DNA from: a virus
IMG/VR virus record: IMGVR_UViG_3300022214_000012
Coordinates: 1-40,021 of that record
Length of the DNA: 40,021 bases
Strand: one strand, 5' to 3'
The notes under the pieces are model-generated. The model searched no databases. It saw only the letters and a program-made list of their open reading frames with translations, and was not told where the DNA came from. Position numbers and translations under genes: made by a program. Shown piece after piece: positions 1 through 40,021 of this stretch; position 1 is the stretch's first letter, and every line of letters starts with the position of its first letter.

Positions 1-198
1 TATTTAAACTTATGGGAGGGTGGGTATAACCACGAAGAAATTCCGACATTTACAAGAGAGCCGCAGACGATGGCATCTTTGCCCGGTAATTACACACATT
101 GTTGGCCGGTATACGATTTAGCAGCAATTCTTGCGGCAGTAGAGCTGGAGCGCGCTAACATACCAATTAAGGGGCGCGCTTCAGCGCGTCCCTCTTGA
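1..198 (+). CDS. Partial cassette gene (C-terminal end), unknown function
   Basis: Open from the window edge to a TGA at 196-198, giving at least 65 residues. The frame reads YLNLWEGGYNHEEIPTF near the edge and ends KGRASARPS. The last ~13 codons run through the attC stem (153-200), as is common for cassette genes that stop inside their recombination site. A Met at 70 would give a 42-residue protein, but the frame is open further upstream, so the true start probably lies outside the window. I do not recognise the family. Confidence 0.55.
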   Translation, partial: YLNLWEGGYNHEEIPTFTREPQTMASLPGNYTHCWPVYDLAAILAAVELERANIPIKGRASARPS

Positions 199-212
199 AT
201 GACGGGTTCGAC
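153..212 (+). other. attC site 1
   Basis: R'' CGCTAAC at 153-159 and R' GTTCGAC at 206-212 flank a 14-bp imperfect hairpin (166-179 with 184-200, loop TTCA). The only unpaired stem bases are T189, T193 and G197, all on the 3' arm. One-sided extrahelical bases are a hallmark of folded attC sites. The R' belongs to the next cassette, so the two boxes here need not match. Confidence 0.88.
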
Positions 213-233
213 CCCGATACTACGGAGAGCGAT

Positions 234-524
234 ATGAAGCGAAGAATAGTTTGCGCGGCAGTAGCGTACCCCAAAAGACCAGACATCATGCTGGTGGGGC
301 CACGACACTTTGACAAAGTGATGCACGATCAATACAGCCGATTTTTCACAAGAGGAACGGCGCTTGGCGAAGAGGAAAGCGTGCAAGGGTTTGTGGATCA
401 GCACGGTAAATTTCTGACGCGGGAAGAGGCTTGGGCTGTTGCGCAAGAAGCTGGGCAGATACTGCGCAGAGTTGGTGGCGACACTACCAATGGCGGGCGG
501 CTATTCAGTGAGAACCTGTACTGA
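234..524 (+). CDS. Cassette gene: small conserved phage-type protein ending LFSENLY
   Basis: 96 residues starting at ATG 234 after the ribosome site GGAGAGCGAT. The upstream in-frame TTG at 195 lies inside attC and is unlikely. The protein opens MKRRIVCAAVAYPKRPDIML, then has GPRHFDKVMHDQY, GFVDQHGKFLTREEAW and a C-terminal GGRLFSENLY. From memory this motif set recurs in small proteins of unrelated phages, but I know of no assigned function. TGA at 522-524 lies just before R'' at 528. It is the second cassette; box complementarity (GTTCGAC with GTCGAAC) shows that gene and attC travel together. Confidence 0.85.
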   Translation: MKRRIVCAAVAYPKRPDIMLVGPRHFDKVMHDQYSRFFTRGTALGEEESVQGFVDQHGKFLTREEAWAVAQEAGQILRRVGGDTTNGGRLFSENLY

Positions 525-527
525 GGT

Positions 528-608
528 GTCGAACATTGGAGGTAAGCGGATTGACGACTAGGAGCGAAGCGACGCAGGCGGCAAGTCCGCTTGACCGTAA
601 GGTTAGGC
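528..608 (+). other. attC site 2
   Basis: R'' GTCGAAC (528-534) and R' GTTAGGC (602-608). Stem GGTAAGCGGA (541-550) pairs with 586-596, leaving only G593 unpaired on the 3' arm. The long apical part (551-585) can fold further. R'' is the exact complement of this cassette's own R' at 206-212. Confidence 0.86.
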
Positions 609-624
609 TGGTTTTGAGGTGAAT

Positions 625-1119
625 ATGAAAGAAAAAGACTTAGATTATTTTCACGGGCATGGGCGCATTGAGTACAACACGCCGGGGTGGCTTTTTACTG
701 CGCTAGATCAAGAGTTTCACTTCACCGTGGACGGCGCGGCAAGCAATGAAAACGCAAAATGTAAGCGATTTTGGAGTATTGAGGATTGCGCCCTAGCAAA
801 GGACTGGACAGATGAAGTTGTTTTTTTGAACCCTCCATACGGGAAAGGCATTACCGGGTTATGGGCAAAAAAGGCGTACATGGAAAGCAAAAAAGGCGCT
901 TCCGTGGTGATGGTTGTTCCTGTTCGTGCAGATGCTAAATGGTGGCATGACTTCGCCATGAAAGGCGAGGTAAGACTGTTCAGAAACAGGTTGAATTTCG
1001 ACAACAACCACGGCGCAAAACATTACGCACCATTCGCAACGGCTGTGATTGTTTTTCGCCCTTACCAACACCGGATTGTCTCAATGCCGGAAGTCAGGGA
1101 GCTTGGGTTTGTGGCCTAA
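625..1119 (+). CDS. Phage N6-adenine DNA methyltransferase (Dam-like, PF05869 type)
   Basis: 164 residues from ATG 625, preceded by GAGGTG; an upstream GTG at 619 is less likely. It is expected to transfer a methyl group from S-adenosylmethionine to adenine N6 in DNA. The catalytic motif is visible as FLNPPYG at about residue 71, with an early TPGWLF segment and a late LFRNRLNFD segment typical of the phage Dam group. In a phage setting such enzymes usually protect DNA against host restriction or interfere with methylation signals. TAA at 1117-1119 forms part of R'' GCCTAAC. Function assignment is by family recall, not by search. Confidence 0.88.
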   Translation: MKEKDLDYFHGHGRIEYNTPGWLFTALDQEFHFTVDGAASNENAKCKRFWSIEDCALAKDWTDEVVFLNPPYGKGITGLWAKKAYMESKKGASVVMVVPVRADAKWWHDFAMKGEVRLFRNRLNFDNNHGAKHYAPFATAVIVFRPYQHRIVSMPEVRELGFVA

Positions 1120-1178
1120 CATATCAAATTGAGGCGCGGCGCGCTTTTGCGCCGTCGCTCTCGAATGCAGGGTTAGGC
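1114..1178 (+). other. attC site 3
   Basis: R'' GCCTAAC (1114-1120) and R' GTTAGGC (1172-1178). The stem 1127-1142 pairs with 1149-1166 around a short loop. T1155, T1159 and G1163 bulge from the 3' arm with the same 4-base spacing as in attC 1 and attC 5. Confidence 0.9.
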
Positions 1179-1206
1179 TGGTTTTTTAATTACGAAGAGG
1201 TGAATG

Positions 1207-1419
1207 ATGAAATTAATAGAGGAATTACGTAAGACTGCCGATTTGGCACATGCGGTAACAGGATGCAGCTTGCGAAATCATCCATGTACTTTGGCCGCGA
1301 ACGAAATAGAACAGTTGCGTGCAGCATTAGAGCTTTATGTTAATGCAGGCTTTGGAGAAAGCACGGACTTTTATAAACAGGGCGCTGCATACTATGCCGC
1401 TGTAGAAGCTTTGAAGTAG
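1207..1419 (+). CDS. Cassette gene: 70-residue protein of unknown function
   Basis: Starts at the second ATG of an ATGATG pair, with better spacing to AGAGGTG than the first at 1204. The protein MKLIEELRKTADLAHAVTG is mostly helical, with a mid segment NEIEQLRAALELYV resembling short phage proteins of the pattern I-x-x-LR-AALE. It has no signal peptide and no membrane segment. TAG at 1417-1419 is followed by R'' GCCTAAC at 1421. The leader (GTTAGGCTGG, T-rich stretch, GAGGTGAATGATG) is shared with the cassettes at 625 and 1787. Confidence 0.75.
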   Translation: MKLIEELRKTADLAHAVTGCSLRNHPCTLAANEIEQLRAALELYVNAGFGESTDFYKQGAAYYAAVEALK

Positions 1420-1420
1420 T

Positions 1421-1544
1421 GCCTAACATCAAGGTAACAGGCAGGCCGACTAAAACACTTAATACGGAGAAATGAACTATGCAAAACCAGAAACCTAAAT
1501 TCAAAACACTTATCGGCCTGTCCTTGTTGACCGTTGGGTTAGCC
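1421..1544 (+). other. attC site 4, long loop carrying the start of the next gene
   Basis: R'' GCCTAAC (1421-1427) and R' GTTAGCC (1538-1544). The stem 1433-1449 pairs with 1513-1532; T1521, T1524 and G1529 bulge from the 3' arm as in the other sites. The loop (1450-1512, 63 nt) contains a ribosome site GGAGA and the ATG at 1479 of the downstream lipoprotein gene. The next R'' (GGCTAAC, 1689) complements this R', so the assignment does not rest on the hairpin alone. Confidence 0.82.
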
Positions 1545-1694
1545 GGATGCGATCCAACAGTTGATGGGTGGCAGGTAATAGCAACGCAGAAATTTTGCGA
1601 ACAGCATGGCGGAATTGACCACATGTCTACTGTATACGGAGTTGTAGCTACATGCAGGGATGGAACTATTTACACTCCGAAACGAGGCGGCTAA
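1479..1694 (+). CDS. Small lipoprotein, start codon supplied by the upstream attC loop
   Basis: 71 residues. The N-terminus has basic residues (KPKFK), a hydrophobic stretch LIGLSLLTVG and the lipobox LAGC, so signal peptidase II processing and a lipid anchor are expected. The mature part is about 48 residues with two cysteines and no recognised domain. The recombination point G^TTAGCC falls within the codons for Val-Gly-Leu-Ala: the signal segment is encoded by the attC of the preceding cassette, while LAGC onward belongs to this cassette. The mature gene would thus have no start codon of its own. It could serve in surface modification or exclusion; that is inference. Confidence 0.8.
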   Translation: MQNQKPKFKTLIGLSLLTVGLAGCDPTVDGWQVIATQKFCEQHGGIDHMSTVYGVVATCRDGTIYTPKRGG

Positions 1695-1756
1695 CATCTA
1701 GCTTGAGGGGCTGGACGGGCTTTATCGGCCAGTCCCTCTCGAAGCGTGGGTTAGGC
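1689..1756 (+). other. attC site 5
   Basis: R'' GGCTAAC (1689-1695) and R' GTTAGGC (1750-1756). Stem 1701-1714 pairs with 1729-1745; T1733, T1737 and G1741 bulge on the 3' arm. R'' complements the R' at 1538-1544. Confidence 0.9.
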
Positions 1757-1786
1757 TAGATTTTGATAAATACTAAGAGGTGAATG

Positions 1787-2062
1787 ATGAATGCCAAAAC
1801 AATCGCGGAAGATAAAGAAAATTTTGCGTTAAACGCAGCAATTCAGTTACTGGTAAATCAAGAAACAAGAAAGTTGCGAGAAGAAAACTTCCAACAAATG
1901 ATTCTAATAGAGCAAATGATGTCAGCATTGTGTCGTGCTCCGAAATATCACAAGGATGTTTGCGATAATCGCGATAGAAAATTCATCCGGGAAACTTTCG
2001 ATAAAGTAAAGAAGAGCAATGTTTGGCGTGAACATGTAAAGGGTTTAGTCGGCGATGCCTAA
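1787..2062 (+). CDS. Cassette gene: 91-residue helical protein of unknown function
   Basis: Start chosen at the second ATG of ATGATG, 6 nt from GAGGTGA. MNAKTIAEDKENFALNAAIQ is followed by a charged helical stretch (ETRKLREENFQQMILIEQMM), probably a coiled coil, and a basic tail. The two Cys residues are far apart. TAA at 2060-2062 is within R'' GCCTAAC. The cassette leader matches those at 625 and 1207. No family recognised. Confidence 0.75.
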   Translation: MNAKTIAEDKENFALNAAIQLLVNQETRKLREENFQQMILIEQMMSALCRAPKYHKDVCDNRDRKFIRETFDKVKKSNVWREHVKGLVGDA

Positions 2063-2143
2063 CATGAAATTAAGCGGGCGCGAGGAGAAACCATGATCGA
2101 AGAAACCACGCTGGCCGCGCTCCGCTTGAATGTAGAGTTAGCC
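2057..2143 (+). other. attC site 6, loop carrying the start of the next gene
   Basis: R'' GCCTAAC (2057-2063) and R' GTTAGCC (2137-2143). Stem 2069-2082 pairs with 2116-2131; T2121 and G2128 are the only unpaired bases, on the 3' arm. The loop (2083-2115) holds AGGAG at 2083 and ATG 2093 of the Lar-like gene. Confidence 0.87.
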
Positions 2144-2350
2144 GCCTGCCCTTGCGGAAAGACCCCGACAGATGTTGATATTTATGACGCATGCCAGGGT
2201 GGAAAATGGGCGAACGTGCAGCCGAATTGTTGCGGTGAATGGATGATCGAGTTTCGCACCAATTACGAGGCATTGGATTCTGTTGAATGTAAGCGACTGG
2301 CAATCGAGGCATGGAATAGTGCGCCGAGGGCGGCTAACGAACAGAAATAA
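2093..2350 (+). CDS. Lar-like restriction alleviation zinc-ribbon protein, fused in frame to attC-encoded start
   Basis: 85 residues. CPCG near residue 18, a later NCCGEW pair and the closing AIEAWNSAPR match the layout of Lar-type proteins (Cys pair, Cys pair, A-x-x-WN-x-R), which modulate type I restriction. The start codon and ribosome site lie in the loop of the upstream attC. Residues 1-15 (MIEETTLAALRLNVE) come from that attC, and LAACPCG onward from the cassette itself beginning TTAGCC. There is no in-frame ATG in the cassette before the Cys motifs, so expression depends on the neighbour. TAA at 2348 lies inside the next attC. Confidence 0.78.
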   Translation: MIEETTLAALRLNVELAACPCGKTPTDVDIYDACQGGKWANVQPNCCGEWMIEFRTNYEALDSVECKRLAIEAWNSAPRAANEQK

Positions 2351-2396
2351 CCGGCTCCGCGCTTTTGCGGAGTCCGGGTTGATTGACGGGTTGTGC
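2332..2396 (+). other. attC site 7
   Basis: R'' GGCTAAC (2332-2338) and R' GTTGTGC (2390-2396). Stem 2347-2360 pairs with 2367-2383; T2373, G2377 and G2381 bulge. A second GTT (GTTGATT at 2378) was excluded because it forms the L' arm. R'' complements the R' at 2137. Confidence 0.88.
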
Positions 2397-2420
2397 GTCA
2401 ATCTTTCAACGGAGAACGAT

Positions 2421-2630
2421 ATGCAACCAAAACTAACGAAGCTGTGGATAGGGCAACAAGGGGATGCGGTAACTGGCAAGCAAACCATACGGGCCGATTT
2501 TAGTAATGACCGACACTACGAAGTGGTGATAAGCCATCCAGCAAACGCAGAGCAGGTTGCGCGTGCATTACTACAAATGTCGAGCATGATACGGCTAGAC
2601 CCGCTCTTGACGCACAACATATCAAGCTAA
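2421..2630 (+). CDS. Cassette gene: 69-residue protein of unknown function
   Basis: ATG 2421 follows GGAGAACGAT, the same leader type as the cassette at 234. The protein MQPKLTKLWIGQQGDAVTG continues with a beta-like segment and a helix ANAEQVARALLQM, and ends in THNISS. The last residues are encoded within R'' GCACAAC and the attC arm, with the stop at 2628-2630 inside attC. No signal peptide. Family not recognised. Confidence 0.72.
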   Translation: MQPKLTKLWIGQQGDAVTGKQTIRADFSNDRHYEVVISHPANAEQVARALLQMSSMIRLDPLLTHNISS

Positions 2631-2675
2631 GGGGTCGCACGATTTTGTGCGATCCGCTTGAGCGCAGGGTTGGGC
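2612..2675 (+). other. attC site 8
   Basis: R'' GCACAAC (2612-2618) and R' GTTGGGC (2669-2675). Stem 2626-2640 pairs with 2647-2663, with T2653 and G2660 bulged and one G/G mismatch. R'' exactly complements this cassette's R' GTTGTGC, an unusual box kept matched within one cassette. Confidence 0.88.
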
Positions 2676-2698
2676 AACATGACTAGAGAGGAAAGACA

Positions 2699-3073
2699 AT
2701 GGAACAACTGATACTGCATCTGTTTGGCGACTACATCACGCAAACAGACTGGATGGCGACGAATAAGACGAAGCGCACGACAATAGCTGTGCTGCACGCG
2801 GCTGTGTATTCACTGCCTTTTTTGCTGCTCTGGCCTTCGCTGACGGCGCTGGCGGTGATTTTCGCAACACATGCTGTTATTGACCGCTACAGGCTGGCGC
2901 GTTTCGTGGTATTTGCAAAAAACTGGACAACGCAGCCGGGTTTGCAATGGGCAGACTGTAACGCCACAGGCTACCACAAGGACACTCCGGCATGGCTTGC
3001 GGTTTGGTTGCTGATCGTGGCAGACAACGCGATGCATCTGGCAATTAACTACGCGGCGCTGCGGTGGCTCTGA
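2699..3073 (+). CDS. DUF3307-like membrane protein
   Basis: 124 residues from ATG 2699 (GAGGAAAGACA upstream). It begins with HLFGDYITQTDWMATNKTKR, then two hydrophobic segments around residues 30-62, HAVIDRYRLARF, a soluble middle, and a C-terminal hydrophobic helix. The D-Y-x-x-Q-x-D-x-M start and H-x-x-I-D-R-Y-R motif are characteristic of DUF3307 proteins, frequent on phages and without an established biochemical role. TGA 3071-3073 precedes R'' GCCCAAC (3078), which complements the R' at 2669. Confidence 0.85.
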   Translation: MEQLILHLFGDYITQTDWMATNKTKRTTIAVLHAAVYSLPFLLLWPSLTALAVIFATHAVIDRYRLARFVVFAKNWTTQPGLQWADCNATGYHKDTPAWLAVWLLIVADNAMHLAINYAALRWL

Positions 3074-3077
3074 TGGT

Positions 3078-3135
3078 GCCCAACATCAACATAACCGGCG
3101 GCTGAAAGCCGTCCGCGTTGATGGCAGTGTTAGAG
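3078..3135 (+). other. attC site 9
   Basis: R'' GCCCAAC (3078-3084) and R' GTTAGAG (3129-3135). Stem 3091-3102 pairs with 3108-3122, loop TGAAA; T3112, C3116 and G3120 bulge from the 3' arm at the canonical spacing. Confidence 0.88.
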
Positions 3136-3159
3136 CGCGGTTTACTAAGGAGAAGAATC

Positions 3160-3411
3160 ATGGAAAGAAACAAAATAATAGAACTGGCGCAAAAGAACGG
3201 CGCGACAATTTGGGCTGGCAAATCCCCTGGAACAATCATATATGAAGGAACCGGAGGGATTACTTTTGAGGTGTTGGAGCGAACAGTAAAAGAGGCTGTT
3301 GCGGCAGAACTCAATACTTGCGTGATGATATGCGACGACATTGCAAGAAACGGGAAGGGCGGCGCTCCAACTTGTGTCCGTGCATTGCGCGAGCGCTCTA
3401 ACATGATATAG
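3160..3411 (+). CDS. Cassette gene: 83-residue protein ending inside the core's terminal repeat
   Basis: ATG 3160 after AAGGAGAAGA. MERNKIIELAQKNGATIWAG continues with a compact alpha/beta-looking sequence; Cys at CVMICDD and PTCVRALRER. I do not recognise it. The reading frame crosses R'' GCTCTAAC (3395-3402) and stops with TAG at 3409-3411, six bases into the terminal hairpin (…SNMI). The final two codons are therefore supplied by the inverted repeat of the phage core. GCGCTCTAAC at the end complements GTTAGAGCGC at the start (3129-3138) over 10 bases. Confidence 0.75.
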   Translation: MERNKIIELAQKNGATIWAGKSPGTIIYEGTGGITFEVLERTVKEAVAAELNTCVMICDDIARNGKGGAPTCVRALRERSNMI

Positions 3412-3473
3412 GCGACAAGACTTTTCGTTACCAGTGTCGCCTATATCGTGAAGTAATTCGTAAGCTGTTGATT
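3396..3473 (+). repeat. Left terminal inverted repeat of the phage core, attC-linked hairpin
   Basis: R''-like CTCTAAC (3396-3402), AT, then a perfect 13-bp hairpin: GATATAGGCGACA (3405-3417) with TGTCGCCTATATC (3435-3447), loop 17 nt. A 19-nt spacer and GTTGATT (3467-3473) follow. The same 78-nt layout occurs in reverse orientation at 39843-39920. Segment 3400-3429 is the exact reverse complement of 39887-39916. Unlike attC 1-9 the stem is perfect and has no bulged G, so it is not an ordinary attC. There is no T-run, so it is not an intrinsic terminator. Confidence 0.85.
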
Positions 3474-3704
3474 TTATTAAGTGCGAAATTTATAGCGCAA
3501 CCTAAAAAATAACGGATGGAAGTTAATGTATAACTTTAACTTGCGTATTTTTTTGGTGTAGTGGTAGTATGTGAACTTAGGTATTCGTAACTGAAAACCT
3601 GTTGGCAGATCATTCTGGTAGCTCCAGATAGATTGGGGGTGGTTCCAGACCACCATCCCCAGCCGACTTTAATAAAAAAGGTCTTTGCTTGCTGGAGAGT
3701 GCGA
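3474..3704 (+). other. Leader region of the core: possible promoter and hairpin
   Basis: No gene. A weak promoter candidate is TTGCGT (3541-3546), 18-bp spacer, TAGTAT (3565-3570). A hairpin at 3633-3662 has GGTGGT pairing ACCACC around TCCAG and an outer GGG/CCC after a 3-nt bulge. It sits shortly before the first core gene and may be a leader structure. D-arm-like and T-arm-like stretches are present but do not make a tRNA. Confidence 0.3.
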
Positions 3705-4196
3705 ATGATTACCATATCACGCCTTAAAGAATTGCTTTTCTATGATACTGATAGCGGATTATTTACGCGCTTAGTATCTGTTAATCATAACGCAAGGGTT
3801 GGTATGCGTCCAGGCGAAATTACTCAAGATGGCTATCTAAGAATATTGATAGACGGAAGGAAATATCTCGCGCACCGATTGGCATGGTTTTATGTTTATG
3901 GCTGCTGGCCTGAAAAACAAATAGATCATATTGATCGAAATAAACTTAACAACAGAATAAATAATTTGCGAGACGTTTCTCAAAGCATAAACCAACACAA
4001 TAGGACTGCTGCCAGAAAAGACAATAAGTCAACTGGTCTTCTTGGAGCTTATTTTGCAAAAAGAACAGGAAAATATCAAGCACTTATAACTGTAAATGGA
4101 AAGCTTAAAGGAATTGGAAGATACAATTCTGCTGAAGATGCTCACAAAGCATATTTGGATGCAAAAAAAGAATTGCATTCTCCAATACTCATTTAG
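3705..4196 (+). CDS. HNH endonuclease with C-terminal AP2-type DNA-binding domain
   Basis: 163 residues from ATG 3705 with GGAGAG upstream; the in-frame start at 3633 lies in the leader hairpin and is rejected. Middle part: AHRLAWFYVYGCWP, then IDHIDRNKLNNRINNLR, the HNH core of phage HNH-AP2 proteins (about residues 58-92). Residues about 105-155 (GLLGAYFAKRTGKYQALI, SAEDAHKAY) form the AP2-like domain that contacts DNA. Such genes are usually selfish, free-standing homing endonucleases. It is the first gene of the core, well spaced from the replication genes. Confidence 0.9.
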   Translation: MITISRLKELLFYDTDSGLFTRLVSVNHNARVGMRPGEITQDGYLRILIDGRKYLAHRLAWFYVYGCWPEKQIDHIDRNKLNNRINNLRDVSQSINQHNRTAARKDNKSTGLLGAYFAKRTGKYQALITVNGKLKGIGRYNSAEDAHKAYLDAKKELHSPILI

Positions 4197-4216
4197 TTTG
4201 TTTAAGGGAGCGTCAA

Positions 4217-4270
4217 ATGAAATCATCATTAAATCCTGCATTCCGTAAAACCAAAAAGGCGTTAGCATAA
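4217..4270 (+). CDS. 17-residue basic mini-protein (MKSSLNPAFRKTKKALA), coupled to the next gene
   Basis: ATG 4217 has a good ribosome site (AAGGGAG, 7-8 nt away). TAA at 4268-4270 overlaps the ATG of the DUF1376 gene in a TAATG junction. Five of 17 residues are basic. It may be a translational-coupling leader or a true microprotein. Similar Lys-rich mini-genes with the same overlap style occur at 14880 and 37408. Confidence 0.5.
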   Translation: MKSSLNPAFRKTKKALA

Positions 4271-4989
4271 TGCACTTTTATGAGTTCAATATTGGCGATT
4301 ATGCCAAGAAAACTCAGCATCTAACAAATGAGGAAGATTTAGCATATCGGCGTTTGTTAGATTTGTATTATGACTCAGAAAACCCAGTGCTAACCAGTGG
4401 GTTATCGACCCTTTCCCGCAGGTTGAGAGTTAGTGAAACAGCGCTTAAAAATGTTCTTGATGAGTTCTTTCCTAATGGAAAAAACAAACATGCGGATGAA
4501 AAAATAGCTGAGTATCATGCCTATCTCTTAAAGCAATCAGAAAACGGAAAAAAGGGAGGAAGGCCAAAAAATCAACAGGTTACTATTACATCTGAAAAAG
4601 TAACTAAACCCACCGATAACCAACCGTTAAGCCAGAGTAACCCAGTGCCAAGCCAAACACTAACCACTAAACCACTAACCACTAACCAAGTAAAAACATC
4701 TTGCACCGCTTTCGCGTTGCCTGACTGGATTGATAAAGGCCATTGGGATTTGTGGATGAAAACCCGTAAAGGTAAAAAAATGATTCCTGAACAAATGCAG
4801 TCTCAGGTTAAAAAACTAGAAAAATGGAAACATGAAGGTTTTGATTATCAAGGTGCATTATTTAACGCAGCAAGCAATGGGTACACAGGATTATTTTTGC
4901 CTGACACAAAAAAATCATCAAATGCAAAAACGCCAGCACAAGATAACTTTTCACAACGGAATTACGGATCAGGAGTACAAGACCTATGA
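4270..4989 (+). CDS. DUF1376 replication initiator-like protein with DnaT-like C-terminus
   Basis: 239 residues. The N-terminal ~85 residues (FNIGDYAKKTQHLTNEEDLA, YRRLLDLYYDSE, TLSRRLRV) are the DUF1376 module found in phage replication-initiation proteins. A Thr/Asn/Gln-rich linker follows at about 110-150, then a C-terminal block LPDWIDKGHWDLWMKTRKGKK with EKWKHEGFDYQGALFNAASN, similar to DnaT-type C-terminal domains. It probably binds the origin and helps recruit helicase with the ATPase that overlaps its stop codon (ATGA). Origin not located. Confidence 0.85.
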   Translation: MHFYEFNIGDYAKKTQHLTNEEDLAYRRLLDLYYDSENPVLTSGLSTLSRRLRVSETALKNVLDEFFPNGKNKHADEKIAEYHAYLLKQSENGKKGGRPKNQQVTITSEKVTKPTDNQPLSQSNPVPSQTLTTKPLTTNQVKTSCTAFALPDWIDKGHWDLWMKTRKGKKMIPEQMQSQVKKLEKWKHEGFDYQGALFNAASNGYTGLFLPDTKKSSNAKTPAQDNFSQRNYGSGVQDL

Positions 4990-5810
4990 ATACTTTAGCA
5001 GAGATGAAAATTGTTGCAAATGGCACGAATGAAGAAATAAGTTCATTGGCGGATGAGTTAAGCACAGAAAAACAATTTCGCAAGGAGAATTGCGAAACTC
5101 ATGGAGAATTCGACAGTAGAAATATTATAAGAAATATTTGGTCGAAATGCCCTGTCTGCACCAATAACGAAAACGAAGCAAGAAAAAAAGATGAGGAAGA
5201 GCGCGCAGCAGCACAAAGGGCAGTTGCTTGGCAATACAAACTTGGGAAATCTGGTATCCCTGAAAGATTTCATAATCGCACACTTGATAGTTACAAAGCG
5301 AATAATGCAGGTCAAATAAGCGCATTAGAGTTTGCACAAGCCTATGCAGATGGATTTGATGAAATTCAGAAAACAGGGAGAAGTGCGATATTTTGCGGTA
5401 AGCCCGGAACCGGCAAAACACATTTGGCCGTGGGAATTGGTTTACATGCAATGACACTTGGTAAGCTTGTATTATTTACTACTGTTCAACGTGCTGTAAG
5501 GCGCGTTAAAGACTCTTGGCGCAAAGATGCACAAGAATCTGAGACCGATGTAATTGACTTGCTTGTAGAGCCTGATTTGCTTATTCTTGACGAAATTGGG
5601 GTGCAGTTTGGTTCTGATTTTGAAAAGAACTTGATGTTTGATATTTTGAATGAGAGATACGAAAAAAGCCGACCTAGTTTATTGCTTTCAAATCTTACCA
5701 CGAAAGAAGTAAAGGCTTTTCTTGGTGAGCGAGTTTATGATCGGCTGCGTGAAGATGGAGGTAAATGTATTCCGTTTGATTGGGACTCTTTCAGAGGTAA
5801 TGTATTATGA
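4986..5810 (+). CDS. DnaC/IstB-like AAA+ ATPase, helicase loader
   Basis: 274 residues. N-terminal Cys cluster (CETHGEF at about 36, KCPVC at about 55) suggests a small zinc ribbon. A coiled basic stretch follows, then the ATPase: Walker A CGKPGTGKTH at about 137-146, Walker B LLILDEIG at about 198-205, sensor LLSNLT near 237, and the C-terminal arginine region YDRLREDGG. It should load the host replicative helicase onto phage DNA melted by the DUF1376 partner, with which it overlaps by 4 nt. Length and layout are normal for phage DnaC-type loaders. Confidence 0.9.
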   Translation: MNTLAEMKIVANGTNEEISSLADELSTEKQFRKENCETHGEFDSRNIIRNIWSKCPVCTNNENEARKKDEEERAAAQRAVAWQYKLGKSGIPERFHNRTLDSYKANNAGQISALEFAQAYADGFDEIQKTGRSAIFCGKPGTGKTHLAVGIGLHAMTLGKLVLFTTVQRAVRRVKDSWRKDAQESETDVIDLLVEPDLLILDEIGVQFGSDFEKNLMFDILNERYEKSRPSLLLSNLTTKEVKAFLGERVYDRLREDGGKCIPFDWDSFRGNVL

Positions 5811-5983
5811 TTTCTGTTAAAGAATATACAGCACAACGTGATGAATGGATTTATGTTCAATCAAACACGCTATCGTATAAAACAATAGCAAATCATCTTG
5901 ATATTACTGAGTCAAGAGTAAAGCAGATTTTGGCGCGCATGAGAAAAGAAAAGAAGCAACAAAACACTAGCAATTTAAACTAA
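5807..5983 (+). CDS. 58-residue helix-turn-helix protein
   Basis: Start ATG 5807 overlaps the loader gene stop (ATGA). MISVKEYTAQRDEWIYVQSN leads into LSYKTIANHLDITESRVKQIL, a clear helix-turn-helix resembling sigma region 4 or Trp-repressor-like folds, then a Lys/Gln-rich tail. Likely a DNA-binding accessory factor of the replication module. Function not known. Confidence 0.7.
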   Translation: MISVKEYTAQRDEWIYVQSNTLSYKTIANHLDITESRVKQILARMRKEKKQQNTSNLN

Positions 5984-6002
5984 ACTATGGTAAATTACGC
6001 AA

Positions 6003-6173
6003 ATGGAAAATACATATTTCGGCATTAAAGAAGCGGCGCGGCGCTGTGGGGTAACACAGGCAACTATGCGCAATTGGGAAAAGAAACCAAATAGCGTCAA
6101 GCCTGATAGGTCGCCTACAAATCGCCGTAGGTACACCGAACAGATGATCGCTGACATGATGAAGGCAAAATGA
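6003..6173 (+). CDS. MerR/excisionase-like small DNA-binding protein
   Basis: 56 residues: MENTYFGIKEAARRCGVTQ, TMRNWEKKP, then a basic wing NRRRYTEQMIADMM. This is the winged-helix layout of MerR-type and excisionase-like proteins (IKEAA-x-x-x-GV-T…LRxWE…R-x-Y). It overlaps the next gene (ATGA). Since no recombinase is encoded here, it could act as a transcription factor or as directionality factor for a recombinase supplied elsewhere. Confidence 0.7.
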   Translation: MENTYFGIKEAARRCGVTQATMRNWEKKPNSVKPDRSPTNRRRYTEQMIADMMKAK

Positions 6174-6493
6174 AAACACTCGCTGAAATAACCGTAGAGA
6201 ATGCCAATGCAGAGCTTTATCATGCTCTCTCATCTGGAAATGTAGAGCGTGCAAATAAAATGCGCGACCTAATAAAAACATACAGCAATCCACATCCTGA
6301 GCCTAAAAAGGACGTGCAGATGAATGAAACTCTACGCCTTGCGATTATCAAAATCCATCAAGACCCAACACGGCCACATTCAACCTGCCCCGGCTATGAA
6401 TGCTGGTTTGCTCAACAAGTATGGGAAGAGGCGCAGAAACATTTTGCAGCTTTGAGTGGGCCGCATTGTGCGCAGACTATTTTGAATGATTGA
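6170..6493 (+). CDS. 107-residue protein of unknown function
   Basis: MKTLAEITVENANAELYHAL opens a helical N-terminal half (residues 1-45). A Pro-rich linker HPEPKKD and a second helical half with HSTCPGYECWFAQQVWEEA follow. Three Cys residues (CPGYEC and GPHC) could bind a metal. Translationally coupled to the MerR-like gene by 4-nt overlap. Not recognised. Confidence 0.7.
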   Translation: MKTLAEITVENANAELYHALSSGNVERANKMRDLIKTYSNPHPEPKKDVQMNETLRLAIIKIHQDPTRPHSTCPGYECWFAQQVWEEAQKHFAALSGPHCAQTILND

Positions 6494-6517
6494 AATTCTG
6501 TAATTAATATTTATATT
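6490..6517 (+). promoter_or_regulatory. Promoter for the gene at 6526, possibly leaderless
   Basis: TTGAAA (6490-6495), 16-bp spacer, TATATT (6512-6517). The expected transcript start falls within 1-3 nt of ATG 6526, and no ribosome site precedes that ATG, so translation would be leaderless. Confidence 0.5.
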
Positions 6518-6525
6518 ACCTATAT

Positions 6526-7149
6526 ATGAAAAACGAAAAAAATCTAGCATTAGATAATACGATGCATAAAACAGCAAAATATAGAGCTTTGGATGCTATG
6601 CGATCTGGATTTTTACCTCCATCAATGACATTTGATGACTGCTATCAAGAGGCATTGCTGTTCATGCTTGAGCATCCAGATAAACCAAAGGCATATATGG
6701 AATTTACTATACCTTTGCACCTAAGAACTGTGGCTCACAAGAACAGAGTTGGCCCTAGTGCAGCAGTGATAGGTTATCATAAAAAAAAGGGAGCTCCATT
6801 AGATTTCGGCGAATATTCGCTTGAGGTTTTGGCTTCAAATAATGGTGGTAATTGGGAGGATTTTCTTGACTTACGAAAAGATGATGAAGTAATGGAAGTA
6901 AGTTTTTTTACACTAACTCTCGAAGAGGCTACTGACTGCTTAACTGATTTACGTGCACAGCAAAAAAAATCAAATGATTCTGGAATTTCATATGCAAAAA
7001 CGCGCAATAAGTGGCATCTCGAATGCACCGTACAAAAACGAAAACAGTTCATTGGGCAGTATTTGAATATTGAAGATGCTAGAGCAGCAAAGCAAAAATT
7101 TTTAGGTGATTTGATGGATGCAATTCTAGATGCTATTTCAAATGAGTGA
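6526..7149 (+). CDS. Putative DNA-binding protein with C-terminal AP2-like domain
   Basis: 207 residues. The N-terminal part (ALDAMRSGFLPPSMTFDDCY … LRTVAHKNRVGPSAAVIGYH) looks helical and faintly sigma-factor-like. The C-terminal part, about 150-195, SGISYAKTRNKWHLECTVQ, KQFIGQYLNIEDARAAKQ, matches the AP2-type beta-sheet seen in HNH-AP2 proteins but without an HNH core. No Shine-Dalgarno site is visible before ATG 6526; a promoter abuts it. Probably a regulator or degenerate homing-type protein. Confidence 0.65.
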   Translation: MKNEKNLALDNTMHKTAKYRALDAMRSGFLPPSMTFDDCYQEALLFMLEHPDKPKAYMEFTIPLHLRTVAHKNRVGPSAAVIGYHKKKGAPLDFGEYSLEVLASNNGGNWEDFLDLRKDDEVMEVSFFTLTLEEATDCLTDLRAQQKKSNDSGISYAKTRNKWHLECTVQKRKQFIGQYLNIEDARAAKQKFLGDLMDAILDAISNE

Positions 7150-7168
7150 ATAACATCAATAAAATACC

Positions 7169-7585
7169 ATGAACTTCCAAACACGTAAAATCATCCTAAT
7201 AGATGACACCAGAAAGGCTCTAGCAGTAGCAGCAATACAGAATGCACCTACTGGTATTGAAGTGGTATTGCGGGAGCCTGTAAAGGCGCGTAGCTGCGAA
7301 CAGAATTCCCTCTATTGGGTATTGCTCGGCCAGATTGCTACTCAAGCATGGTTTAACAAAAAACAGTTTGATTCCGATACTTTGCATCATTACTGCGGTA
7401 AGAAAATAATGCCTGAAACTGTAACTCTGAAAACTGGCGAACAAAGATCAAAATGGATTGAATGCCCTGACGGTACATTGAGGATAATTTCAACTACTCT
7501 CTTGGATAAAAAATGCTTTTCAGAATACACAAGTTTAGTCGAGGCGTTTGGGGCTGAATTGGGCGTTATGTTCAGTGCTCAGTAA
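7169..7585 (+). CDS. ninB: NinB-like recombination protein
   Basis: 138 residues. REPVKARSCEQNSLYWVLLG, DSDTLHHYCGKKIMPE, ISTTLLDKKCFSEYTSLVEA, ending FGAELGVMFS, follow the NinB (lambda Orf) family: R-x-x-x-QN…Y/W, H-x-x-C/L-K, S-T-T-x-L-x-x-x-x-F-x-x-Y, and FGAE-G. NinB binds single-stranded DNA and acts as a mediator in phage recombination, replacing RecFOR functions. It heads a Nin-like region with the YbcO-like and DUF1064 genes downstream. Confidence 0.85.
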   Translation: MNFQTRKIILIDDTRKALAVAAIQNAPTGIEVVLREPVKARSCEQNSLYWVLLGQIATQAWFNKKQFDSDTLHHYCGKKIMPETVTLKTGEQRSKWIECPDGTLRIISTTLLDKKCFSEYTSLVEAFGAELGVMFSAQ

Positions 7586-7612
7586 TATACTTATCTAAAA
7601 TCCATCCAGCAA

Positions 7613-7783
7613 ATGAACAAATGCAAAACGTGCGCACTCCGCTGGTTTGGAAATCATATCTCTCCAAACTTTGCGCAGTGGTATTGCAGACTCGATGGAT
7701 TTAAATTGATCGGTGAATCAGGAACCGAAAAAGAACTTAACACGAAAGGGTGCGGTAATTGGAAAAGAATAGTTGGACACTAA
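7613..7783 (+). CDS. 56-residue cysteine-rich protein
   Basis: MNKCKTCALRWFGNHISPNF, then QWYCRLDGF and TKGCGNW. The C-x2-C … C … C spacing suggests one zinc site. The stop TAA (7781-7783) overlaps the next ATG. Located between ninB and other Cys-rich nin-like genes. No clear Shine-Dalgarno site (CCAGCAA), so moderately certain. Confidence 0.65.
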   Translation: MNKCKTCALRWFGNHISPNFAQWYCRLDGFKLIGESGTEKELNTKGCGNWKRIVGH

Positions 7784-7944
7784 TGCTCGGGAAGAAAAAC
7801 AAATGCTCTATTCCGGGATGTGATGGGGAAAGAATGCATCGCCGTACAAAGTGCAAGAAATGTTACCTTGAGACACAGCGCCGTTATGCTCAGACTAAGC
7901 GCGAAAACAAACGAGCAAGTATTAGCGAACATGCAGCGGCGTGA
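7783..7944 (+). CDS. 53-residue zinc-finger-like basic protein
   Basis: Start set at ATG 7783 in a TAATG overlap; the in-frame TTG at 7759 is inside the preceding gene. MLGKKNKCSIPGCDGERMHR, then KCKKCYLETQRRY: C-x4-C and C-x2-C with a basic, helical tail. Likely nucleic-acid binding. It overlaps the start of the next gene by 14 nt. Confidence 0.65.
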   Translation: MLGKKNKCSIPGCDGERMHRRTKCKKCYLETQRRYAQTKRENKRASISEHAAA

Positions 7945-8260
7945 AATCCAGCAAAAAGTAATAGGCAGGGTTAATAAAAAGCTTCGTGAATCAGCCAAAG
8001 AATGTCCGTATTGCATGGCCTGCGGTCTTGAGAATAACTCAGGTGACTTGTTATGCCTTGCCCATAGCAATAGGCTTGCAGACGGCAAAGGACGCGGCCT
8101 GAAGGCTGTAGACGAGTTTGGAGCAATTTTGTGCGCAAGATGCCATGATTATGTAGATGGTCGCGCCGGTACAGCAAACAAGCAAGAACGGCAAGATTAC
8201 CATTACGAAGCGCATTGCAAAACTTATGCATGGTGGCTTAAAAAAGGATACTTAACATGA
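7931..8260 (+). CDS. YbcO/DUF1364-like putative nuclease
   Basis: 109 residues from ATG 7931. ECPYCMACGLEN, LCLAHSNRLADGKGRGLKA, then LCARCHDYVDGRAG and the closing AWWLKKGYL match the DUF1364 (lambda YbcO) pattern: paired cysteines, a conserved His in place of CHL, G-K/G-x-K and CHD. YbcO-type proteins have an HNH-like metal-binding fold and are thought to be nucleases. The upstream ATG at 7820 overlaps the zinc-finger gene in another frame and is rejected. Overlaps the DUF1064 gene by 4 nt. Confidence 0.78.
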   Translation: MQRREIQQKVIGRVNKKLRESAKECPYCMACGLENNSGDLLCLAHSNRLADGKGRGLKAVDEFGAILCARCHDYVDGRAGTANKQERQDYHYEAHCKTYAWWLKKGYLT

Positions 8261-8625
8261 TTGCGTCAAAGCACAAAAACAAGCGAATTGAAATTGATGG
8301 CGTAAAATTCTCTAGCGGACGCGAGGCAAATCGCTGGCGAGAGTTAAAGTTGTTGGAGCGCATCGGTGCAATAAGCGAATTAAAATTGCAGGTTCCTTAT
8401 GAGCTAGCCCCGGCTGTAATCATGGATGGCCGTAAAAAGCCAGCCATTAGATATTACGCTGATTTTGTTTATTGGAAGATCGACGAAAGCAGGAAAAACG
8501 AATTTCCAAACGGCGAATGGATAATTGAAGACTCCAAAAGTCCTCACCTGCGCAAGAATCCAGTCTACAGGATAAAAAAACATTTGATGATGTCGGTTCA
8601 CAAATTGCAGATTACAGAAACCTGA
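8257..8625 (+). CDS. DUF1064 protein, probable nuclease-fold
   Basis: 122 residues: SKHKNKRIEIDGVKFSSGRE, RWRELKLLERIGAI, LQVPYELAPAV, YYADFVYW, WIIEDSKSPHLRKNPVY. The E-A-N-R-W…L-x-x-Q-V-P-Y-E-L…Y-x-A-D-F…E-D-x-K sequence is diagnostic of DUF1064, common next to nin genes. D in YADF and E-D-S-K look like a PD-(D/E)xK-type active site, so an endonuclease role is plausible but inferred. Sits in the classic recombination-gene cluster with NinB and YbcO. Confidence 0.85.
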   Translation: MIASKHKNKRIEIDGVKFSSGREANRWRELKLLERIGAISELKLQVPYELAPAVIMDGRKKPAIRYYADFVYWKIDESRKNEFPNGEWIIEDSKSPHLRKNPVYRIKKHLMMSVHKLQITET

Positions 8626-8720
8626 GGGACAATCTAATCACTATCTGGCATATGTAGACAATGCGTTTTCCGACAGAGTGCGCATTGTGTTCTATCGAAT
8701 CATACGGCGGGGTGATTAAT

Positions 8721-8936
8721 ATGCCGAACCCGCCACTAATTGAGGAAATCATGCACCAATCCACAAGACAACTAATAGCAACGCTTGACTGCCAGTGGCA
8801 CGAATACTTTTCCGAGCGCGCAGGCATCCTAGAATTTGACGGAAAGATACCACGCGAAGAGGCCGAGCAATTGGCATGGATGGAAACTGCTGCGGCGATG
8901 CTTAAACATAAAAGGAGCAATGATGAAAGAATTTGA
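8721..8936 (+). CDS. 71-residue protein with ERAGILEFDG…REEAE motif
   Basis: Start at ATG 8721 is favoured by GGGGTGAT at good spacing; ATG 8751 (GAGGAAATC) is an alternative and ATG 8661 has no ribosome site. The segment YFSERAGILEFDGKIPREEA, followed by EQLAWMETAAAM, is a recurring motif near the end of phage and mobile-element replication-region proteins. Its role is not known. It overlaps the next gene by 14 nt. Confidence 0.65.
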   Translation: MPNPPLIEEIMHQSTRQLIATLDCQWHEYFSERAGILEFDGKIPREEAEQLAWMETAAAMLKHKRSNDERI

Positions 8937-9357
8937 GGTTATAGACCAATACAACGGTCGCCACCGCTATAATGTAAGCGATGGTTACTCATGGGCATGG
9001 AGGCCAAAGACCGGGACGATGGATGTTGACGGTACTGATTTTCTCGACATATACAAAGAGGAATCAGACTTCATTGATCTTGTCGAAACATTTCCTCATC
9101 CTGCGAAGGTCGGATATGTAACCGAAAATTCATGCCATCAAACACCATTCAGAGATATGCCAGTGGAAAAATGTCCAAGGTGCGGGACGATCAAAGATAC
9201 ATTTTCAACAATCCGCGAAGAATGCGCCAAGCAACTCGAAGTATCAAACAGCGAACTATTGCTACGCTGTGGCGAAATGAAATCAGAAGAGCTAAGGCTT
9301 GTCCGGGCTGTGCTGAAATACTTTTCTTGGAAGATACGCAATATTAGCCAACTATAA
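8923..9357 (+). CDS. 144-residue protein with a CPRC zinc knuckle, unknown
   Basis: ATG 8923 lies 6 nt after AAGGAG; the adjacent ATG 8920 is too close. N-terminal half (KEFEVIDQYNGRHRYNVSDG, YSWAWRPKTGTMDVDG) is beta-rich. A later EKCPRCGTIKDTF holds a single C-x2-C. The C-terminus is helical. Followed by an A/T-rich gap with a strong promoter, so this gene probably ends the early operon. Confidence 0.7.
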   Translation: MKEFEVIDQYNGRHRYNVSDGYSWAWRPKTGTMDVDGTDFLDIYKEESDFIDLVETFPHPAKVGYVTENSCHQTPFRDMPVEKCPRCGTIKDTFSTIREECAKQLEVSNSELLLRCGEMKSEELRLVRAVLKYFSWKIRNISQL

Positions 9358-9383
9358 TATATATAAAATAATAGCAAAATGTA

Positions 9384-9410
9384 TTGACACGTATCAAAAG
9401 TATCTATAAT
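9384..9410 (+). promoter_or_regulatory. Strong sigma-70-like promoter before the small-gene block
   Basis: TTGACA (9384-9389) and TATAAT (9405-9410) are both perfect hexamers, with a short 15-bp spacer. It precedes the gene at 9461, itself behind AAGGAG. It likely drives the block of small orphan genes to about 11618. Confidence 0.65.
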
Positions 9411-9460
9411 ATGTAGTCATGGTTAGCGATTGGCGCGAACCGAGATAAGGAGCAGATACC

Positions 9461-9919
9461 ATGGGGTACGAAACTAGGCTGTATGTTGGCAAATCAACAT
9501 CTTTAACTCACGATGTTTACAAAAGATCAGATAAGCCAGAAATTGATGGCGAAGATGTGTATTACCCGTATGAAAAAGATAATGAAGGAAATCTGATTAC
9601 AACAGGTAAGAAATCAACATGGTTTGAAGTGATGGCTATGATTGATCTTTGCAAAACTGGTCATGGCTCAGAAATATCAAAAATAGATTTCAAAAACACA
9701 GATGAAAGTCATTACTGGTATTTTTACAGCGGAAATAAAGAAATAATTGATGACAATTATGGCGATAAATCAAAGCCAATCCCAATATCTGTTGTGCTTG
9801 AAGCTTTGAAAAAAGATTATCAAGAAAGTGAATATCGACGGTTCAAATGGGCTATTGCTTTGCTTGAATCAATGGCTGAAGATAAAGAAGAATTGTCTGT
9901 GCTTTTTTACGGACATTAA
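9461..9919 (+). CDS. 152-residue protein of unknown function
   Basis: ATG 9461 follows TAAGGAGCAGATACC. MGYETRLYVGKS, then YKRSDKPEIDGEDVYYPYEK, TWFEVMAMIDLCKTG and a C-terminal helical part with KDYQESEYRRFKWAIALLES. Soluble, acidic, no Cys motif. It is the first gene behind the strongest early promoter, so probably an abundant early protein, perhaps host-directed. Not recognised. Confidence 0.75.
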   Translation: MGYETRLYVGKSTSLTHDVYKRSDKPEIDGEDVYYPYEKDNEGNLITTGKKSTWFEVMAMIDLCKTGHGSEISKIDFKNTDESHYWYFYSGNKEIIDDNYGDKSKPIPISVVLEALKKDYQESEYRRFKWAIALLESMAEDKEELSVLFYGH

Positions 9920-9963
9920 TTTAACTTTACATCACCACCATAACTAAACAGGGGGAATAGATC

Positions 9964-10158
9964 ATGCGGAAATATCAAATTACAGATTTTGAATTATCCG
10001 GTAAGAAAAAAATAGTTGAGGCTCAAGGTGTGGCCGAAGCTATGTTTGAATACCTTCCTTGGCCTAGCTTGGATATAAACATTAGCTTTTGCCTTGAAAA
10101 AGGTTATGAGGTAATTGATAGGAAAACTGATTTTAAATATTACATTGAAGCAGTTTAG
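9964..10158 (+). CDS. 64-residue protein of unknown function
   Basis: MRKYQITDFELSGKKKIVEA continues as GVAEAMFEYLPWPSLD and ends in DRKTDFKYYIEAV. Compact alpha/beta, no motifs recognised. It begins behind the first copy of the repeated leader (GGGGGAATAGATC), giving a strong ribosome site. Confidence 0.7.
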   Translation: MRKYQITDFELSGKKKIVEAQGVAEAMFEYLPWPSLDINISFCLEKGYEVIDRKTDFKYYIEAV

Positions 10159-10183
10159 CCATAACTAAACAGGTAGAATAGAC

Positions 10184-10531
10184 ATGGACAAATTGCTTGA
10201 GTTAATCACCAGAGAGCTTCCGTTTGCGAACATATTTGTCCGTGAGGTGTCAGTCGAAGTTATGTATGGAGTTGCGCGCTTCATCTCGACAGGCGAAGAA
10301 ATCCCTATTGCACACTTGGCCAGACAGACATCGGTACTGGACGGACTATATGTCACAAGCGAAGCGACTTGTAACGGAGCATGTTCCATCGGCAAGCCAT
10401 CACCTAAGTGTGTGGCCGCAGGTTCATACAGCAAGCAGAAATGCTCAGTCATATATTTGGAACCGCCAAATGAAATTAGTCTTGAGGTGTATCGCCTTAG
10501 CAAAGATTCTGCAACTAAACAGGGAGAATAG
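10184..10531 (+). CDS. 115-residue protein of unknown function with central Cys cluster
   Basis: MDKLLELITRELPFANIFVR, then a beta-rich middle and a Cys-containing segment EATCNGACSIGKPSPKC with a later KC, four cysteines in about 30 residues, possibly a metal site. The C-terminal six residues (ATKQGE) are encoded by the third copy of the repeated leader. Starts behind the second copy. Not recognised. Confidence 0.7.
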   Translation: MDKLLELITRELPFANIFVREVSVEVMYGVARFISTGEEIPIAHLARQTSVLDGLYVTSEATCNGACSIGKPSPKCVAAGSYSKQKCSVIYLEPPNEISLEVYRLSKDSATKQGE

Positions 10532-10534
10532 ATC

Positions 10535-10741
10535 ATGAACCTACTCGACAACTTAAACGCGCAATCAAGAATAAGGCAAGAGATTGCCCATGCACAATTG
10601 CTTCGCGGCAACGCACAAACGCAAAGCGAAATATGGAATTGGGACGCCGAGATAAGGCATCAACAGTATAAACTTGATGCGCTGCAAGATAGCTACGACA
10701 AATACAACAAACCGGCGCAATCAATTAAATTGGGAGAGTGA
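10535..10741 (+). CDS. 68-residue coiled-coil protein of unknown function
   Basis: MNLLDNLNAQSRIRQEIAHA is followed by heptad-like helical sequence to residue ~58 and a tail NKPAQSIKLGE. The DNA of its last codons provides GGGAGAG, the ribosome site of the next gene. Begins behind the third copy of the repeated leader. Confidence 0.7.
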   Translation: MNLLDNLNAQSRIRQEIAHAQLLRGNAQTQSEIWNWDAEIRHQQYKLDALQDSYDKYNKPAQSIKLGE

Positions 10742-10743
10742 AA

Positions 10744-11004
10744 ATGACTACAATAGAACGCATGGAAAGAATAAACAGGCGGTGTGAAATCCTTATATCG
10801 CTTGGTTTCGTGATTGCCCACATGGATGTTAGTGTTGGGCATCCGGCAACTCCAGAAATAACTTTTGACTTTTCATCAACTGCTGACGATATGTTCATTC
10901 ATCAGGCATTAAAAACTGTTCGGTATGTTTCATTCATAGAAGGCCGGAATAGCTTGCGTGCTGAAATTAACAAGTTGCAAACGCCAGAAGAGATTTCATC
11001 ATGA
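10744..11004 (+). CDS. 86-residue protein of unknown function
   Basis: Start at ATG 10744 (GGGAG about 8 nt upstream) is preferred over GTG 10738. MTTIERMERINRRCEILISL, VIAHMDVSVGHPATPEITFD and a C-terminal helix. Mixed alpha/beta. Overlaps the next gene by 4 nt (ATGA). Confidence 0.68.
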   Translation: MTTIERMERINRRCEILISLGFVIAHMDVSVGHPATPEITFDFSSTADDMFIHQALKTVRYVSFIEGRNSLRAEINKLQTPEEISS

Positions 11005-11210
11005 GCGGCGGCAAACGAGAAAACTGCGTCGCAAAGCCTAAACCAGCCACTAGGAAGCTTCAGCGTGGCTACAGAATGGCTCAGTACATAGACGCATGGC
11101 TGAAGCATGAATCAGAGCGCGTAGGCAAGAGCCAAGCGGTGATAATTGAGGAAGCATTGGTGGCACAACATAATCTTGAATCATTTAAAAATGAGTGGAT
11201 CAAATCGTGA
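11001..11210 (+). CDS. Small basic protein, possible ribbon-helix-helix
   Basis: 69 residues: basic N-terminus MSGGKRENCVAKPKPATRKL, then QYIDAWLKHESERVGKSQAVIIEEALVAQH read as helix-turn-helix. The pattern D-x-W-L-x-x-x-x-x-x-x-G-K-S-x-A-x-I-I-E-E-A-L is typical of ribbon-helix-helix regulators (helix 1, G-x-S turn, helix 2). Could be a transcription factor for the block. Overlaps neighbours on both sides. Confidence 0.65.
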   Translation: MSGGKRENCVAKPKPATRKLQRGYRMAQYIDAWLKHESERVGKSQAVIIEEALVAQHNLESFKNEWIKS

Positions 11211-11362
11211 AAAGTAAAAACGGAAATAGAGAATATAGATGTTGCTTTTGCCATAGCGCAAAAATACACAAAGAGCGGGCCGACAATATTTTTATATTTA
11301 TTTGCCGCAACTGCGGTAAACATGCACCTTGGATATGCAGGGTATCGGTCAACATAACTTAG
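11207..11362 (+). CDS. 51-residue zinc-ribbon-like protein (GTG start)
   Basis: GTG 11207 overlaps the previous stop (GTGA). CCFCHSAKIHKERAD … ICRNCGKHAPWIC gives two C-x2-C/H knuckles about 20 residues apart, a typical small zinc ribbon. Function unknown. Too short and GTG-started, so easily missed by gene callers. Confidence 0.65.
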   Translation: MKSKNGNREYRCCFCHSAKIHKERADNIFIFICRNCGKHAPWICRVSVNIT

Positions 11363-11390
11363 CCGGATTTAAGGCAGAATGGAGTAAATC

Positions 11391-11618
11391 GTGAGTTACA
11401 AAATTGAAGAACTGTTACGTTCCATGAGGGAATATGACAACACAAAGCAAGCCCATGATGAAGCTATGGCAAAATGTGACTGTACATGGGGCTACCGTGG
11501 GCATAGTTATATAGTAGCTTTAGATAAAGCGGAGAAAGAGTTTGCCACTGCGCTTGAACAAGTAATTGATGAGCGCATTGAAATTGCGTTTAATAAATGT
11601 AACTCCCCCGCGCAGTAG
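11391..11618 (+). CDS. 75-residue helical protein (GTG start)
   Basis: GTG 11391 behind GGAGTAAATC. SYKIEELLRSMREYDNTKQA, CDCTWGYRGHSY, then DKAEKEFATALEQVIDERIE. Two helices joined by a short aromatic/Cys segment. Not recognised. The stop is followed by a terminator at 11628. Confidence 0.68.
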   Translation: MSYKIEELLRSMREYDNTKQAHDEAMAKCDCTWGYRGHSYIVALDKAEKEFATALEQVIDERIEIAFNKCNSPAQ

Positions 11619-11627
11619 CGCGTTTAG

Positions 11628-11651
11628 CCCGGCGCAAGTCGGGTTCTTTTT
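11628..11651 (+). terminator. Intrinsic terminator
   Basis: CCCGGC (11628-11633), loop GCAA, GTCGGG (11638-11643), then TTCTTTTT. A second small hairpin, GCGC-AGTA-GCGC, lies just upstream (11610-11621) and includes the previous stop codon. It would end the block begun at the 9384 promoter. Confidence 0.6.
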
Positions 11652-11668
11652 CCAGATAAGGTGAAATG

Positions 11669-11857
11669 ATGATGAACAAATATGAGACTGTTTCAGATAT
11701 TATTGCCTCGCGAGATAAATTGCGTCAGGCTACTATCAATGTCATGCAGTATATGCGCGACAAGGAAATGGGAGTTTTGCGTCTTGGATTGAAAGATAAC
11801 GATAGCTCACGCGCAGCCTTGCAGGAATTATTCAATCTTGTTGATAAGGAGAAATGA
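11669..11857 (+). CDS. 62-residue helical protein of unknown function
   Basis: Three in-frame ATGs (11666, 11669, 11672) follow AAGGTG; 11669 or 11672 have better spacing. NKYETVSDIIASRDKLRQAT, then a charged helical body. TGA 11855-11857 overlaps the next gene start. Confidence 0.65.
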   Translation: MMNKYETVSDIIASRDKLRQATINVMQYMRDKEMGVLRLGLKDNDSSRAALQELFNLVDKEK

Positions 11858-12141
11858 TGAAACACGAAGGATTCTCTAAAGCAAGATTACATCCAAACTC
11901 TGGCAATGACAGGGAGGTAGCGTATGCTAAAGCATGGGTGGAAGAAAACAAAATAAGCGACACTTTGAAACATCTTATTCCTGAATGCACTGATCGAGAT
12001 GCACAAGTCGCGGCTACGATAATTCAATGGCTCGGCAGTAATGTAGGAAATCACTTTCTAGGCAAAGTTATTGCTGAAAATGAAAATATCAGCGCATCTT
12101 TGCAGGATGTTATTAGCCACTTGACACACCATGCAGAATAG
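11857..12141 (+). CDS. 94-residue protein of unknown function
   Basis: The second ATG of ATGATG is 5 nt from AGGAG. MKHEGFSKARLHPNSGNDRE, then an acidic helical protein with AQVAATIIQWLGSNVGNHFL. The last codons (LTHHAE) overlap the -35 box of the tRNA-operon promoter, so transcription through this gene runs into the tRNA leader. Confidence 0.68.
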   Translation: MKHEGFSKARLHPNSGNDREVAYAKAWVEENKISDTLKHLIPECTDRDAQVAATIIQWLGSNVGNHFLGKVIAENENISASLQDVISHLTHHAE

Positions 12142-12148
12142 ATATAAT
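12121..12148 (+). promoter_or_regulatory. Strong promoter of the tRNA operon leader
   Basis: Perfect TTGACA (12121-12126), 16-bp spacer, perfect TATAAT (12143-12148). Initiation is expected at about 12155, at the ATG of a 27-codon reading frame. The promoter and first bases (TATAATGGCGGGTA) are nearly duplicated at 13320-13355. Confidence 0.8.
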
Positions 12149-12155
12149 GGCGGGT

Positions 12156-12239
12156 ATGAAAACCAACCTGCTACCAACACCATTATTATTATCCAGTTAT
12201 CCGCTGGAGCTAACTACATGGGGTAAGCCGGGAATCTAA
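12156..12239 (+). CDS. Putative leaderless leader peptide of the tRNA operon (27 codons)
   Basis: MKTNLLPTPLLLSSYPLEL begins at or within a base of the predicted transcript start. Codons include CTA x2, TTA x3, CTG x2, CCA x2, CCG x2 and TAT x1. The downstream tRNAs read CTA (Leu-UAG), TTA (Leu-UAA), CCA (Pro-UGG) and TAT (Tyr-GUA); only the Ser codons (TCC, AGT) do not match tRNA-Ser(UGA). TAA at 12237-12239 lies just beyond the antiterminator strand at 12217-12223. No conservation data are available and there is no Shine-Dalgarno site, so the peptide is a hypothesis. Confidence 0.45.
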   Translation: MKTNLLPTPLLLSSYPLELTTWGKPGI

Positions 12240-12298
12240 AAATTTCCAAAGCAACAAAGAATACAAAGCCCCGTGTGATTAAGTTCTACGGGGTTTTT
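12217..12298 (+). promoter_or_regulatory. Candidate transcription attenuator (antiterminator/terminator pair)
   Basis: Strand 2 CATGGGG (12217-12223) can pair 7 of 7 (one G-U) with strand 3 CCCCGTG (12269-12275). Strand 3 also pairs with strand 4 ACGGGG (12288-12293) in the terminator. The pairings are mutually exclusive. Strand 2 lies in codons 21-23 of the leader peptide, after all Leu(CTA/TTA), Pro(CCA) and Tyr codons, as expected for ribosome-stalling control. Confidence 0.5.
12265..12298 (+). terminator. Intrinsic terminator 8 nt before tRNA-Tyr
   Basis: AAAGCCCCGT (12265-12274) pairs with ACGGGGTTTT (12288-12297), loop 13 nt, T-run 12294-12298. Its position directly before the tRNA cluster means that readthrough or antitermination is required for tRNA expression from the 12121 promoter. 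Confidence 0.8.
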
Positions 12299-12305
12299 AG
12301 TTTTT

Positions 12306-12390
12306 GGATGGTTGCTCGAACGGTAAGAGGTCAGACTGTAAATCTGAAGCAGCCTAGTGCTAGGTGGTTCAACTCCATCACCATCCACCA
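12306..12390 (+). tRNA. tRNA-Tyr (GTA)
   Basis: Acceptor GGATGGT pairs ACCATCC, discriminator A, encoded CCA (12388-12390). Anticodon loop CTGTAAA in stem CAGA/TCTG gives GTA. The long variable arm and D-arm are as expected for tRNA-Tyr. Confidence 0.93.
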
Positions 12391-12397
12391 GTTTCAT

Positions 12398-12475
12398 CTG
12401 AATGTAGCTCAGTCAGGCCAGAGTCCTCGCCTTGGAAGCGAGTTGTCGCAGGTTCGAATCCTGCCATTCAGACCA
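12398..12475 (+). tRNA. tRNA-Pro (TGG)
   Basis: Acceptor CTGAATG pairs CATTCAG, discriminator A, encoded CCA. Anticodon stem CTCGC/GCGAG with loop CTTGGAA gives TGG. T-arm GCAGG-TTCGAAT-CCTGC is perfect. Confidence 0.95.
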
Positions 12476-12479
12476 ATAT

Positions 12480-12563
12480 GCGCGGGTGGTGGAACGGGAT
12501 ACACGCTGGTCTTAGAAACCAGTGCCGAAAGGATTGAGAGTTCAAATCTCTCCTCGCGCACCA
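12480..12563 (+). tRNA. tRNA-Leu (TAG)
   Basis: Acceptor GCGCGGG pairs CTCGCGC (one G-U), discriminator A, encoded CCA. Anticodon stem CTGGT/ACCAG with loop CTTAGAA gives TAG. Long variable arm; T-arm GAGAG-TTCAAAT-CTCTC. Confidence 0.95.
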
Positions 12564-12568
12564 GTTAT

Positions 12569-12657
12569 GGCGGGTACTGAGGTTGGCTCCTCGCATAGTC
12601 TTGAAAACTATAGTAACCAGCAATGGTTAATCGTTCGATGCGTATTACCCGCCGCCA
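12569..12657 (+). tRNA. tRNA-Ser (TGA)
   Basis: Acceptor GGCGGGT pairs ACCCGCC, discriminator G, encoded CCA. Anticodon stem ATAGT/ACTAT with loop CTTGAAA gives TGA. Long variable arm GTAACCAGCAATGGTTA. T-stem looks weak. The 5' sequence ATGGCGGGTA also follows the promoters at 12143 and 13342. Confidence 0.88.
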
Positions 12658-12661
12658 GTAT

Positions 12662-12743
12662 ACGGGAGTGGTGAAATGGCAAACACATCAGGTTTAAGCC
12701 CTGACGCTTCGGCTTACGAGTTCAAGTCTCGTCTCCCGTACCA
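12662..12743 (+). tRNA. tRNA-Leu (TAA)
   Basis: Acceptor ACGGGAG pairs CTCCCGT, discriminator A, encoded CCA. Anticodon stem TCAGG/CCTGA with loop TTTAAGC gives TAA. Variable arm CGCTTCGGCT; T-arm ACGAG-TTCAAGT-CTCGT. Confidence 0.95.
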
Positions 12744-12804
12744 TGAATTAACACTAGTGGAAAAACATATTTACATATAGTGCAAATTGAACTATAGTCA
12801 CAAC

Positions 12805-13272
12805 ATGAAACGAGGCCCATATAAAGATAGAAAAGAACTTTACATAAAGGCTGTAGCTCTTCGCGAAGAAGGTTATGGTTATCGAACAATTGCAAAAATG
12901 ATAGGTGGAATTGTAAGTTATACAGTTATAAGTAAGTGGGTTAAAAGTATTCCTGTTGATAAAGTAAAGTCATATCAATTATCTAAAGCGTACAAGGATG
13001 AGAAAAACCCAAGAAACTCTATCTCCGATTGGAATACAAGCAAAGGTAGAAGAAATTTTTTAATATCTAAGCGTGGTTACATGTGTGAACGCTGCAATAT
13101 GACAGAATGGCTTGGCGTACCAATCCCATTAGAATTAGATCATGTCAATGGTAATCGTGAAGATAACACAGAGGAAAATCTAAAAGTGATATGCCCAAAT
13201 TGTCACGCTCTCACACCAACATATAAAGGTAAGAATATAGGGAAAGCAAATAACTTTAAAATAAAAAAGTAA
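12805..13272 (+). CDS. HNH endonuclease with N-terminal helix-turn-helix, inserted in the tRNA cluster
   Basis: 155 residues from ATG 12805. N-terminal HTH: KAVALREEGYGYRTIAKMIG, then YTVISKWVKSI. C-terminal HNH: MCERCNMTEW (Cys94, Cys97), LELDHVNGNREDNTEENL (His about 113), VICPNCHALT (Cys about 130, 133, His 134). These are the zinc-supported HNH residues. Probably a free-standing homing endonuclease whose target is the tRNA region. Directly after the stop codon lies the 3' half of a tRNA without its 5' half. No ribosome site is evident before the ATG. Confidence 0.88.
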   Translation: MKRGPYKDRKELYIKAVALREEGYGYRTIAKMIGGIVSYTVISKWVKSIPVDKVKSYQLSKAYKDEKNPRNSISDWNTSKGRRNFLISKRGYMCERCNMTEWLGVPIPLELDHVNGNREDNTEENLKVICPNCHALTPTYKGKNIGKANNFKIKK

Positions 13273-13276
13273 GACA

Positions 13277-13312
13277 ACTACAGTGACGGTTCGAGTCCGT
13301 CTCGGCGCACCA
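13277..13312 (+). pseudogene. tRNA 3' half without a 5' half
   Basis: T-arm GACGG-TTCGAGT-CCGTC (13285-13301), acceptor 3' strand TCGGCGC (13302-13308), discriminator A and encoded CCA (13310-13312) are intact. The matching 5' acceptor GCGCCGA and D-arm are absent from 12744-12804, where the HNH gene begins. Best read as a tRNA truncated by arrival of the HNH gene or by a deletion. Its identity cannot be told because the anticodon is lost. Confidence 0.8.
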
Positions 13313-13319
13313 TTTCCAC

Positions 13320-13347
13320 TTGACACAAAATGAAATATCGCTATAAT
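13320..13347 (+). promoter_or_regulatory. Strong promoter of the structured-RNA region
   Basis: TTGACA (13320-13325), 16-bp spacer, TATAAT (13342-13347), followed by GGCGGGTA. Same architecture and initial transcribed bases as the 12121 promoter. Confidence 0.8.
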
Positions 13348-13353
13348 GGCGGG

Positions 13354-13477
13354 TAATTAGCCATTGGCGTGGCAAGATTAGGAAGCAACCCCGTTTTATT
13401 TGTGAGGGCGAACCCGTTGGGTTCTAGCGACCTAATCCGCTAACGCCAAGCTCTCTCAAATATGACGGGGTTTTTTA
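13354..13477 (+). ncRNA. Small structured RNA with terminator and possible pseudoknot
   Basis: Starts at the 13320 promoter and ends in a T-run (13471-13476). Helix A: TTGGCGT (13364-13370) with ACGCCAA (13443-13449), extended by AGC/GCT. Helix B: GATTAGG (13376-13382) with CCTAATC (13431-13437). Hairpin D: GAACCC-GTT-GGGTTC (13410-13424). Helix C, the terminator: AACCCCGT (13387-13394) with ACGGGGTT (13465-13472) plus TATTTG (13397-13402) with CAAATA (13457-13462). C crosses A and B, so either a pseudoknot forms or the 3' strand refolds at termination. No open frame of note. No Rfam family recognised. Confidence 0.7.
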
Positions 13478-13484
13478 TTGGTAG

Positions 13485-13910
13485 ATTGTTTGTTGTAGGT
13501 GAATGCGCAGGCTGATGCGCTGCCACGGCGACAGTTGAACGCAAAGTAGAGGCGAAGTACAAGCCAACACAATGGCTCCAACTGCAAGCCGGAAGAAGTT
13601 AGTACCGGCCACCTACACCAAACAATTTACACGGCTGATTCGTAAGTGACACGATAGAAAGTAGGCTTGTATCGGCCAGTTGCACCGCAAAGACCGTCAG
13701 CAAAGCAGCCCTCGGAAAGTTGCGATATACGATAGAAGCCCGCATTCTGAACCCGATGCGACAACTGACAGCCCAAGCAGCATTAGTTGTGGAAACAGTT
13801 CAACTCCAAAGGTGAAAAGAGTTTGGCAAACTATAACTGCGAACTGATAACGGAGAACCGCTTGCAAGCATGGCTTAAGCCCCTTGCCGTATATTGTCTA
13901 GTTCACCGGA
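13485..13910 (+). ncRNA. Large gene-free, highly structured region, candidate large phage ncRNA
   Basis: No credible gene from 13478 to 13946. Domain 1 is closed by a 17-nt helix with one mismatch: 13485-13501 with 13610-13626. Inside are GCGCA/TGCGC (13505-13520), CAGTTG/CAACTG (13532-13537 with 13579-13584), AGCCA/TGGCT (13562-13577) and GCCGG/CCGGC (13588-13609). Domain 2 includes GGCTGAT/ATCGGCC (13633-13639 with 13671-13677), CAGTTG plus CGCA pairing TGCG plus CAACTG (13677-13689 with 13757-13767), and AGTTT-GGC-AAACT (13820-13832). Location among phage tRNAs resembles GOLLD and ROOL RNAs, but class membership is not shown. It could be read through from 13320 or have its own start. Confidence 0.6.
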
Positions 13911-13946
13911 CGGGTTCAAGTATTCCCTAAATGAAAGGTAAAGATT

Positions 13947-14192
13947 ATGGGCGAGATACTAAGATTCAAACTTCGTTATAGTCCAAAAAGAGATCAGGCT
14001 AAAATATGGCTAAAGGGAAATATCAAGAATTTTCCAAGCGATGTTAAAAACCACATTGGAGAAGATTTGTTTCACGGCTGGCGGTTTATTAGCTCAACTG
14101 ACGGAAAAATCTATTTCGCCAACTGCATCGAGCCGGGGATAGGGTTTGAAGAATTTGAAGAGCTTGATAAAAATTATGTAGCCTATGAATAA
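13947..14192 (+). CDS. 81-residue protein of unknown function
   Basis: ATG 13947 follows AAAGGTAAAGATT. MGEILRFKLRYSPKRDQAKI, WLKGNIKNFP, EDLFHGWRFISSTDGKIYFA, ending GFEEFEELDKNY. Beta-rich with an acidic tail. It lies between the large RNA region and tRNA-Arg. Not recognised. Confidence 0.68.
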   Translation: MGEILRFKLRYSPKRDQAKIWLKGNIKNFPSDVKNHIGEDLFHGWRFISSTDGKIYFANCIEPGIGFEEFEELDKNYVAYE

Positions 14193-14247
14193 GGAAGTTC
14201 ACTGGATGGGCGGATTATCACTAATAACAAGGAACTAATTATTAATT

Positions 14248-14322
14248 CTGCCGATAGCTTAACGGAAAAAGCAGCGAACTTCTAATTCGCAGATTGTGGT
14301 TCAATTCCATGTCGGTAGGCCA
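14248..14322 (+). tRNA. tRNA-Arg (TCT)
   Basis: Acceptor CTGCCGA pairs TCGGTAG (one G-U), discriminator G, encoded CCA (14320-14322). Anticodon stem GCGAA/TTCGC with loop CTTCTAA gives TCT. D-arm GCTTAACGGAAAAAGC; T-arm has two G-U pairs. Confidence 0.9.
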
Positions 14323-14385
14323 GATAAACGATCACACGCCGCAAGGCAAAGTGGAACCCGGAACATACATTAGGGGCAAACTCTT

Positions 14386-14484
14386 ATGCTGAAACTAGCT
14401 GGTATAGAGCATCCTGAATGGATAAAAGATACGGGAACGGCTGTAAAAGCAGCGCCGGAGCGTAACCGGACATTTAAAGGATAA
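14386..14484 (+). CDS. 32-residue mini-protein
   Basis: ATG 14386 follows AGGGGCAAACTCTT (spacing 11). MLKLAGIEHPEWIKDTGTAV ends in ERNRTFKG. The TAA is followed 2 nt later by the next ATG, whose ribosome site AAAGGATA lies in its last codons. Coding is plausible from the tight packing only. The stretch 14323-14385 has no gene. Confidence 0.45.
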   Translation: MLKLAGIEHPEWIKDTGTAVKAAPERNRTFKG

Positions 14485-14486
14485 TC

Positions 14487-14816
14487 ATGGAACCCCTATA
14501 CACAACCACAGTAAGCAAACTAGTCGAAGCCACTAAAGAACGTATTAAAGAGCTAGAAACTGCCAGATCAGAGAAGCGCAGGGAAATCTTTACCCAAGCC
14601 CAAAGCTGTGACATTTTCGAGAAAATGAAGGATGTTCTAAATTCCTACAACGAAAACGCTATAAACATAAAATTGAGCCAGTACAGAGAAAACCTTGAAT
14701 ATCTGGAAGCTTGTGCAGAATATGATACAACTCAGCAAGTAGATAGATGGGTTGACCTTAATCAAACCGAATGGCGGCATTATTTCCACGGCGCACCAAG
14801 GCCAGAACTGTGCTAG
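14487..14816 (+). CDS. 109-residue coiled-coil protein
   Basis: ATG 14487 behind AAAGGATAATC. MEPLYTTTVSKLVEATKERI leads into a long charged helix, ELETARSEKRREIFTQAQ, and a second helix ending at EYDTTQQVDRWVDL. The tail WRHYFHGAPRPELC has a terminal Cys. Probably an oligomeric structural or regulatory phage protein. Not recognised. Confidence 0.7.
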   Translation: MEPLYTTTVSKLVEATKERIKELETARSEKRREIFTQAQSCDIFEKMKDVLNSYNENAINIKLSQYRENLEYLEACAEYDTTQQVDRWVDLNQTEWRHYFHGAPRPELC

Positions 14817-14879
14817 TAATGCTTGACAAACCACTATAAACAAAGCGATAATTAGCCATTCATAAAAACGAGGTGAATC

Positions 14880-14921
14880 ATGGCATGTAAATCCAAAGGC
14901 AAAAAGCCACCAAAGAAATGA
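14880..14921 (+). CDS. 13-residue Lys-rich mini-protein (MACKSKGKKPPKK)
   Basis: A strong ribosome site (GAGGTGAATC) precedes ATG 14880. The TGA (14919-14921) overlaps the ATG of the secreted-protein gene. Six of 13 residues are Lys. Comparable to the basic mini-genes at 4217 and 37408, each directly upstream of and overlapping a larger gene. May serve to couple translation, or be a real peptide. Confidence 0.5.
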   Translation: MACKSKGKKPPKK

Positions 14922-15130
14922 AATACTTAATTCTTTTAACTTTGTTGATCGCACCTATTGCTAACGCTGATGTAGCTACTTTCACCTATCGTTTCAACCA
15001 AATTCCCAACGACACAAAGACCGATTATCCTTTGTGGGCATGTGAATACAAAACCAAAACAGCCAAAGTAATTCTTACTTTCGAGTTTTACTGTCCCGGC
15101 AAAGTGGAGTTAAATAATTATGGCAGATGA
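14918..15130 (+). CDS. Small secreted protein with signal peptide
   Basis: 70 residues: MKYLILLTLLIAPIANADVA is a textbook signal peptide with cleavage after ANA. The mature part, about 52 residues, is beta-like with cysteines in WACEYK and FYCPGK that may form a periplasmic disulfide. It overlaps the preceding mini-gene by 4 nt and the next gene by 11 nt. Function unknown; a periplasmic exclusion or inhibitor role is possible. Confidence 0.7.
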   Translation: MKYLILLTLLIAPIANADVATFTYRFNQIPNDTKTDYPLWACEYKTKTAKVILTFEFYCPGKVELNNYGR

Positions 15131-15296
15131 AAACTTTTTAGCAAAACTGGTGCGCGAAGGCGCAAAGAACGTATTTGGCACCGGAGCTGGAAGCAAAGCC
15201 GAGGCCGCAGCCAAGTATAAGGAATATGTCAGGAAAGCTCAGGAAAATGGCGAATCTTACGTAACCTTTGACGAATATATGAAAGGTAAGAGCTAA
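15120..15296 (+). CDS. 58-residue protein of unknown function
   Basis: ATG 15120, GGAG about 9 nt upstream. MADENFLAKLVREGAKNVFG, TGAGSKAEAAAKYKEYVRKA, then FDEYMKGKS. Helical and Ala/Lys-rich. Overlaps the secreted-protein gene and, by TAATG, the next gene. Too short for standard listing but tightly packed in the operon. Confidence 0.6.
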   Translation: MADENFLAKLVREGAKNVFGTGAGSKAEAAAKYKEYVRKAQENGESYVTFDEYMKGKS

Positions 15297-15556
15297 TGCA
15301 GCAATTCACCTGTCCAAAGTGCCTCCAAGACTACACTGGTCTAACTGCAAGCCTTCATACAGGCTGCGGAACTGTAGAGCCTAAAATCGAATCTAAACCA
15401 ACATTAGAGAATGCCGATATACCACTATCTGACATCGAAGTTGCCAAGATGGTAGAGGCTAACAAAGAGCCTATCGTCATTAACATGATCCCCAAGGCCG
15501 CAATAGCAGAAACTGTTGCTCCGAAGAAACGCGGCAGGCCAGCTAAAGCTAAATGA
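15296..15556 (+). CDS. Zinc-knuckle protein with C-terminal AT-hook
   Basis: 86 residues. CPKCLQDYTG near the start with HTGCG gives a small zinc-binding unit (residues 6-25). A Glu/Pro linker follows and the C-terminus is KKRGRPAKAK, a classic AT-hook minor-groove binder. Likely DNA-binding. TAATG overlap with the gene before and ATGA overlap after. Confidence 0.7.
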   Translation: MQQFTCPKCLQDYTGLTASLHTGCGTVEPKIESKPTLENADIPLSDIEVAKMVEANKEPIVINMIPKAAIAETVAPKKRGRPAKAK

Positions 15557-15627
15557 TTACATTATGTGACTCTGCGGTGTGGATGCAGAACACAACTATT
15601 ACGTTCGGTGACAAGGTCGGATATTAA
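15553..15627 (+). CDS. 24-residue mini-protein
   Basis: ATG 15553 overlaps the AT-hook gene stop. MITLCDSAVWMQNTTITFGD ends KVGY. No independent ribosome site; coupled if translated at all. Could also be a chance frame. Confidence 0.3.
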   Translation: MITLCDSAVWMQNTTITFGDKVGY

Positions 15628-15748
15628 TAGCCTTGAGGGTTTAGCTTAACTGAAAAGCGAGAAAGTGATGCCGGTACTAAGCCCGGCAACCCGATTGCTA
15701 GAGTAGCGACTAGCCAGAGCCACATAATGTATTTAGATAGGGTGTGAA
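15628..15748 (+). other. Gene-free stretch with two hairpins
   Basis: No gene. Hairpins GCCGG-TACTAAG-CCGGC (about 15669-15686) and TTGCTA-GAG-TAGCGA (about 15696-15710) lie in tandem, and TAGCTTAACTGAAAAGC resembles the D-arm of tRNA-Arg. No T-run follows either hairpin. Possibly a leader RNA or a tRNA relic. Confidence 0.35.
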
Positions 15749-15988
15749 ATGAACACAGAGCTACAAAAAAACACGCACAACAATATAAGAGAGTTGATCG
15801 CGTATGACACAATAAATAATGGATATATCGTAAGGCACGATTACGAACTAAACGGCATAGGAATCAATCATCAATACATTATTGGGAATAAAGTCCATAT
15901 CAACAAATGCAGGGAAAAAACAACACAAGAAGCGCAGAAATTGGGCGACTTCAGTACACGGCAGTTCTATAGTGAGCTGGTAAAATGA
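15749..15988 (+). CDS. 79-residue protein of unknown function
   Basis: ATG 15749 behind AGGGTGTGAA. MNTELQKNTHNNIRELIAYD, NGYIVRHDYELNGIGINHQY, and a helical tail TQEAQKLGDFSTRQFYSELV. Alpha/beta. Overlaps the next gene by 4 nt. Confidence 0.65.
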   Translation: MNTELQKNTHNNIRELIAYDTINNGYIVRHDYELNGIGINHQYIIGNKVHINKCREKTTQEAQKLGDFSTRQFYSELVK

Positions 15989-16205
15989 ACAAACAAGAAC
16001 TCAGGGTTGAATCGCTGGGAAAAGAAATAACTAGGCTGCGTGGAGTAATAAAGTCTTTGCGCAAGCTGCTTAAAAAGAACAAAACGAATATTTAGAGTTG
16101 CAGCGGCGTGGTAAGACACGCTATCAAGATCATGAGGGTTGTTTTATCCAGTTGGCAGATGCGTGTGCAGGAATCGAAAAGCTGTGCGGCCAGAAATGGT
16201 TCTAG
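15985..16205 (+). CDS. Coiled-coil protein, probable -1 frameshift at AAAAAG
   Basis: The zero frame (15985-16095) gives 36 residues, MNKQELRVESLGKEITRLRG … LLKKNKTNI. The -1 frame is open from just after CTT AAA AAG to TAG at 16203 and gives EQNEYLELQRRGKTRYQDHE … IEKLCGQKWF without a usable ATG or ribosome site. The two halves make one sensible protein of about 71 residues if ribosomes slip back on AAA AAG. The alternative is a disrupted gene or a sequencing indel. Confidence 0.5.
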
Positions 16206-16273
16206 CTGGTAAAACCATAAGACAACAGCCAGCAATGGCCTGCAACTCTAACTATTCAGATTGGCAAGTAATT

Positions 16274-16468
16274 ATGAAAATAGGCGATAACTTCACAATA
16301 CCCGGATTTGGAATAGGCGCAAAAGGCCAGCTAGTCATTGACGGGTATAATCCTAAGACTAGGCGGAAATGCAAATCGGTAAGGCAGGCTGTATTTACTG
16401 TCACAAAAGAGTTTTGTAGCGGTAAAGGCATTATAAACCCACCGATAGTACAAAAAACTTGCAATTAA
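16274..16468 (+). CDS. 64-residue protein of unknown function
   Basis: MKIGDNFTIPGFGIGAKGQL, VIDGYNPKTRRKCKS, FTVTKEFCSGKGI: a beta-rich small protein with three cysteines. Starts at 16232 or 16196 are also in frame and would add 14 or 26 residues; none has a clear ribosome site. Last gene before the packaging module. Confidence 0.55.
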   Translation: MKIGDNFTIPGFGIGAKGQLVIDGYNPKTRRKCKSVRQAVFTVTKEFCSGKGIINPPIVQKTCN

Positions 16469-16488
16469 ATTGAACATCTGATTATAAT
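16459..16488 (+). promoter_or_regulatory. Promoter of the packaging module
   Basis: TTGCAA (16459-16464), 18-bp spacer, perfect TATAAT (16483-16488), in an A/T-rich gap. Precedes AAGAGG and the small-terminase-like gene at 16517. Confidence 0.55.
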
Positions 16489-16516
16489 TTAATCAATTGT
16501 TTAAGAGGAACCTCGA

Positions 16517-16816
16517 ATGGCTAACAAAGGCGGGCAAGAAGGTAACAATAACTACACAAAAGGAGCAATCTTTAACGATGCTCTAAGGCGCGCTATTACT
16601 CAAGACGATGGCAAGCGCATAAGGGCTGCTGCGGAGAAGTTGCTAGACTTGGCTGCTGACGGTACACCTTGGGCAGTAAGGGAGCTTGCAGACCGTACAG
16701 ACGGCAAGGCGGCTATGTCTGTTGCGCTTAGTGGTGAACTAGCTGTTAAACGTGCCGAAGACCTAACAGACGATGAACTCGCAGCCATTGCTTTCGCCGC
16801 AAATAGCCGCAAGTGA
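16517..16816 (+). CDS. Putative terminase small subunit
   Basis: 99 residues. MANKGGQEGNNNYTKGAIFN, ALRRAITQDDGKRIRAAAEK, WAVRELADRTDGKA, LTDDELAAIAF. The G-N-N-N…K-G start, AIKE-x-x-DR-x-DGK middle and DLTDEELAAI end occur in small proteins immediately upstream of phage large terminases, usually annotated as DNA-packaging or small terminase. It would bind the pac site. Overlaps the large subunit by 44 nt. Assignment rests mostly on position and recalled motif. Confidence 0.72.
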   Translation: MANKGGQEGNNNYTKGAIFNDALRRAITQDDGKRIRAAAEKLLDLAADGTPWAVRELADRTDGKAAMSVALSGELAVKRAEDLTDDELAAIAFAANSRK

Positions 16817-18203
16817 ACTGTTACGGCGCAGGGTTGCTAGGCAATCACTGCTAGACTTCACGCTGTACACAAATCCATCCTATCAAGTAGCTGACCATCA
16901 CAGACTTATAGCTGACAAGCTTGAAGCTGTTGAACGTGGAGAAAACAAGCGTTTGATGATTACGATGCCTCCGCGCCACGGTAAGAGCGAATTAGCGTCT
17001 AGACGATTCCCGGCTTGGTTTATTGGTCGCAATCCAGACAAGCAGATCATAGCTGCATCGTACAATTCAGACTTGGCGAACGACTTCGGCAGGGAAGTAC
17101 GAAACATCGTAAGCAGTCCAGAATTCGGGAATCTTTACAAAACATGCCTATCTGCTGACTCAAAGGCTGCAAACAGATGGCACACTGATAAAGGGGGTAT
17201 GTATGTTGCGGCTGGCGTTGGGACTGCTATTACTGGCCGTGGCGCTGATATACTTCTTATTGACGATCCATTTAAAGACCGTCAAGAGGCTGATAGCGAA
17301 ATCACACGGCAAAGGGTGTGGGATTGGTACACGTCTACTGCATACACTCGTCTTATGCCTGGAGGGGCCATTATCGTCATTAATACTAGGTGGCATGATG
17401 ATGATTTATCTGGGCGTTTATTAGCAGAACAAGAAACAGGTGGCGACAAATGGGAGTTATTGAGCTTGCCAGCACTTAATCAGGCAGGCGAACCACTTTG
17501 GCCTGAATGGTATCCAAAAGAACGGCTAGAGCAAATACGCGCTGTTTTGCCTGCTAGAGACTGGAATGCTCTTTACCAGCAAAATCCTATCCCAGATGAC
17601 GGTGATTACTTCAAAGCTAATTGGTTTGGTGAGTATGAAGAATTGCCAGAGAATCTCAGGTATTACGGAGCAAGCGATTATGCCGTAACTGATAATGGTG
17701 GAGATTACACAGAGCATGGAATAGCTGGAATAGATGGATCAGGAAACATTTACATTGCAGACTGGTGGAAAGGTCAAACAACTTCCGATGTATGGATTGA
17801 CAAGAAATGCGACCTGATTATTAAATACGCGCCGCATTGCTGGTTTGGTGAAGCTGGCCCGATACGCCGGGCAATAGAACCTTTTCTGATGCGCAGGATG
17901 CAAGAGCGAGAAGCATATTGTAGGATTGAGTGGTTAGCATCTATTAGTGACAAGCCCAGCCGTGCTAGACCTATACAAGCAATGGCAAGCATGGGCAAGG
18001 TATTTTTCCCAAAGAATGCAGTATGGAAAAGCGAATTAATGATACAGTTATTGCGTTTCCCGGCTGCCAAGCATGATGACGGTGTAGACGTAATGAGTTT
18101 GTTTGGTAGAGGTATGGAGTTTATAAAGCCGCCAAAGATGAAATTGAATGTTGAACCTGTCAAGCAACCATACTACAACCACAATCAAAGCTGGATGAGA
18201 TGA
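16773..18203 (+). CDS. terL: Terminase large subunit (packaging ATPase/nuclease)
   Basis: 476 residues. ATPase: Walker A PPRHGKSEL at about 66-74, Walker B ADILLIDDP at about 158-166 with a following TRWHDDDLSGRL coupling region. RNase H-like nuclease: YGASDYAVTDNGGDYTEHGI at about 297-316 with catalytic Asp, and HDDGVDVMSLFG at about 433-444 carrying the last acidic residues. It pumps DNA into the prohead through the portal and cuts concatemers, probably by headful given the P22-like portal. The start at ATG 16773 gives a normal N-terminus. Confidence 0.95.
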   Translation: MNSQPLLSPQIAASELLRRRVARQSLLDFTLYTNPSYQVADHHRLIADKLEAVERGENKRLMITMPPRHGKSELASRRFPAWFIGRNPDKQIIAASYNSDLANDFGREVRNIVSSPEFGNLYKTCLSADSKAANRWHTDKGGMYVAAGVGTAITGRGADILLIDDPFKDRQEADSEITRQRVWDWYTSTAYTRLMPGGAIIVINTRWHDDDLSGRLLAEQETGGDKWELLSLPALNQAGEPLWPEWYPKERLEQIRAVLPARDWNALYQQNPIPDDGDYFKANWFGEYEELPENLRYYGASDYAVTDNGGDYTEHGIAGIDGSGNIYIADWWKGQTTSDVWIDKKCDLIIKYAPHCWFGEAGPIRRAIEPFLMRRMQEREAYCRIEWLASISDKPSRARPIQAMASMGKVFFPKNAVWKSELMIQLLRFPAAKHDDGVDVMSLFGRGMEFIKPPKMKLNVEPVKQPYYNHNQSWMR

Positions 18204-18313
18204 TTGCTTGTAATATTAAAATATGCTAATATTACGAATAGCTAATGAATAGATTAAACAATTATGTCGAAAGACGTAATCCCTCAACTCAATATGCCGA
18301 GAGGCATTAGGAG
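18204..18313 (+). promoter_or_regulatory. Promoter plus twin GNRA hairpins before the structural gene at 18320
   Basis: Promoter candidate TTGCTT (18204-18209), 17-bp spacer, TAATAT (18227-18232). Two tetraloop hairpins follow: ATGTC-GAAA-GACGT (18264-18277) and ATGCC-GAGA-GGCAT (18294-18307). The latter ends one base before AGGAG (18309-18313). Confidence 0.55.
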
Positions 18314-18319
18314 AAAATT

Positions 18320-19090
18320 ATGATTTTGAATTCAAATGTACGCAAGCTTCAAGTTGTACTTACCACGGCAAAGACAACTGCTGATATGTCGGTTATGGTT
18401 GACTACACGGATTCGGTAGGAGAAACGAAAATTGACGATATGCAGATTTCAAGCACTAACGGAACAACTGCATCTGATATTTGTTTTGCTCCAGAGATAG
18501 GTTCTAAGCGAGACATCAAATCCATCCAGATACACAACAAAGATACCGCATCAAAGATTGTTCAAGTAAGCCTTGTTGATAACGGAACTGCTAACAGGAT
18601 CGCATCCGCCACTTTGCAAGTAGGAGATACGCTTGGTTACACAGATGGCAATGGCTGGTATGTGATGGATGTAAACGGCAATAAGAAATCAACCTCAACT
18701 ATCGCTGGCTTGCTTTCAACGTCACCATCTACCGGGATTGGATATGCGACTGGTGCTGGAGCTACTGTAACTCAGATTACAAACCGCTCAACTGGCGTAA
18801 CGATTAATGCGATATGCGGAACGATTCAGACAGACACTACGTCTCTGGCAGCTGGTGCAAGTGCTGAATTTACAGTAACCAATAGTTCTGTTGCTATCGG
18901 TGATGTGATTGTATTGGCACAACGCTCAGGCTCTAGCAACGTTGCAGGGGTGGCTGGTGTTACTCACGTGTCTGTTGTAACGGTAGCTGCTGGCTCGTTT
19001 ATCGTATCTGTGGACAATAAATCAACAACCACTGCTGAAACTGGCGCAATAATTATCAACTTTGCAGTTGTGAAAGCTACTAACTCGTAA
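18320..19090 (+). CDS. Putative virion surface protein, shares a domain with the long tail fibre
   Basis: 256 residues. N-terminal beta-rich domain (MILNSNVRKLQVVLTTAKTT … GYTDGNGWYVMDVNGN, 1-125) resembles the start of the 987-residue fibre. From about residue 138, GYATGAGATVTQITNRSTGV, a second beta domain closely parallels the fibre's C-terminus (GYTTGSGGTVTQITSRTTGV). Rich in Ser/Thr/Ala/Gly, no enzymatic motif. Lies between terminase and portal behind its own leader. Likely decorates the capsid or acts as a fibre. Confidence 0.65.
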   Translation: MILNSNVRKLQVVLTTAKTTADMSVMVDYTDSVGETKIDDMQISSTNGTTASDICFAPEIGSKRDIKSIQIHNKDTASKIVQVSLVDNGTANRIASATLQVGDTLGYTDGNGWYVMDVNGNKKSTSTIAGLLSTSPSTGIGYATGAGATVTQITNRSTGVTINAICGTIQTDTTSLAAGASAEFTVTNSSVAIGDVIVLAQRSGSSNVAGVAGVTHVSVVTVAAGSFIVSVDNKSTTTAETGAIIINFAVVKATNS

Positions 19091-19389
19091 TGAAAACAGG
19101 TACAGTTGAACTAGGCAACGCCTCTTTGTATTTGAGCTATTCTCAAGTAGTAAAGCCAAATCAAAGAGGATTCGCCAGAGAGATAACAGAGTTTGGCGTA
19201 CCTGAAGAACATCGAGGAAAAGGCGAAGGAACGAAGCTACTAGAAGCGGTATGCGAACAGGCAGATGACGAAAAGATATTGTTATTGCTGATTGCTGATA
19301 ACGTAAGACTTGCAACGTTCTATGCTAGACATGGATTTAAGGTAATACAAGAAACACCGATGTTAATGGCAAGGAGTCCATTAGCATAA
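19090..19389 (+). CDS. GNAT family N-acetyltransferase
   Basis: 99 residues, short for GNAT. EITEFGVPEEHRGKGEGTKL is the acetyl-CoA pyrophosphate loop (V-x-x-x-x-RGKG-x-G), then LLEAVCEQADDE, and NVRLATFYARHGFKVI with the conserved N…FY…GF. It transfers acetyl from acetyl-CoA to an amine; substrate unknown. Placed in the structural operon (TAATG overlap with 18320, 36 nt before the portal gene), so it may modify a virion protein or act on the host late. Confidence 0.85.
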   Translation: MKTGTVELGNASLYLSYSQVVKPNQRGFAREITEFGVPEEHRGKGEGTKLLEAVCEQADDEKILLLLIADNVRLATFYARHGFKVIQETPMLMARSPLA

Positions 19390-19402
19390 CGAACATTCCT
19401 AA

Positions 19403-19421
19403 CGCAGTGATGCGCCGGAGG
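19403..19421 (+). promoter_or_regulatory. GNRA hairpin attached to the portal ribosome site
   Basis: CGCA-GTGA-TGCG (19403-19414) then C and CGGAGG (19416-19421), with ATG at 19426. One of five such leaders before head genes. Confidence 0.6.
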
Positions 19422-19425
19422 ACAA

Positions 19426-21795
19426 ATGAAAGAAGACAAAAAAGAGTTGAGCATCGTAGAGCTTGCGAAGAAACGTTTCGAGCAAGCCAAAGACGCAAGT
19501 TCTACGACAAGGCAGCAGGCAATCAATGACACCAAATTTGCAATGGGTGACAGCGATAATATGTGGCAATGGCCTGAAGATATTTCAAATGGACGGAAAG
19601 GCGATAGGAAAATCTGCCTGACTGTCAATCTCACAGCTCAACACTGCAACCAGATTATCAACGAGATAAAGCGAAGCCGCCCTTCGTGCAAGGTAAACCC
19701 AACAGACGATTATGGCGACAAAAAGACCGCTGAAATATTAGCCGGTTTAATCCGCAACATCCAAGCTTCTAGCTGTGCCGATGACGCTCACGACATAGCT
19801 GCTGAACATGCTGTATATGGCGGTGAAGGATTCTGGAGGTTTATCACAGAGTACGAATCGCCATCAAGTTTTAACCAAGTCATCAAGATCAAATCTTGCC
19901 CAAATCCTCAACTAGTATACATTGACCAGTTCGCTAACGAGCCAGACAAGTCGGATGCAGAATGGGGTTTTGTATTTGAAGACATTCCAAAGGAAGAGTT
20001 TGAAGACGAATATCCAGACATTGATCCTATAAGTTGGGAGTCGGACAGTAGCGGTTGGGTATCGAAAGAAACACTTCGTCGCGCTGATTATTACTATGTT
20101 GAGTATATCGCTGACAAAGCATTGCTGCTTGAGGATGGTTCCTCTATGCTTGAAAGCGAACTTACCGAAGAATTGCAACGCGATGGAATGGTAATCACAA
20201 GTCTTATCGACGGTCAGCAATTCAACATCATCAAAGAGCGCGCAACGCAAACAAAGCAATGGTATTGGTGCAAGCTGGTGGGCGGGCATGACAAGCCACT
20301 AGAGAAGGTTAAGTGGTTGGGTGACTATCTTCCTATTGTATCGGTAGTTGGGAAAGAGCTGAACGTCAACGGGGAAATAATTAAGAAAGGTATCGTAAGA
20401 GACCTGAAAGACCCTGCGCGGATGGCTAACTACTCGTTCAGCGAGACAGTTCAGACATTGGCATTGCAGAACAAAATCCCGTACATGGCCGCTGCTGAGG
20501 CAATCAAAGGATATGAGACGCAATGGGGCAATGCGAATAGTTCAAACGATGCTTATTTGCCATACAATGCCTATGAAGACGGTAATCAATTGCCACGTCC
20601 AGAACGCCAGCAACCGGCCACGATGCCAGTGGCGCAAGTAAACCTATTGCAACTGTCAATTGAGCAGATGAGAGGTGCGTCCGGGCAACAGAACGCTAAC
20701 TTCGGCATCAAGTCCGAAGCGGCAAGCGGAGTAGGAATCCAACGGTTAAAGGCTCAGGGAGAGATTGCAACATTCCACTTCATTGATAATCTTGCAAGAG
20801 CGTTAAGACTCGAAGGCAGGATTCTGATTAACCTTATCCAGAAATACTACGACACAAAACGAGTTGTGCGGGTATTGGGACTCGACGGAAAAGAGCAAAA
20901 TGCAGTGCTCGATCCGAACATGCAACAGCCTTACACCGAAGAACGCACGAGCATGGAAGATATTCAAAAGATATTCAATCCAACGCTTGGGGCTTATGAC
21001 GTTGTAATTGATACAGGCCCATCCTATCAAACCCAACGCCAAGAGGCTTATGCGTCGATGACAGAGATAGCCTCACGGAATCCACAATTCATGAGTATTG
21101 CCGGTGATTTGGTGTTCAAAGCCGCCGACTGGCCGCAAGCCGAAGAGATAGCTAAACGCATGGAAAAGACACTTCCACCTGAATTGAGGGATGAGAAACA
21201 AGGCGGAGCAGAGCAGAGGCTTGCCCAGATCACTCAAGAACACCAGCAAATGGCTCAACAGATGGATATGCTATCCCAACAGCTCCAAGAGGCTCAGGCG
21301 AACCTACAGCAAGCTGAAAGCGGTGTGCAAAAGTCTCAGATGGAGCTTGAAGTCAAGATGCGTACTGCTGAACTCGATGCGGCGATGCAAGAAAAGAAAA
21401 TGCTCCAAGAAGCAGAGCTAAAACAGCGTCAAATGATGCTTGATATGGACATGCAGCGCGAGAAAATGGCTATGGATATGCAATTAGCGCGTGAAAAGGC
21501 TGAAAACGATGCTCAGATGCTGGTTTATAAGACAGAATTAGACGCGGCGAACGCTGAAAAACAGATAAAACTCAAGTCTGGGCTAGATATTGCTGGGAAT
21601 ATGGCTAAATCTCACCAAGAAAACTGTGCGAAAGTGCAAATTAACGAGGATAACAACGATACAAAGCGTGATATTGCAGAGTTGGACGCTTTCGTTAAGC
21701 TTGAATCAATCGGGATGCAAAACGAGAAACTGGCGACCGATGTAAACGCAGATTTAAAGGAAGATATTGCCGAAGATAAAGGCACAAAAGAGTAA
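19426..21795 (+). CDS. P22-like portal protein
   Basis: 789 residues, somewhat longer than P22 gp1 (725). Core features: DNMWQWPEDI, RKICLTVNLTAQHCNQIINE, EAASGVGIQRLKAQGE, LARALRLEGRILINLI, FNPTLGAYDVVIDTGPSYQT, typical of the P22 portal family. The C-terminal 200 residues are a Met/Gln/Lys-rich coiled coil (QEHQQMAQQMDMLSQQLQEA onward), comparable to the helical barrel of P22 portal. Forms the dodecameric ring through which TerL packages DNA and to which the gp4 homologue binds. Confidence 0.93.
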   Translation: MKEDKKELSIVELAKKRFEQAKDASSTTRQQAINDTKFAMGDSDNMWQWPEDISNGRKGDRKICLTVNLTAQHCNQIINEIKRSRPSCKVNPTDDYGDKKTAEILAGLIRNIQASSCADDAHDIAAEHAVYGGEGFWRFITEYESPSSFNQVIKIKSCPNPQLVYIDQFANEPDKSDAEWGFVFEDIPKEEFEDEYPDIDPISWESDSSGWVSKETLRRADYYYVEYIADKALLLEDGSSMLESELTEELQRDGMVITSLIDGQQFNIIKERATQTKQWYWCKLVGGHDKPLEKVKWLGDYLPIVSVVGKELNVNGEIIKKGIVRDLKDPARMANYSFSETVQTLALQNKIPYMAAAEAIKGYETQWGNANSSNDAYLPYNAYEDGNQLPRPERQQPATMPVAQVNLLQLSIEQMRGASGQQNANFGIKSEAASGVGIQRLKAQGEIATFHFIDNLARALRLEGRILINLIQKYYDTKRVVRVLGLDGKEQNAVLDPNMQQPYTEERTSMEDIQKIFNPTLGAYDVVIDTGPSYQTQRQEAYASMTEIASRNPQFMSIAGDLVFKAADWPQAEEIAKRMEKTLPPELRDEKQGGAEQRLAQITQEHQQMAQQMDMLSQQLQEAQANLQQAESGVQKSQMELEVKMRTAELDAAMQEKKMLQEAELKQRQMMLDMDMQREKMAMDMQLAREKAENDAQMLVYKTELDAANAEKQIKLKSGLDIAGNMAKSHQENCAKVQINEDNNDTKRDIAELDAFVKLESIGMQNEKLATDVNADLKEDIAEDKGTKE

Positions 21796-21796
21796 C

Positions 21797-21826
21797 TTGA
21801 CAAATATTAGATTAATCTGATATTCT
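21797..21826 (+). promoter_or_regulatory. Promoter candidate before scaffold gene
   Basis: Perfect TTGACA (21797-21802), 18-bp spacer, TATTCT (21821-21826). It lies 60 bp before the scaffold gene and could boost scaffold and coat synthesis. Confidence 0.5.
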
Positions 21827-21862
21827 AATGTACAGCTAATAGTGGCTTGCACTATGTCCTAA

Positions 21863-21880
21863 CGCTTTTAAGCGCCGGAG
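21863..21880 (+). promoter_or_regulatory. Hairpin attached to the scaffold ribosome site
   Basis: CGCT-TTTA-AGCG (21863-21874) then C and CGGAG (21876-21880), ATG at 21887. Same layout as at 19403; here the loop is not GNRA. Confidence 0.55.
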
Positions 21881-21886
21881 AATGAA

Positions 21887-22702
21887 ATGAACGACCAAGT
21901 AACTGAAACACAAGTTGAGCAACCTGCAGTATCGGTTGATGCAAGCGAAGTAGAAAAGGTATCTGCACCAGAACAAAACGCAGAGACTACTAGCCAAGAG
22001 ACTGAGGGTGGCGAGGAAAAACAAACTCAGGAAGATGAGAAAACGTTTACTCAAAAAGAGCTAGACGAAATCATTCAAAAACGAATCAGAAAAGCAGAGC
22101 GTGTAGCAGAGCAAAGAGCGTTAAAAGCGTATTCCGAGAAACTTGAGGCAATGCAAAAACCTCGTGAACCGGAACCTGCAAAATCTCCTTACGGAAAGCC
22201 GACAAGCGCGCAATTTGGCGAGAATATTGAGGCTTATGTCGAGGCTGTTGCAGAATGGACAGTTAAGCAAAAAGAACTGGAAAACACAAGGCGAGAAATA
22301 GCGTTGCAAGATGCTGAACGTAACCGTCAAGCAGACAAACTCTATTCCGAAGCTGAAAAGATTCCTGGCTTTGATGTGGATGCATTTGAGTCGTCACTAA
22401 CTCCAGCGATTGCAGGGGTTATCATGACAAGCAAGATTGCACCTAAACTCATGGCATACATTGCTAGTCATCCTGAAGATATTGCGCATATCGCTGATTT
22501 ACACCCTGCGAGACAAGCTGCTGAAATTAGTAAACTGGAAGATAAACTTTCAGATACGAAAAAAGTAGCAAACACATCAAAGGCTCCAGCACCAATGAAG
22601 CCTGTTGGAAGTAAAGGTGGGCAAGTGCATAAACCAGTAGCAGAGATGTCACTTGCTGAACTTAGGAAATTTGAAGAGACGCGAGGATCGAAGTTTATCT
22701 GA
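21887..22702 (+). CDS. Scaffolding protein
   Basis: 271 residues between portal and coat, the P22 gp8 position (gp8 is 303). Acidic, Gln/Glu-rich disordered N-terminus, then KTFTQKELDEIIQKRIRKAE, a long charged helix, AQFGENIEAYVEAVAEW, and a short C-terminal region AELRKFEETRGSKFI. The FTQ-x-E-L-D-x-I-I-x-x-R segment is a common phage scaffold motif. It directs assembly of coat protein into proheads and leaves before DNA entry. Confidence 0.85.
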   Translation: MNDQVTETQVEQPAVSVDASEVEKVSAPEQNAETTSQETEGGEEKQTQEDEKTFTQKELDEIIQKRIRKAERVAEQRALKAYSEKLEAMQKPREPEPAKSPYGKPTSAQFGENIEAYVEAVAEWTVKQKELENTRREIALQDAERNRQADKLYSEAEKIPGFDVDAFESSLTPAIAGVIMTSKIAPKLMAYIASHPEDIAHIADLHPARQAAEISKLEDKLSDTKKVANTSKAPAPMKPVGSKGGQVHKPVAEMSLAELRKFEETRGSKFI

Positions 22703-22719
22703 GCAATTTAAAACTTATA

Positions 22720-22737
22720 CGTCGTGAGACGCTAGGA
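22720..22737 (+). promoter_or_regulatory. GNRA hairpin attached to the coat ribosome site
   Basis: CGTC-GTGA-GACG (22720-22731), C, then TAGGAG (22733-22738), ATG at 22745. The coat gene is expected to need the highest translation rate of all. Confidence 0.6.
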
Positions 22738-22744
22738 GAAAAAA

Positions 22745-23953
22745 ATGAGTAATACATTAGCAACGACCACACTGGTCAGTAACAAAGCACTTATGGTATT
22801 GCAGAATCTTCTGCCATTTACCAGCAACGTAAGCCGGGCTTATGAACCTGAGCTTCAAATGGGTACTTACGCACACGGCAACACTGTGAACATTAAACGC
22901 CCGGCTAAATACCAATATCGTGCTGGCCCCGTATCTGTTCCACAAGCGACCACTGAAAGCACCATTCCTTTGACACTTTCACAAGGAGGTTGCGATTTGC
23001 AATTCACCTCTAACGAGCGCACCACTGGCCTTTCGATGCAATCTCTGGAAGAAAAGCTGATTTCAGCAATGATTCCTATTGCAAGTGAAATTGAGCGTCA
23101 AGGTCTGGAACTGGCAAGGTTGAGCGTGTTTAATGCACTCAATACTGCCTACACAATCCCTACCACGCAAGATTTGGCTGTAGGTGCTGCAACGTCTCTT
23201 GGCCAACGCCTCGATGAAATGTGCGCCCCTGATGGTGATGGCCGTCGTTTCCTTACCATGTCACCATCGCTGAATGCAGGTATGATTCGCGGTCTTGCCG
23301 GTCTGCAAAACTCTACTGCTAAAATCGGTAAGCAATATGAAACCGGCTTGATGCAGAATGCACTTGGCCTGAACTATCACAAGTCGCAACTGATCGCCAC
23401 CCATACTAACGGAGCTGCCACTGCTACCAACATCAACGGTGCTAACCAGACTGGCTCTACAATTACTGTAGTTGCTGTTGCTGCTGGTACGCTGACTAAG
23501 GGCACTCGAATCACTCTTCCGGGTGTTTATGCGGTGAACTCTGTAACTGGTCAATCTACCGGCGTACTGGCTGATTTCATCACTACCGCCGACGTTGCTT
23601 TGGGTGCCACTTCAATCCCGATTAGCCCATCTATCGTGACTACCGGCCCGTTCAAGAACGTATCCGCATCTCCGACTACGGCACAGCCTTACGTTATCTT
23701 TGGTGCTGCTTCGACAAGCTACAAATGTTCCCCTGCTTACCATCGTGATGCGTTTACTTTCGCCTCTGTACCGATGGACACCAGCATGAAGAACAAAGGT
23801 GTGGATGTAAAGCAGCAATCGGAAAACGGCATCACAATCCGCGTTATTGACGGCTACGATTTCACTGGTGATAAATCGGTGATGCGTCTTGACGTTCTGA
23901 CCGGGTGGGCTGCTACTTATCCTGAACTCGCATGTATCTATGCATCCACCTAA
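22745..23953 (+). CDS. Major capsid (coat) protein, P22 gp5-like
   Basis: 402 residues (P22 coat 430). MSNTLATTTLVSNKALMVLQ, FTSNVSRAYEPEL, KRPAKYQYRAGP, LSMQSLEEKLISAMIPIASE match the P22-type coat family, an HK97-like fold. A Gly/Thr/Ala-rich insertion region around residues 215-300 (NGAATATNINGANQTGST) is consistent with the I-domain-like insertion. The C-terminus is SVMRLDVLTGWAATYPELA. Codon choice here looks more uniform than in orphan genes. Forms the icosahedral shell with the scaffold. Confidence 0.92.
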   Translation: MSNTLATTTLVSNKALMVLQNLLPFTSNVSRAYEPELQMGTYAHGNTVNIKRPAKYQYRAGPVSVPQATTESTIPLTLSQGGCDLQFTSNERTTGLSMQSLEEKLISAMIPIASEIERQGLELARLSVFNALNTAYTIPTTQDLAVGAATSLGQRLDEMCAPDGDGRRFLTMSPSLNAGMIRGLAGLQNSTAKIGKQYETGLMQNALGLNYHKSQLIATHTNGAATATNINGANQTGSTITVVAVAAGTLTKGTRITLPGVYAVNSVTGQSTGVLADFITTADVALGATSIPISPSIVTTGPFKNVSASPTTAQPYVIFGAASTSYKCSPAYHRDAFTFASVPMDTSMKNKGVDVKQQSENGITIRVIDGYDFTGDKSVMRLDVLTGWAATYPELACIYAST

Positions 23954-23974
23954 TACTAAACAAGGAGAAATAAC

Positions 23975-24685
23975 ATGAGTATTACATTCTTAAAAGATTA
24001 CAAAGAGTTTTTGACAGGCACCACTGCAACGCTTCCAGACGTGACGGAAGCCGCGCTGATCGCCCAAGGTCTTGCTACTGCACTCGGCACGACTTCGGAG
24101 CCTATGAAGATTCCCGGTCTGGTTCAGTTCGCAAGCCAAGGCGGTAACGTATCCTTGGTTAATGCTGGCGGCGAGACTACCGCAACTTACTATCAAGGCC
24201 CGTTGCGTCTGCCTTGTATCAGCTTGGGTTCTGCTGCTTTGACAGGGTATGAAACCAACGGAACGGCTCCAGTAGCAGGGACGATGTACCTGACCGAGAT
24301 TCACGTACCTTACAAGCAAACTTGGACTGGTATCGGTAAGCTCAACGGCACTGTAGTTGGCACGGACAACCATCTGGTTGCATTGTACGGCTCTAACGGT
24401 GCATTGCTGGCTAACTCTGCTGTTGCCGGTGTATTGGCTGCTGATGCATCTCTGATGCAGAACATTGCCTTTACTGCACCGATTACCCTGCTGCCGGGGC
24501 GTTACTTCCTCGGTGTTCAGTCTAACGGCACTACTGCTACCTTGCGTCATCTGGTAACTGTCAATGGTGCAAACGCCTCGACTGGCGCACAAGCCGGAAC
24601 CTTCGGTACTGTACCTGCAACGCTGACTACTGTTCCTATCACGTTTACGAACGCGCAAGGTGTTATAGCTCAGTTGTACGTATAA
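23975..24685 (+). CDS. Putative capsid decoration or head fibre protein
   Basis: 236 residues directly after coat (AAGGAGAAATAAC, ATG 23975). A short N-terminal helix (FLKDYKEFLTG) is followed by an all-beta, Gly/Thr/Ala-rich body: NGGETTATYYQ-like strands, YLTEIHVPYKQTWTGIGKLN, LPGRYFLGVQSNGTTATLRH. Such beta-sandwich proteins after coat genes commonly bind the capsid surface. No enzyme motif. A terminator follows, so coat plus this gene form a high-level unit. Confidence 0.6.
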   Translation: MSITFLKDYKEFLTGTTATLPDVTEAALIAQGLATALGTTSEPMKIPGLVQFASQGGNVSLVNAGGETTATYYQGPLRLPCISLGSAALTGYETNGTAPVAGTMYLTEIHVPYKQTWTGIGKLNGTVVGTDNHLVALYGSNGALLANSAVAGVLAADASLMQNIAFTAPITLLPGRYFLGVQSNGTTATLRHLVTVNGANASTGAQAGTFGTVPATLTTVPITFTNAQGVIAQLYV

Positions 24686-24693
24686 TGTAACAC

Positions 24694-24735
24694 CCTCCGG
24701 CTAACGTTGTGAAACGCTGCCGGAGGTTTTCTTCT
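24694..24735 (+). terminator. Intrinsic terminator with nested GTGA hairpin after the coat unit
   Basis: CCTCCGGC (24694-24701) pairs with GCCGGAGG (24719-24726), followed by TTTTCTTCT. The loop contains a nested ACGTT-GTGA-AACG hairpin (24704-24716), like those before the portal and coat genes. The next gene's ribosome site (GGAGG) follows at 24736. Confidence 0.75.
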
Positions 24736-24745
24736 GGAGGTTGCT

Positions 24746-25444
24746 ATGGCGACAGCCTTGACCATTATCACTGATGCGCTTCTGGAAATTAACGCCGCTG
24801 CGACTGGAGAAACAATCCCTGCCGCAGAAGCAAATGACGCATTAAGAGCATTAAACCGTCTAATGGAAAAGTGGAGCAATGCAAGAGCATTCGCTTACTT
24901 TGCTGATGAAGTATCACTAGCACTTACCGGACAAGCATCATTCACAGTTGGCCCGACAGGTGATGTTGTTGACCTTCGGCCTATTTCAGTTGAATCAGCC
25001 ACAGCCGTACTAGATAACGTGACTTATCCTGTATCTGTGTACAATGTTCAACAATGGGATTCAATTCCAGATAAGACTACTACCGGAACTATCCCGCAAG
25101 CAATTTACTACGAAGGCTCAATGCCTAACGGGACAGTAAAGGTTTATCCGGTTTGTACTGGAAGCACGATCAAAATCAGGATTCTTAACGTTGTAAACTC
25201 GTTTGCGACTTTGGGAACTACTCTTTCAATGCCACCCGGCTACGAAGAAGCACTGATTAAAAATTTAGCAATCAACATAGCTCCTCAATACGAGATAAAG
25301 GATATTTCACCTATCACAATACGAGAGGCTAAATCAGCACTTGCTTATATAGAACGCACTAACACGGTGATTCCGAAGCTCTCGCTTGATTCGAGACTGC
25401 CGGGAATAGGCAGTAACATGAGTTCTGCTTTAAACAGGATGTAA
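24746..25444 (+). CDS. P22 gp4-like head-tail adaptor
   Basis: 232 residues (P22 gp4 166). TALTIITDALLEINAAATGE, PAAEANDALRALNRLMEKWS, then a beta insertion and GYEEALIKNLAINIAPQYE, REAKSALAYIERTN. The I-x-x-AL-x-x-I/L…A-L-x-x-LN-x-M…W start and PPGYEEAL-x-x-NLA motif define this adaptor family. It binds below the portal, plugs the packaged DNA and carries the gp10 hub. Start chosen by GGAGG 6 nt upstream. Confidence 0.9.
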   Translation: MATALTIITDALLEINAAATGETIPAAEANDALRALNRLMEKWSNARAFAYFADEVSLALTGQASFTVGPTGDVVDLRPISVESATAVLDNVTYPVSVYNVQQWDSIPDKTTTGTIPQAIYYEGSMPNGTVKVYPVCTGSTIKIRILNVVNSFATLGTTLSMPPGYEEALIKNLAINIAPQYEIKDISPITIREAKSALAYIERTNTVIPKLSLDSRLPGIGSNMSSALNRM

Positions 25445-25446
25445 CA

Positions 25447-25605
25447 ATGCCATACACACTCGCGCAAAACAAACTTTTTCGTGCCGCTGCGCATGATCCG
25501 AAGATTGCGAAATCTGCCGGTATCCCAATGCACGTTGCGAAAAAACTTGCAGCTGAAGGTGTGAAAAAGAAAAACAAACTAGCTGAAATGGCCCGACATG
25601 CCTAG
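25447..25605 (+). CDS. Conserved small phage structural-region protein, 52 residues
   Basis: MPYTLAQNKLFRAAAHDPKI, AGIPMHVAKKLAAEG, basic tail KKKNKLAEMARHA. The A-Q-x-x-LF-x-A-x-A-x-x-P…G-I-P pattern is recurrent in small proteins within phage virion operons. Function unknown. It overlaps the next gene by 8 nt and is too short for routine calling. Confidence 0.75.
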   Translation: MPYTLAQNKLFRAAAHDPKIAKSAGIPMHVAKKLAAEGVKKKNKLAEMARHA

Positions 25606-26314
25606 CCTATCCGACATCCTCAATGCCGAACAAGCGCAACGTAGAGCGCAGATGACGCATGAGCCATTTACGCCTTACCAGCCTGCTGTAGAGGCTCGCC
25701 AAGGCATCGGACAATGGGCGCAAGGTGTTGGTGAGCGGTCTAGTTTAGGAGGGATGCTAGGGGCTATGGCAAGCGAAGCGCAAAGGTATCAGCAAATGCC
25801 TGCTGGAGAATTGGCTGGGCAATTTGGGCCGTCTGGCGGAATGGCAGGCATGATTAAAACACCATTTGGCAGGATACCGGAAACCACAATCGAAGTAGAT
25901 AAATTTGCAGATTGGTTAAAAAATAAAGGCGAAAATCTAGGCTACAACGTAGGTACTGGTAGTAGTAATGTAAGCAATTCACGATATGTAACATTTAAAA
26001 CCCCAGAATCAGATTATCAAGTTAGGTTATCTGGGCATGGAGATAGGTATGGATTCCCAGAAGGCGAAAGGTTTTCTGTTGACCCGAACAGCTTGAATAC
26101 GTTTGAAATGGCTAAAGATTGGCTAAAAGAAAAAGGCATAAATTTAGATAAGAGAGTTGCGAAGCAAAATACAATTCCTACTAATTACTTGAAAGGCGCA
26201 AAAGTTTCTGAAATAAACGCTTTGCGTAAAGCCCGTGGTGGCGCGGTAGTAACACCTAAAGAAGTTGCTGAACTTGGTTTAATTGATGATATTGGAATGA
26301 CGCAACAATACTAA
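25598..26314 (+). CDS. Tail-module protein with repeated N-terminal tag, unknown
   Basis: 238 residues. N-terminal tag MPSLSDILNAEQAQRRAQMT, then Gly/Ala/Met-rich segment to about 95, and a more globular C-terminal part (IEVDKFADWLKNKGENLGYN … FSVDPNSLNTFEMAKDWLKE). The tag is repeated by the 28-residue mini-gene just downstream. The C-terminal part resembles the cargo-like regions of phage polyvalent or ejected proteins, but I cannot name it. Confidence 0.6.
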   Translation: MPSLSDILNAEQAQRRAQMTHEPFTPYQPAVEARQGIGQWAQGVGERSSLGGMLGAMASEAQRYQQMPAGELAGQFGPSGGMAGMIKTPFGRIPETTIEVDKFADWLKNKGENLGYNVGTGSSNVSNSRYVTFKTPESDYQVRLSGHGDRYGFPEGERFSVDPNSLNTFEMAKDWLKEKGINLDKRVAKQNTIPTNYLKGAKVSEINALRKARGGAVVTPKEVAELGLIDDIGMTQQY

Positions 26315-26315
26315 C

Positions 26316-26402
26316 ATGCCAACCCTAGCCGACATCATTAACTCAGAACGCGCCCAAAGACAGGCGCAGATGACGCATACAGGTCAACAGGAATACCAAT
26401 GA
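26316..26402 (+). CDS. 28-residue mini-gene duplicating the N-terminus of its upstream neighbour
   Basis: MPTLADIINSERAQRQAQMT is a near copy of MPSLSDILNAEQAQRRAQMT, and the stop overlaps the next gene start (ATGA). Either a decayed tandem duplicate, or the ancestral small gene of which the 238-residue version is an insertion-expanded form. Confidence 0.6.
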   Translation: MPTLADIINSERAQRQAQMTHTGQQEYQ

Positions 26403-28063
26403 AACTCAACATAATCTCAGGTGATGATGTACAGCGCAGCTCTAACCTAGCTGCTAATCGCTGCGTCAATCTTTACCCTGTTACCAATAACGACGGATCA
26501 ATTGTCGGGTTTTACCTCACTCCGGGACTTACACTTTACACAGCCATTCAGGGAGGTGATATAGCTTCCGGGATATACAAAGCTTCCAACGGTAGATGTT
26601 TCTTCGTGGCAGGAACTACCCTCTATGAACTAACAACTGGTGCAGTAATAACCAGCCGTGGAACGGTGACTTACGGGACTGTGACAAGGTATATAGACAA
26701 CGGCATAGACTTACAACTAGTGCAAGGTGTTGATAGCTGGCTGTTCACATTCGCCACAAACACATTACGTAAATTGAAAGTAAAACAAGCCGTGTTTACG
26801 GTGACTATCGCATCGCCAGCGGTATTTACCAGTGTTGCACATACTTTAGTCGCAGGAGACAGAATCAATCTATCTTCAACAGGATTACTCCCTACAGGAC
26901 TTGACACATCTACAACCTATTGGGTTATCTCAACCGGACTTACTGCCGATGCTTTCCAAGTGTCACTTACCGAAGGTGGATCGGCCATAAACACTACAGG
27001 CACTCAATCTGGAGTACACACCTTTACCACGATAGGATACGGCTTCCCTGAAGGCTGCAAGACTATCCAGTACATGAACGGTCGAGGTATAGCAAGTGAC
27101 CCGAATACACGAGACTTTTACTGTTCAGAAGTTCGAGACCTTCATACTTGGGATGTGCTTAACGTACAGAATGCAGATTCAAATCCTGACAATATTGTCG
27201 GCGAGTATGTTTCAAACAACGAACTGATAATCTTTTGTACAGAGTCAGGCGAGATTTTTAACGATACTGGAACTATCCCAAGTCCGTTCCAACGAAACCA
27301 ATCCGCTACATTTGAAATGGGCTGTGTAGCTCCTTACTCAATTGCAGGAATAGACAATTCTGTTTACTGGTTGGGTAGAAACGAATACGGGCAAGGTGTG
27401 GTTTACAGACTGAACGGGTACACTCCTGTTAAAGTTTCAGACTACGCAAGAGATTACGCTATCCAGCAAATGACAACTATCTCTGATGCGATAGCTTTCA
27501 CTTACCAGCAAGACGGGCATCACTTTTATATTCTCACGTTCCCTACTGGTGGAAGGACTTTCTGCCTAGACATTAACACTGGACTTTGGCATGAAAGATC
27601 AGGCTGGGATTCTGGCGGTGGAGTATTTACGAGATGGGAAGCGCAAGAGTATGCATTCTTCGATGGTAAACATTTAGTCTGCGATTATGTCGAGGGAAAC
27701 ATATATTACATAGACCACACGTCATATCTTGACGGAACCGAAACACGAAAATGGTTGAGGTCTTTCACGGCCCCAGCTACCGATATGAAACGAGTAAGAC
27801 ATCGCAGTTTAGAGTTTCATTTCGAGACCGGAGTCGGAGTAGTTGGTGGTAGTGAACCGACAATAATGGTAAAATGGTCAGATGATGGTGGACACACTTG
27901 GAGTAGCGAAGTATGGCGTACTTTGGGCATTGGCTCGGTCGGAGAATACGCAAAACGAGTAAAGATTCACAGGTTAGGAATTACAAAAGGTGTGCCGAGA
28001 ATTTACGAAGTATCAGGCACAGCAGCAGTTAAAATCGTCCTGTTGGGCGCTTATTTAGAGTAG
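26399..28063 (+). CDS. P22 gp10-like tail hub / packaged-DNA stabilisation protein
   Basis: 554 residues (P22 gp10 472). NRCVNLYPVTNNDGSIVGFY, GGDIASGIYKASNGRCFFVA, FPEGCKTIQYMNGRGIASDP, FYCSEVRDLHTWD, NELIIFCTESGEIFNDTG, IAGIDNSVYWLGRNEYGQG, DINTGLWHERSGWDS are the standard blocks of this beta-propeller-like family. A beta insertion (VFTVTIASPAVFTSVAHTLV … THTFTT-like, about residues 130-212) explains the extra length. It forms the hub between gp4 adaptor and needle/spikes. Confidence 0.92.
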   Translation: MKLNIISGDDVQRSSNLAANRCVNLYPVTNNDGSIVGFYLTPGLTLYTAIQGGDIASGIYKASNGRCFFVAGTTLYELTTGAVITSRGTVTYGTVTRYIDNGIDLQLVQGVDSWLFTFATNTLRKLKVKQAVFTVTIASPAVFTSVAHTLVAGDRINLSSTGLLPTGLDTSTTYWVISTGLTADAFQVSLTEGGSAINTTGTQSGVHTFTTIGYGFPEGCKTIQYMNGRGIASDPNTRDFYCSEVRDLHTWDVLNVQNADSNPDNIVGEYVSNNELIIFCTESGEIFNDTGTIPSPFQRNQSATFEMGCVAPYSIAGIDNSVYWLGRNEYGQGVVYRLNGYTPVKVSDYARDYAIQQMTTISDAIAFTYQQDGHHFYILTFPTGGRTFCLDINTGLWHERSGWDSGGGVFTRWEAQEYAFFDGKHLVCDYVEGNIYYIDHTSYLDGTETRKWLRSFTAPATDMKRVRHRSLEFHFETGVGVVGGSEPTIMVKWSDDGGHTWSSEVWRTLGIGSVGEYAKRVKIHRLGITKGVPRIYEVSGTAAVKIVLLGAYLE

Positions 28064-28071
28064 GAGGCATT

Positions 28072-29316
28072 ATGGCATTCTCACAAACACAACAAAATAG
28101 AGCAACTAGTGGATTTGCACAGCAAAATCAAGGTTTAGAATTTGAAGAGCTTGACAGGTTGTTTGGCGCGCATGCCGAGAATGAATTTACATCAGGACGA
28201 CAAGCGCAGAAGTTTAAAAGTCAAATTGCTTCACAATATGGCGGAGAAGAAGCAGCAAGAGCAAGATATGAAGAACTTGCAGCAAAGCCAGAAATGCAAA
28301 GAAAATATAGTGATCGTGGGATACTCGAAAAGATTCCGGGTGGGCAATATATTCCTGGCGGAGAGTTTTTGGAGTACATGGCCCCAAAAAGGGAAGAGAA
28401 TATAGAGGCTGCAAAGATTGCCGCAACTATGGCTGGTGGTCTTTATGGAATGGGCGCTTTTGGTGGTGGAACAGGAGCAGCGGCAGGAGGTGGTTTAACT
28501 GCCGGAGAAACCGCTGGTGCAGCAGCCATGACACCAGAGGCTTACACAGCCGCTACAGGGGCAGGATTAGGTACAACTGGAACCGCTGCAAGTGCAGGGC
28601 TTGGAACCGAAGCCGCACTAGGTGGTGCAGCTTTAGGTGGTGTTGGAGGTGGAACCGCTGCTGGAACTACAGCCGGTACTACTGCTGGTACAACAGCAGC
28701 AGGAGGTGGTACTTTAGCAAGTATGCTTCAATCCCCCGGTGGTGCTGCTGCCGTATCAGGTCTCACAAGCCTTTATGCTGGCGAAAGACAAGCTGGCGCA
28801 GCAGAAGCCGCAGCACAAGAACAAGCCAGACAGTTTGATGTAAGCCGTGCTGACATGGCCCCTTGGCTAGAAGAAGGCAAGAAAGGGCTGGCAGGGCAAA
28901 GCGCATTGCTTGGGCTTGGTGGTGAAAATAGACTAGCAGAACTCATGAAACAACCAGGTTATCAATTCGGCTTAACCGAAGGACGTAGAGCAAGGGAAGC
29001 GGCTTACGGTGGCAGAGGCATGGGGTCAGGGAAAGCCATGACCTCAATGGAAAAGTTTGGTCAAGATTACGCTACCGGACAATACGGTGAAGCAGTTAAT
29101 AGATTGGCTGCTTTATCAGGAACCGGACAAACGCAAAGCGGACGATTGGCTGAACTAGGCCAAGGATATGCAGCAGGCCAAGGAACCGCAGGAATGACAG
29201 CCGCTAACGCTAGAACCTCTGGATTGACTGGTGCAGCAGGAGCATTGTCTGGATACCTTTATGGCGGGAATAAACCTTTGTACGGTTCCACATGGAACAA
29301 ACCACAAGGAGCATAA
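28072..29316 (+). CDS. Putative DNA ejection / injection protein (Ala-Gly-Thr rich)
   Basis: 414 residues. N-terminal helical part QNQGLEFEELDRLFGAHAEN, a middle of Gly/Ala/Thr repeats (about 120-235), and a C-terminal part EQARQFDVSRADMAPWLEEG, QPGYQFGLTEGRRAREAAYG, GTGQTQSGRLAELGQGYA. The APWLEEGKKGL…GY-x-F-x-x-xEG-x-x-A pattern is typical of 'DNA transfer' virion proteins in P22-like phages (gp7/gp20/gp16 position). Expected to leave the capsid with DNA at infection. Confidence 0.8.
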   Translation: MAFSQTQQNRATSGFAQQNQGLEFEELDRLFGAHAENEFTSGRQAQKFKSQIASQYGGEEAARARYEELAAKPEMQRKYSDRGILEKIPGGQYIPGGEFLEYMAPKREENIEAAKIAATMAGGLYGMGAFGGGTGAAAGGGLTAGETAGAAAMTPEAYTAATGAGLGTTGTAASAGLGTEAALGGAALGGVGGGTAAGTTAGTTAGTTAAGGGTLASMLQSPGGAAAVSGLTSLYAGERQAGAAEAAAQEQARQFDVSRADMAPWLEEGKKGLAGQSALLGLGGENRLAELMKQPGYQFGLTEGRRAREAAYGGRGMGSGKAMTSMEKFGQDYATGQYGEAVNRLAALSGTGQTQSGRLAELGQGYAAGQGTAGMTAANARTSGLTGAAGALSGYLYGGNKPLYGSTWNKPQGA

Positions 29317-29318
29317 TT

Positions 29319-30503
29319 ATGCCAATTGCTAACTACGGTGTACTAGACACAAACGCACCAAACAGACTTGCTTCGCTGTTCAACCCTGAAGATATTCGCG
29401 CCCGGCAAGAAAATGCGATGTTGCGTGAACAGAAACTTGTTGGCGAACAACAGCAACAACAACTTGCGGCTGAACAGTTGCGACAAATCCCGATTCAAAG
29501 GGAGGCCGGCATTCGATCACAACGAGAATCAGTATCAAGGCAATTGGATAGCGAAGTTGCGAATATGTTGGGTGCTAATATCCCAAGGCAAGTAATTGCT
29601 AAGAGAATCGCTGCGAAGGCAAAACAATCAGGCTTTCAGGATGAAGAGATTCAATCTGCACTCGACCCTTTAAACAAGATACAAGATACAGTTGAGGCGC
29701 AAAAGTATTATCTGAACGCCGCTAATCCACAAGAGGCACAAAAGCGGCAAATGGAGGCTTTGTATCAAAAACCACGCCAAGAAGATGCTTTGGCTGAGAA
29801 AAGATATAAATTGCAAGAAAAGGAACTTGCATGGAAGATGGGGCAAAAGCCTGCTACACCTCTAGAGCCACCCCCCAAGGCTGCGCCCGGTTCGCGTGTT
29901 TATCAAGAAGGCGGGGAATGGAAATCAGAGATTATAAAAGGTTCTCCACAATGGCAAATGTACAAGTCAAAAGAGGCTCCAGATAGGGCGCTAGTTCAGA
30001 ATATCGTTCCTCAATTTGAAAAGAATGTATCGGATATTGACAAGCTTGTTAGTAGCAAAGGATTCGATAAGATATTCGGATTAATTGCCGGGCAAACACC
30101 AAACATCACGAAAGAATCAAGAGAAGCAGCTAATTTGAGAGCGCAAGTAATAGGAGCTATGGAGACTTCTGGTATGCAGTTGCAACGTTCTGCTGGCGGC
30201 GCTGTAGGGTCAATGACTGTACAAGAATGGCCTAAAATGCAATCTTACATGAACGTAATACAAAACTCTAACGATCCGCAAGCTGTAAAAGAAGCTTTGA
30301 GAGGCGCGCAAGCTGTTTACGATAGGATGGCTGAAGTAGCAAAAGAGGGATACATGAACGAATGGGGAAGCGGTCAGTTTGGCGATCCAAATGTTGTTGC
30401 GCGATTGAGTAAAGCAAAACAAAAAACACAAGAACCTGCGACTAGTTACGAAGCCGACAAAGAAGCACGTTACCAAGCATGGAAAGCCCAACAAGGGAGG
30501 TAA
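29319..30503 (+). CDS. Putative ejection protein, coiled-coil
   Basis: 394 residues from ATG 29319 (AAGGAGCATAATT); the ATG at 29292 is inside the previous gene. PNRLASLFNPEDIRARQENA, a Gln-rich coiled coil (REQKLVGEQQQQQLAAEQLR), then helical domains with IDKLVSSKGFDKIFGLIAGQ and MQLQRSAGGAVGSMTVQEWP. No enzyme motif. Between two other ejection-type genes, 2-3 nt from each; likely one of the three ejected proteins. Confidence 0.72.
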   Translation: MPIANYGVLDTNAPNRLASLFNPEDIRARQENAMLREQKLVGEQQQQQLAAEQLRQIPIQREAGIRSQRESVSRQLDSEVANMLGANIPRQVIAKRIAAKAKQSGFQDEEIQSALDPLNKIQDTVEAQKYYLNAANPQEAQKRQMEALYQKPRQEDALAEKRYKLQEKELAWKMGQKPATPLEPPPKAAPGSRVYQEGGEWKSEIIKGSPQWQMYKSKEAPDRALVQNIVPQFEKNVSDIDKLVSSKGFDKIFGLIAGQTPNITKESREAANLRAQVIGAMETSGMQLQRSAGGAVGSMTVQEWPKMQSYMNVIQNSNDPQAVKEALRGAQAVYDRMAEVAKEGYMNEWGSGQFGDPNVVARLSKAKQKTQEPATSYEADKEARYQAWKAQQGR

Positions 30504-30505
30504 TT

Positions 30506-32191
30506 ATGGCCGCAATGGACGAACAAGAAGAGTTTGAATTTAGGCTTCGTGCAGAACGTGAAGCCGCACAGCCTAAAGCTATTGCAACTCAACCTGCTTT
30601 TAACGAGCAGGCAGAACTTCGTAAACTTATCGAAGCTGAACCTTCATGGAAACAGGCTTTACTAGGCGCTGGTGGCGGACTTGTCAAAACAGCTTTAGGT
30701 GCCAAGCAACTAGTATCTGACCTTACACCAGAACAACAAGGCGCTGTACAAGCAGCAACAATGGCGCAGGAAGTCTCTCCTTGGGCTGGCGCTGCTGGTG
30801 ATATAGCAACTATGGTTGCACCCGGTCTAGGGGCTGCTGGATTGTCCGCTAAAGCTCCAATGCTGGCTAGGGCATTGCCTAGTACCACTAAAGCAGCGGA
30901 AGCCGTAGGTGGCGCTTTAATGGCTCCTAAGACATTGGGTCAAGCCGCCGCTGGTGGCGCTGGATATTTAGGACTTCAACCTACTCAGGGAGCCGAGGCG
31001 GATTTAGGTGAAAGGGCTGTTGAGGCCACCAAAGGAGCCGCTTTAGGTACTGTTGGATATGGCGCTGCAAAAGGAATCGGAAGAGTTTTAAGCCCTCAGA
31101 CATCGCCTGAAGTATTAGCTTTGCAGAAAGAAGGAATTACTCCTACTACAGGGCAGATACTTGGCGGTGGATTCAAGAAAGCTGAAGAAGCCGCAAGGAG
31201 CATTCCTGTTATGGGTGATGTAATAACCAAAGCTCAAAAAAGAGGAATTGAAGATTTTAACCGCGCAGCAATTAACAGAGCTTTGACACCTATAGGACAG
31301 AAAATAACAAAAGATGAGCCAGTAGGATATAAAGCTGTTGATAAAGCCTATCAGCAAATATCAAGTGCTTATGATGAACTTTTGCCAAAGTTGAACATTA
31401 AGGCAGATCAACCTTTCGTTAGCGAGATTCAAAACTTGCGACAAATGGCTACCAATCTTAACCCTCAACAAGCACAACAGTTTGAGGCGATTATAAAGAA
31501 CGAAGTGGAAAGCAAATTTACCTCTTCCGGGATTATGTCTGGCGAAACCATGAAACAGATTGAAAGCAAGCTAGGACAGCTTTCAAGGAACTACATGCGC
31601 GACCCGGACTATGACAAGCAATTACTTGGTAATGCTTTGCAGGAAACACAAGCAACTTTAAGGAAAATGGTTGAAAGAAATAACCCTCAATATGCCGGTC
31701 AATTATCAAAGGTAAACGAGGCTTACGCTAATCTTCTTCGCGTAGAGAATGCAGCCGCACAATCTGGAGCTAAAGAAGGTATTTTTACCCCAGCACAACT
31801 AGAAAGAGCAAGCCGCGCTCTTGATCCATCTTTACGCAAAAGAGCAAGCGCGCATGGTGGAGCTTTGATGCAGGATTTGGCGACTCAAGGGCAATCTGTT
31901 CTAGCGCAACAACTTCCAGAATCAGGTACAGCTCCAAGGCTTATGTATGGACTTGGTGGGCTAGGCGCTGGCGGTGCTTATATGGCTGGTGGTGCGCCTG
32001 CTTTAATGGCTTCAGGTGCGGGTATAGGGTTAGGGTCTGCTTTATACACTCAGCCTGCACAAAGAACACTTGCTGCTTTACTAACACAGCGTCCAGAACT
32101 TGCAAGAACAGCAGGTAACAGACTTGCAGACTTAGCAGGATATGGTGCTTTAGGTGGTATTGGTGCTGGCCAACTGGTTGGGAATCAATGA
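30506..32191 (+). CDS. Putative large ejection protein (gp16-position)
   Basis: 561 residues from ATG 30506 (GGGAGGTAATT). N-terminal acidic helix, hydrophobic Ala/Gly-rich central region (about 55-190: GAGGGLVKTALGAKQLVSDL, AAGDIATMVAPGLGAAGLSA) capable of membrane association, a helical middle (KPVDKAYQQISSAYDELLP-like), and a second Gly/Ala-rich C-terminal hydrophobic region. This alternation suits a protein that inserts in the envelope to conduct DNA. Not matched to a specific P22 gene by sequence. Confidence 0.7.
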   Translation: MAAMDEQEEFEFRLRAEREAAQPKAIATQPAFNEQAELRKLIEAEPSWKQALLGAGGGLVKTALGAKQLVSDLTPEQQGAVQAATMAQEVSPWAGAAGDIATMVAPGLGAAGLSAKAPMLARALPSTTKAAEAVGGALMAPKTLGQAAAGGAGYLGLQPTQGAEADLGERAVEATKGAALGTVGYGAAKGIGRVLSPQTSPEVLALQKEGITPTTGQILGGGFKKAEEAARSIPVMGDVITKAQKRGIEDFNRAAINRALTPIGQKITKDEPVGYKAVDKAYQQISSAYDELLPKLNIKADQPFVSEIQNLRQMATNLNPQQAQQFEAIIKNEVESKFTSSGIMSGETMKQIESKLGQLSRNYMRDPDYDKQLLGNALQETQATLRKMVERNNPQYAGQLSKVNEAYANLLRVENAAAQSGAKEGIFTPAQLERASRALDPSLRKRASAHGGALMQDLATQGQSVLAQQLPESGTAPRLMYGLGGLGAGGAYMAGGAPALMASGAGIGLGSALYTQPAQRTLAALLTQRPELARTAGNRLADLAGYGALGGIGAGQLVGNQ

Positions 32192-32283
32192 GTAGCGCAG
32201 CAATAGCCGTACTGATAAAACCACTCGTGTTATTGGTATTTGCTGAATTTGTTAAGACGATAAAGAAGATAAGAGAATACTAA
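32188..32283 (+). CDS. 31-residue single-pass membrane mini-protein
   Basis: ATG 32188 overlaps the previous stop. MSSAAIAVLIKPLVLLVFAE then FVKTIKKIREY: one hydrophobic helix and a basic C-terminus. A one-base gap separates it from the next start. Likely a real microprotein; role unknown. Confidence 0.55.
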   Translation: MSSAAIAVLIKPLVLLVFAEFVKTIKKIREY

Positions 32284-32284
32284 T

Positions 32285-32893
32285 ATGCCCATACTCTCCA
32301 CAATCCGCCACCGCTTCTACAACAACGACGGCACTTTAGCTTCCGGTGGAAAGGTGTACATCTACGAACCTGGTTCATCAACTCCCAAGACAAGCTATAC
32401 AGATTACGCCGGGACAGCGGAAAACACTTCACCTATTATTTTGAACGCAAAAGGCGAGTGTGATTTATGGGTATCTGGCCCATTCAAAATAAACCTATTG
32501 CAGTCAGATGACACGCAAGTTACCGGGTATCCTGTAGATCAAGCTGGATATGGGCAATCAATGTATGACATAACAAACTACTTCAAAGGTAAGCCGACAA
32601 GCTCACAAGAGATATTTAGAATGGCAGTAGTACGGAGACTTACATTTGATGTGAATTTTGCTCTATCGCAAGCCAAAGCACGAGTTGCGGCTACAGGTTC
32701 TACCACGTTCAACATAGCGAAAAACGGGACTAACTTCGCAACAATGGTATTTGCTCCGGGTGCCACAATAGCAACATTTGTATGTGCTGTTCCACCTGCT
32801 TTAGTAGCTGGTGATTGGCTGACTGTTACCGGCCCAGCTAGTGCAGATGCAACCCTTGAAGATATTGCATTTACATACTGTGCGCAAATATGA
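32285..32893 (+). CDS. Tail fibre/spike head-binding (anchor) protein
   Basis: 202 residues. RHRFYNNDGTLASGGKVYIY, PGSSTPKTSYTDYAGTAENT, ILNAKGECDLWVSGPFKINL, then QVTGYPVDQAG: the N-terminal adaptor module found in many podovirus fibres and spikes. The C-terminal part is a small beta domain (TGSTTFNIAKNGTNFATMVF) often used as a trimeric cap. Without a catalytic beta-helix it probably serves as adaptor to which the later fibre proteins attach. Confidence 0.82.
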   Translation: MPILSTIRHRFYNNDGTLASGGKVYIYEPGSSTPKTSYTDYAGTAENTSPIILNAKGECDLWVSGPFKINLLQSDDTQVTGYPVDQAGYGQSMYDITNYFKGKPTSSQEIFRMAVVRRLTFDVNFALSQAKARVAATGSTTFNIAKNGTNFATMVFAPGATIATFVCAVPPALVAGDWLTVTGPASADATLEDIAFTYCAQI

Positions 32894-33759
32894 CAAGCAT
32901 AATGATAGGCCACAAGTTCAAATCTCACCGTATCGGTACGGTGTATGGGAACTATACTTTGAACTCTATCGCAACTGACATAAACGCCTCTGGCTCAGGA
33001 ATTGGCGGGTCTGGTAATTCAACTATTTATCTACCTGTATCGCCTTCATCTGGGCAGTTATTATCTATAAAAAATACAGGTACAGGAACGGTTACGGTAA
33101 GCGGTAATGGTAATCTTATTGGCGCTCAAGCGTCTACTACGCTTGCAACAGGTATCACAGGGAAGTTTTATTGGGATGGATATACTTGGGGATGCTGGTT
33201 TAGTGATTTTGAAGTAGGTTCACCGACTTGCGCAGCTTCGATCAAAAACGCCACTCATGATTTTGGAACGACAACACAAGGGCCAGCTGAAACACCATAT
33301 ACAGTTCCACCCGACACTATAGTTTATTCTGATTGGTGGGTTACGCCTTGCGGTGAAACGGTAAGACGTAAAACAACTACTGATTACACTGGAAGGTCTG
33401 TTACAGGACAATGGAAAACAACATTAACATCAGCAGCCAGATTATCAAGTTCTTTTTTTACTGCTACAGATATGCAAGATGTAAGTTCAGTTCTACCACA
33501 AACAGAATATGGTGCTACATTATTCGCTACTTTAGCTGCATTGAATGCATCAATTTTCCCTGCGTCGTTTACATCATCAACCGGGTATGGCGTATGGACT
33601 AAAGTAACATATACAGGTTTGTGGAATGTAGCAACATACACAGGATGGGGAGGCGATGCTTTTTATTTCAGAAGTGCATATAACCCAATATATACATCTT
33701 CGCAGCTAACATTATATTATTTGGATACTAATATTATTTGGGAATACGAAACCCTATGA
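32890..33759 (+). CDS. Tail-associated beta-structured protein
   Basis: 289 residues, ATGA overlap with the anchor gene. A Gly/Ser/Thr-rich N-terminal domain (NSTIYLPVSPSSGQLLSIKN, TGTGTVTVSGNGNLIGAQ) resembles fibre cap modules. The rest is beta-rich with several aromatic stretches and C residues at PTCAAS and TPCGE. Position in the fibre cluster suggests a receptor-binding or accessory fibre part. No enzymatic motif. Confidence 0.65.
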   Translation: MTSIMIGHKFKSHRIGTVYGNYTLNSIATDINASGSGIGGSGNSTIYLPVSPSSGQLLSIKNTGTGTVTVSGNGNLIGAQASTTLATGITGKFYWDGYTWGCWFSDFEVGSPTCAASIKNATHDFGTTTQGPAETPYTVPPDTIVYSDWWVTPCGETVRRKTTTDYTGRSVTGQWKTTLTSAARLSSSFFTATDMQDVSSVLPQTEYGATLFATLAALNASIFPASFTSSTGYGVWTKVTYTGLWNVATYTGWGGDAFYFRSAYNPIYTSSQLTLYYLDTNIIWEYETL

Positions 33760-34166
33760 GCAACCTATCCCCTCCCCCACTACGCGACAAACACCCTGTA
33801 CGAAAAGATCAGGGTGACGTTACGCAGATAGTAGGCTACGCAACATTCTCTGCGCCATTTCAAAGATGGTTATCGAGAGTGCAGGAATTACTTTCACCTG
33901 TTGCAACCGGAGGGCTATTTCCTTGGTCGAGCGTATCTAAAACTGGTAGTAATTTAACTGATATAGAAACAAGAAACCACGCTGATTTACAGAACATAAA
34001 CACGGCAAGTTACACTCATCTGACATCAGTTAATCACGCCGACTTAACGGATGGAAATGACACAACATTGCACTATCACGCCACGGACAGAGACTTGGCT
34101 AACGCCACCGGGCAACTTGATTTAAGCCACTTGGCAGCAATGAAAGCTTACGCAGCGAGGCACTAA
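33756..34166 (+). CDS. 136-residue fibre-region protein
   Basis: ATG 33756 in ATGA overlap; the TTG at 33738 is in the previous gene. MSNLSPPPLRDKHPVRKDQG, then WLSRVQELLSPVATGGLFPW, and a C-terminal segment with repeated NHADL/TH units (ETRNHADLQNINTASYTHLT, HYHATDRDLANATGQLDLSH). Those repeats look like a short trimeric shaft. It probably links or trims the long fibre encoded next (TAATG overlap). Confidence 0.65.
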   Translation: MSNLSPPPLRDKHPVRKDQGDVTQIVGYATFSAPFQRWLSRVQELLSPVATGGLFPWSSVSKTGSNLTDIETRNHADLQNINTASYTHLTSVNHADLTDGNDTTLHYHATDRDLANATGQLDLSHLAAMKAYAARH

Positions 34167-37129
34167 TGATAAGACTAATCTCAACAGCTAACCTTGAACT
34201 TGTCACCGCGCAGAACGGTGCATACGTGGTTGTAAGCTATTCAAGCGATACGGGGACTGGTTACCCCGGAAGTCTGGAAACTTACTCCATCACAAGCGCG
34301 ACCACAACAGTTATCGGAACTGCTCCCGCTGGCGCAACGGTAAAGGACATAGACTTCCTCACGGTAAAAAACACCTACGCTGGCGCGCACACGATTACTT
34401 TGCAAGTGGATGTTAGCTCGACTAACTATCCTATGCTTACGATTATTCTGCAAGAAAACGAGACTCTTGAATACACTCACGGAAGCGGATGGAAAACCCT
34501 CAATGCAGATGGAAGCGTTAAGACTACTGTGCAACTTTCCTATTCGACTGTCATATCAGCTTTAGGGTTTACTCCTGAAGATGTTGCTAATAAAAGTATA
34601 GATGGCACTTTTGCCGCGAATAGCGACACTCTTTACCCAAGTCAAAAAGCAACGAAAACTTATGTTGATAATGTGGCTGGCGGATCAAGTATAGACTTTT
34701 TCCTTTCAGACACGGTATCTGATATAGGAACGTATTACACGATGCTGAATAACCCATCTGGTGACGCAGAATCTACAGTTTCTGCTTCTATAACAGCTAA
34801 CCCAACTTCTATAAAAAAGTTCGCAACAATTTCGACAGAGCCAAATATAACCACTCTGGTGGCTGGAGTATATACATTTCACATTCACGCTGCGCAAACC
34901 GCAGGTACTAAGACTAGCAAAGTTTATGCTTTGTTTTACACAAGAACATCTGGTGGTACTGAGACATTAAGAGCTACCAGCGAATTATCTAGTGTTCTTT
35001 CTGGGGCTAATACTTCGTATGATCTACACTTTCTCATCACTACCGATATACCAATAAACGCTACAGACAGGATAGTTATAGAGGTTTTAGGTACTCCGAT
35101 AGGTGCTGGAACCGACCCGACTGTAGTTCTTTATATGGAAGGTACTAACGCAACAAGAATAGAGTTTAGAACTACATCAGCAGCAAGTGATTCTAGATAC
35201 CTTGTTAAAAATGGTTTAGTAGGAGGACAGATTGCAATCGGTGGAACTGGTGCTGGTGACGATCTTTTATTTCAATCAACATCTGATGCAACAAAGGGAT
35301 ATGTAGGAATCGGGAGCCTTACAACGGGATTTATTTATGATGAGGTAAATAACTATTTCGGATTTGGGGTAGTTCCTACTTATTTCATGCATTTCTTAAT
35401 GCCTGCAACAAGCAACTATTACATTGACGGCAGAACAAATCCAAGAACTTCAACTTTAGGGGTTGTGAGAATAGATCACACCGCAGGGATTACAGGAACG
35501 CGACCTATTAACATTGACGTGATCTGTGCTGGATTTGGCGATACTCATGCTGTCAATGTGGACTTCCACGCGACCGGAATAGTCGCAGGTCAAGACAATC
35601 ATATTTACGACGTACACGTTGACACCTCGAACTCTACTGGCGGAGAGGTAGCTGGGTTGTCAGTTGGAAAGAGTGGAACTGGAACGGTAACTGTTAAAGC
35701 CTTGGAGGCTTATCACGGTGTTATGCCCATTGAACAGCGCGCAGGTTCTATTTCGACTATAGAGCAAGCTTGGGCTTATACAGGCGTTTATACAGACGTT
35801 ACGACGGCTTTTGGCTCGGCTGCAACTGACGTTCAGATATTCGTTTCAAATAGCGATTATGTCTATGTCGGAATGGCTACAACCTTCGATGATATTGAGG
35901 TAATTCTTGCTATTGTAGCAAGCGGGGCTGGAGTTAAACCTGTATTCCAATACTCAATAGGTGGAGGTTCGTGGACTACATTTACACCTGTTGACGGTAC
36001 GAATGGATTCAGAGCTAACGGTAATATTTCATGGGCTTTACCTTTAACCGGATGGACAACCGATGCTGTAAATGGAGTTACAAAATATTGGGTAAGAATT
36101 CAAAGAACACAAAACACTCTTGCTACTCCACCAACCGAAGATACGATTAAAGTATTTACTTCTACGTTCTATGAATGGGATGAGTTGGGTAATCTAGCGA
36201 TAAACAAAATCACCCAAAGTTTAGGGAATTCGTTAGCTGCCAACACAGTCGGGCAAACAATTACTTTAGGCAACACCCAGACTAATGCAGTTGTTGGCAG
36301 TCTTGTTGCTTTAGGCTCAAGTGCAATCGCTCACTCAGGATATAAGGTAACTGGTAGTAATGCCGCTGCTGGAGCTAATGCATTTGAAGCCAATATGCAG
36401 ACGGGCTATACCGGCGATTTGTTCCACGGCCTAGTAAATAGCGGAGATGTATTCAGAGTAACATATACAGGAGCCATCACTGGCGCATCTCTTAATGTTG
36501 GCACGGGGACGCTGACGGCGGGGGCGGGTACGTGTAGTGGGAATCTGACTGTTGGTGGCTCTGATACTAATCATTACATGTTTTTATATGGTATTGGCAG
36601 CGGCACCGATGGAGGTAGCGCATTATTAGTTGGACTGGTAGGCACAACAATAATCGGTATTGGTAACAAATCTGCCGTTCTTGGTGGCGCGTATGATGCC
36701 ACGCCGCTAATATACGCAAACGCGACCATTACAACAAATCAAAGCCTCGCAGTAAACGGCGCAATCTCGGCTACTAGCAATATCTTAATCACTGGCGCAG
36801 GGCTTATTGGATACACAACCGGCTCTGGAGGAACTGTAACGCAGATTACAAGCCGCACAACCGGAGTAACGATCAATAAGAGCAATGGTGAGATTACCTT
36901 AGTTAGCGCCGCTGGTACTGCAAGCTGGCAATCTTTCACTGTGACTAATTCGTTGGTTGCGGCCAATAGTTTCCCAGATGTTTGCCAAGTATCCGGCACG
37001 GACAAATATATGATACACAGAACTAATGTACAAGCAGGCAGTTTTGAGATAACATTTGCAACTACAGGCGGGACTACAACTGAGCAACCAGTATTCAGAT
37101 TTGAAATACATTCAGGAGCCACAGCATGA
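34166..37129 (+). CDS. Long tail fibre protein
   Basis: 987 residues. N-terminal beta domain (1-120) with LQENETLEYTHGSGWKTLNA; the fibre hallmark ALGFTPEDVANKSIDGTFAA … YPSQKATKTYVD at about 130-170; a long beta-rich shaft with several Gly/Ser/Thr modules; a C-terminal domain from about 878, GYTTGSGGTVTQITSRTTGV, related to the second domain of the protein at 18320. No chaperone/peptidase tail domain recognised. Likely mediates host binding. Confidence 0.85.
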   Translation: MIRLISTANLELVTAQNGAYVVVSYSSDTGTGYPGSLETYSITSATTTVIGTAPAGATVKDIDFLTVKNTYAGAHTITLQVDVSSTNYPMLTIILQENETLEYTHGSGWKTLNADGSVKTTVQLSYSTVISALGFTPEDVANKSIDGTFAANSDTLYPSQKATKTYVDNVAGGSSIDFFLSDTVSDIGTYYTMLNNPSGDAESTVSASITANPTSIKKFATISTEPNITTLVAGVYTFHIHAAQTAGTKTSKVYALFYTRTSGGTETLRATSELSSVLSGANTSYDLHFLITTDIPINATDRIVIEVLGTPIGAGTDPTVVLYMEGTNATRIEFRTTSAASDSRYLVKNGLVGGQIAIGGTGAGDDLLFQSTSDATKGYVGIGSLTTGFIYDEVNNYFGFGVVPTYFMHFLMPATSNYYIDGRTNPRTSTLGVVRIDHTAGITGTRPINIDVICAGFGDTHAVNVDFHATGIVAGQDNHIYDVHVDTSNSTGGEVAGLSVGKSGTGTVTVKALEAYHGVMPIEQRAGSISTIEQAWAYTGVYTDVTTAFGSAATDVQIFVSNSDYVYVGMATTFDDIEVILAIVASGAGVKPVFQYSIGGGSWTTFTPVDGTNGFRANGNISWALPLTGWTTDAVNGVTKYWVRIQRTQNTLATPPTEDTIKVFTSTFYEWDELGNLAINKITQSLGNSLAANTVGQTITLGNTQTNAVVGSLVALGSSAIAHSGYKVTGSNAAAGANAFEANMQTGYTGDLFHGLVNSGDVFRVTYTGAITGASLNVGTGTLTAGAGTCSGNLTVGGSDTNHYMFLYGIGSGTDGGSALLVGLVGTTIIGIGNKSAVLGGAYDATPLIYANATITTNQSLAVNGAISATSNILITGAGLIGYTTGSGGTVTQITSRTTGVTINKSNGEITLVSAAGTASWQSFTVTNSLVAANSFPDVCQVSGTDKYMIHRTNVQAGSFEITFATTGGTTTEQPVFRFEIHSGATA

Positions 37130-37398
37130 TAGATACTGAAACAGGAATTAACGTAGAAACTTACACCCAAGACAAGGCAAGTAATCTTGTAACATTGGTA
37201 AAAGGTGAGAATGGAAACTACATCCACCGTACTCTTACGGTAACAACTTCAATTGTAAACGGCTTACCTGTGGCCGCTTACGGTAATCCTGTTGATAGAA
37301 ATATTAACAGATTGAGCATTACTGAATTTAAGGAAAGATTGAATTCTTTAATGACACAGGCAGATGCAATACTTTCAGATATGGACGCTTTAAACTAA
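37126..37398 (+). CDS. 90-residue fibre-adjacent protein
   Basis: MIDTETGINVETYTQDKASN, beta segments, then a helix EFKERLNSLMTQADAILSDM. Overlaps the long fibre by 4 nt. The composition of a short beta part followed by a terminal helix is seen in fibre-assembly or tail-tip small proteins. Function unknown. Confidence 0.65.
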   Translation: MIDTETGINVETYTQDKASNLVTLVKGENGNYIHRTLTVTTSIVNGLPVAAYGNPVDRNINRLSITEFKERLNSLMTQADAILSDMDALN

Positions 37399-37407
37399 GG
37401 AGAAATC

Positions 37408-37464
37408 ATGCCAAGCCGTCAACCTAAAAAAGAACCGCCTTCACGCACACCGAAGCGCAAATGA
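37408..37464 (+). CDS. 18-residue basic mini-protein (MPSRQPKKEPPSRTPKRK)
   Basis: AAGGAGAAATC precedes ATG 37408, an excellent ribosome site. The TGA overlaps the next ATG. Seven basic residues and four prolines. Third member of the basic mini-gene set (4217, 14880). Confidence 0.5.
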   Translation: MPSRQPKKEPPSRTPKRK

Positions 37465-38168
37465 AATACATTTATCTAGTAATTTCTCTTTATTGTGCAG
37501 AATGGTTATTTTATCCAGATGCAGAATGGGAGTTTTTGCTTTTGAATAAATACCTGATAATCGCAACTCTAGTAACTGCGATATTCGTAGAGTTCAAGAC
37601 CAGTCTAGTTAATAGGTCGGTCTTGGCTCTACTCACTTTGAGCGTATGGGCAGATTTTATTACTTTCACGCTAAAACACTACGGTGCTATTAATACTGAC
37701 CTTTCAATTCCATTGGCACTAACATTCTTCTGTTGGCTACTCTACACCATCAAGCGAAGCTATCCAGAGTCAATCAATTCTGTAAATGCAAATCGAGTGG
37801 CTATCCTAGTCATGAAACCAAAGTCTGAAATAGACGTTTTTAAGAGTCTTTTGGGCGCTCCTGTTCCTTCGATATGTATAGTTTCGGATGGATATGTTTG
37901 GTCGTTTAGAAGGCATTCTGGCACGTTTGAGAAGTCAATTTACAATGACAACTGGCTATCAGACCATATCGTTGTGGACACAGGAATAAAGGTAACTCTC
38001 GAAATGGTCAAAGAGCTTGAAAAAGTAGTCGGTAAAAAATCTTTTCCATACTGCAAATGTGTCTGGTCGGTTAGGAAAGTTTTGAACATGCTCGGTGGAA
38101 AATACAGGGTAGTATCGTGGTTGGATTACATACCGGGATTTTATGCGTTAAGGATTTTGAGGGGTTAA
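37461..38168 (+). CDS. Membrane protein with soluble C-terminal domain, first gene of lysis block
   Basis: 235 residues. Three or four hydrophobic segments in residues 1-112 (YLVISLYCAEWLF; YLIIATLVTAIFV; LALLTLSVWADFI; LALTFFCWLLYTI). The C-terminal domain (about 118-235) has ILVMKPKSEIDVFKSLLGAP, SFRRHSGTFEKSIY and FPYCKCVWSVRKVLNMLGGK. The Cys-containing CKCVWSVRKVL segment loosely recalls permuted papain-like hydrolases, but catalytic residues cannot be assigned. It may be a lysis regulator or cell-surface modifier. Confidence 0.6.
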   Translation: MKYIYLVISLYCAEWLFYPDAEWEFLLLNKYLIIATLVTAIFVEFKTSLVNRSVLALLTLSVWADFITFTLKHYGAINTDLSIPLALTFFCWLLYTIKRSYPESINSVNANRVAILVMKPKSEIDVFKSLLGAPVPSICIVSDGYVWSFRRHSGTFEKSIYNDNWLSDHIVVDTGIKVTLEMVKELEKVVGKKSFPYCKCVWSVRKVLNMLGGKYRVVSWLDYIPGFYALRILRG

Positions 38169-38170
38169 TT

Positions 38171-38506
38171 ATGGAAAGACTGGTCGAAGCCTTTAAACAC
38201 ATAGGTGATGATCCTTGGATTATCGCAATGGTAGCATTCTTCGGGGCTTCGTTTGCCGGTCTTGCCACTCAACTACGAAACGGGAAAGTTTTAACAACAA
38301 GGTCTATCGCGGCGGCGATGTTGAATAGTGGGTTTATCGGAATGATAATCTTTCTGATGGGCTTCCAGATGTTTACAGACAACATTCACTATCTGATAGG
38401 GCTGTGTTTACTTGCTGGAATCGGCGGTTCTACGATGTTGGACTTTTTCATCACATTCCTTAAAAAGAACCGTGGCGTAATAATCACGATAAAAAGAGGT
38501 GAGTAA
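38171..38506 (+). CDS. Holin (superfamily III / LydA-like)
   Basis: 111 residues from ATG 38171. Three predicted membrane helices: IIAMVAFFGASFAGLA, AAMLNSGFIGMIIFLMGF, YLIGLCLLAGIGGSTMLDFF. Charged tail FLKKNRGVIITIKRGE. The DPWIIAM…TTRSIAAAMLNSG…GLCLLAGIGG layout is that of phage class III holins. It opens the inner membrane to release the endolysin encoded next. Confidence 0.85.
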   Translation: MERLVEAFKHIGDDPWIIAMVAFFGASFAGLATQLRNGKVLTTRSIAAAMLNSGFIGMIIFLMGFQMFTDNIHYLIGLCLLAGIGGSTMLDFFITFLKKNRGVIITIKRGE

Positions 38507-39001
38507 GTGAAAGAACCTATTGTTCGTCAGCATAGCCCATGCGGAGCTTCTAGCAATATTCCTGACACAATAGTTATTCACTGCATGGCCGAGTACGTTA
38601 AAGACATCGAAGGAAATTATACATTTGCCCCACGTTACCTAGAAAACGCTGGATTATCAGCTCATTCGTTAATTGCTCCAGATGGTACTAATTACAGATG
38701 CCGCGAAGATAACGAAGGAGCTTACCATGCTTTAGGACACAACACGAACACTTTAGGGATGGAAATACTAGTAGCTGGGAAACATGATTACGCATCGTTC
38801 GCAAAGACTATCAAAACCGATTACGTCACTAATCCACAATGGGAAGCCGCTGTAAAACAATGCAGAGAGTGGATAGAAAAGTTTGGAATTACAAAGATTG
38901 TAAGACATAGTGATATTTCGCCAGACAGGAAGATTGACCCCGGCGCTGGATTCAAGTGGAAAAAGTTTTTAGATGTAGTTAAAAGGAGCGAAGTAAAATG
39001 A
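38507..39001 (+). CDS. Endolysin, N-acetylmuramoyl-L-alanine amidase (Amidase_2)
   Basis: 164 residues, GTG start at 38507 directly after the holin stop, AGAGGTGAGTAA upstream. Zinc ligands fit His25 (TIVIHCM), His134 (IVRHSDIS) and Asp144 (RKIDPG). LSAHSLIAPDGTNYRC and GHNTNTLGMEILVAG are conserved substrate-side elements of the T7-lysozyme-like fold. It cleaves the amide bond between MurNAc and L-Ala in peptidoglycan. No signal sequence, so export depends on the holin. Confidence 0.92.
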   Translation: MKEPIVRQHSPCGASSNIPDTIVIHCMAEYVKDIEGNYTFAPRYLENAGLSAHSLIAPDGTNYRCREDNEGAYHALGHNTNTLGMEILVAGKHDYASFAKTIKTDYVTNPQWEAAVKQCREWIEKFGITKIVRHSDISPDRKIDPGAGFKWKKFLDVVKRSEVK

Positions 39002-39288
39002 ACGACATATTAACCATTAACACACTGGTATTCATTCTTATAGGAATACTTTCAATGTTTACTCATGCTATTAAGAAATGGCTTGCAGGCGAAATCAAGG
39101 GAGGTTTGATTGATTGGTACGTCACCCATCCTAAAGCTACCGTAAGCGCGTTCCTAGCGTGTATTGGAGGCATTATGGCGGCGGTAGTTAGCTGTACGCT
39201 TACCGATTACACTGTGGGAGTTCAAGTTCTGGCCGCATGGGGAATTGGATACGGAAGCGATACACTGAACAATCAAGGTAAATTGTGA
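38998..39288 (+). CDS. Second small membrane protein of the lysis cassette (holin/antiholin-like)
   Basis: 96 residues. Hydrophobic helix at 7-23 (INTLVFILIGILSMFTH), basic stretch AIKKWLAGEIKGG, hydrophobic helices at about 48-65 (VSAFLACIGGIMAAVVS) and 71-86. Overlaps the endolysin gene by 4 nt and the spanin gene by 4 nt (GTGA). Position and topology suit an antiholin or pinholin partner; alternatively a phage-typical membrane accessory. Confidence 0.65.
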   Translation: MNDILTINTLVFILIGILSMFTHAIKKWLAGEIKGGLIDWYVTHPKATVSAFLACIGGIMAAVVSCTLTDYTVGVQVLAAWGIGYGSDTLNNQGKL

Positions 39289-39575
39289 ATCCTACACTCA
39301 AATACTCGTTTATGACACTTATAGCGGCTGGAATATTTTACTCTGGCATGATGGTAGAGCGGGGGAAAGAAGATAGCTCCAAGCTCGCTGTAGAGCGTGT
39401 GGTAGATGCTGTAAACGAGATAAAAGCCCAACAAATCGCAGCTATAAAGGTAGAAAACAAAACCATATTCAATAAAACAGTCGAGAAAATCAAAACCGAA
39501 ACGGTTTATACACAATGCATACAAGATGAAACCATGCTTCAACTTACCAACTATACGTTGACTGGTAAAAAATAA
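39285..39575 (+). CDS. i-spanin (Rz-like)
   Basis: 96 residues, GTG start in GTGA overlap. N-terminal membrane anchor YSFMTLIAAGIFYSGMM, then a periplasmic charged coiled coil (residues 25-75, VERVVDAVNEIKAQQ … KTVEKIKTETVY). Type II inner-membrane topology typical of Rz. It should pair with the product of the next gene to fuse inner and outer membranes in the last step of lysis. Assigned by topology and position. Confidence 0.72.
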   Translation: MNPTLKYSFMTLIAAGIFYSGMMVERGKEDSSKLAVERVVDAVNEIKAQQIAAIKVENKTIFNKTVEKIKTETVYTQCIQDETMLQLTNYTLTGKK

Positions 39576-39793
39576 TGGAAATCATTCTCGCTTTATTGCT
39601 TGGCGCTGCTGGTGGATGGTACGCTCACACGCCAGACAAATTCGACTGCAAAGACAATGCGCTTATAATCACAAGCTGCCCTGAACTAACACCTCAAACT
39701 GACCCTACATTCGGAGCTACTATTCTGAAATTGCAGGAAGTAGGTGGAATATACAGAGAATGCAGAGCTTCATGTCTTAATGTAAAGCATTAA
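39575..39793 (+). CDS. o-spanin-like (Rz1-position) protein
   Basis: 72 residues, TAATG overlap. Hydrophobic N-terminus EIILALLLGAAGGWYAHT but no lipobox Cys at its end, so classical lipoprotein anchoring is not visible. Four Cys follow (FDCKD, SCPEL, RECRASC), with TPQTDPTFGATILKLQEVGG and IYRECRASC, motifs I recall in Rz1-position proteins of phages. If an o-spanin, anchoring would differ from lambda Rz1. Confidence 0.6.
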   Translation: MEIILALLLGAAGGWYAHTPDKFDCKDNALIITSCPELTPQTDPTFGATILKLQEVGGIYRECRASCLNVKH

Positions 39794-39842
39794 GTTACAT
39801 CTGCTGATTTTTAGGTTGTATTATAAAGTTACAGCATTGCAG

Positions 39843-39920
39843 AATCAACAACTTGCAAATCATCTTCCGATATAGGCGACATTGAAAACGAAAAGTCTTG
39901 TCGCCTATATCATGTTGTGC
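39843..39920 (-). repeat. Right terminal inverted repeat of the phage core, attC-linked hairpin
   Basis: Reverse copy of the repeat at 3396-3473. In + coordinates: AATCAAC (39843-39849), 19-nt spacer, GATATAGGCGACA (39869-39881), 17-nt loop, TGTCGCCTATATC (39899-39911), AT, GTTGTGC (39914-39920). Both repeats are 78 nt. The outer 30 nt (39887-39916) are the exact reverse complement of 3400-3429; the inner spacer differs mainly by transitions. The short gap 39794-39842 between the spanin gene and this repeat holds no gene. Confidence 0.85.
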
Positions 39921-40021
39921 GTCACCAGTTGGTCACGCCGTCCTACCCAATGACATTCAAGACATGTCGATTCTGAGTTCGCGTCTTGCGTCTTTACGCT
40001 GTGGCAGTAATGGTAACCAGT
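39905..40021 (-). CDS. Partial reverse-strand cassette gene (C-terminus) or non-coding cassette start
   Basis: On the - strand 38 codons are open from the window edge to a TAG (39905-39907), ending THNMI inside the hairpin. This parallels the left cassette gene, which ends SNMI at the same point of the left repeat. Cys/His residues (HYCHSVK … TCLECHW) suggest a zinc-binding end. The R'' box would be GCACAAC. The + strand has a competing open frame, so the orientation is not proven. Both runs end at the window edge. Confidence 0.45.
   Translation of the reverse strand, partial: TGYHYCHSVKTQDANSESTCLECHWVGRRDQLVTHNMI

Follow-up and report, generated by a model that had tools for sequence, protein, structure and literature searches.

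Integron-type cassette arrays at two inverted attI sites with truncated intI starts in a P22-like phage genome

A P22-like phage with two integrase-less attI platforms that anchor attC arrays, the cassettes of which would be exchanged by host IntI acting in trans, is the reading that we consider probable for the viral DNA described here. The DNA analysed, referred to as the window, is the entire IMG/VR record IMGVR_UViG_3300022214_000012 (positions 1 to 40,021; called G000 among the compared records). At the level of sequence, this reading is built on attC sites, homology to bacterial attI, truncation of intI, inversion of the cassette genes, the lack of a recombinase, and attC bodies that are common to phages. 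It suggests that a virus may exchange accessory and anti-defence genes by means of an enzyme borrowed from its host; if true, integrase-less phages would exploit the gene-capture machine of their hosts and shuffle accessory and counter-defence genes with it.

From about 3.6 kb onward, the core contains a P22-type module of portal, coat, terminase and head-closure genes, identified by profile matches (PF16510, E 9e-164; PF11651, E 1e-23; phrog_578), and its genes also include TerL, replication, holin and endolysin genes. A phage integrase, as in temperate P22-type phages, was not found in the window record, which may be incomplete, and no PF00589 recombinase was found across ten array-bearing viral records. 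The window belongs to a P22-like phage, whose hosts are probably of betaproteobacterial type, as judged from the similarity of its sites to bacterial ones.

The earlier note on this DNA had described ten attC-delimited cassettes, nine of them complete and with complementary core boxes, attached to a phage core, with one-sided bulges in the attC stems and no integrase in view. Two independent covariance models bear out this integron-type array, placing nine attC sites in 1-3402, with one leading partial and nine complete cassettes (Table 1). The phage-trained model (R1) was derived exclusively from the attCs of a different phage, G001, and the bacterial model (R2) exclusively from attCs of bacterial integrons and class 1 aadA1. 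R1 matched eight of the nine sites at E 3.7e-10 to 0.0024 and the ninth at E=1.5, with no comparable site over 3403-40021, and R2 matched all nine (E 2e-12 to 9e-5). An Rfam search gave no match. Start boxes GTTRRRY and end boxes RYYYAAC are complementary in each of the nine complete cassettes, in agreement with the earlier count, and the sites combine such complementary R''/R' boxes with a hairpin, as integron attCs do. The bulges are real, and mark attC polarity. The array lies flush with the phage core at 3402/3403; with nine attCs and no tyrosine recombinase in the record, it corresponds to a CALIN (at least two attCs, no intI nearby). By eye, a single L-box bulge is placed as in aadA1 in nine window folds.

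Table 1. Positions of array, attC, attI, cassette and phage core features in the window.
Feature	Position	Strand	Support
Array A, one partial and nine complete cassettes	1..3402	genes +, attC polarity -	covariance models
attC w0	154..212	- (canonical strand)	R1 40.4 bits on +; R2 59.9 bits on -
Cassette gene, phrog_839 family, 96 aa	234..524	+	E 3.1e-30; homologs in 1318 phage records
attC w1	528..608	-	R1 and R2; body 97% identical in phage G010, different gene there
Cassette gene, Dam-type DNA N6-adenine methyltransferase	619..1119	+	PF05869 E 5e-25; phrog_111
attC w2	1115..1178	-	R1 and R2
Cassette gene, 71 aa, no family match	1204..1419	+	ORF
attC w3, long form, 123 bp	1422..1544	-	R2 40.8 bits
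Cassette ORF, 71 aa, start inside attC w3	1479..1694	+	ORF
attC w4	1689..1756	-	R1 and R2
Cassette gene, 92 aa, no assigned function	1784..2062	+	ORF
attC w5	2058..2143	-	R1 and R2
Cassette ORF, 85 aa, Lar-like zinc protein by eye, no family match	2093..2350	+	sequence
attC w6	2332..2396	-	R2; 58/58 bp identical in phage G010, different gene there
Cassette gene, 69 aa, no assigned function	2421..2630	+	ORF
attC w7	2612..2675	-	R2; 93% identical in G010, different gene there
Cassette gene, DUF3307 membrane protein, 124 aa	2699..3073	+	PF11750; phrog_6676 E 1.6e-42
attC w8	3078..3135	-	R1 and R2
Cassette gene adjoining attI-A, 83 aa	3160..3411	+	ORF
attI-A, inverted repeat and core GTCGCCTATATCATG/TT (read on -)	3400..3453	-	homology, matrix
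Promoter-like TTGATT-17-TATAGC, at intI promoter position	3468..3496	+	sequence; host intI-region alignment
Truncated intI start ATGGAAGTTAATGTATAA (MEVNV, stop)	3516..3533	+	alignment with bacterial intI
P22-like packaging and head module (TerL, portal, coat)	16773..25444	+	family matches
Second copy of promoter and intI-start remnant	39777..39862	-	self-BLAST, alignment
attI-B, in reverse orientation to attI-A; on +, the core is GTCGCCTATATCATG/TT	39863..39916	+	self-BLAST, alignment
Array B start, one cassette end, end box GCACAAC, abutting attI-B	39917..40021	-	sequence; remainder outside contig

Judged by its homology, the junction between array A and the core is an attI site followed by a truncated start of intI. 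A self-BLAST of the window detected a second, inverted copy of 3400-3539 at 39777-39916 with 77% identity, strongest at the array edge. Bacterial attI sites, taken from genomes with this attC type, consist of an inverted repeat followed by a core such as CGCCGCCTAATTTACG/TT or GGTGTCTACTTAACG/TT, and the window element aligns past attI with the bacterial promoter region up to the start of intI (BLAST E 1e-5). There the host reads AACCTAAAAAAACACGG ATG GAG TTT AAA GTG and the phage AACCTAAAAAATAACGG ATG GAA GTT AAT GTA TAA; beyond this truncated start, no further remains of intI were found in the phages. An attI thus adjoins the array by homology and matrix score, and of an intI in cis only the truncated start is present. 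Since a GCACAAC end box is joined to the same type of element at the right end, a second array starts there on the minus strand; array B is known from 105 bp, and the distal ends of both window arrays lie outside the record. Both copies match the bacterial attI-intI region and cassettes are always joined at AAC; the window therefore has two attI platforms that lack an integrase and are oriented oppositely to each other.

The element also terminates the G010 array and, as a diverged version, that of G006, with a different cassette each time joined directly after AAC. Homology to attI is clear in the window, G010, G006 and G001, and weaker in G004 and G009. With a matrix made from bacterial attI, 8 of 10 phage array ends ranked among the best-scoring 0.4% of GTT sites, and the array ends of G003 and G008 were unsupported as attI by that matrix. 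Six of 399 searched bacterial genomes matched the element (E 2.5e-4 to 5e-8) at seven places, three with an intact IntI immediately downstream and three with intI cut after 7-16 codons; the seventh (L142) showed neither context. An exact search of IMG/VR for the 23-base attI hairpin pattern gave no match, and the window element had none among 50,697 deposited phages.

Relative to the bacterial attC arrangement, the phage cassette genes are inverted, as judged from strand assignments by the attC models. Among 41 decidable phage cassette ORFs, 35 lie on the attC-model strand and 6 opposite, whereas the same attC model applied to bacterial integrons gave 8 on the model strand and 72 opposite (n=80; P = 1e-16 against the phages). 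R1 scored the class 1 aadA1 attC with 44.6 bits opposite the gene strand as against 4.3 bits, and R2 placed nine of nine window attCs on the minus strand, with genes on the plus strand, and matched aadA1 on its own gene strand. The reverse complement of a G001 attC is nearly the bacterial attC consensus, and a deposited phage, MW202573, also shows inverted cassette genes. Cassette genes in the window therefore do not read away from attI. Minimum-energy folds, which are noisy at the phage sites, gave no clear polarity of total stem asymmetry there. The doubled, inverted attI with its truncated intI start and these inverted cassette genes are the two most unusual points of the window, and both had escaped the earlier note.

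The attC bodies recur with other cargo. Three from the window (58-75 bp) recur in G010 at 93-100% identity with different genes attached, and near-identical bodies with different genes were seen in other phage pairs too; one cassette gene is common to G003 and G004 (84%). The methyltransferase, phrog_839 and DUF3307 cassette proteins of the window have homologs in many unrelated phages, G010 also has a DNA methyltransferase cassette, and 4 of 20 other phage cassettes matched a PHROG in a scan that covered phage cassettes. The median attC-to-attC spacing is 229 bp in the phages as against 478 bp in the bacteria.

In the mechanism that we propose, the phage would supply attI and attC, and a chromosomal IntI of the host would act in trans on folded single strands arising from phage replication, inserting and removing cassettes at the phage attI. 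The polarity from attI to attC is canonical, with the genes inside the cassettes reading toward attI, so that expression would come from phage promoters located distally to the array and not from an integron Pc. This suggestion of distal promoters draws on G010, where a promoter-like sequence directly precedes the first cassette, because both window arrays are cut off before their distal ends. As canonical recombination relies chiefly on one of the two attC strands, it is the coding strand that would be recombinogenic in these phages. The cargo consists of small phage accessory genes; among them are DNA-modification genes, by which restriction by the host could be countered. We propose more tentatively, as something slightly short of an even chance, that the phages maintain a cassette economy of their own, in which a gene-inverted pool made up largely of phage genes moves via phage attI across unrelated phages, is powered by host integrases and stays apart from the bacterial pool. 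A separate pool of inverted cassettes would bear on the origin of cassettes and on how genes get joined to attC.

The arrays might instead be fossils, i.e. a fragment of a host integron picked up by illegitimate recombination and inherited without further exchange, which we regard as unlikely. Such an origin would fit the truncated intI and the existence of integrase-less attI loci on bacterial chromosomes as well; Qi et al. favour illegitimate recombination at phage boundaries (PMC9892861), and turnover of the arrays was not directly seen among the compared phages. It accounts poorly for the same attI being joined to different cassettes in window array A, window array B, G010 and G006. A single capture would, moreover, have retained the canonical orientation, whereas the phage genes are inverted, and the attC bodies are intact and nearly identical across phages.

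The earlier note did not decide between an array carried by the phage and a phage inserted into an array. With arrays at both contig ends and inverted flanking repeats, the window could be taken for a prophage, or an element bounded by inverted repeats, within a chromosomal integron of the host, in which case the arrays would be the host's. Relatives, which were reached in IMG/VR via relatives of the DnaC-like protein and of terminase, attC patterns and the junction element, make this very improbable. G001 has two oppositely oriented arrays within phage genes; G009, whose TerL is 82% identical to that of the window, has its array beside TerL; and arrays are also found in G010, G003, G004, G006 and G007. 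G004 is bounded by a 127-bp direct terminal repeat and holds its array internally (about 10.5-18.6 kb), the rest of the record including head, amidase and replication genes of phage type, and G001 and G010 come near a complete phage genome with the array between phage genes. The window yielded no integrase and no transposase, its two edges show no target-site duplication (the flanks GCGCTCT and GTGCGTC differ), and the gene orientation is unlike that of host integrons. The array therefore belongs to the phage, and relatives carry such arrays internally. Isolates P26218 and EBPR podovirus 1 and record MW202557 had no attCs of this kind. Termini of a transposon or transposable phage were also considered and rejected, the inverted repeats being explained as attI and no transposase being present.

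Slightly less probable still is the entry of cassettes via the unusual top attC strand, by which normal bacterial cassettes would have been reversed at a secondary site in the phage. In the direction of the genes it is indeed the end box, not the start box, that abuts the phage element; however, inserting a normal cassette by either strand keeps the relation of gene to attC, which here is inverted within each cassette, and the phage element is attI-like in the canonical sense. The cassette end had also been considered as a degenerate terminal attC or a top-strand product, a reading that was dropped because polarity identifies it as attI. An assembly chimera, which both contig ends lying within arrays might suggest, is the least probable reading, because the junction of a cassette end with ATGATATAGGCGACAAG and the 3400-3539-type element occurs twice in the window and independently in viral record G010, and other phages have internal arrays.

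Among the closest counterparts of the phage arrays are sedentary chromosomal integrons of Nitrosomonadales type and related ones (Gallionellaceae, Thiobacillus, Methylophilus, Methylobacter). Their attC type is nearly identical (about 90% for w0) and their attI-intI promoter region is homologous to the window element; unlike the window, they have intI, canonical genes (72/80) and longer cassettes. In GTDB genomes, the attC w7 pattern was not found and a broader pattern for attC matched at 46 loci. Integrase-less attI loci in bacteria (G017 contig 48, G083 and G270) resemble the window in having attI, promoter and an intI that stops within its first few codons, with attCs next to it, but they are chromosomal and their cassette genes are canonical. 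The class 1 integron of plasmid R100 has an attC of the same structural type (aadA1), but it possesses intI1 and the opposite gene strand relative to attC; the window attI core resembles the attI1 core, GTCGCC-N-G/TT.

Treponema integrons share an atypical orientation, but there intI is reversed and the cassette genes still read away from attI (PMC3607928), while in the window the genes are flipped within the cassettes. The earlier note treated the link between phage and array as unprecedented; the link is real, but the association itself is not new, since intI-less attC cassette arrays in phages, including MW202573, TJE1, P12002L and PH101, were published in 2023 (PMC9892861). These arrays include DNA methyltransferase cassettes and their attCs are IntI1 substrates; the illustrated CALINs have about 2-4 sites, with no attI assigned in phages and one reported in prophage M16-3, and the text makes no mention of inverted gene orientation (PMC9892861). 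In comparison, the window has long, paired arrays at attI sites with truncated intI. What goes beyond that report is the lack of recombinases in the ten array-bearing records, as against a full intI in 20 of the 26 bacterial genomes that have attCs of this type, together with the attI junction and the inverted cassette genes.

Three attC bodies of the window are nearly identical to attC bodies in another phage record with a cassette array, G010, while the genes attached to them differ, and the stretch of identity ends at the AAC and GTT boxes. Such a combination bears on how genes and attC sites become joined. A cassette gene was also found to be common to two different phages (G003 and G004), with 84% DNA identity. 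The array of phage record G009 carries a large cassette-borne ORF (309 aa) that looks, on visual inspection, like a DNA-modifying glycosyltransferase of phages. In G010, a repeat with the features of a promoter, TTGCA..TATAAT..TTCTTAAGT, was observed twice, immediately upstream of the first cassette and past the attI region. The window itself has a 72-bp repeat (81% identity) within two structural genes.

In three bacterial genomes, intI was cut after 7-16 codons behind attI and the intI promoter, with attC sites adjoining, and one of these genomes (G017) has a complete integron at another place. In chromosomes too, integrase-less attI platforms may constitute a mobile unit.

No mention of gene inversion versus attC polarity was found in the text describing the published phage MW202573 (Qi et al. 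2023, PMC9892861); the genes of its attC cluster are inverted relative to attC polarity.

Positions of the sequence features
Feature	Sequence	Position
attC body w1	window	528-608
attC body w6	window	2332-2396
attC body w7	window	2612-2675
Near-identical attC bodies	G010	48349-49839
Common cassette gene	G003	2449-2736
Common cassette gene	G004	17583-17867
Promoter-like repeat, minus strand	G010 (L038)	about 7945-7905
Promoter-like repeat, minus strand	G010 (L038)	about 4262-4217
72-bp repeat	window	18737-18808 / 36806-36877
attI with truncated intI, chromosomal	L144	7374
attI with truncated intI, chromosomal	L145	5011
attI with truncated intI, chromosomal	L146	1169
attC cluster, inverted genes	MW202573 (L135)	1860-4122
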